This document shows, one piece after another, positions 1 to 32,178 of a stretch of 32,178 nt of DNA. Within the stretch, counting starts at the first letter, position 1. Every line of letters begins with the position of its first letter. Under the pieces are notes generated by a model. The model searched no databases, was not told where the DNA came from, and saw only the letters and a list, made by a program, of their open reading frames with translations. The position numbers and the translations under genes are program-made. The stretch spans positions 1 through 32,178 of the forward strand of contig CACMKJ010000009.1 of NCBI GenBank assembly GCA_902614225.1. The letters are read 5' to 3'. The DNA is from Rhodospirillaceae bacterium (GTDB lineage: Bacteria; Pseudomonadota; Alphaproteobacteria; TMED109).

Positions 1-433
1 TAATACATTTACTGTTTCCAAATATCTTATTTTTAAAATAACTAACAGCGTATGTACAGCTTTTACCTTTTAATTCATTAAACTTATTTGTGCCTCCTAA
101 AAAAATAAATTTACTTACTCCCACATCTGAGTCTCCAGATAGTCTGCTTATTTTTGTCCAAAACCTGTTGCCATCATCGAGTTCTACCTCACAATAAACT
201 ATAAGTTGCAGCAGCTTCCCTTTTTTATCCGTTCTATTACCAGAGCATTTACTTACAGAATATTTTCCTAAATTACTTGTTCCTTGTCCTTCTTGATTAA
301 AGTTAAGATAAATAGAACCATCTGGAAGAATAGTTTTATCTGTTATAATCACAGTAGCATAATTGTTTGATTTCCATTCAGCAGAGTTTATGTTGACGCT
401 CAATAATAAGAAAAAACTAAAAATATATTTCAT
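1..433 (-). CDS. Secreted four-cysteine array protein, copy 1 (3' end outside window)
   Basis: The reading frame opens at an ATG whose complement lies at 431-433 and runs leftward without a stop for 144 codons to the window edge, so the stop codon is missing. The N-terminus (MKYIFSFFLLLSVNINSAEW) is a typical Sec signal peptide. The mature part matches the neighbouring array proteins: a PDGS segment near residue 37, an SNLGKYSVSKCSG stretch, and a GGTNKFNELKGKSC motif near residue 113. The four family cysteines fall at residues 63, 81, 126 and 143, as in the 2389-2859 copy, its closest relative by eye. The protein should be exported and disulfide-bonded in the periplasm or outside the cell. 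No function is known to me. The GTxKF/GxxC motif resembles allene-oxide-cyclase/dirigent-like barrels, which is only an inference. Confidence 0.8.
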   Translation of the reverse strand, partial: MKYIFSFFLLLSVNINSAEWKSNNYATVIITDKTILPDGSIYLNFNQEGQGTSNLGKYSVSKCSGNRTDKKGKLLQLIVYCEVELDDGNRFWTKISRLSGDSDVGVSKFIFLGGTNKFNELKGKSCTYAVSYFKNKIFGNSKCI

Positions 434-475
434 TTTGACCTTGTATGATTAAAAATATTTATAAAAAGTAAATAA

Positions 476-928
476 TTAATTTAGCTTACATTTTTGTTTA
501 ATAATACTACCTTTTTCTTCAAATCTATTAACTGCATAAATACATTTTAAACTTTTATATTTACTATATTTACCAATAGCATCTAAATAAGTTGACTCTC
601 CCACACCAGCATCAAAGTTTTCTGAATTTCTATCAAACATTAAGACAAAATTATCATTACTCTTATTAATCTCTTTACAGTACATTTTTAGTAAAGTTTT
701 TTTATTTTCGAGTATAGTGTGATGACCCATACATTCTACTACTCCATAGCCACCTTGATTATCTTTCCAGTTTGCCTTTCCTTTAAACTGCCTTAAAGTT
801 ATTAGATCTGTAAACTTCATCACATCCGTATCTCTATCATCAGCAGTAAAAAAGAATTCTACTTCGTAATTAGAAGTAAATGCGTTAAATGAAAAAAGTG
901 ATATTAATAAAAGTAAAATAATTTTCAT
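476..928 (-). CDS. Secreted four-cysteine array protein, copy 2
   Basis: A 150-residue protein with a Sec signal peptide in about the first 19 residues (MKIILLLLISLFSFNAFTS). The core carries WKDNQGGYGVVECMG, a short loop to a second cysteine, a region ending in AGVG, then KYKSLKC and a C-terminal KQKCKLN. Cysteines are at residues 66, 84, 129 and 147, the standard four-cysteine spacing of this locus. The start is well supported by an AAGGAGA ribosome-binding sequence (complement at 934-940). It lies 42 bp beyond copy 1 in the same direction. The family is unnamed to me. Periplasmic or extracellular location is inferred from the signal peptide and paired cysteines; the biochemical role is unknown. 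Confidence 0.85.
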   Translation of the reverse strand: MKIILLLLISLFSFNAFTSNYEVEFFFTADDRDTDVMKFTDLITLRQFKGKANWKDNQGGYGVVECMGHHTILENKKTLLKMYCKEINKSNDNFVLMFDRNSENFDAGVGESTYLDAIGKYSKYKSLKCIYAVNRFEEKGSIIKQKCKLN

Positions 929-933
929 AGAAT

Positions 934-940
934 TCTCCTT
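934..940 (-). promoter_or_regulatory. Strong Shine-Dalgarno sequence of array copy 2
   Basis: On the minus strand this reads AAGGAGA, ending 5 bases before the ATG at 926-928. Most genes of this AT-rich window have only weak or no Shine-Dalgarno sequence, so this one both fixes the start and suggests efficient translation of this array member. Confidence 0.7.
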
Positions 941-962
941 TCTAATAATCTTATGATATTAG

Positions 963-1766
963 TCATTTCTTATTTCTTATCAGCAATTCTCCTTGCAAAT
1001 AAGTAATTGCCCTTCCTCCCATTGTTACTCTATCTCCTAAATATGAGCAATGTATTACTCCACCTCTTTTTGATAACTGTTTTGCTATCATATTTTGTTT
1101 ATATAATCGCTTAGACCAATAAGGAATAAGTTCACAATGTGCTCCACCAGTAACTGGATCTTCTGGTATTCCAAGTTTAGGAGCAAAAAATCGAGATACA
1201 AAATCTACGTTTTTTCCTGGCGCAGTGACAATAATACCATCGTAAGGCAATTTTCTTATTATATTTAAGTTTGGTACAATTTTAATAATTTCTTCTTCAT
1301 TATTAAAAACTACCAACCCATATTTACAATAAAGAAACGATGTTGGTCTAACACCAAAAGCTCTATACAATTCTTCTAGACTATGATTTATAATTTTAGG
1401 TTCATATGCAGGAAAGTTCATAGTCAATAGGTTACCATTTCTATTAACAGTCAAAACATCACCTGATTTAATATTAAATTCAATATAATCCGATTTATAA
1501 TTCATTTCAGAGTATATAATATGTGCAGTTGCAAGTGTAGCATGTCCACATAAATCAATTTCAACTTTAGGTGTAAACCATCTAAGAGAAAATTTATCCT
1601 TTTTTTTAATTAAAAAAGCAGTTTCTGATAAATTATTTTCTAAAGCTATTGATTGCATAGCTTCATCAGGTAACCATTTATCTAAAAGACAAACTGCTGC
1701 AGGGTTACCAGAAAATAAATTATTAGTAAATGCATCTACTTGATATATTTTTATTTTAGTATTCAT
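963..1766 (-). CDS. PhzF-family isomerase/epimerase-like protein
   Basis: This 267-residue protein is a full-length member of the PhzF family (diaminopimelate-epimerase-like fold; members include PhzF isomerase and YddE/YHI9-type proteins of unknown substrate). Family landmarks are in order: QVDAFTNNLFSGNPAAV at residues 9-25, the catalytic glutamate in NNLSETAF (Glu48), DLCGHATLA at 71-79, and EDPVTGGAHC near residue 203. The family catalyses proton-transfer isomerisation with the glutamate as acid/base and needs no cofactor. It has no signal peptide, so it is cytoplasmic. It sits inside the array of secreted proteins and points the same way, but no phenazine genes are nearby, so the substrate cannot be given. 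No clear Shine-Dalgarno sequence precedes the ATG. Confidence 0.92.
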   Translation of the reverse strand: MNTKIKIYQVDAFTNNLFSGNPAAVCLLDKWLPDEAMQSIALENNLSETAFLIKKKDKFSLRWFTPKVEIDLCGHATLATAHIIYSEMNYKSDYIEFNIKSGDVLTVNRNGNLLTMNFPAYEPKIINHSLEELYRAFGVRPTSFLYCKYGLVVFNNEEEIIKIVPNLNIIRKLPYDGIIVTAPGKNVDFVSRFFAPKLGIPEDPVTGGAHCELIPYWSKRLYKQNMIAKQLSKRGGVIHCSYLGDRVTMGGRAITYLQGELLIRNKK

Positions 1767-1863
1767 GCCATGGTTTTATCTTTAATGTCACTTAATAAAG
1801 AGCACTAAATCATTTTGTAAATTTTATTTACTTAATCATGACAAACAAAACTGAAAACATCTA

Positions 1864-2232
1864 CTAATTAATAGAACTTTTGCATTTTCCTGGTACAAAC
1901 AATACGTCATCAACATATTCTATTGCGTAAGTACAAGTAAAGCCTATAAGGTTCTTCCAAAATCCCGTTCCATCCATTATATCTGTTTGTCCTATCGTCC
2001 TGTCTAATGTAGAACCCTTTTTCCGTTTTCCCATAGAAATATAAGTATCTCTATTCTGATCCTTGTTATCACATGCAAAATACATATTTTCTAAGGTATT
2101 CTCTATAGAACCAAAACAGTTTGTAATAGCATAATTTCCTATATTATCTGTAAATGTTGACTCATTTTTAATAAGTGTTCTAGATTTATTACTATCTATA
2201 CTAATACTTTCGTTTATTGTTCTTTTTTGCAT
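1864..2232 (-). CDS. Array protein copy 3, lacking a signal peptide (possibly decayed)
   Basis: A 122-residue reading frame that aligns with the mature part of the secreted array family: FTDNIGNYAITNCFG, FACDN, MDGTGFWKNLIGFTCTYAIEY and PGKCK. Cysteines are at residues 39, 54, 100 and 117. Unlike the other copies it begins with MQKRTINESISIDS, which is hydrophilic, and an in-frame stop lies a few codons upstream of the ATG. I find no signal-peptide coding sequence in the other frames just upstream, and no Shine-Dalgarno sequence. The simplest reading is that the 5' end has been lost and this is a pseudogene in the making. A cytoplasmic variant is possible but would be odd for a disulfide-type protein. 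Confidence 0.6.
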   Translation of the reverse strand: MQKRTINESISIDSNKSRTLIKNESTFTDNIGNYAITNCFGSIENTLENMYFACDNKDQNRDTYISMGKRKKGSTLDRTIGQTDIMDGTGFWKNLIGFTCTYAIEYVDDVLFVPGKCKSSIN

Positions 2233-2388
2233 TAGATGTTATTATTAAATGCTTTGCGATAACTCTTACCGATGTAATGATAAAAATTGTTTATGTTATA
2301 TATAACCTTTGTATATAAGCGGTTAATACTTTAGCTATTTTTTTTTAGATCATTTTTTTTCATAATTTAAATTATTCTTAACTTCAAA

Positions 2389-2859
2389 TTATCTAAAATC
2401 ATTTAAAAATTTTTCATCTACTTCACATTTTAATTTAACATATGCTTGGTCCTTAAAAAAACTAACTGCATACTTACATTTTTTATTTTTAATTTGCTCA
2501 AAAGGTTTTGTTCCACCAGCTATAACAATATATCCAATGCCTGCATCAATATCCGTTCTAGATCTCTTCATAAAAAAGGTATACGAGTCGTTATTTGATA
2601 ATTCAACATTACAATAAAAGTCTTGTTCTAATAATTTATTCTCTTTTGATAGCCTATGTCCTGCACAATTAAGAATTTCATATAGCCCCAAATTATTTGT
2701 TCCGGACCCTTGTGTATCTAAAGTAGAATAAGTAGATCCATCAGGTAATATAATTTTTTTTGTAATATTTAGAGTATTAATACTATTTGATTCATAATAT
2801 TCTTCTGCATTTAATGAAAATAAATAAAAATTTAAAATAAAAAAAAGAATATATTTCAT
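2389..2859 (-). CDS. Secreted four-cysteine array protein, copy 4
   Basis: A 156-residue protein with a signal peptide (MKYILFFILNFYLFSLNA) and the family core: ILPDGSTYSTLDTQGSGTNN, NLGLYEILNCAG, an AGIGYIVIAGGTKPF motif and KKCKYAVSFF. Cysteines are at residues 65, 83, 128 and 145. It is closest by eye to copy 1 at the window start (shared PDGS.Y, GTxNLG.Y and CxYAVSxFK), which suggests a duplication that spanned or bracketed the genes between them. The C-terminal tail (DEKFLNDFR) is about 10 residues longer than in copy 2. Probably exported; function unknown. Confidence 0.85.
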   Translation of the reverse strand: MKYILFFILNFYLFSLNAEEYYESNSINTLNITKKIILPDGSTYSTLDTQGSGTNNLGLYEILNCAGHRLSKENKLLEQDFYCNVELSNNDSYTFFMKRSRTDIDAGIGYIVIAGGTKPFEQIKNKKCKYAVSFFKDQAYVKLKCEVDEKFLNDFR

Positions 2860-2983
2860 AAAAATAATTTATATTATTACTTTTAGAATTTATAGTTATA
2901 TTTGTTAAATAAAATCACTAAATTTTCTATTATTTATATAATAAGGTATTTTTAGAAATTAAATAATTAGAAATTTAACTTTT

Positions 2984-3331
2984 ATGTACTATTTAAAAAG
3001 TATGAGACTTATATTAGTAATAGCTACAATAATTTTATTTTCAGCCTGTACTACAAAATATACAGGTTCCCATACAAACCTTAAAAAATTTAATAAAGAC
3101 ATAAATTATTGTTTAAAAAAATCATGTCTGAATAAAACTAAGAATTTTTTAAATACTATGTCGATTATCTCATCTGCTTTAGCTTACGGCGGAGGAGGTG
3201 GAGGTGGAGGTAGCGGTAGCTTTCAACAGAATAAAATTTCTTATAAAGTTTTTAACCTTTGTTTGAAGGAAAAAGGATATTTTAAAGATGAAAATGGTAT
3301 TTTTGAATTACCTAATTTAACTTGTAATTAA
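2984..3331 (+). CDS. Small putative lipoprotein with octaglycine tract
   Basis: A 115-residue protein running opposite to its neighbours. The N-terminus has a hydrophobic stretch ending in LFSAC (Cys22), a lipobox-like site expected to be lipidated after export. The ATG at 3002 (seventh codon, MRLILVIATIILFSAC) is an equally plausible start and gives a more typical signal peptide. The mature protein is lysine- and asparagine-rich, has further cysteines (NYCLKKSC, NLCLKEK, LTCN), and in its middle carries eight consecutive glycines followed by SGS after SSALAY, a flexible or membrane-contacting linker. It is not a member of the four-cysteine barrel family. No named homologue is recognised; location in the outer or inner membrane is inferred. 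Confidence 0.7.
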   Translation: MYYLKSMRLILVIATIILFSACTTKYTGSHTNLKKFNKDINYCLKKSCLNKTKNFLNTMSIISSALAYGGGGGGGGSGSFQQNKISYKVFNLCLKEKGYFKDENGIFELPNLTCN

Positions 3332-3378
3332 AAAAATTATTACTTTTAACTTTTTTAGATTTAAATATTAAAAAATTT

Positions 3379-3867
3379 TTACAACCCTAATCTTTTATTA
3401 ATTTCTTTGTCCTTTGAACACTTTACTTTTATAATACTTCCTTGTCCTCTAGATCTACCTTCAGTATCAATCCATAAAACTCCATAAGGACATACCACTC
3501 CTGTAAGATTTTTATACTTATTAGTACCGTCTATAAAAGTCATTTGTCCAACACCCGCTGATTCAAAAGAATTTCTTGATAAATTAACCCAAAATTTATC
3601 TTTTTTATTATCTGTTGCTACACAATATCCGTTTAAATCAACATCTTTTTTTATTGTTGTAAATGCTGATAATACACAAGACATATTTCCATAATTTCCA
3701 AGACTATCTTCCCAAACTCCATCTGGTAAAAACATAGAGAACTTATCTTTATTAGGCATTTCTACTACATTATTATCTGAATTTTCTTTAGGGTACCAAT
3801 TAAGATTGTACCCTTCACTTAATAATTTGGTAGTAATTAAAAAACATAAAAAAATAATTTTTTTCAT
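3379..3867 (-). CDS. Secreted four-cysteine array protein, copy 5
   Basis: A 162-residue protein with a signal peptide (MKKIIFLCFLITTKLLS) and the array core: FLPDGVWEDSLGNYGNMSC, NGYCVATD, SAGVGQMTFIDGTNKYKNL, GVVCPYGV and IKVKCSKD. Family cysteines are at residues 64, 82, 126 and 150; Cys8 lies in the signal peptide. The GTNKYKNLTG segment is the best-preserved form of the family's GTGKY motif in this copy. It converges with the lipoprotein gene across a 47-bp spacer. It and copy 6 share CPYGV, so they are probably sister copies although they lie on opposite strands. Function unknown. Confidence 0.85.
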   Translation of the reverse strand: MKKIIFLCFLITTKLLSEGYNLNWYPKENSDNNVVEMPNKDKFSMFLPDGVWEDSLGNYGNMSCVLSAFTTIKKDVDLNGYCVATDNKKDKFWVNLSRNSFESAGVGQMTFIDGTNKYKNLTGVVCPYGVLWIDTEGRSRGQGSIIKVKCSKDKEINKRLGL

Positions 3868-3954
3868 ATTTCAAATCTATCTCATTCTTAATGGAATTTA
3901 TAGCGATATTTAAAAATATTTGGATATTTATGATAAGAGTATTATATTAAAAAA

Positions 3955-4404
3955 ATGAAAATATTTCTTTTACTCATTCTAATGTTACCATCAAAAATTT
4001 TTGCTAAAGAATATATTTATGAGGTAGGTGGTACAAATACATCAGCAGATGCAAATACTATAGAATATCCAGATGGAAGCAAATTCATAGTTTATCATGG
4101 TGAGTATGCTGCTTGGAAAGATAATAAAGGTGATTACGGTAGAGAAAAATGTATAGGTTATGTATTAGTTAATAAAGATAAAAGTGCTGATGTGCATTTT
4201 AGATGTATTGCTTCTAATCAGAATGGTGATACATTTTGGACAACACGTAATAGAAAATCTGTTGTTGAAGAAGGTGGAGGAGGAATAAATACCTACACAG
4301 CAGGCACAGGTAAATATAAAAAAATGGTAGGTATAAAATGTCCTTATGGAGTTCAATATCACGAAGATATTGTTTGGTACACTCATAAGTGTAAATTAAA
4401 TTAA
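3955..4404 (+). CDS. Secreted four-cysteine array protein, copy 6 (inverted)
   Basis: This is the only array member on the plus strand. It encodes 149 residues with a signal peptide (MKIFLLLILMLPSKIFA) followed by EYPDGSKFIVYHGEYAAWKD, KGDYGREKCIG, FRCIAS, an EEGGGGINTYTAGTGKYKK stretch, GIKCPYGV and THKCKLN. Cysteines are at residues 66, 84, 129 and 146. The canonical GTGKYKKMVG motif is intact. It diverges from copy 5 (87 bp apart), and its stop codon overlaps that of the convergent gene at 4401 by 4 bp. The inversion relative to copy 5 implies a past rearrangement of this segment. Exported protein of unknown role. Confidence 0.87.
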   Translation: MKIFLLLILMLPSKIFAKEYIYEVGGTNTSADANTIEYPDGSKFIVYHGEYAAWKDNKGDYGREKCIGYVLVNKDKSADVHFRCIASNQNGDTFWTTRNRKSVVEEGGGGINTYTAGTGKYKKMVGIKCPYGVQYHEDIVWYTHKCKLN

Positions 4405-4925
4405 TTAATTCTTTTCCAGTACCTTATAACTTCATCTTTTTCTTCACCCCATTCTTTATCTCTATACACTAAGGACTTTTTATCTAGTTCCCAAGATTGT
4501 TTGCCAGTTATGGAGGTAAGTACTAGTTTATTACCTTTAAAAGAAACATTATATTCTCTCATGCCTTCCCAAGGAGATTTTTTTTTTACTGTTTTAATAT
4601 TATTTTCTATCAATAATAACTTCCAATCATGCCATCCAATATGAAATAATTTACTATTAATTTTATATCTTCCCCAACCAATTAACTCTACAGACTTATT
4701 TAAATTCATATTTTTATCCATAGTAATTAAAGCATTATTGTTATTTATGACTAATACTCCTGCTACTTCTGGGTAATCATATTGTATTTTATTTTCTGTC
4801 CAATAAACGAGTTCATACCTGCCTTCTAATAAACTTTTAATATCATTTATATTATCAGATGAATTTGCCTTTAAATAATTTAATAACAAAAAAAAACTTA
4901 ATAAATAAATTTTTAAATATTTCAT
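4401..4925 (-). CDS. Secreted lipocalin-like protein
   Basis: A 174-residue protein with a signal peptide (MKYLKIYLLSFFLLLNYLKA). It is not an array copy: it lacks the four-cysteine and GTGKY pattern and has no cysteine in the mature part. The sequence LEGRYELVYWTENKIQYDYP near residue 34, then GVLVINNNNALITM, GWGRYKINSKLFHI and a late GNKLVLTS...SWELDKKSLVYR, follows the strand pattern of lipocalin-like domains (G-x-W/Y-x-L-v at the start, G.l.y...G in strand B, gd.L.L near the end). That assignment is by pattern only. An AAGGAG sequence (complement at 4931-4936) supports the start. Its 3' end overlaps copy 6 by 4 bp. Probably a periplasmic beta-barrel binding protein; ligand unknown. Confidence 0.65.
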   Translation of the reverse strand: MKYLKIYLLSFFLLLNYLKANSSDNINDIKSLLEGRYELVYWTENKIQYDYPEVAGVLVINNNNALITMDKNMNLNKSVELIGWGRYKINSKLFHIGWHDWKLLLIENNIKTVKKKSPWEGMREYNVSFKGNKLVLTSITGKQSWELDKKSLVYRDKEWGEEKDEVIRYWKRIN

Positions 4926-5005
4926 ACTCTCTCCTTTAATTAAATTAAATGCTGATTAAAATAATATAAGTACTAACTTATTGTACATAACTAAACACTA
5001 AAGCA

Positions 5006-5067
5006 CTATTCTAAAGTTAGTGAGTAGATGCTAACTTTGATTAAACAAAAGTACCAAATTATTCAGG
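5006..5067 (-). repeat. 3'-end repeat of array group B, unit 1
   Basis: This segment just after and including the last codons of the 5059 gene resembles those at 7766-7830 and 8984-9046. Shared blocks on the plus strand are CTATTCTA(A/C)AGT, a GAGTAG or ATAG(A/G) block, AACAAAAGTAC and AATTATTCAGG (the last is the stop codon plus the ProGlu codons). Conservation across a non-coding stretch suggests it moved with the gene when the copies were made, or that it is a transcription end or recombination site. Confidence 0.6.
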
Positions 5068-5550
5068 TTTTTTATAGTTTTGAACTCTTTCCAAGGTCTT
5101 ATTAGTTATTTCACAATTTCCTTGCCACATAAATTTGCTATCTATAAGTGGTGTATATGCTCCTATACATTTTTGACCTATTAATTCTTCCCATCTACCC
5201 GTGCCTGAAACAATTTCAAAGGTCTGTACAGTAGCATCTTGGTTTACGCTTCCTCTTTTTACAAAGAATTGAGCATAAAAATAGTCACCATTTACTTCTG
5301 TCCACTTAGACATAATATTTGAAGATGAAATTCCATTGATTATTTCTAGTATTCCTTTTGCTGTAAGACTACCATTAATTCCTATATTTGTTAACCACAC
5401 AGCATCATTACTCCAAGCAAAGAACTTTCTGCTATCACTAACTTCATATACATCATATTTGTCTTTACCAAATGCCTCTATTTTTAATTCTGCACTATTT
5501 ACTGAATTTAATAAAAGAATTAAGAATAAGTTTAAAATAATAATTTTCAT
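5059..5550 (-). CDS. Secreted array protein, group B copy 7 (first cysteine pair lost)
   Basis: A 163-residue protein with signal peptide MKIIILNLFLILLLNSVNSA, then ELKIEAFGKDKYDVYEVSD, an NIGINGSLTAKG block, SSSNIM, IVSGTGRWEELIGQKCIGAYTP and MWQGNCEITN, ending in NYKKPE. It is closest to the 9038 copy (ELK.EAFGK, NIGI.G, SSNIM). The third and fourth family cysteines are kept (128 and 146), but the first two are replaced by Ala64 and Ser81. Losing both members of one pair while keeping the other argues that cysteines 1-2 and 3-4 are disulfide partners. Group B proteins have an extra C-terminal helix-like tail (ERVQNYKKPE) absent from group A. Function unknown; export inferred. Confidence 0.85.
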   Translation of the reverse strand: MKIIILNLFLILLLNSVNSAELKIEAFGKDKYDVYEVSDSRKFFAWSNDAVWLTNIGINGSLTAKGILEIINGISSSNIMSKWTEVNGDYFYAQFFVKRGSVNQDATVQTFEIVSGTGRWEELIGQKCIGAYTPLIDSKFMWQGNCEITNKTLERVQNYKKPE

Positions 5551-5640
5551 AATTACCCTTTTTTTACCATATTTTATTTTTTTATAAAAAAGTACTTATT
5601 AATTAGTTAAGTAAATATATCAAAACTAAGAAAAAAAGGA

Positions 5641-5793
5641 ATGACTTTAAATAATATTGCGGACCATCTAAAAAAAAAAAAATCCTTAGTACAAGAGCAA
5701 GGAAATTTAAAGGTAGTCATGTCTATTCTATAATGAAAGGAAAAAGAATAAGAGATGAAAGGTTGAAAGAAAAGTATTGCTGTATAGGATAGT
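5641..5793 (+). pseudogene. Frameshifted fragment of a resolvase-type helix-turn-helix protein
   Basis: The stretch 5551-6026 has no intact gene. Reading plus strand from 5641 gives MTLNNIADHLKKKK. After a run of twelve adenines (5671-5682) the match continues in another frame as ILSTRARKFKGSHVYSIMKG and KRIRDERLKEKY until a stop at 5791-5793. Joined, this reproduces the pattern of the DNA-binding domain found downstream of serine-recombinase catalytic domains and in many small phage/marine proteins (S.r.IA..LN..gi.T.rGk.f....VysilK....R.eR). It parallels the fragment at 9615-9977 (IAxHL, NVYSVLKR). I read it as a decayed remnant with a homopolymer frameshift. A 32-residue product from the first frame alone is unlikely to be functional. 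The rest of 5794-6026 shows nothing I can name, apart from a GTAGG.GCGTAATCA segment at 5893-5907 that echoes the group B 3' repeat. Confidence 0.55.
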
Positions 5794-6026
5794 TTTTAGT
5801 TAATCAACTTATTTGTTTAATAAGAAGCAACTTAAAAATTTTTTTAAATGTTAACTCAGTAAAATTTTATACTAATAATTGCCTTAAAAAATGTAGGTGC
5901 GTAATCACACCACTATTTTACCGTAACCGATTATATTCTTTTTTCGATTTGCAATAATTTCAGTATTTCTTTGTACTTGAAATATATCATTTATATTCAG
6001 TTTTATAATATAAGCATAAAATAGAA

Positions 6027-6542
6027 TTATTCAGGCTTCTTATAACTTTTCATCCTTTCTATAGTCATATCAGAAACTTGGCATTTACCGCTCCATAGAA
6101 AACTAGCATTTTGAAACGCCTTATCAAAAGTTGTTATTTGTGAAAAAGCACCTAAACAAGACTCTCCAACAATCTCTAGCCACTTACCTGTTCCTGCAAT
6201 AACTCTAAATTTTTGTAAACCATAAGCATCCTGTTCACCTCTAGATGGTGTAAACTCCGTAAAAACTTTTTCTCCATCACCATCTACACTTTCACAAACA
6301 AAAAAACCTCCTTGTTCAATATTTTTTTTAAAAGTGTTGTATCCTTTACACTCTGTGCTCGCATTTGTTCCTACACTAGTTGTAGTAATTGCCCTGTTTC
6401 TAAAAAATACAATTTGTTCATCTTTGGAGATAGAAAATATTTTATCAAGACTGTAGTGTCCATAAGCATTCCATGCTAGCTCAGCAGATAAAACATTTTT
6501 AAAAATAAGAAGGTATATAACTAAGTATAGTATTATTTTCAT
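6027..6542 (-). CDS. Secreted four-cysteine array protein, group B copy 8
   Basis: A 171-residue protein from the ATG at 6540-6542, chosen over the upstream TTG at 6563 because AAAAGGAT (complement 6549-6556) is correctly spaced before it and MKIILYLVIYLLIFKNVLSA is then a normal signal peptide. The core has SVGTNASTECKG, GGFFVCESVDGDGEKVFTEF, VIAGTGKWLEIVGESCLGAF and LWSGKCQVSD, with tail YKKPE. All four cysteines are present (65, 83, 129, 154), so it looks ancestral relative to the group B copies that lost a pair. The C.G...C...DGDK.F...GTGK...G pattern is one I associate with uncharacterised secreted proteins of other alphaproteobacteria. Role unknown. Confidence 0.86.
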   Translation of the reverse strand: MKIILYLVIYLLIFKNVLSAELAWNAYGHYSLDKIFSISKDEQIVFFRNRAITTTSVGTNASTECKGYNTFKKNIEQGGFFVCESVDGDGEKVFTEFTPSRGEQDAYGLQKFRVIAGTGKWLEIVGESCLGAFSQITTFDKAFQNASFLWSGKCQVSDMTIERMKSYKKPE

Positions 6543-6849
6543 AAAATTATCCTTTTTAAACAAAACATTGTTAAATTATCATATTAATTACATCCTTACC
6601 ATAAATTTAAAATTTCTAAATCAAAGTGAATATCTATTACTCATATTTTATAGTAGATAAAGATTTGTTTTGGGGAGAAAACAGTTCGAAGGTAATATTA
6701 AATGGTATTATAAGTTATTACTCCCGAATTTACTTCTAATTTAAAGTTACTGGAAATATTTTAAAATATTGGTTTGTCAAGAATTTATTTAATATGTTGT
6801 CAAAATGTTATTGTGAATATATAACTTTGAATAAGTAATTAATCCAATA
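6543..6849. other. Intergenic stretch without a recognisable gene
   Basis: Apart from the ribosome-binding site of copy 8 at its left edge I see no reading frame with coding character, no RNA gene and no GC-rich hairpin in these 307 bases. It is very AT-rich and may simply hold the promoter of the leftward gene at 6027 and the end of the leftward gene at 6850. Confidence 0.5.
6549..6556 (-). promoter_or_regulatory. Ribosome-binding site fixing the start of array copy 8
   Basis: On the minus strand this reads AAAAGGAT, with AGGA seven bases before the ATG at 6542. It decides for that ATG over the TTG at 6563 that would add MFKKDNF ahead of the signal peptide. Confidence 0.65.
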
Positions 6850-7179
6850 TTAAAACTTTGTTTCTGAAATTATTATTCCCCTATTTGAAGAGATTTTCCA
6901 GACAATACCAGTCTCTACTTCAAAATCCTTCTCTGCCAATTTAAATATCTTTTGGCACTCCTTAAAAGCACTATCGTCTTTATATTCCCAATGATGCCCT
7001 AATCTATAAATATTGTCTTTATCCCATATTCTACTAATAGTTTGTCTTAAAGCACCTGCTTTTTTTAATTTTTCAGAATACTTAGTTATTATTTCCTGCC
7101 ATACCATTTCTGCCATTCTCATTTCACTTTTTGATATAAAATCAGTAATTATATAACTTATTAATTTTGTTTCTGCCAT
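6850..7179 (-). CDS. Small cytoplasmic protein, possible dimeric alpha-beta barrel, paralogue of 8615 gene
   Basis: A 109-residue protein with no signal peptide or membrane segment. Its centre (HWEYKDDSAFKECQKIFK) matches the 8615-8932 protein (CEYENDDSFQKCQKVFL), so the two are diverged paralogues sharing an EYxxDxxFxxCQKxF motif. The layout (strand, helix with KKAGALRQTISRIW, strand ending in EY, helix DSAFKECQKIFK, strand) is what one would expect of a ferredoxin-like dimeric alpha-beta barrel of the NIPSNAP/ABM type. That is an inference from the pattern of hydrophobic residues, not a recognised family match. It is embedded in the secreted array and points the same way as its flanking array genes. 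Function unknown. Confidence 0.72.
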   Translation of the reverse strand: MAETKLISYIITDFISKSEMRMAEMVWQEIITKYSEKLKKAGALRQTISRIWDKDNIYRLGHHWEYKDDSAFKECQKIFKLAEKDFEVETGIVWKISSNRGIIISETKF

Positions 7180-7214
7180 TTATCTTTATTAAATATTTTT
7201 CTAAATTTATAAAT

Positions 7215-7730
7215 TTAAAAACCTTGTTCTATTTTTTTAAATATTTCATCTGGAACATCACATTTCGCTTTCATTAAATAAGATGGTAAGTGTCCTTCAT
7301 TATTAAAAATAACCCATGCAGCATTACACATGATATCATTAAGTAATTTAAAAGGTCCAGTTCCTGATTTAATAGGTATCTTTACTGACATCATTTTACT
7401 GGTATCAAATTTTTTATTTGTGAAGTGTAAATAAAATTCATACTTACCTGATTTATATTGACATAGATCATTCATATCTAGAAAAGTTTTTTCACTATTA
7501 TTTTTTTGTTTTTCGTAGAAATAAGATCCTATACATTTTGAGGTTCCATTGAATTTACTATTTGTCGTAAATACACCGTTGGTATTATTAATAACGTTTC
7601 TTAATTTTTTATCTGACGTTTCCATTATTTGAGTTTCTATCGCACCAGAGTCATTTATGTAAAACTCTTTAGAAAAAGTTTTAAAATAATATAAATATGT
7701 ACCTATTAAAATCAAAAAAAAATATTTCAT
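7215..7730 (-). CDS. Secreted four-cysteine array protein, group B copy 9 (diverged)
   Basis: A 171-residue protein with signal peptide MKYFFLILIGTYLYYFKTFS. It is the most diverged group B copy but keeps the landmarks: NGVFTTNSKFNGTSKCIGSY, a longer loop to LNDLC-like MNDLCQYKSGKYEFYLHF, IPIKSGTGPFKLLNDIMC and LMKAKCDVPDE, ending KKIEQGF instead of NYKKPE. All four cysteines are present (66, 90, 135, 157); the first-to-second spacing is about six residues longer than in other copies. It is followed by the 6850 gene after 35 bp in the same direction, so the two may be cotranscribed. Exported; function unknown. Confidence 0.83.
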   Translation of the reverse strand: MKYFFLILIGTYLYYFKTFSKEFYINDSGAIETQIMETSDKKLRNVINNTNGVFTTNSKFNGTSKCIGSYFYEKQKNNSEKTFLDMNDLCQYKSGKYEFYLHFTNKKFDTSKMMSVKIPIKSGTGPFKLLNDIMCNAAWVIFNNEGHLPSYLMKAKCDVPDEIFKKIEQGF

Positions 7731-7765
7731 CTTTTATAATTAAACCTTACTTGAGAAGTCCTTAC

Positions 7766-7830
7766 CTATTATTCTACAGTTACTGAGTAGGCGTAATCAA
7801 GAATTTAACAATATAATTAAAATTATTCAG
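7766..7830 (-). repeat. 3'-end repeat of array group B, unit 2
   Basis: It resembles units 5006-5067 and 8984-9046 and covers the end of the 7823 gene. Plus-strand blocks are CTATTATTCTACAGTTACTGA, GTAGGCGTAATCA, ATTTAACAA and AATTATTCAG. The GTAATC block is shared with unit 3 and with a lone segment near 5900. Confidence 0.6.
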
Positions 7831-8359
7831 CTCTTTTATAATTATTAATTCTCTCAATTAATTTTGCAGAAAGTCCTTCTGCTTTTCCTCTCCAAATAAA
7901 ATTACCATCACCATGTTTATTTTTTCCCATTTGAAAATATGCTCCTGTCATAATAACACCCTTTAATTCTTCAAAAGGTCCATCACCACCAACCCATTGC
8001 CAACTTGCAATAGATGAACCTAGTCTATCTCCTATCATATTTCCTACATTTTTGTTTCTACTTGCTGGTATCGCTTTCAAGTAACCTTTATTCTTATAAC
8101 TGTCAGTAATAGTACACAAAATATTCTGTTTTTGATCTCCATTAATAATTTCTACTGTTCCTTCACAAACTCCGAAGCCAAACATTGATGTATTAGTGGT
8201 AAATTGTGCTCTATTGTTAAATGTCATAAATATAGTATTTTCATCAACTTTTACAAAAGAAGGAAATTGATCAATACCAGTTACCGTCATTATAAAATCA
8301 TCAGCAAACGTTTTATAAACTAATAAAATATAAACAATAAATTTTAAAAATAATTTCAT
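7823..8359 (-). CDS. Secreted array protein, group B copy 10 (second cysteine pair lost)
   Basis: A 178-residue protein with signal peptide MKLFLKFIVYILLVYKTFA. The family core is present: NRAQFTTNTSMFGFGVCEG, NILCTITDSYKNKGYLKAIP, WVGGDGPFEELKGVIMTGAY, FIWRGKAEG, and tail ERINNYKRAE. Cysteines 1 and 2 are kept (65, 82), while 3 and 4 are replaced by Met137 and Ala160, the reciprocal of the pattern in copy 7. An insertion with IGDRLGSSIASWQ lies before the GDGPF motif. The protein should be exported with at most one disulfide. Function unknown. Confidence 0.84.
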   Translation of the reverse strand: MKLFLKFIVYILLVYKTFADDFIMTVTGIDQFPSFVKVDENTIFMTFNNRAQFTTNTSMFGFGVCEGTVEIINGDQKQNILCTITDSYKNKGYLKAIPASRNKNVGNMIGDRLGSSIASWQWVGGDGPFEELKGVIMTGAYFQMGKNKHGDGNFIWRGKAEGLSAKLIERINNYKRAE

Positions 8360-8614
8360 ATATTTTTTTCTTTATTCGTTAATTAACTTATCTTATTATC
8401 TATTAATATTGAAGCTATAATTTAAATATTAGTCTCGCCCTTAGAATACAGTCTATTGATAAATATTTTAAAGTGATAAAATAATATCCACTACACTGCA
8501 ATACTACCGTTATAGACTAGACATTAACGACTAAATAAATTGATTATAAATATATAATTATTTTTGATATTAAAAATCTATAGATTAATAAATAATATAT
8601 TATATACTTGAGTT

Positions 8615-8932
8615 ATGTCAAAATTTGTAAGCATAATGACTAACACATATTCATCTGAAATAACTTATGATGAATGGTTAAAGAGAATAAATAATTTTTT
8701 TTTTCATGATAAAAAAATTGCGGAATTACTTAAGCAAAATGGTATGACTAAATGGACTATATATAAAACTGAAGATGTGGAACCATTAAAAGTTATTGCC
8801 GTATGTGAATATGAAAACGACGATTCTTTTCAAAAATGCCAAAAAGTATTTTTAAAATTTTTACCAAAAATACAAGACCTTATCATAAAAACTAATTTTG
8901 CAAGAGCGCATGTTGTAAAGGATGCAATTTAA
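8615..8932 (+). CDS. Small cytoplasmic protein, paralogue of 6850 gene
   Basis: A 105-residue protein without a signal peptide, on the plus strand between group B copies 10 and 11. It shares EY(x)xDDSFQKCQKVF with the 6850-7179 protein and has the same strand-helix-strand order, so both probably have a ferredoxin-like dimeric alpha-beta barrel fold (inferred). The N-terminal helix region (TYDEWLKRINNFFFHDKK) differs from its paralogue. The 255 bases upstream (8360-8614) contain no other gene that I can see and probably hold its promoter and that of the divergent copy 10. Function unknown. Confidence 0.72.
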   Translation: MSKFVSIMTNTYSSEITYDEWLKRINNFFFHDKKIAELLKQNGMTKWTIYKTEDVEPLKVIAVCEYENDDSFQKCQKVFLKFLPKIQDLIIKTNFARAHVVKDAI

Positions 8933-8983
8933 GAATCTGAAGAAGTTTAATTTTAAAAATACAAAATTATATTATCTTCAAGT

Positions 8984-9046
8984 CTATTCTACAGTAACAC
9001 AATAGACGTAATCTCAGATTTAACAAAAGTACTTAAATTATTCAGG
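8984..9046 (-). repeat. 3'-end repeat of array group B, unit 3
   Basis: Plus-strand blocks are CTATTCTACAGTAACACAATAG, ACGTAATC, GATTTAACAAAAGTACTTAAATTATTCAGG read with small differences from the other two units. The last block contains the stop codon and last two codons of the 9038 gene. The AACAAAAGTAC and AATTATTCAGG blocks are identical to unit 1, in agreement with the close similarity of the two encoded proteins. Confidence 0.6.
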
Positions 9047-9559
9047 TTTTTGATAGTTTTTAATTCTTTCAAACACTGCATCAGGCATATCGCCTTTACC
9101 TGCCCAACTATAAAAGTCTTCATAATATCCTTCTCCCAAATCCTTAGGCATTATTGAAGCAGTAGCGCTAATACCTTTGAATCCTATTAACTCTTTATAT
9201 CTGCCATCACCGTCAACAACCGTAAATTTTTGAGTTCCGGAGGTTGCAACATCTGTTGTATCTGAAGATGCCTTAAATTGAAAAAACATTTTATCACCAT
9301 ATTCATCAGTAATTCTACACATTATATTTGAAGAAGTTGTTCCTTTTGATATTTCTAACATACCCTCACATTCTGCTACACCTCTTATTCCAATGTTATT
9401 TGTAACAACACTTTCACTAGAATAAGTAAGGAAAATTGAACCATCAGTTAAATTAAAGACTCTTGTTTTACTTTTACCAAATGCCTCCATTTTTAATTCT
9501 GCACTGTTGATTATGATTGCATAAAAAAATGTTAAAAAAAATAAAATAATAGTTCTCAT
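9038..9559 (-). CDS. Secreted array protein, group B copy 11 (second cysteine pair lost)
   Basis: A 173-residue protein with signal peptide MRTIILFFLTFFYAIIINSA, followed by ELKMEAFGKSKTRVFNLTDG, NIGIRGVAECEG, SSNIMCRITDEYGDKMFFQF, VVDGDGRYKELIGFKGISAT and SWAGKGDMPD, ending NYQKPE. Cysteines 1 and 2 are kept (64, 81); positions 3 and 4 are Gly129 and Gly156. It is closest to copy 7, which has lost the opposite pair, so the two probably derive from a four-cysteine ancestor and have each dropped one disulfide. An AAGGGT sequence precedes the ATG. Exported; function unknown. Confidence 0.86.
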   Translation of the reverse strand: MRTIILFFLTFFYAIIINSAELKMEAFGKSKTRVFNLTDGSIFLTYSSESVVTNNIGIRGVAECEGMLEISKGTTSSNIMCRITDEYGDKMFFQFKASSDTTDVATSGTQKFTVVDGDGRYKELIGFKGISATASIMPKDLGEGYYEDFYSWAGKGDMPDAVFERIKNYQKPE

Positions 9560-9614
9560 AAAATCACCCTTATAATTTTTTAAATGAATATATTCTATAG
9601 TATAATTTTAATTT

Positions 9615-9977
9615 TTAATTATCAAATCTTTCATAAGTTAACTGCATTTTTGACCATTCAGCATCAAAAGTTTTATTTCTATGTTCTAATTGTTCTAATC
9701 TATCTAGATATCTTTTCAAAACAGAATAAACATTATTGTTATCCCATTTTTTACCACCAAATGTTTTTATATTTTTAGAATTTAAGTGTTTTGCAATTCT
9801 TCTATATCCTAATCCTTCTTCATGAAGTACCTTTATTTTACTATGTAAATCCTCTTGTTCTGATGAATATCTATCTGTATTAGAATATACAAATCTATTT
9901 GTTCTTAATGTAAATTTAAAGCAAAGAAAATGAGAGTACTTTTTTTCCTTAAATCCGAAGTCGTGCCTATTCGACGG
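9615..9977 (-). pseudogene. 5'-truncated resolvase-type helix-turn-helix protein
   Basis: The 9560-9966 interval holds no intact gene, but a minus-strand frame open from 9977 to a stop at 9615-9617 is clearly protein-like. It contains RYSSEQEDLHSKIKVLHEEG, LGYRRIAKHLNSKNIKTFGG, KKWDNNNVYSVLKRYLDR and ends LTYERFDN. This is the recombinase-associated helix-turn-helix pattern (G.gyr.IA..LN...ikT..Gk.W....VysvLKR) seen in phage and marine bacterial proteins. No ATG, GTG or TTG occurs before the conserved part, and the frame runs into a stop inside the glmS end, so the N-terminus is missing. The plus-strand reading frame in the same place is a shadow. Its partner fragment is at 5641-5793. Probably a remnant of a mobile or phage-derived gene. 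Confidence 0.6.
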
Positions 9978-11778
9978 TTACAGATTTTGCTAGATTTCTT
10001 GGTTGATCAACGTCAGTACCTTTAAAACAGGCTATATGATAAGCTAATAATTGTACTGGTAAAGCGCATACTATGGGTTGTAAATAATCATTACATTTTT
10101 TTATACTAAAAATGAGATCAGATAGATCTTCTAAATTTTTTTTGCCTTCTTTATCAGTAATACAAATTATTTTTCCACCTCTAGCTTTTACTTCCGCGAG
10201 ATTAGAATAAGTTTTTTCATATAAATTATTAGTTGGTATGATTCCTATTACAGGAACACTTTCATCTATTAACGCTATCGGGCCATGTTTTAACTCTCCT
10301 GCAGCATAACCTTCTGCATGAATATAGCTTATTTCTTTTAGTTTTAATGCTCCCTCCAAAGCTAAACCATGCCCCATACCTCTACCTATATATAAAACAT
10401 CTTTTGCATTATAAATTTTTGAAGCAATATCTCTTAGTTCATTTTCTTTTTCTAATATATCATTAAGTAAACTAGGTAAATCTAGTAATTGTGTAATTAT
10501 TTTGCTTTCAAAATTATCATTAATAAAATTTTTATTTTTTCCTAATAAAATTGATATTATCAATAATGTAAGCAACTGTGTTGTAAATGCCTTTGTGGAA
10601 GCTACGCCTATTTCTGGTCCTGCTAAAGTAAATATATTTTCATCTGATAGTCTTGAAATACTGCTATCTAAAACATTAACAATCGAAATAGTTTTTAATC
10701 CATGTTTCTTAGCCTCTTCAAGACTTGCTAAAGTATCACGAGTTTCTCCAGATTGTGAAATAAATATTACTACCTCACCTTCTGTTTTTAGTAGTTTTCT
10801 ATATCTATATTCTGAAGCAATGTCTACATTAGCACCTATATTAGCAAACTCTTCAAACCAAAACCTAGCTATTCTACAAGCAAAAGCTGATGTTCCACAA
10901 GCTATCAAACTAATTTTTTTAATATCTGTTTTTAATATCTCACTATTTATTTTTATAATTTTTTTTTCTGGATCTATAAAAGACTTTAAAGTTTCTCCTA
11001 TTACTGTAGGCTGTTCATAAATTTCCTTATGCATAAAATGTTTATAACCACCTTTTTCAATAGATTGCCTTGAAATACTTGTAATACTTATTTCCCTATC
11101 TACTTTATTTTTACCGTGATAAATAAAAATATTTTTATTATCAACAATTGCCCAATCGTCATCTTCTAAATAACTAATTTTTTTTGTAAAAGGTGCTAAG
11201 CCAATAGCATCTGATCCTATAAAATTATTTTGTTCTCCATAACCTACTGCAAGTGGACTTCCTCTTTTAATAGCTAGTAATTTATTTGTTTTAGTAAAAA
11301 GCACTGCTAAGGCAAATGCTCCTTTTAATTCTGTTAAAAGTTTTTCTACTATCTCGGGATAGTCATGTCCTTGATCTAAATAATCAGTAATTAGGTGAGC
11401 TACTACCTCACTATCTGTTTCACTTTTGATTAAAGATTTATTACTTAATATATTTTTAATTTCTTTATAATTTTCAATTATACCATTATGAACAATTGCT
11501 ACTTTATTTGTAGCATGTGGATGAGCATTAAGCTCATTTGGAGATCCATGCGTTGCCCATCTGGTGTGTGCAATACCAATGTTACCTTCTATAGGTTTTT
11601 CTTTTATTATTGCTTCTAGGTTTCCTATTTTACCTAACGCTACTCTTTTGACTATTTCCTTATTAACTAATGTGGCAAGGCCTGCTGAATCATAGCCTCT
11701 GTAAGCTAACTTTTTTAATCCTTCAATTAAAGCATAAGTACAATTGTTATTACTAGCTATACCTACAATTCCACACAT
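9967..11778 (-). CDS. glmS: Glutamine--fructose-6-phosphate aminotransferase (isomerising)
   Basis: A 603-residue GlmS, the usual length. It makes glucosamine-6-phosphate from fructose-6-phosphate and glutamine, the first step to UDP-GlcNAc for peptidoglycan and lipopolysaccharide. The N-terminal Ntn amidotransferase domain starts MCGIVGI with catalytic Cys2, and has HTRWATHG and HNGIIENY. Two SIS sugar-isomerase domains follow, with ACGTSAFAC, SQSGETRDTLA and EGALKLKEISYIHAEGYAAG, and the conserved end DQPRNLAKSVTVE is intact. An AAGG sequence precedes the ATG. It lies 3 bp downstream of glmU in the same direction and is surely cotranscribed with it. With only 3 bp between the genes and no leader, there is no room for a glmS-ribozyme control element. 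Confidence 0.98.
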   Translation of the reverse strand: MCGIVGIASNNNCTYALIEGLKKLAYRGYDSAGLATLVNKEIVKRVALGKIGNLEAIIKEKPIEGNIGIAHTRWATHGSPNELNAHPHATNKVAIVHNGIIENYKEIKNILSNKSLIKSETDSEVVAHLITDYLDQGHDYPEIVEKLLTELKGAFALAVLFTKTNKLLAIKRGSPLAVGYGEQNNFIGSDAIGLAPFTKKISYLEDDDWAIVDNKNIFIYHGKNKVDREISITSISRQSIEKGGYKHFMHKEIYEQPTVIGETLKSFIDPEKKIIKINSEILKTDIKKISLIACGTSAFACRIARFWFEEFANIGANVDIASEYRYRKLLKTEGEVVIFISQSGETRDTLASLEEAKKHGLKTISIVNVLDSSISRLSDENIFTLAGPEIGVASTKAFTTQLLTLLIISILLGKNKNFINDNFESKIITQLLDLPSLLNDILEKENELRDIASKIYNAKDVLYIGRGMGHGLALEGALKLKEISYIHAEGYAAGELKHGPIALIDESVPVIGIIPTNNLYEKTYSNLAEVKARGGKIICITDKEGKKNLEDLSDLIFSIKKCNDYLQPIVCALPVQLLAYHIACFKGTDVDQPRNLAKSVTVE

Positions 11779-11781
11779 ATA

Positions 11782-13092
11782 TTATACCTTCAAAAATTTA
11801 CTTCTTCCGTTTTTAATAATTTGTTGTTTTGCTCTAGCTATGCTAAAGCCATTTTTATCAACATTATTCGATACAGTACTTCCTGCAGCAATAAAACTCT
11901 TATTACCTATTTTAATTGGTGCTATTAAAGAACAATTAGATCCAATAAATACATTATCTCCAATTGTAGTTTTATTTTTTTTTATTCCATCATAGTTGCA
12001 AGTAATAGTCCCTGCTCCTATGTTAGTATTAGTTCCAATAACTGTGTCACCAATATATGCAAGGTGGTTTATTTTTGTATTGTTACCAATTTGAGAATTT
12101 TTAATTTCAACAAAGTTACCGACTTTTACATTTTTCCCTATTTGTGTGTTTTTTCTAATTCTACATGTTGGACCTACTTCACTAAATGAATTTATATAAG
12201 TATCTTCAATATAACTATTACTTTTCACTCTTACATTAGCCTTTATTACTACATTATTACCTAAAAATACATTAGGTTCTATTACGACGTCTTTATCTAT
12301 CTTTACATTACTAGATATATAAATAGAGTTCGGAGATAATAAAGTTACTCCATTTTTGAGGTGAAACAATTTTATTCTTTCTTGTAATAGCTCTTCTGCA
12401 TAAGATAATTGTTTTTTATCATTTATACCTATTAATTCATCCTCTGAATATGTAAGTATCTTGATAAGTTTTTTTCTTTCAGATAAATTATTAAATATGT
12501 TAGTAAACAGATATTCGCCTGAAATTTTGTCTTTTTGAATTTTACTTAAACTTTTAAAAATCTCTTTATTAGGACCACATAATATACCTGAATAACAAAG
12601 ATTAACTTTTTTAATTTCCTTATTAGCATTTTTTTCTTCTATTACTAAAATTTGATTGCCTTTTTTTATAATTCTACCATAACCTTTAGGGTTTTCTGCT
12701 AAGAAACCAACTAAACTGAAACTATTATAAGTATTATTTATTATTTTTTTTATCGTCTCTTCTTTAATTAAAGGCATGTCTCCATATAAAATTAATAGCC
12801 TTCCATTAAATTCACCCAACTGTTTTTTTGCACTATTGATAGCATCAGCAGTACCTAGTTGTTTTTTTTGACTGATGACTTTTACTTTAGTATTTTTGAT
12901 AATATTTAAAATTTGTTGTTTGTGTTCCCCTAAAACAATGTAAATATCTTTTAATCCAGATGAGATGCATTTATCTATAATATGCATAATCATACTTTTT
13001 CCAGCTAACTCATGTAAAACTTTTGGTTTTGTAGATTTCATTCTTTTACCTTTTCCGGCAGCTAGAATTAGAACTTTAGTATGATTTTTCAT
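11782..13092 (-). CDS. glmU: Bifunctional GlmU: GlcN-1-P acetyltransferase / GlcNAc-1-P uridyltransferase
   Basis: A 436-residue protein, near but slightly shorter than the usual 450-460. It acetylates glucosamine-1-phosphate and transfers UMP to give UDP-GlcNAc. The N-terminal nucleotidyltransferase domain starts with VLILAAGKGKRMKS (residues 7-20) and includes QLGTADAI and LYGDMPLI. The C-terminal left-handed beta-helix has hexapeptide repeats from about residue 255 (PNVFLGNNVVI, IGKNVKVGNFVEIKNS) and the acetyltransferase region NHLAYIGDTVIG with the catalytic-type histidine, then GAGTITCNYDG. It lies between the upstream thioesterase gene (8-bp gap) and glmS (3-bp gap), a compact glmU-glmS unit. 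The PGM step (GlmM) is not in the window. Confidence 0.97.
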   Translation of the reverse strand: MKNHTKVLILAAGKGKRMKSTKPKVLHELAGKSMIMHIIDKCISSGLKDIYIVLGEHKQQILNIIKNTKVKVISQKKQLGTADAINSAKKQLGEFNGRLLILYGDMPLIKEETIKKIINNTYNSFSLVGFLAENPKGYGRIIKKGNQILVIEEKNANKEIKKVNLCYSGILCGPNKEIFKSLSKIQKDKISGEYLFTNIFNNLSERKKLIKILTYSEDELIGINDKKQLSYAEELLQERIKLFHLKNGVTLLSPNSIYISSNVKIDKDVVIEPNVFLGNNVVIKANVRVKSNSYIEDTYINSFSEVGPTCRIRKNTQIGKNVKVGNFVEIKNSQIGNNTKINHLAYIGDTVIGTNTNIGAGTITCNYDGIKKNKTTIGDNVFIGSNCSLIAPIKIGNKSFIAAGSTVSNNVDKNGFSIARAKQQIIKNGRSKFLKV

Positions 13093-13100
13093 ATTATAAA

Positions 13101-13526
13101 CTAATAAAAATTTTTTATTAATTTAACAGTCTGGTTTGCTTTTGCCAAAAGATTATTTTTTTTATCTAAAATTTCACCCTCTAAAAAAGCTATAGTACTG
13201 CCAGTCTTTATTACTTTGCCTATTACTGTAACTTCTCCTGGATTTACTGATTTAATAAAAGAAGTTTTAATTTCTAGAGATAAAACTAAAACATCAGAAC
13301 CAACTTTACACATACAGGCCAAAGCCATAACAGCGTCTAGCCAACCAGTTATAAAACCACCTTGCACTATGCTTCCTGAATGACACATATTTTTCCTAGC
13401 TGAATAAACTGCTTTAGCTATACCTTTTTTAGTATCTAAGGTTAATATTTTTTTAATACCAAGCGTAGTTTGTGGAGCTTTAGAAAACATTTCTTCTAAA
13501 AATTTTTTATTTACTTTCTTGGGCAT
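13101..13526 (-). CDS. PaaI-type hotdog-fold thioesterase
   Basis: A 141-residue single-domain hotdog protein, the normal length of PaaI/acyl-CoA thioesterase family members that hydrolyse acyl- or aryl-CoA thioesters in the cytoplasm. The family pattern is visible: CHSGSIVQGGFITGWLDAVM (residues 48-67), with the catalytic-type aspartate in WLDAVMALA, then LSLEIKTSFIKSVNPGEVTV and KVIKTGSTIAFLEGEILDKK. AGGATAT ahead of the ATG is a plausible ribosome-binding site. It appears to be the first gene of the leftward unit with glmU-glmS, and it diverges from the crotonase-like gene at 13545 with only 18 bp between start codons. The two promoters must therefore overlap coding sequence or each other. 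Substrate unknown; linkage to acyl-CoA chemistry is suggested by the divergent neighbour. Confidence 0.88.
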   Translation of the reverse strand: MPKKVNKKFLEEMFSKAPQTTLGIKKILTLDTKKGIAKAVYSARKNMCHSGSIVQGGFITGWLDAVMALACMCKVGSDVLVLSLEIKTSFIKSVNPGEVTVIGKVIKTGSTIAFLEGEILDKKNNLLAKANQTVKLIKNFY

Positions 13527-13544
13527 TAAAATATCCTATATCAT

Positions 13545-14336
13545 ATGGTTATTAATTTACCTACAGATACTAAACAACTAATACTAACTGAAGATAATGA
13601 TGTTATTACTATAACTCTAAATAATCCTCAATATAAAAATGCTTTATCTGAAGAATTAACACCTTATTTGAGAACAATACTTAAAAAATTAAAAAAACAA
13701 AATAAATACAAAATACTTTTAATTAGAGGTAAAGGAGATAGTTTTTGTTCAGGAGGAAATATTAAAAAAATGAATTCTAATAAAAAATATATTAGAAAAA
13801 ACAATATAGAAAAAATTAATGATCTTTATAATAAGCAACTAGAATTAACACACGCATTATCCTCCCTAGAAATCCCTACAGTAGCAGTTATAAATGGGCC
13901 AGCTGCAGGAGCTGGCTTATCACTTGCCTTGTCATGTGATATAAGAATTGGAAGTAAAAAAGCATTCTTTTTATCTAACTATAGTAAAATAGGTCTAACA
14001 GGAGATTATGGTATTTCATGGTACCTAACAAATTTACTTGGCCCTTCTAAAGCAAAAGAATTAATGTTTTGTAATCATAGAATTTATGCTGATGAAGCTT
14101 ATAAAATAGGTATTTTAAACTTTTTATTTACAAAAAATTTTGAAAGTAATTTGAAAGATTTTCTTGATAATTTATTATCACAATCTCATTATGCATTAAA
14201 GCTTATAAAAAAAAATATTGATTTTGCTAGTTATAATAACTTAAGAAAAACCTTAAAATTAGAAGCAAAACACTTAATTATGTCTTCAAACTCAGAAGAA
14301 CATAAGTTAGCTGTAGCTAAATTTAAAAAAAAGTAA
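13545..14336 (+). CDS. Enoyl-CoA hydratase/isomerase (crotonase) family protein
   Basis: A 263-residue crotonase-fold protein of normal length. Oxyanion-hole segments are RGKGDSFCSGGNIKKM (about 63-78) and NGPAAGAGLSLALSCDIRIG (about 111-130). At the catalytic positions the sequence is FLSNYSKIGLTGDYGISWYL: the first crotonase glutamate is replaced by Asn and the second by Asp in TGDYG. The second change is common in PaaG-like isomerases and in many actinobacterial EchA proteins, so a simple hydratase reaction should not be assumed. It is followed after 8 bp by the CmcJ-like oxygenase gene in the same direction, and diverges from a PaaI-type thioesterase. Together these suggest acyl-CoA modification, substrate unknown. 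No clear Shine-Dalgarno sequence. Confidence 0.9.
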   Translation: MVINLPTDTKQLILTEDNDVITITLNNPQYKNALSEELTPYLRTILKKLKKQNKYKILLIRGKGDSFCSGGNIKKMNSNKKYIRKNNIEKINDLYNKQLELTHALSSLEIPTVAVINGPAAGAGLSLALSCDIRIGSKKAFFLSNYSKIGLTGDYGISWYLTNLLGPSKAKELMFCNHRIYADEAYKIGILNFLFTKNFESNLKDFLDNLLSQSHYALKLIKKNIDFASYNNLRKTLKLEAKHLIMSSNSEEHKLAVAKFKKK

Positions 14337-14344
14337 AACTTATT

Positions 14345-15148
14345 ATGCCAGATATATTTTCAGATATTACATATATAGTAAGACAAAAGGAGAAACCCTA
14401 TTATGAAAGCTCTGCTCTAACAGGAATGGTTCCTAAGCTACATTTTAATACTGTAACGAAAAAGGTTCTGATAAAAGATATTAGGGGTTCAAAGAATTTT
14501 TTGTTAAATAGAAATGGCTTTATATTTAAAAAAATTAAATTTAATTTAGAGGAACAGGATACACAAAATAATTACACCCAATATAAAAAAGATTTATCTA
14601 AATTCATAAAAGAATTATTTCCTTATAAGTATATTGATATATTTGATATAACTAGAAGGTCTAATGAAAAAGCTGGAGCATCAAATAAAGATGGCCCTAG
14701 GCAACCAGCAGAGCGAGCTCATGTAGATTACACAAATAGTTCAGGTTTAGTAAGAGCTAATCAAATATTAAAAAATAAATTTTCTGAATTTCGCAGATAT
14801 CGAGTAATACAGCTTAATGTTTGGAGACCTTTATGCTCTAAAGTTTTATCATCACCTTTAGCTATAGCTGATGCAAGTACTATTAGTCAAAAGGATTTAA
14901 TAGAAACAGATCAGATTTTTCCAGATAGAATTGGAGAGATATATCATTTAGCTTATGAAAAAAGACAAAAATGGTACTGGGTTTCAGAAATGCGAAACAA
15001 TGAAGCTCTTGTATTCAAAGGATGGGACAGCGATACTTCTAATAAGGACGTGAAGTTTGCCCCTCATACTTCATTTAACATTCCTGATCAAAAAATTGAT
15101 GAACACCCTAGGCAAAGCATAGAAGCAAGAATTTTTATAGTGTTATAA
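14345..15148 (+). CDS. CmcJ/NvfI-family oxidoreductase (2-oxoglutarate/Fe-type)
   Basis: A 267-residue protein of the CmcJ/NvfI (also asaB hydroxylase/desaturase) family, known mainly from fungal and bacterial secondary metabolism. Landmarks are VLIKDIRGSK at residues 41-50, the metal-binding type AHVDYT (His126, Asp128), the family motif QLNVWRPL at 156-163, SPLAIADAST, WYWVSEMRNNEALVFKGWDS and FAPHTSFNIP with the presumed distal iron ligand His241, followed by arginines (256, 262) of which one should bind the cosubstrate carboxylate. No signal peptide, so cytoplasmic. It is 8 bp downstream of the crotonase-like gene and presumably cotranscribed. The reaction (hydroxylation or desaturation) and substrate are unknown; no peptide synthetase or polyketide genes are in view. 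Confidence 0.85.
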   Translation: MPDIFSDITYIVRQKEKPYYESSALTGMVPKLHFNTVTKKVLIKDIRGSKNFLLNRNGFIFKKIKFNLEEQDTQNNYTQYKKDLSKFIKELFPYKYIDIFDITRRSNEKAGASNKDGPRQPAERAHVDYTNSSGLVRANQILKNKFSEFRRYRVIQLNVWRPLCSKVLSSPLAIADASTISQKDLIETDQIFPDRIGEIYHLAYEKRQKWYWVSEMRNNEALVFKGWDSDTSNKDVKFAPHTSFNIPDQKIDEHPRQSIEARIFIVL

Positions 15149-15225
15149 ATTATTAAAGTAATATACAAAAATAAAAGCGCTAATTATTTATAGAAATATA
15201 AGATAAAATTATATAAATTATAATT

Positions 15226-15471
15226 ATGTATTTTTATAAGCCAGATTATTCAAATGAAATTAATAGTCCATTTGCTAGAGATAATGAAAATAAACTAATA
15301 AGAAGAAGCTATTGGTTAGATTTACCGGATCAATCTCTTATACTTTTATTTACAAATGGAATAGGAAAAAATTTAACTAACGAAGAAAAAAGAAACCACT
15401 TAGTAGATATTAATAGAGAACATTTAATAGATAAAATTTGTATTCAAGAAGTAATGCCACCAGATGACTAA
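15226..15471 (+). CDS. Small hypothetical protein
   Basis: An 81-residue protein I do not recognise. It is hydrophilic, with no signal peptide, membrane segment or cysteine pair (one Cys in DKICIQEV), and contains RRSYWLDLPDQSLILLFTNG and an EEKRNHLVDINREHLIDK helix. It follows the CmcJ-like gene by 77 bp on the same strand. Its stop codon overlaps that of the convergent 15468 gene by 4 bp. Codon usage looks like that of the neighbours, and the balanced composition (SYWLDLPD, aromatic residues, few homopolymers) favours a real gene. Function unknown. Confidence 0.6.
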   Translation: MYFYKPDYSNEINSPFARDNENKLIRRSYWLDLPDQSLILLFTNGIGKNLTNEEKRNHLVDINREHLIDKICIQEVMPPDD

Positions 15472-15866
15472 TGATAATATTTTTTTGCGTTCTTTGTAAA
15501 AAAATCATTTAAATACACTACTATACTATCAACATGTGAAATATTTGCATTATCTTTATATTTGTCCTGATCATAAAGATAAGAAGGATAGACCTTATAG
15601 CATAAACTCCAGTTATTATTATTACAATTTAATACTAATTTTGTATTTTCAACGCTATATTCTAAAAAGTATTTAAAAGTATCTCTAGAATTAATAGCAG
15701 CCGAAAATGCAATTTTTTCAGGAACTAAGTTACATAGGTGCAAATATAGATTACTAATTAAATTATCTAATAAAAAATCATTTCTATTATTTTGCTTGGA
15801 AATATTATTTAAAAGCTTGGAGTTTTCCTTAACAAATTTTTTAGAATTTTTGTGGTTCATTAACAT
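15468..15866 (-). CDS. Small hypothetical protein
   Basis: A 132-residue protein I do not recognise. It has no signal peptide; it starts with a lysine/asparagine-rich segment (NHKNSKKFVKENSKLLNNIS) followed by an amphipathic part (NLISNLYLHLCNLVPEKIAF) and a C-terminal HVDSIVVYLNDFFTKNAKKY. The second ATG at 15858-15860 is an alternative start; neither has a clear ribosome-binding sequence. It overlaps the end of the convergent 15226 gene by 4 bp and lies 27 bp upstream, in sequence, of the stop side of the 15894 gene's start region on the same strand. Function unknown. Confidence 0.6.
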   Translation of the reverse strand: MLMNHKNSKKFVKENSKLLNNISKQNNRNDFLLDNLISNLYLHLCNLVPEKIAFSAAINSRDTFKYFLEYSVENTKLVLNCNNNNWSLCYKVYPSYLYDQDKYKDNANISHVDSIVVYLNDFFTKNAKKYYH

Positions 15867-15893
15867 TTTTATTTTAACGACTAAAACCTCGAT

Positions 15894-16256
15894 TTAGTTA
15901 GCCAAAGAGCAAATACCTCTGAACTCTACTATATTATTATTATTATTTTCTCTATTTATAAATGTTTTATATATAAACGACTTATCCTTTGTATTAATTA
16001 ATATGGATTCTAACCCGAATTCTTTACCTATGAAAGAACTGTTTACAGCTAAAAAGCCATTTTCACTTCTATTCAAAATTTTGTATTCACCATTACCTAG
16101 AGCACCAGACATTACTATTTTTTTATCTATTATATAAAAATTAGTTATTAGCTTAATTGAATTTTCATTATCATTTTTACAGACATACCTTTCATTTGCA
16201 TGTAGATTTAGTGAAAAAATGTATATAAAAACTAATATAAAACAGTTAAATCGCAT
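15894..16256 (-). CDS. Small secreted protein coupled to the type I secretion genes
   Basis: A 120-residue protein with signal peptide MRFNCFILVFIYIFSLNLHA and a short mature domain starting NERYVCKNDNENSIKL and ending IVEFRGICSLAN. The two mature cysteines near the ends could pair. The ATG follows the HlyD-family stop codon with no gap (TGA|ATG on the minus strand), which strongly suggests translational coupling and membership of the ABC-HlyD operon. I do not recognise a family. Position suggests a periplasmic accessory of the exporter or its substrate, which is an inference. It is not obviously related to the secreted array of region 1 despite similar size. Confidence 0.78.
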   Translation of the reverse strand: MRFNCFILVFIYIFSLNLHANERYVCKNDNENSIKLITNFYIIDKKIVMSGALGNGEYKILNRSENGFLAVNSSFIGKEFGLESILINTKDKSFIYKTFINRENNNNNIVEFRGICSLAN

Positions 16257-17492
16257 TCATCTCTCTGACAAAGCTGAAGAAAAGTTAGCAAAAATGGGTT
16301 CTAGTAAATAGTCACTGATAGTTCGTTTACCTATATTAATTAAAGCTAAAACTTGTGTTCCAGGATACATGTAAAAGTTTTCACTTTTTCCTTGAAAGTA
16401 ATTTTTATTAGTTTCTATTCTTATCTCAAAGTAAGGTTCTTCTAAATTGTTATCAGAGTATATAGCATCAGGGCTAATTGTAGTTACCCTTCCTACAATT
16501 GAATCATACATAGAGTTATTTTTACCAACTAATTTAACAGTAACACTTTGATCTTTTTTAACATATCCTACCTCATCAACTGGTAATTTTGAACTAATTA
16601 TTAACTTATCATTTACTGGGACAACTTCAAAGAGAGGTATTCCTGGCTTGATAACCCCTCCTACAGTATCTACAAACCTTTGTTTAATAATACCTTCTTC
16701 TGGTGCTTTTACTAATGTTCTATTTAAGCTATCTTTAAATTTATTTTTCCTCTCTATAAGTTCTTCATACTCAGAAATCTCTTTTAACAATTGAGTTCTT
16801 ACATCAGTTTCATAGGTCTCCTTTATTTTTTTAATTGAAGATACTGAACTCTCAATTTTTAATAGAACAGCATTTCTCTCTTTTAGTAGATCTAAATGAT
16901 TGAGTCTGTTAGTTAGCTGTTCCTCTAGTAATGATTTACTTATCTTTACTTGCTCTTCTAATAGTTTAAAACTATTTTTTTCATTTTTTAGTATTTTTTC
17001 TTGCTCTTCAAGTAAAGCCTTGTTTTTATTTTTTCTGACTTGAAATAATTGTAATGCATCATCAACTAAATCTGGATAATCAGTCTTCATATCTTCAGGA
17101 AAAATTAGTTTTTTATTTTCAGATTCAGCTCTTAATCTCAATATATTTATCGATAATGTAGTTATTCTTTTTTCAATTTCAGAGAAATCAGCTAAGGTTT
17201 TCACGGGTTCTAATTCTAATAAAATATCATTTTTTTTTACTATATCTCCTATATTTGCATAGATTTTTTTAATTATTCCTCCCTCAAGGTGTTGTATAAC
17301 TTTAACTTTTGATGAAGGAACTACTGTTCCTTTAGTTTCTGATATAATATTTAAAGAGGTATTATTGAAATAGTAAACAACTATTGATACTGCTCCAAGT
17401 ATCAAAAAAATAAAAAAAGAAAAGAAAAAGAAAAAACTTTCTTCCTTTTTTTCTATTTTTTTTAGTTCACTTGCTTCTTTGACACTAAACAT
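16257..17492 (-). CDS. HlyD/PrtE-type type I secretion membrane fusion protein
   Basis: A 411-residue periplasmic adaptor that links the inner-membrane ABC exporter to a TolC-like channel. The N-terminal cytoplasmic stub is followed by one membrane segment (about residues 18-45, FFFFFSFFIFLILGAVSIVV). The typical HlyD half-lipoyl signature HLEGGIIKKIYANIGDIVKK lies at about 68-87. A long coiled-coil hairpin follows (about 120-255, rich in KNEKN, EEQ and LLEEQ), then the second lipoyl half with TLVKAPEEGIIKQRFVDTVG and a beta-barrel with PVDEVGYVKKDQSVTVKLVG. Length and order match PrtE/AprE. One base separates it from the upstream ABC gene at 17494, so they form an operon with the secreted protein at 15894. 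Confidence 0.94.
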   Translation of the reverse strand: MFSVKEASELKKIEKKEESFFFFFSFFIFLILGAVSIVVYYFNNTSLNIISETKGTVVPSSKVKVIQHLEGGIIKKIYANIGDIVKKNDILLELEPVKTLADFSEIEKRITTLSINILRLRAESENKKLIFPEDMKTDYPDLVDDALQLFQVRKNKNKALLEEQEKILKNEKNSFKLLEEQVKISKSLLEEQLTNRLNHLDLLKERNAVLLKIESSVSSIKKIKETYETDVRTQLLKEISEYEELIERKNKFKDSLNRTLVKAPEEGIIKQRFVDTVGGVIKPGIPLFEVVPVNDKLIISSKLPVDEVGYVKKDQSVTVKLVGKNNSMYDSIVGRVTTISPDAIYSDNNLEEPYFEIRIETNKNYFQGKSENFYMYPGTQVLALINIGKRTISDYLLEPIFANFSSALSER

Positions 17493-17493
17493 A

Positions 17494-19158
17494 TTATTTT
17501 TTTTTTCTTACTCCTATTCTCGGTATTGGTTTTACTGATAAGTCTATAATAATACCTGCACTTTTTAAAATATTTTGATCGTGGCTAGCAATTATAATAG
17601 TTTTTTTTAATGCCCTAAAGTCATTTAAAATTTTATATAATTTCTTTAGTCCATCTAAATCTAAAGATGAAGTTGGTTCATCTAAAATAACAATTTTACC
17701 ATCACTTATAAGTGCTCTAGCTAGAGCTATTCTTTTTTTTATTCCTCTTGGAATATTTTTTCCATTATCTTGAATTTCAGTATCTAAACCATCTTTGAGA
17801 TTATTAATAAACTCATCCAGTCCAACCATTTTTACGACTTTAATGAGAAACCCATCATTCTCATAGTTTGATGAATTTCTATCTAAATTAATTTTTATAT
17901 TATCTTTTATAGATATATTAAATAAGTCTATTTCTTGTGGTACATAACTTATATTTCTTCTTAAATATTTGATATTATAATTTTTAATATCTATATTATT
18001 AAATAGAATATTTCCTTTTACAGGCTGTATTAGTCCTATCAAACTATTACATAACGAAGTTTTTCCTGAAGAATTAAATCCGCTTATCACAGTTACACTA
18101 CCAGATGGTAAAGTACAATTTAATCTCTGAAATAAAATCGTTTTATTAGAATTAAACCCTAATGTTAAATCCTTGAGAATAATTTCCCCTTTAAATATTT
18201 TTGGCATAACGCCATCATAGTTTTCGTATTCAATTAAACTTTTATTTTTATTTAAATAAAAAGTAGTACCATTATTTTTTTGAAAAGTGTTGTAAATTGA
18301 AAATCTTGTAATAGGGGCATAAATTCTTGAATTTAATACATTAATTCCTACCAATGCTCCTATTGTAATAAATCCTAGATTAACTTCTTGTGAACCATAA
18401 TAAATAATTAATATAGTAGAAAAAACAGGGAACATAAAACTTATTGAGGAATAAAAACCTAATAAATTTTTTAAAGTATTTTGTCTGACTCTTTGTCTAG
18501 CATAATTAAATCTAAATTTATCTATTAGCAAATCACTTGCATTAAACGCTCTAAGTGCTATTGGTATTTTTTTAATATCATCAATAGTTGCATTGGTTTT
18601 ATTAGAAAAATAAGTTAATTTTTTTTCCAAATAATTTTTTAACTTTATTTTAGAAAATATCAATAATGAATATAATATAGCTAAAATTAAACTAATTAAA
18701 CCTAGTTTAAAAGACAACATAAAAATAACTAAAAGGAAAATAAAAATAAAAACAATATCTATAAAAGATATTAAGCTTTCTCCTATATTAAGGTTATTAT
18801 TATCGATAGGGTTTAAATTATTAAATATCTCATCTCTTATATTTTGAGATGACGCTAATTTTAGTGATACTAGTTTTTTTATTATTTTATTAGAAAACTT
18901 TCTGATATTAAGATTTGTAGTTTTATTCAATAGAAAATTACGTATTATTCTCAAAAAAAACTCTAATGTAAACGCTATCAAAACTCCTAAAGTTAAAGCA
19001 ATTAAAGTTGTATCTTGTTTATAATTTAGATATTTATTAAATACTTGTATTACATACAAAGCACCGGATAAAGCTAATAAATTTATTAAAAAAGATGCTA
19101 TAATTATCCATAAGCTTTGAAATTTATTTTTTTTAATAAATTCTATCAAATTAGCCAT
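17494..19158 (-). CDS. PrtD-type type I secretion ABC transporter (permease-ATPase)
   Basis: A 554-residue fused exporter without a C39 peptidase domain, the size of PrtD/AprD. The N-terminal membrane domain (about 1-300) has hydrophobic helices, for example LWIIIASFLINLLALSGALY near residue 16. The ATPase domain has a Walker A GFNSSGKTS, Q-loop YVPQEIDLF, Walker B KIVILDEPTSSLD and H-loop IIIASHDQ. The ABC signature is unusual: where LSGGQ is expected the sequence reads NIPRGIKKRIALARAL, keeping only one glycine. This may alter ATPase kinetics or mark a divergent subfamily. It should energise export of an unprocessed substrate from the cytoplasm, most likely the large acidic protein at 20948-25132. 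Confidence 0.93.
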   Translation of the reverse strand: MANLIEFIKKNKFQSLWIIIASFLINLLALSGALYVIQVFNKYLNYKQDTTLIALTLGVLIAFTLEFFLRIIRNFLLNKTTNLNIRKFSNKIIKKLVSLKLASSQNIRDEIFNNLNPIDNNNLNIGESLISFIDIVFIFIFLLVIFMLSFKLGLISLILAILYSLLIFSKIKLKNYLEKKLTYFSNKTNATIDDIKKIPIALRAFNASDLLIDKFRFNYARQRVRQNTLKNLLGFYSSISFMFPVFSTILIIYYGSQEVNLGFITIGALVGINVLNSRIYAPITRFSIYNTFQKNNGTTFYLNKNKSLIEYENYDGVMPKIFKGEIILKDLTLGFNSNKTILFQRLNCTLPSGSVTVISGFNSSGKTSLCNSLIGLIQPVKGNILFNNIDIKNYNIKYLRRNISYVPQEIDLFNISIKDNIKINLDRNSSNYENDGFLIKVVKMVGLDEFINNLKDGLDTEIQDNGKNIPRGIKKRIALARALISDGKIVILDEPTSSLDLDGLKKLYKILNDFRALKKTIIIASHDQNILKSAGIIIDLSVKPIPRIGVRKKK

Positions 19159-19212
19159 ACGTTAATATTTTAGAAAAAATATTGTAAAAAAGATATAACT
19201 ATATCTATTTAG

Positions 19213-19241
19213 TTGTTTCTAACATATAAAATATGTATATT
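19213..19241 (+). promoter_or_regulatory. Sigma-70-type promoter of tRNA-Asn
   Basis: TTGTTT at 19213-19218 and TATATT at 19236-19241 are separated by 17 bp, the ideal spacing for a housekeeping promoter. The tRNA begins at 19251, so a transcript would start only a few bases before the mature 5' end. In so AT-rich a sequence some matches arise by chance, but the position directly ahead of the tRNA supports this one. Confidence 0.55.
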
Positions 19242-19250
19242 AATGTTTTA

Positions 19251-19325
19251 TCCGCGGTAGCTCAGTGGTAGAGCAATCGGCTGTTAACCGATCGGTCGTA
19301 GGTTCGAATCCTACCCGCGGAGCCA
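19251..19325 (+). tRNA. tRNA-Asn (anticodon GTT)
   Basis: A complete cloverleaf can be drawn. The acceptor stem TCCGCGG pairs with CCGCGGA, the D-arm is GCTCAGTGGTAGAGC, the anticodon stem ATCGG/CCGAT encloses loop CTGTTAA with anticodon GTT, and the T-arm GTAGGTTCGAATCCTAC has the standard TTCGAAT loop. The discriminator is G, and CCA is encoded at 19323-19325. It reads codons AAC/AAU, heavily used in this asparagine-rich genome. It lies on the opposite strand to the flanking secretion genes. I saw no second copy of its 3' end in the window that would mark an integrated island. Confidence 0.97.
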
Positions 19326-19393
19326 AATAATAAACTTCTTTATGCAATTAAACCTTGATATAAGTTGCCTTAAAATTATGTTATACTTTAAGT

Positions 19394-19687
19394 ATGCGAT
19401 TAATATTAATATTTTTTTTAATTAATTTACTCACTTTGAGTTTTGCTAATAATATGGCACAACCTTGTTATGGCTGCCATATTTCAAATAACAATAAATC
19501 TAATAATTCTATTCCAATGATTGAAGGCATTGATAAAAAATATTTTATAACTGCTTTCCATGAATATAAAAAAAAAATAAGAGATAACTATTTAATGCAA
19601 ATTATAAGTCAAGGTTATTCTGAACTAGAAATTGAGAATTTAGCAGAATATTTTAGCAATAAAGAAAGTATTCAGTATGATAAATAG
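19394..19687 (+). CDS. fccA: Cytochrome c subunit of flavocytochrome c sulfide dehydrogenase
   Basis: A 97-residue small class I cytochrome c. A signal peptide (MRLILIFFLINLLTLSFA) is followed at once by the haem-binding motif QPCYGCH (Cys25, Cys28, His29), and later by YLMQIISQGYSELEIENLAEYF, where the axial methionine should lie. The protein accepts electrons from the flavoprotein FccB in the periplasm and passes them to the respiratory chain. Its stop overlaps the start of fccB by 11 bp, which supports a complex. A TATACT box at 19382-19387 ends seven bases before the ATG, and no Shine-Dalgarno sequence is present, so the message may be leaderless. It is shorter than dihaem FccA proteins and resembles the single-haem type. 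Confidence 0.88.
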   Translation: MRLILIFFLINLLTLSFANNMAQPCYGCHISNNNKSNNSIPMIEGIDKKYFITAFHEYKKKIRDNYLMQIISQGYSELEIENLAEYFSNKESIQYDK

Positions 19688-20942
19688 AAGAACATTCTTA
19701 AAATCATCACTTTTTTTTTCATCTTCCTTAATTCCTATAAATAGTTTAAGAGCTGCAAAAAATGCACATGTTGTAATCGTTGGAGCTGGTTGGGGAGGTT
19801 TAAGTGCAGCTAAGACTTTAAGAAATTTAAATAAATCCGTTAAAATTACAATTATAGAAAAAGAAAAAAACTTTAAATCTTGTCCCATATCAAATTGGGT
19901 TATAGGTCAAATTAAAGATATGAAAGATATAACATTCTCTTATGATTTATTTATTAAAAATAATGATATCAATTTTATTACAGGTAGTGTTTCAAATATA
20001 GATACAACTAAACAATCAATTACATTAAAAGACACTAAAATTAAGTATGATAAATTAATTGTTTCTCCTGGAGTGAAACTTGAATATGAAAAAATAATAG
20101 GACTAACTGATGCACTAGGTAGTAATTCTGTCTATACTGCATGGAAAGCTGGAGAGGAAACTCGATTGCTATCTAACCAAGTTAAAAATATAGAGGATAA
20201 CAACAAAATAATTATTACGATTCCTCTAAGTCCATATAGATGTCCTCCTGGTCCATATGAGAGAGCATCTCTTATAGCTAATTACATAAAAAAGAAAAAT
20301 ATAAAAAGTAAAGTACTAGTTCTAGATGCCAATCAAAAAATTGTATCTAAAGGTAAATTATTTAATAAAGCTTGGATTGAATTATATCCAGATATAATAG
20401 AATATAAAATTGACAGTAAAATTAATGAAATAAATCTAAAAGAAAAAACAGTATTTACTGAATTTGATGAATATAAATTTGATTTAGCTAATATAATTCC
20501 TTCACAAAGAGCCCCTGATCTGCTTAAATACGCTGGTCTAATAGAGGATCAAAAAAGTTGGGCTTCTGTGAATTCCTATGACTTTTCATCAAAACTTTCA
20601 AATAACGTTTATATTATAGGAGATGCTACAGATAGAGCTTCTGTTGGCAGTGTTCCAAAGTCAGGATATATTGCCTATTCTATGGGAAAAGTCTGCGGAT
20701 ATGCTGTTCACAATGCACTTTTAGATAAAGACCCTCCTTCTCCTTCTATGATTAACACTTGTTATAGTTTAGTAAGCCAAGATGAAGGCATTTCAGTAAG
20801 TGCTGTTTATAAACATGATAAAAATAAAAATAAAATAGTAACAGTAAAAAATGCCTCTGGTGTTTCTCCTAATAGATCAGAAATCATAGCTTATAATGCT
20901 TGGGATTGGGCTCAAGCTATTTGGCAAGATATGCTTAGTTAA
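19677..20942 (+). CDS. fccB: Flavoprotein subunit of flavocytochrome c sulfide dehydrogenase
   Basis: A 421-residue periplasmic FAD enzyme that oxidises sulfide to sulfur or polysulfide and gives electrons to FccA. It starts with a twin-arginine signal, NRRTFLKSSLFFSSSLIP, which suits export after FAD binding. The dinucleotide fold is VVIVGAGWGGLSAAKTLR (about 31-48). Two cysteines in family positions, in NFKSCPISNWVIG (about 67-79) and YRCPPGPYERAS (about residue 184), should form the redox-active disulfide next to the flavin. The C-terminal FCSD-type segment, with VGSVPKSGYIAYSMGKVCGY, is present. It overlaps fccA by 11 bp, and its stop lies 5 bp from the end of the convergent large gene. 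Length is typical. Confidence 0.93.
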   Translation: MINRRTFLKSSLFFSSSLIPINSLRAAKNAHVVIVGAGWGGLSAAKTLRNLNKSVKITIIEKEKNFKSCPISNWVIGQIKDMKDITFSYDLFIKNNDINFITGSVSNIDTTKQSITLKDTKIKYDKLIVSPGVKLEYEKIIGLTDALGSNSVYTAWKAGEETRLLSNQVKNIEDNNKIIITIPLSPYRCPPGPYERASLIANYIKKKNIKSKVLVLDANQKIVSKGKLFNKAWIELYPDIIEYKIDSKINEINLKEKTVFTEFDEYKFDLANIIPSQRAPDLLKYAGLIEDQKSWASVNSYDFSSKLSNNVYIIGDATDRASVGSVPKSGYIAYSMGKVCGYAVHNALLDKDPPSPSMINTCYSLVSQDEGISVSAVYKHDKNKNKIVTVKNASGVSPNRSEIIAYNAWDWAQAIWQDMLS

Positions 20943-20947
20943 AAATT

Positions 20948-23900
20948 CTATATAATAGGATCTCCGTCATTTTCATCAGAATAACTTATGTCAGAGGATT
21001 TAATTGTTGATTGAGCTGAAAGTGCCGAACCGTCTCTAGTTACCGTTGCAATCTTAACAGCATCTTCCATAAATTGATCTGCATCTTCATCATAATATAA
21101 AGAACCATCATCTACATCATAATACCAATAATCGTTGTTAATAGATAATAAATCTGGTTGTGCTGTATCAGTATTATCAAAAGCAAAACCACCTGCTTCA
21201 ATAATACTATTAGCATCTGGCATAAATTCTGTGCCATTAACAGTACCATAAACTAATACATGTCCCGTGCTACCGGAAAATGCTGCTGAGTTAAATTCAA
21301 AAGCATCTGAGCCTGTCTCAAAATCATCAAGATTAAGACCTGTGCTATTATTTAAACTACTAAAATTAAAATCATCAAAACCATCACCAGAATTTATAGA
21401 AACAGAGCCTGTTATTGAAGAATTAAAGTTGAATGTATCATCGTCTTGATCAGCATTTGCAGTTATGTTGGAGGTAATATCAGTGTTAAAGTTATACGTA
21501 TCCGAACCGGATGAACCTGAAAGTGTAAGTGATCCTGTGTTAGGTGAAACATTTATATTGAAAATGTCATCTCCTTCTTCTGCACTAGCATTAATATTAG
21601 AGGTTAGTGCATAATTAAAATTATAAGTATCGCTTCCAAAATATCCTAAAGCAGTAATATTATTACCTGGATCACCTCCAAAGAAAAACGTATCATCACC
21701 TTCCCACGCATCAATTGTCTCAAAATTTCTAAAATATAAGTCATCCACGCTAGATATGTTTGCAGTAGTACCTTGCTCAGTTAAAAACGCACTATTTGCT
21801 GATTGTTGTGCATTAGTATAATCACTTTCATTAAAACCAAAATGATCTGCATTAATGGTACCCGTTATTGTATCATAATCATCACCTCCATCAAAAAAGC
21901 TTCCGCTACTTGCAAGACTTGCTCCTTCATTAATCATATCTACTTTATCAAAATTATCTCCTAAATGTGCATAGGTAACTTGATCACTGGAGGTATAAAC
22001 AGTATCAGATCCTGCTTTAGTAAATAGTATAGTACCTGATAAATCTCTTCCACTGTAAGGATTATTATTAAACGAGGAATATATGTCAAAATCTGATAAA
22101 CTTATATTATTTACATTAGCTGTATCGTCTGCATTGCTACCAATTTTTACTCCAAAAGCATAAGACCCTGAACCAGCAGAACTTTGTATATCTTGTACTG
22201 AAAATACATCTGTTCCTTCATATGTATCAGAGTTTGTTCCTCTTCCAAAGTAAAAATCTTCTATTCCCAAATTACCATTAGAAATAGGAGTTGTGATATT
22301 ATTTATACTGTTAGGAATAGCCGTTGTCTCATCAAATGCTTCTACTCTTATGTTTCCTGTATCTGTATCAGTCAATAAAATAGTATGACTGTTATCTATA
22401 TTATTAAAAAATAATCTATCCTCAGAAGTACTCCCTTGATCACTTAATGTGTCACTTCCTCCTATTACATCAGAATTAAAATCATAGGAAAATTCAGTAT
22501 CTCCAGTTCCTCCGATCAAAACATCATCACCGGTAGTAGGATATATAACTGGGTCTGTTGTAACCCCATTATCTGAGTCGAAAGGAAATGCATCATCAAC
22601 GTCTATCACTCCATCATTGTCATCATCCGTATCGGCATTATCTCCTGTACCATCGTTATCAAAGTCTGAGGACTCTGTAGCATCAAATGGAAATGCATCT
22701 GCTGTGTCCAATACTCCATCCTCATCATCATCCGTATCGGCATTATCTCCTGTACCATCGTTATCAAAGTCTGAGGACTCTGTGGCATCAAATGGAAATG
22801 CATCTGCTGTGTCCAATACTCCATCCTCATCATCATCCGTATCGGCATTATCTCCTGTACCATCGTTATCAAAGTCTGAGGACTCTGTAGCATCAAATGG
22901 AAATGCATCTGCTGTGTCCAATACTCCATCCTCATCATCATCCGTATCGGCATTATCTCCTGTACCATCGTTATCAAAGTCTGAGGACTCTGTGGCATCA
23001 AATGGAAATAAATCATTTGTATCTAGTACGCCATCATTATCATCATCTGTATCGGCATTATCGCTAACACCATCACCATCAAAATCAGCTATGGGTTCAG
23101 TAAAAATTACTTCACCCTCATCTATTTGATTTTCTTCCATTAGCACCTCATCCAATAGAATTGTATTTTCTTCTCCTAAAACCGAAGATAATTCTAATGA
23201 CCCTAATGAATCTATACCCATCGAGGCTGCTGCACTTAAAATACTCACAGAACCTAATGAAGATACGCTACCTAGAAGACCACTTCCTGCGCTGCCAGAA
23301 TTTACTAAAAGAAACGAATTTCCTGTTAATGGTGAAGTTAAATTAAAACCATCAACAGTTCCTGAATTTAAATCGTTCGTATTATCTAATGATAAATTAT
23401 CAACTGAAGCAACTTGTGTTTGAGTTTCTACTTCTTCAATTTCATCAGATATTTCTTCAGTCTCCTCATCAGGTTCTTCATCTGTTTCACTTATTTCCTC
23501 ATCTTCAGCTTCATCAGATAAAGAAGATAAAGTTTCTATTTGTTCTAAAGTATCATCAGATGATACCGTGCTTTCTGATACAATACTGTCTAATACTTGA
23601 TCTCCAACCTGATCATTTATGTCTTGGGAAAAAATATCAGCTTCAGCTACTTCTGTAGGTGGTTCACTAATCTCCTCTTTTGGAGCTACTTCTTCTTCAA
23701 CTTGAGCTACTTCTGTTTCAAATGCCTCCTCATTGATATTTTTCTCCTTAATTTGCTGAATATCATTTTCTATTTTTTCAATTTTACTATTTATATCCTC
23801 TATAATATTATTATTAAAATTTTCAGCGAACTCGTTAATTTCTTCGGGTGACGATGCGCTTTCTTTAACAGCATCACGTCCAGCTTCTATAGCTGCTATA

Positions 23901-25132
23901 GTGGCTTCCTCTGAAGTTAGTCCTTTCTCTAACCCCTCACTTAGCTTTTCTTCAAAAACACTTTCAATATAATCTTGTGCTGTGCCTTCTTGAGGGGGTA
24001 TTTCTTCTGCCTCAGCTAATTGAAAACTTTCTTCAACATCTACTGCTTCTTCTTGAGGAGATCCTTGTACATCAGTTAGTTCAGGAGCAATTTCTGTTAA
24101 CTGAATTTCACTTTCCGTATCTTCAGTTATTTCTTCACTAGGTTGCCCTAGTACTTCAGATTGTTCAGGACCAATTTCTGCGGTTTCTATAACAGTTTCA
24201 TCTTGATCTGATATGCTTTCTACTTCATTTGTTTGCAATGGATTTCCTGAAGATACACTTTCAGTAGGAGCAATGTTATTTTGTGCTATATCTACTTGAT
24301 CAGCATCACTAAATTCTTGTTGAGGCCCACCATTTATTTGTTCCAAATCAGGTGCTTCAGCAGTGTCTTGTTGCTCTACGTTAGTATCAGCAAAATCTAT
24401 TTCATCTGCTACTTCTTCTAATGGAGATCCTGCAACTTCGGATATTTCTGGGCCAATACTATCATCCTCTGCTTGTACAAAATTTGTTTGATCAGATACA
24501 CCCTCAGAAGGATTACTATCTAATACTACTTCTTCAGGACCTATTTCTTGAGCTTCATTTGCGCTTATTTCAAGCTGATTATCTATTACTTCACTATTAT
24601 TTTCTTCTGTTACACTTAAAAACTCTGTTTCCTGAGGAGGTATTTCTATACTTTCTTCATTACTTTCAATAGTTGCTTGATCTAAACTTTGAATGCCTTG
24701 TGCAGGAGATCCATCTAAAGCTTCTTCAATAGGCCCATCAATTGCCTCATTAACCTCCTCTACTAAATTATTACTTTCAGTAGTTGTTTCTTGTTGAGGT
24801 AAACCATCATTTGGACTCCCCTCAAAATTTTCAGGTGAAATTATTTGACCTTCTAAATCATCGGATATATTTCCAATAGGTTGGGTGACATTTTCTTCTG
24901 ATGGCAACCCTGCCTCGTTGATTTGCACTTCATCAGGTGGTATTAGATCAGGGTTAGCATCAGACTGTATATTATTTATTGTATCTGGATCTAAGGCTTG
25001 GGCTATCTTAATAAATTTTTCTTTGATAATTTCCGGTTTATCTTTAAAAAAACCTTCTTTTTCATAAGAATCTGTAATTCCATCTTCTTTAATTATATTA
25101 AGATTTTTATCTGTATTTTTTTTAATAGCCAT
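20948..25132 (-). CDS. Giant acidic TSP3-repeat protein, probable type I secretion substrate
   Basis: A 1394-residue protein with no signal peptide and no cysteine that I can find, very rich in Glu/Asp. Residues 60-600 are low-complexity, acidic and probably disordered, with recurring Gly-Pro/Gly-Ser-Pro motifs (GPEISEVAGSPLEEV, GPEQSEVLGQPSEEI). Residues 600-670 are Gly/Ser/Leu-rich. Residues 682-856 are five calcium-binding thrombospondin type 3 units (DFDNDGTGDNADTDDDEDG). Residues 870-1280 are beta-repeat-like, with DDVLIGGTGDTEF and several (D/S)DTYNFN or DDTFNFN strands spaced about 30 residues apart. The C-terminus (GSLYYDEDADQFMEDAVKIA) matches the segment before the secretion signal of many RTX proteins. 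It lies 43 bp downstream of the TolC-like gene and upstream of the exporter genes. I infer an exported, calcium-stabilised surface or extracellular protein; adhesion is a guess. Confidence 0.85.
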   Translation of the reverse strand: MAIKKNTDKNLNIIKEDGITDSYEKEGFFKDKPEIIKEKFIKIAQALDPDTINNIQSDANPDLIPPDEVQINEAGLPSEENVTQPIGNISDDLEGQIISPENFEGSPNDGLPQQETTTESNNLVEEVNEAIDGPIEEALDGSPAQGIQSLDQATIESNEESIEIPPQETEFLSVTEENNSEVIDNQLEISANEAQEIGPEEVVLDSNPSEGVSDQTNFVQAEDDSIGPEISEVAGSPLEEVADEIDFADTNVEQQDTAEAPDLEQINGGPQQEFSDADQVDIAQNNIAPTESVSSGNPLQTNEVESISDQDETVIETAEIGPEQSEVLGQPSEEITEDTESEIQLTEIAPELTDVQGSPQEEAVDVEESFQLAEAEEIPPQEGTAQDYIESVFEEKLSEGLEKGLTSEEATIAAIEAGRDAVKESASSPEEINEFAENFNNNIIEDINSKIEKIENDIQQIKEKNINEEAFETEVAQVEEEVAPKEEISEPPTEVAEADIFSQDINDQVGDQVLDSIVSESTVSSDDTLEQIETLSSLSDEAEDEEISETDEEPDEETEEISDEIEEVETQTQVASVDNLSLDNTNDLNSGTVDGFNLTSPLTGNSFLLVNSGSAGSGLLGSVSSLGSVSILSAAASMGIDSLGSLELSSVLGEENTILLDEVLMEENQIDEGEVIFTEPIADFDGDGVSDNADTDDDNDGVLDTNDLFPFDATESSDFDNDGTGDNADTDDDEDGVLDTADAFPFDATESSDFDNDGTGDNADTDDDEDGVLDTADAFPFDATESSDFDNDGTGDNADTDDDEDGVLDTADAFPFDATESSDFDNDGTGDNADTDDDNDGVIDVDDAFPFDSDNGVTTDPVIYPTTGDDVLIGGTGDTEFSYDFNSDVIGGSDTLSDQGSTSEDRLFFNNIDNSHTILLTDTDTGNIRVEAFDETTAIPNSINNITTPISNGNLGIEDFYFGRGTNSDTYEGTDVFSVQDIQSSAGSGSYAFGVKIGSNADDTANVNNISLSDFDIYSSFNNNPYSGRDLSGTILFTKAGSDTVYTSSDQVTYAHLGDNFDKVDMINEGASLASSGSFFDGGDDYDTITGTINADHFGFNESDYTNAQQSANSAFLTEQGTTANISSVDDLYFRNFETIDAWEGDDTFFFGGDPGNNITALGYFGSDTYNFNYALTSNINASAEEGDDIFNINVSPNTGSLTLSGSSGSDTYNFNTDITSNITANADQDDDTFNFNSSITGSVSINSGDGFDDFNFSSLNNSTGLNLDDFETGSDAFEFNSAAFSGSTGHVLVYGTVNGTEFMPDANSIIEAGGFAFDNTDTAQPDLLSINNDYWYYDVDDGSLYYDEDADQFMEDAVKIATVTRDGSALSAQSTIKSSDISYSDENDGDPII
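22563..23088 (-). repeat. Tandem 105-bp repeats encoding thrombospondin type 3 units
   Basis: Five 35-residue units in tandem inside the giant protein. The central three (starting on the plus strand at 22668, 22773 and 22878) are 105 bp each and identical except for one synonymous base: GTAGCATC, GTGGCATC, GTAGCATC, and again GTGGCATC at the start of the next, more diverged unit at 22983. The alternation points to recent duplication of a 210-bp two-unit block. Each unit carries the DxDxDG-type calcium ligands. Such a perfect repeat is prone to copy-number change and to assembly collapse. Confidence 0.9.
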
Positions 25133-25175
25133 ATCTTATATAATAACGACTTAACTATTATATTTTATAGAATAG

Positions 25176-27098
25176 TCAAATTTTAAAAAGTATACAATTA
25201 TAAGAATTATTGATAAATTTTTCACATACTTTTTTAGCATTTTCTTTAGAAAAAGATTTAGAGCTATGAATTCTATATAAGTTTATCTTCCTATCATTTT
25301 CTACAATTAATAAATCATTATTAAAATTTTTATTATATATCTGGCTTATAAATTCTTTAGCATTCTCTAATGAACGAAATGCTCCTAATTGGATCTTAAA
25401 TTTTTTATCTTCTTTTTTAGAGTTAGATTCTATTTTATCATCACTTCCTTCATCAAATAAATTATTTGCATTGCTTACTAAATTTTCTTTCTCCTCAGGT
25501 TTTAGATTGTCAGCCATAACAGGTTTTTTATTTATTTTAGAGCCGACATTACTATTAACTTTAATATCAGACTGACTAATTATTTTGTCTTCATCTAATA
25601 TATTTTTAGCCTTTTTACTATTCTTATTTTTAATATTTTTTTTCTTTAAATTAATATCTACTTTTTGTAACTTTACTTTATCTTCTTTTTGGACTTTTTC
25701 ATTACTACCTTCATTAGAAACCAATTTATTTTTTTTCACTTTTTTTATAATTTTGGTTTTATTAATATTTGTATTAAGTTTACTTTTTTTTCTTACAAAT
25801 ATATCTTCATTCAAAATTCCCATAGATAATAATAACTGGTAGATAGACAATTCATATTGTGTTTTTGCAGTTTCTGCAGAACTTTTTGCGTTAATATAAG
25901 CAGTTTCAGATGATAATATATCTATTAACTGTCTGTTTCCCAGCCTAACTTCCTTCATTGCTAAATCAAAAAACTCTCCAGAAATATTTGCTTGATTACT
26001 TAAAAATTCAAAGTTTTCTTTTGCAATTTTTTTAGTTTGCCATGCATTTCTTATTATTTCTTCTAGATTTCTCTCTAATTTATCATGATTATATTTTGCT
26101 ATCATGTACTGATTCATTGAAGATTTATAATCAGCTCTTTCTTTGTAAAAGAGTCCATATGGTCCTCCTATAGAAATAGGATATTTCATTTCTAACTTAT
26201 AAGTCTGATCAATTTCTGTTCCTTCAATACCAGACATATTTCTTTTGTTTTTTAATTCTGCTATTGCTTTAATGGTAGGAAAGAATTTTGACTTTGATCC
26301 TTTTATTGTATTTTCAGAGTTTTTTAAATTTATTCTACTAAGATTTAATGAAATATTATTTTCCTTGGCTAGTCTTATAGCCTCGCTTTCATTTTCTGGT
26401 AAATATTCTAAAGGTAATTGAGGCCTTTTAAAGGTTTTTATATCAGATGGCAGTTCTCTAAAAATATTATAAAATCTATTTGTAGCTTGTGACAACTCCC
26501 CTTCAAACCTTACTCTAGTAGCCTTAGCTCCAGCTAATCTTGCTTTTGATTGTAAAACATTTGAGGCAAGACCACCTCCTCTAGCAACTTTTTCATTTTC
26601 TAGATTTGTTACTTGCCTAATTCTACCTTCTGATTTTTTTGCATATTCTAAAACTTCATATGCTTTGACATAACCTAAATACGCAGTAATAGCTTCAAAT
26701 ATTTTGTTACTAATAACATTATTTTTAGAAATTTGTGCTATTTCTATCTTATTTTTAGCATTTTTATATTTAGAAGTAGAATTTCCAAAGTCATAAATAT
26801 TTTGTGTAATTTTTGCAGAAAATTCATAATAATCAAGATCAGTGTCAACTGCATCATTATTAATTAATTTTTCATTACCTATAGGTATGGATAAATCAAC
26901 CTTAGGCGTAAATGCTGATAAAACAGAAGACAAATCATTATTTGCTTTATCAATTGCTATTTTAGAAGAATTAATACTTTCATCTTTTTTTAAAATTTTT
27001 TCTAATAACTGTCCAAATGTTTGACTATATACATTTGTATTAAAAAAAAATAAAAGTAAAAAAATGCTTTGGCTTAAACTAGAAACTATTTTAAACAT
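25176..27098 (-). CDS. TolC-family outer membrane channel with C-terminal SPOR domain
   Basis: About 640 residues from the ATG at 27096-27098, preferred over a TTG at 27113 because MFKIVSSLSQSIFLLLFFFNTNVYS is then a clean signal peptide. Residues 25-430 form a TolC-like outer membrane efflux protein (TFGQLLEKILKKDESINSSK, IYDFGNSTSKYKNAKN, ARGGGLASNVLQSKARLAGA, EVRLGNRQLIDILSSE). A 130-residue lysine-rich linker follows, then at about 560-640 a SPOR domain (FKIQLGAFRSLENAKEFISQ, LYRIHSSKSFSKENAKKVCE) that in other proteins binds denuded peptidoglycan. It precedes the large substrate gene by 43 bp and follows bioD closely. I infer that it is the channel of this type I system, anchored to the cell wall. 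Confidence 0.92.
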   Translation of the reverse strand: MFKIVSSLSQSIFLLLFFFNTNVYSQTFGQLLEKILKKDESINSSKIAIDKANNDLSSVLSAFTPKVDLSIPIGNEKLINNDAVDTDLDYYEFSAKITQNIYDFGNSTSKYKNAKNKIEIAQISKNNVISNKIFEAITAYLGYVKAYEVLEYAKKSEGRIRQVTNLENEKVARGGGLASNVLQSKARLAGAKATRVRFEGELSQATNRFYNIFRELPSDIKTFKRPQLPLEYLPENESEAIRLAKENNISLNLSRINLKNSENTIKGSKSKFFPTIKAIAELKNKRNMSGIEGTEIDQTYKLEMKYPISIGGPYGLFYKERADYKSSMNQYMIAKYNHDKLERNLEEIIRNAWQTKKIAKENFEFLSNQANISGEFFDLAMKEVRLGNRQLIDILSSETAYINAKSSAETAKTQYELSIYQLLLSMGILNEDIFVRKKSKLNTNINKTKIIKKVKKNKLVSNEGSNEKVQKEDKVKLQKVDINLKKKNIKNKNSKKAKNILDEDKIISQSDIKVNSNVGSKINKKPVMADNLKPEEKENLVSNANNLFDEGSDDKIESNSKKEDKKFKIQLGAFRSLENAKEFISQIYNKNFNNDLLIVENDRKINLYRIHSSKSFSKENAKKVCEKFINNSYNCILFKI

Positions 27099-27128
27099 AG
27101 CTTTAATAAGCAAGAATTAAGCCAAAGC

Positions 27129-27824
27129 CTAACAAGAACTGATAATATCTTCAGTAATTTTTTTTATAGAAATACTTTTAAATTTATCACCATAATTAAC
27201 TTTTCTTATTATAATTTTCTTATTTATAGATGATAGTAATAAACTTTCGGTATCTTTAATATCAATATAATCATTATTAGTGTTTTCATTTATAATGATA
27301 TTAATAATTTGCAGGTTTGCATGCTGAAGGTTTTTAATTGCACTCAAAGTATGACTAACACTGCCTAAATAATTTCCAACTACTAAAACTACTTTACTAT
27401 TAAGGTCTTTCATTAAATCTAATAATGTTTTTATTTTTTCGATTGGCACCATCAAGCCCCCGGCCCCTTCAAATATATTTATAATGTTATTATCAGATTT
27501 TTTCAAACACCATTCTAATACATCATTATACTTTAAGCTTTTATTTTCTTTTTTAGCCGCAATTGATGGTGCTATTGGTTTTTCAAATAACCAAGGTGAA
27601 ATTTCCTTGATATCTTCTATTTCAGGCTCTTTATTGTTAATTTTTAATATTTTATAGCTATCACTATCTTTAATATTATATATATCAAAACCACTTAAAA
27701 TTGGTTTATAGGCATTGAATAAAACTTTTCTATTAAGCATTTCTTTTAATATTTCTACAGTACAATAAGTTTTACCTATATTAGTGCCCGTAGAAGTTAT
27801 GAAAATATTTTTATTTTTACCCAT
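27129..27824 (-). CDS. bioD: Dethiobiotin synthetase
   Basis: A 231-residue BioD, typical length. It closes the ureido ring of dethiobiotin from 7,8-diaminopelargonate, CO2 and ATP in the cytoplasm. The P-loop is FITSTGTNIGKTYCTVEIL (about 8-26, GTNIGKT), and the second nucleotide/substrate region is NIFEGAGGLMVPI (about 115-127) followed by VVLVVGNYLGSVSHTLSAI. Its start overlaps the end of bioF by 8 bp, so the two are translationally coupled. The TolC-like gene begins about 30 bp after its stop in the same direction, so the secretion genes may be read through from the biotin promoter. Confidence 0.95.
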   Translation of the reverse strand: MGKNKNIFITSTGTNIGKTYCTVEILKEMLNRKVLFNAYKPILSGFDIYNIKDSDSYKILKINNKEPEIEDIKEISPWLFEKPIAPSIAAKKENKSLKYNDVLEWCLKKSDNNIINIFEGAGGLMVPIEKIKTLLDLMKDLNSKVVLVVGNYLGSVSHTLSAIKNLQHANLQIINIIINENTNNDYIDIKDTESLLLSSINKKIIIRKVNYGDKFKSISIKKITEDIISSC

Positions 27825-28980
27825 AAATCTTTAGTTTATTTTTAATTAAATTAGCTAAATTTTTAATTTGAAATTTTGTATGAGATGAATTAAAGGCTAC
27901 TCTCAGTCTAGAAGTTCCTTTTGGGACCGTGGGAGGTCTTATTGCTCCAACTAGATAACCATTTCTGTTTAAATATCTAGACAAATTTAGTGTTTTATTT
28001 TCGTCGCCTAATACTATTGGTACTATTGGTGAAACAGGTGTTTCCAAGCCTACTATTTTACTAAAAAAAATAGCACTTTCTAATGGCTTTTTTATTAAAC
28101 TTTTATTACTTTTTATAATTTCTAAAGATTTTATGCTAGCAGCTAAAACAGAAGGCGGAAGCCCAGTTGTGTAAATTTGTGACCTACATCTATTAATTAT
28201 AAAATTAATAAGGTTTTTTTTTCCACATATAAAACCACCATAAGAGCCAACTGCTTTTGATAAAGTTCCTAAATAAATATCTATATCGGGTTTTTTCTTA
28301 AATAAGCTATTACTTCCTGTACCATCACCTATTACTCCCAAGCCATGAGCATCATCTAACATAAAAGAAGCTGAATATTTTTTTTTTAGAACGGATATAT
28401 CATCTTGAGGAGATATATCGCCATCCATACTAAATACGCCTTCAGTCAAAATTAAACATTTATTATATTTATTTCTAAATTTATAAAGTTGCTTTTCTAA
28501 ATCTTCTACATTGTTATGTTTAAATTGAATCACAAAAGCACCAGAAAGCTTAGAACCTAGGAAGGTAGAAGCATGACTTAATTCATCAATTAAAATTAGG
28601 TCTTTTTTATTCATAAGTGATGATATCACCCCAATATTCGCTAAAAACCCACTACCAAACACACAACAGGCAGAAGTTTTTTTAATTTTTTTAATTTTAT
28701 TTTCTAATAATGAATACAAATAATTATTGCCGGTTACTAATCTAGATGCTCCAGCACCTACGCCAAATTTTTTTGTAGCGACTTCAGCGGCTTTAATTAC
28801 ACTCCTATTTAAACTCAAACCCAAATAATCATTACAGGAAAAGGAAATTGAATTTTTACCATTGATAACAATTTGATTTTTAGGTTTTCGCTGAACATCA
28901 TGAATTTTCCTAAGTTGATTGTTTCTTGATATTTCTTTAAGCTTTTTATTAACGTATGAATTTATTTTATTGCTTTGCAT
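27817..28980 (-). CDS. bioF: 8-amino-7-oxononanoate synthase
   Basis: A 387-residue PLP enzyme of the alpha-oxoamine synthase family. It condenses pimeloyl-ACP/CoA with alanine to give 8-amino-7-oxononanoate, the first step of the biotin rings. Visible motifs are SFSCNDYLGLSLN near residue 47, FGSGFLANIGVISSL, DELSHASTFLGSKLSGA, the PLP-contacting MLDDAHGLGVIGDGTGS, and the Schiff-base lysine in YLGTLSKAVGSYGGFICG. Full length. It is the first gene of the leftward bio half-operon, divergent from bioB across 41 bp, and overlaps bioD by 8 bp. Confidence 0.96.
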   Translation of the reverse strand: MQSNKINSYVNKKLKEISRNNQLRKIHDVQRKPKNQIVINGKNSISFSCNDYLGLSLNRSVIKAAEVATKKFGVGAGASRLVTGNNYLYSLLENKIKKIKKTSACCVFGSGFLANIGVISSLMNKKDLILIDELSHASTFLGSKLSGAFVIQFKHNNVEDLEKQLYKFRNKYNKCLILTEGVFSMDGDISPQDDISVLKKKYSASFMLDDAHGLGVIGDGTGSNSLFKKKPDIDIYLGTLSKAVGSYGGFICGKKNLINFIINRCRSQIYTTGLPPSVLAASIKSLEIIKSNKSLIKKPLESAIFFSKIVGLETPVSPIVPIVLGDENKTLNLSRYLNRNGYLVGAIRPPTVPKGTSRLRVAFNSSHTKFQIKNLANLIKNKLKIYG

Positions 28981-29021
28981 ATTAAAAAAATTTCTCTATC
29001 TTTGTAATATAGGATTTAATA
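28981..29021. promoter_or_regulatory. Divergent bioF/bioB control region
   Basis: Only 41 bp separate the two bio start codons, so promoters for both directions must overlap each other or coding sequence. A TAATAT box at 29005-29010 and an AGGA ribosome-binding sequence at 29011-29014, seven bases before the bioB ATG, serve the rightward gene. An imperfect CTAT...ATAG dyad (about 28996-29012) spans the centre. I could not match a BirA operator or the alphaproteobacterial BioR box, so the regulator is open. Confidence 0.45.
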
Positions 29022-30002
29022 ATGAAAAAAACAAAAGATAAAATTAAAACAGATTGGAGCTTTAATGAAGCTTTAGAAATCTATAACATACCATTTAATG
29101 ATTTAGTTTATCAAGCACAGACAATTCATCGTGAAAATTTTAAAAATAATAAAATTCAAATGAGTACTCTTTTAAGCGTAAAAACAGGTTCTTGTCCTGA
29201 AGATTGTGCCTATTGCCCGCAAAGTGCTCACCACAACACGGATCTCGAAAAAGAAAAACTAATTAGTATAGAAAAAGTGAAAGAAGCAGCTATTAGTGCT
29301 AAAGCGGCAGGTTCTACTAGGTTTTGTCTCGGAGCAGCATGGAGAAGTCCTAATGATCATGATTTAAATACTGTATGCGAAATGATAAAGGAAGTTTCAA
29401 GTTTAGGGCTAGAAACCTGCGTAACACTTGGTATGTTAAAAGATCATCAAGCAAAAAAGTTAGCAAAAGCTGGCTTAGACTATTATAATCATAATATTGA
29501 TACATCAGAAGAATACTATTCAAAAATAATTTCTACTCGAACTTATGAAGATCGTTTAAATACCTTAGAAAATGTAAGAAAAGCAGACATTAAAGTTTGT
29601 TGCGGTGGTATACTTGGAATGGGAGAAAGTGTCCATGATAGAATTAAAATGTTAATAACACTGGCAAATCTTCCAAAACAGCCTGAAAGCGTACCTCTTA
29701 ACCAGTTAATCAAAATACCGGGAACACCACTAGAAAAAGAAAGAGACTTAGACCCAATTGAACTAATTAAAACAATTGCTCTTGCTAGAATATTAATGCC
29801 ATTATCCTACGTGAGGTTGTCAGCTGGTAGAACTGAAATGTCAGAAAGCACTCAAGCCCTAGCTTTTTTAGCTGGAGCTAACTCTATTTTTCAAGGTGAT
29901 GTACTACTTACAGCTAAAAACCCCAATAGAGAAAAGGACACAAAACTTTTAAATAAACTTGGAATAGTATCTGAAGAGTTAGCTTTAAATCATAATGCAT
30001 AA
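29022..30002 (+). CDS. bioB: Biotin synthase (radical SAM)
   Basis: A 326-residue BioB, typical length. It inserts sulfur into dethiobiotin using a radical-SAM [4Fe-4S] cluster and an auxiliary [2Fe-2S] cluster. The radical-SAM motif is [12 protein letters not shown] with Cys58, Cys62 and Cys65. The auxiliary cluster ligands are the cysteines in [20 protein letters not shown] and [13 protein letters not shown], plus the arginine in YVRLSAGR, all conserved. The start is supported by AGGA seven bases upstream. Its stop overlaps the bioA start by 8 bp, giving a coupled bioB-bioA unit. The enzyme needs iron-sulfur repair for turnover; no isc/suf genes are here. Confidence 0.98.
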
Positions 30003-31263
30003 AGATTTAAAGAACCTTTGGTTGCCTTACACTCAAATGAAGGGGCTTAATAGCATTCTAAAAGCTCAGAAGACTAGTAGTAGTAAAATATTTTTAGATA
30101 ATGGAAAAAGCTTAATAGATGGTATTTCATCCTGGTGGACAGCCTGTCATGGGTACAATAACAAACATATAAGAAAAAAAATAATCAGCCAGTTAAATTT
30201 AATGCCTCATGTCATGTTTGGAGGATTAGTACATGATCAAGCTGTATTACTATCAAAAAGATTAAGTAAATTGTTAAATGATAAATTAGAAAAAGTATTT
30301 TTTACTGACTCAGGTTCAGTTTCTGTAGAAGTAGCCCTAAAAATTGCTATACAGTACTGGCTAAATAAAGGAAATGATAAAAAAAATAAATTTATTTTTT
30401 TTAAAAACGGTTATCATGGAGATACCTCAGGAACCATGGCAATTTGTGATCCCGAAGAAGGAATGCATAAATTATTTAAAAATTATTTAAGAAAAAATTA
30501 TATGTTAAATATTCCTGAAACTGAAAAAGACAGGAATAAGTTTGTTAACTTTGTTGATAAATATAATGACAAAGTGGCTGGAGTAATAATAGAACCTCTA
30601 GTTCAAGGAGCAGGAGGCATGAAATTCAATTCTCCTTCAACACTAGAATTTATTTATAAAGTAATAAAAAAATATAAGCTCCTATTAATATATGATGAAG
30701 TCGCTACGGGTTTTTTTAGAACTGGATCAATGTTTGCTTATCAACAAACTAATTCAAGCCCAGATATATTATGCATAGGTAAAGCCCTAACTGGAGGAAC
30801 ATTATCTTTAGCAGCAACTATAAGTACAGAAAAAGTCTTTGCTGCTTTTTTAAGTAGTAAAAAAAATAAAGAGCTGATGCATGGCCCCACATATATGGCG
30901 AATCCACTTGCTTGCTCTGCTGCAAATGCTTCATTAGATTTATTTGAAAAAGTTAATTATAAAAAAAAAATAAAAATAATTGAAAAAATTTTTCAAAAAG
31001 AACTCGAAAAATTCAGAGAGTTCACGTTTGTTAAACAGGTAAGAGCTAAAGGTGCAATTGGAGTTATTGAGTTTTTTAATTTATCAAAAAACAACATAAT
31101 ATGGTTACGAGAAGAATTTATTAAAAAAAATATATGGGTTAGACCACTTAAAAATATTATATATTTTATGCCACCATTTATAATAAATAAAAATGAATTA
31201 AATCATTTATTAGAATCTACATATAAAATATTATCAAAATGGAAAAAAAATAATGAAAAATAA
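29995..31263 (+). CDS. bioA: Adenosylmethionine--8-amino-7-oxononanoate aminotransferase
   Basis: A 422-residue class III PLP aminotransferase making 7,8-diaminopelargonate, with S-adenosylmethionine as the usual amino donor. Characteristic BioA motifs are LWLPYTQMK near the start, [20 protein letters not shown] (residues about 42-61), [20 protein letters not shown], the PLP aspartate in [20 protein letters not shown] and the Schiff-base lysine in [17 protein letters not shown], then [19 protein letters not shown]. Full length. It overlaps bioB by 8 bp upstream and the CoA-transferase gene by 11 bp downstream, so three genes form one rightward unit. bioC, bioH and bioZ are not in the window. 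Confidence 0.96.
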
Positions 31264-32178
31264 AAAAAGCCCTTTAAATGGCTTGCTTGTTTTAGATTTA
31301 ACAAGAGTTCTCGCTGGTCCCTATGCTACGATGGTATTAAGTGATTTAGGAGCAAGAGTTATAAAAATTGAGTCACCTATTGGTGATGATGCAAGACAAT
31401 TTGGACCTTTTATTAAAGGAAAGTCAACCTACTTTTCTTCATTAAATAGAAATAAAGAGTCAATTTCTTTAAACTTAAAAGATAAAAAAGAAAAAAATAT
31501 TTTTTTAAAACTTCTTAAAAATGCAGATATATTGGTAGAAAATTATAGACCAGGAACACTCAAAAAATTAGGATTAAGCCCTGATTCATTAAGAAAAAAG
31601 TTTCCTAAATTAATAATTGCCTCTTGTTCAGGTTTTGGTCAAACTGGGCCTTGGAAAAATAAGCCAGCATATGATGTTATAGTACAAGCTCTTGGAGGTA
31701 TAATGAGTTTGACCGGTTACGAAGCTCATCCTCCTGTTAGAGTTGGAAGTTCAATAGGAGATATTACAGCTGGTCTCTTTACAGTTATTGGAATTCAGGC
31801 AGCACTTTTTAATAGAACTATAAGCAATAAGGGATCATACATAGATATTTCTATGCTAGATTGTCAAATTGCAATTCTTGAAAATGCAATATCCAGATTC
31901 TATAGTGAAAAAAAAATCCCAAAAAAACTAGGCTCTAGACACCCTTCTATTTCTCCTTTTGAAGCATATAAATGCAAAGATAATTATATAGTAGTAGCTG
32001 CCGGAAATGATAATTTATTTAAACAGTTTTGTGATTGTCTAAATATTAAATTACTTTTAACTAATAAAGATTTTAATAAGAATGATAAAAGGCTCAAGAA
32101 TGCTGATAAACTAAAAGCTATAATTGAAAAAGCTTTAAAAAAAAATAATGCTAATTATTGGATAAAAAAGTTAGAAAA
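31253..32178 (+). CDS. CaiB/BaiF (class III) CoA-transferase, possibly succinyl-CoA:glutarate type (3' end outside window)
   Basis: The frame opens at ATG 31253-31255, inside the last codons of bioA, and runs 308 codons to the window end; about 90-100 residues are missing from the usual 400. Class III features are VLDLTRVLAGPYATMVLSDL near residue 13, LNRNKESISLNLKD, ENYRPGTLKKLGL, CSGFGQTGPW and the catalytic-type aspartate in ISMLDCQIAILENA. By eye it resembles eukaryotic succinyl-CoA:glutarate CoA-transferase (DLTRVLAGP.ATM, STYF.S.NRNK, YIVVAAGN). In alphaproteobacteria that use BioZ, a CaiB-type enzyme supplies glutaryl-CoA for pimeloyl-ACP synthesis. The coupling to bioA fits this role, but other CoA acceptors cannot be excluded. 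Confidence 0.85.
   Translation, partial: MKNKKSPLNGLLVLDLTRVLAGPYATMVLSDLGARVIKIESPIGDDARQFGPFIKGKSTYFSSLNRNKESISLNLKDKKEKNIFLKLLKNADILVENYRPGTLKKLGLSPDSLRKKFPKLIIASCSGFGQTGPWKNKPAYDVIVQALGGIMSLTGYEAHPPVRVGSSIGDITAGLFTVIGIQAALFNRTISNKGSYIDISMLDCQIAILENAISRFYSEKKIPKKLGSRHPSISPFEAYKCKDNYIVVAAGNDNLFKQFCDCLNIKLLLTNKDFNKNDKRLKNADKLKAIIEKALKKNNANYWIKKLE

What the first reader, a model, noticed from the sequence alone, without database searches (positions are those of the whole stretch)
1..9559. An eleven-copy array of diverged small secreted four-cysteine proteins
Eleven genes in 9.5 kb encode variants of one exported domain (signal peptide, YG..C.G, second Cys, GTGKY..L.G..C, final KC). The copies are strongly diverged in sequence, fall into two groups (with and without an NYKKPE-like tail), and include one inversion and one copy without a signal peptide. 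Such a local expansion is what one sees for proteins under diversifying pressure (effectors, toxins or antitoxins, receptors for phage or prey, matrix proteins). I know no named family or system of this kind. The GTGKY/G.xC pattern suggests an allene-oxide-cyclase/dirigent-like beta-barrel, which is an inference.
Basis: partly seen in the sequence, partly recalled or inferred. Interest (0 to 1): 0.82.

Follow-up and report, generated by a model that had tools for sequence, protein, structure and literature searches.

The report
Shuffled repertoire of exported small barrel proteins
A streamlined open-ocean bacterium carries dozens of diverged versions of one small exported barrel-shaped protein, stacked as single-gene units at hot spots next to glmS and tRNA genes and apparently swapped between genera, a hitherto unnamed repertoire whose job is still unknown.

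Summary
The eleven-copy array is real and is the edge of something larger. The same genome holds 58 matches, about 55 intact, in 1.06 Mb that is only 55% complete. Large repertoires (5-31 copies) occur in ten more genomes of three genera of one marine alphaproteobacterial family. The proteins have a signal peptide and a confidently predicted 8-stranded barrel of the allene-oxide-cyclase/dirigent/DUF3237 fold, but pass no Pfam or NCBIfam cut-off. Their four cysteines are lost only as the pairs C1+C2 or C3+C4, implying two disulfides.
The expansion is not local tandem duplication. Only 10 of 217 copies have their nearest relative in their own genome. Some copies are 87-91% identical across genera whose GlmS is 66% identical. 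The genes sit in additive islands between same-direction copies of the glmS 3' end or of tRNA fragments. Selected orthologs are under purifying selection (dN/dS 0.13), so ongoing diversifying selection is not supported.
My best guess at function is periplasmic capture of diverse small molecules; protection against phage or bacterial proteins is the main rival. Neither is shown.

The parts
1..433 (-). family member, 3' end cut by contig edge
476..928 (-). family member
1864..2232 (-). family member without signal peptide (domain starts at profile position 26)
2389..2859 (-). family member; 91% identical ortholog in same-genus genome G003
3379..3867 (-). family member
3955..4404 (+). family member, inverted; 91% identical to a copy in another genus (G017)
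5059..5550 (-). family member, NYKKPE group, lacks C1/C2
6027..6542 (-). family member, NYKKPE group
7215..7730 (-). family member, same group without the tail
7823..8359 (-). family member, NYKRAE tail, lacks C3/C4
9038..9559 (-). family member, NYQKPE tail, lacks C3/C4; structure predicted (pLDDT 89.6)
9967..11778 (-). glmS; its 3' end is the attachment-like hot spot that bounds the island
8984..8998 (-). degenerate copy of glmS 3' end (0 mismatches to RTWACYGTMGARTAG)
7769..7783 (-). degenerate copy of glmS 3' end (1 mismatch)
5913..5927 (-). degenerate copy of glmS 3' end (2 mismatches)
5006..5020 (-). degenerate copy of glmS 3' end (2 mismatches)
9618..9917 (-). orphan helix-turn-helix ORF resembling the C-terminal part of a recombinase (Pfam Recombinase 27.2 bits, cut-off 21.1); recurs 66-68 bp after glmS ends or their copies in relatives
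963..1766 (-). non-member cargo: PhzF family isomerase
2984..3331 (+). non-member cargo: lipoprotein-like ORF, no family
4401..4925 (-). non-member cargo: 174-aa exported ORF, no family; its block is found beside the 3955 homolog in G017
6850..7179 (-). non-member cargo: DUF6974; 92% nucleotide-identical block in G004 island
8615..8932 (+). non-member cargo: DUF6974-like (below cut-off); block shared with G004 island

Best explanation
The array is the glmS-side part of a genome-wide, cassette-borne repertoire of exported AOC/dirigent-type barrel proteins. Supported by sequence evidence: one family; one predicted fold; two cysteine pairs; stacking of mostly single genes in additive islands between same-direction copies of glmS or tRNA parts; patchy presence and cross-genus identity that imply exchange of these genes between genomes. 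Inferred: each variant folds in the periplasm (or is released) and uses its barrel cavity to bind a different small, probably lipophilic molecule, acting alone, to scavenge or to neutralise it. A cell keeps many variants and swaps them by site-specific integration or recombination at the hot spots.
For: Family and copy number. Fold; the nearest solved folds include small-molecule enzymes or binders (AOC2, dirigents, PloI4/AbyU cyclases, DUF3237). Paired cysteine loss: CCCC 163, xxCC 43, CCxx 4, xxxx 4, one exception among 217; about 7 changes at C1/C2 and 2 at C3/C4 on the tree, concordant. Hydrophobic signal-like N-terminus in 204 of 216. Hot spots: glmS-end copies all in the direction of glmS in window, G004, G014, G017 and G019; strong matches downstream of 8 of 31 glmS-island members versus 0 of 180 others, p 9e-8; multiple same-direction tRNA-Ser(TGA) copies in G001 and G017, and tRNA-Met(CAT) fragments in G000 C8 and C20; tyrosine integrases beside tRNA-Ser in G017 and G004. 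Exchange: array pairs at nt 0.87-0.93 versus glmS 0.70 and glmU 0.62. Purifying selection between orthologs. Cargo rich in GSTs, CoA-ester enzymes, dehydrogenases and DehI, i.e. small-molecule chemistry. No polar residue apart from the cysteines is near-invariant (best R 85%), as expected for varied binding rather than one shared catalysis.
Against: No ligand, expression or localisation data. The cavity could not be inspected (coordinates not provided), and the more hydrophobic strand face is only slightly more conserved than the other. Some cargo matches phage-defence models (Mads, PtuA/B, AriA), which fits a protective role as well. No transporter is linked to individual copies. An integrase for the glmS island was not found.
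Confidence: 0.4

Rival explanations
1. The barrels are periplasmic protection factors: each variant neutralises one phage, bacteriocin, lysozyme or other protein attacker, so a mobile, many-allele repertoire is favoured by frequency-dependent selection.
For: Single-gene units that must work alone, very patchy presence and high turnover, defence-type genes among the cargo, disulfide-stabilised exported fold.
Against: No partner toxin or attacker is linked to the copies; metabolic enzymes dominate the recognised cargo; orthologs show no accelerated change; no phage relatives were found.
Confidence: 0.27
2. The barrels are secreted enzymes (cyclases or isomerases like AOC or PloI4) with diversified substrates.
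For: Closest solved folds include cyclases and dirigent proteins; catabolic enzymes in the same islands.
Against: No near-invariant catalytic-type residue across 217 members; no linked biosynthetic partners seen.
Confidence: 0.15
3. The proteins are surface or matrix components without ligand specificity, and the copies are a by-product of island growth.
For: Large numbers and a shared strong promoter-like repeat (TTGATA-17-TATAAT) before many copies.
Against: Strong purifying selection on the mature protein but not the signal peptide (pN/pS 0.18 versus 0.56); no adhesive domains.
Confidence: 0.1
4. The glmS-like and tRNA-like repeats are chance or gene-conversion debris and the arrays arose by old tandem duplication plus loss.
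For: Several glmS-end matches in the window have 1-2 mismatches in AT-rich DNA; intergenic DNA decays faster than coding DNA, so homology ending at ORF edges is partly expected.
Against: Same orientation in all cases with glmS on the contig, longer copies including upstream glmS codons in G004, G017 and G019, fixed 66-68 bp spacing to the HTH ORF, repeated tRNA fragments, and cross-genus identity.
Confidence: 0.08

Closest known systems
Allene oxide cyclase / dirigent barrel superfamily (PF18678 AOC_like, PF03018, DUF3237 PF11578, DUF3224, spirotetronate cyclases AbyU/PloI4)
   Same: 8-stranded antiparallel barrel, Foldseek probability 1.00 to DUF3237 9m2z, RPA1785 3c5o, AOC2 4h69, dirigents, PloI4; GTGKY..L.G turn
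   Different: Below every Pfam cut-off; exported with two cysteine pairs; dozens of copies per genome; no catalytic residues shown
Additive flexible genomic islands (e.g. fGI-2 of Methylophilaceae with repeats of the last 20 bp of tRNA-Lys, PMC10872708)
   Same: Repeated insertion at one gene end, leaving direct repeats of that end; variable cargo, many unknown genes
   Different: Here one protein family fills several such islands in the same genome, and glmS is used as well as tRNAs
Tycheposons
   Same: tRNA-flanked islands with tyrosine recombinases and exchangeable cargo in streamlined marine bacteria (as described second-hand in PMC10872708)
   Different: Mostly one-gene units with many internal attachment-like copies; integrase seen only in two tRNA-Ser islands here
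Integron cassette arrays
   Same: Many mostly single-gene units of unknown function between recombination-site-like repeats
   Different: Repeats are glmS/tRNA copies, not attC-like; among the island ORFs scanned only two integrases of phage type were recognised
HIMB59/AEGEAN-169 metagenomic islands of hypothetical proteins (PMC10734472)
   Same: Probably the same or a related lineage (AG-series single cells labelled Rhodospirillaceae; inferred); two islands of unassigned function reported
   Different: In the passages searched the paper does not describe this protein family

Membership tests
Pfam AOC_like PF18678 | score above gathering cut-off 25.9 | tested here: not met
   one of 52 members reaches 17.5 bits, the rest nothing at E 0.01
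AOC/dirigent/DUF3237 barrel fold | 8-stranded antiparallel barrel matching solved members | tested here: met
   two subgroup models, pLDDT 94.0 and 89.6; Foldseek E 1e-5 and 3e-4 to DUF3237, several AOC/dirigent/cyclase hits; TM-scores moderate, lower for the second model
Dirigent PF03018 | Pfam dirigent match | tested here: not met
   no match at E 0.01 in 52 members
DUF3237 PF11578 | Pfam match | tested here: not met
   no member matches; two other island ORFs do
AOC or dirigent activity | cyclisation or radical-coupling activity | not testable with these tools
   needs an assay
Additive flexible genomic island | serial insertions at one gene end leaving direct repeats | tested here: met
   glmS-end copies and tRNA copies in one direction; insertion itself not observed
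Additive flexible genomic island | variable cargo at the same site between genomes | tested here: met
   glmS-adjacent islands of G000, G004, G014, G017, G019 and G020 differ
Additive flexible genomic island / tycheposon | cognate integrase | tested here: inconclusive
   tyrosine integrase beside tRNA-Ser in G017 and G004; none found for the glmS site
Tn7-type element at glmS | Tns transposition genes downstream of glmS | tested here: not met
   window island ORFs scanned, no Tns genes; the glmS end is copied, which Tn7 does not do (own knowledge)
Integron | IntI and attC sites | tested here: inconclusive
   repeats are glmS/tRNA copies; genome incomplete, attC not modelled

The most novel reading that the evidence does not exclude
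A bacterial counterpart of odorant-binding or immune repertoires: an open, horizontally shuffled pool of single-gene cassettes encoding one exported barrel scaffold with many specificities, maintained at tens to perhaps about 100 variants per streamlined genome and renewed by serial integration at glmS and tRNA genes.
Probability: 0.3. Interest if true: 0.9.

Novelty: new variant of a known kind. Interest (0 to 1): 0.72.

Why it matters
Genomes of this type are thought to be streamlined, yet here roughly 2.4% of the assembled DNA (about 55 intact genes of about 465 bp in 1.06 Mb, my arithmetic) is one unannotated protein family. If the barrels bind different molecules, this is a large natural library of exported binders in an open-ocean lineage and a direct handle on what such cells sense, eat or resist. 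The islands also show how one scaffold can be diversified by shuffling genes between genera rather than by mutating copies in place.

Tried and rejected
Phage origin: no hits in viral contigs with one subgroup (the other alignment was too diverged to scan), none in phage records with one copy, one weak PHROG, no convincing viral fold (herpesvirus hits at TM 0.3-0.43 judged noise). Recent tandem duplication: rejected. Diversifying selection between orthologs: not seen. The 60-bp repeat of the C1-type array as an attachment site: its core is better read as a sigma-70-like promoter (TTGATA, 17 bp, TATAAT) that travels with genes, though in G003 it directly follows tRNA-Ser. Toprim, RIP and ETRAMP Pfam hits are below cut-off and inconsistent, hence chance. 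Rfam: nothing. PDB sequence search: nothing. Papers naming the single-cell genomes: none held. Reading barrel-interior specificity from strand parity: no clear signal.

Full report
Observation. Reading the window in six frames gives eleven related ORFs between 1 and 9559, ten on the minus strand and one on the plus strand, the first cut by the contig edge and one (1864-2232) without a signal peptide. A profile from 52 full-length members of the same genome finds all eleven and 47 further matches on seven other contigs, 58 in all, of which three are fragments or pseudogene-like. The genome is 1.06 Mb at 55% completeness, so a full repertoire near 100 is a plausible extrapolation, not a measurement.

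Range. In the host's family (28 genomes held), all six members of the genus carry 5-56 copies at E 1e-10, one genome of genus g3 carries 21, four of g6 carry 6-25, and the other genera none to two. Among the 385 genomes sampled across the class (which include the window's own genome), only six others hit: one strong single hit (G283) and weak ones. The strong one sits in a contig syntenic with G000 C3 beside tRNA-Tyr, so it is an old copy, a transfer or a contaminant contig. Named relatives found by sequence are AG-series single cells labelled Rhodospirillaceae and two marine MAGs. From the labels and the 26-29% GC I infer an AEGEAN-169/HIMB59-type lineage; this was not tested.

Protein. No Pfam, NCBIfam or PDB-sequence match passes a cut-off. 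AlphaFold2 with the family alignment gives a signal helix plus eight antiparallel strands at pLDDT 94, and the NYKKPE-type window copy 9038-9559 gives the same order of strands, plus a C-terminal helix, at 89.6. The two models were compared by strand order and by shared PDB hits, not superposed. Among 217 members the four cysteines disappear only in pairs, C1 with C2 and C3 with C4, with one exception. On a tree built without those columns the losses are repeated and concordant, though too few independent pairs on well-supported branches exist for a formal sign test. I read this as two disulfides in an oxidising compartment.

History. Best own-genome paralogs are at a median 36% identity, best same-genus relatives at 59% and best other-genus relatives at 53%, and only 10 of 217 have their nearest relative at home. 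Five G000-G017 pairs from different genera are 87-91% identical in protein and 87-93% in DNA, while GlmS is 66%/70% and GlmU 52%/62% between the same genomes. Between genera the DNA match usually stops within a few bases of the ORF (median 4 bp upstream, 7 bp downstream; 74% of 38 pairs within 100/60 bp), whereas 37% of same-genus blocks run 300 bp or more. Faster decay of intergenic DNA contributes to this, so it supports, but does not prove, single-gene units. Pairs with at least 72% identity have a median dN/dS of 0.13, with the signal peptide relaxed (0.56 against 0.18 as pN/pS). Choosing similar pairs biases this low, and selection between paralogs is saturated and untested.

Location. 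The window array begins just downstream of glmS. The same holds in G004, G014, G017 and G020, and by a contig-end match probably in G010. Degenerate copies of the last glmS codons and stop recur in the islands: window 8984, 7769, 5913 and 5006; six in G004; three in G014; one beside glmS in G017 and two on its contig C3; two in G019. Wherever glmS is on the same contig they point its way. Strong matches follow 8 of 31 glmS-island members against 0 of 180 others (p 9e-8; the pattern was drawn up after seeing some of these copies, so the p value is optimistic). The cleanest copies carry one of two right arms that interchange between genomes. G019, which lacks a barrel array, has the same architecture with other cargo, so the island type does not depend on this cargo. 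An orphan recombinase-like HTH ORF lies 66-68 bp after several of these ends and is a candidate mobility factor or remnant.

Other arrays use other ends: many same-direction full or partial tRNA-Ser(TGA) copies in G001 C5 and G017 C15, tRNA-Met(CAT) fragments in G000 C8 and C20 with the full gene beside the C12 members, and tRNA-Ser(GGA) beside arrays in G002, G003 and G017. Tyrosine integrases abut the tRNA-Ser genes in G017 and G004. In the C1-type array a conserved promoter-like repeat precedes many genes. The remaining island genes with a recognised family are mainly small-molecule enzymes (GST, CoA-transferase, enoyl-CoA hydratase, alcohol dehydrogenases, DehI) with some defence-type matches.

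Mechanism and novelty. The genomic vehicle fits the published notion of additive flexible genomic islands, including an example marked by repeats of a tRNA end (PMC10872708). Islands of hypothetical proteins are reported for HIMB59 (PMC10734472). I found no description of this protein family. The most likely function, by fold, export, lone-gene autonomy and cargo context, is capture of different small molecules in the periplasm. Protection against proteinaceous attackers is the main rival and cannot be separated from it by sequence alone.

Noticed in passing
window 9618-9917 (-); G004 C11 6214, 7127, 7562, 10975; G017 C22 14883; G019 C4 17366, 18359, 20386: Orphan recombinase-C-terminal/HTH ORFs recur 66-68 bp after several glmS 3' ends or copies of them; possible split recombinase or mobility factor of the glmS islands.
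   Followed up: partly
L010 (G000 C1) 4389-11681 and about 25 sites in other loci and relatives: A ~60-bp repeat with a sigma-70-like promoter (TTGATA-17-TATAAT), often ending a few bases before the ATG, precedes many island genes, suggesting shared regulation and short leaders.
   Followed up: partly
window 16257-27113: Type I secretion set (ABC 17494-19158, HlyD-like 16257-17492, TolC-like 25176-27113) beside a 1394-aa repeat protein with thrombospondin type 3 repeats (20948-25132), likely a secreted giant adhesin.
   Followed up: no
window 19394-20942: Small cytochrome-like protein followed by a flavocytochrome-type oxidoreductase, looking like a sulfide dehydrogenase pair.
   Followed up: no
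L130 (G283 C8) 6803-7234: Single intact family member in a genome of another family, next to tRNA-Tyr and polysaccharide genes, syntenic with G000 C3; transfer, relic or contamination.
   Followed up: partly
L050 139-615, L108 9765-10220, L109 1119-1619: More distant exported GGTGKY-type barrels occur in the same islands and may be the source of the expanded family.
   Followed up: no
L062, L063, L065, L078, L093, L114 (pooled scan of 130 island ORFs): Islands carry several glutathione S-transferases, DehI-type proteins and a few Mads, PtuA/B and AriA-like defence genes.
   Followed up: partly
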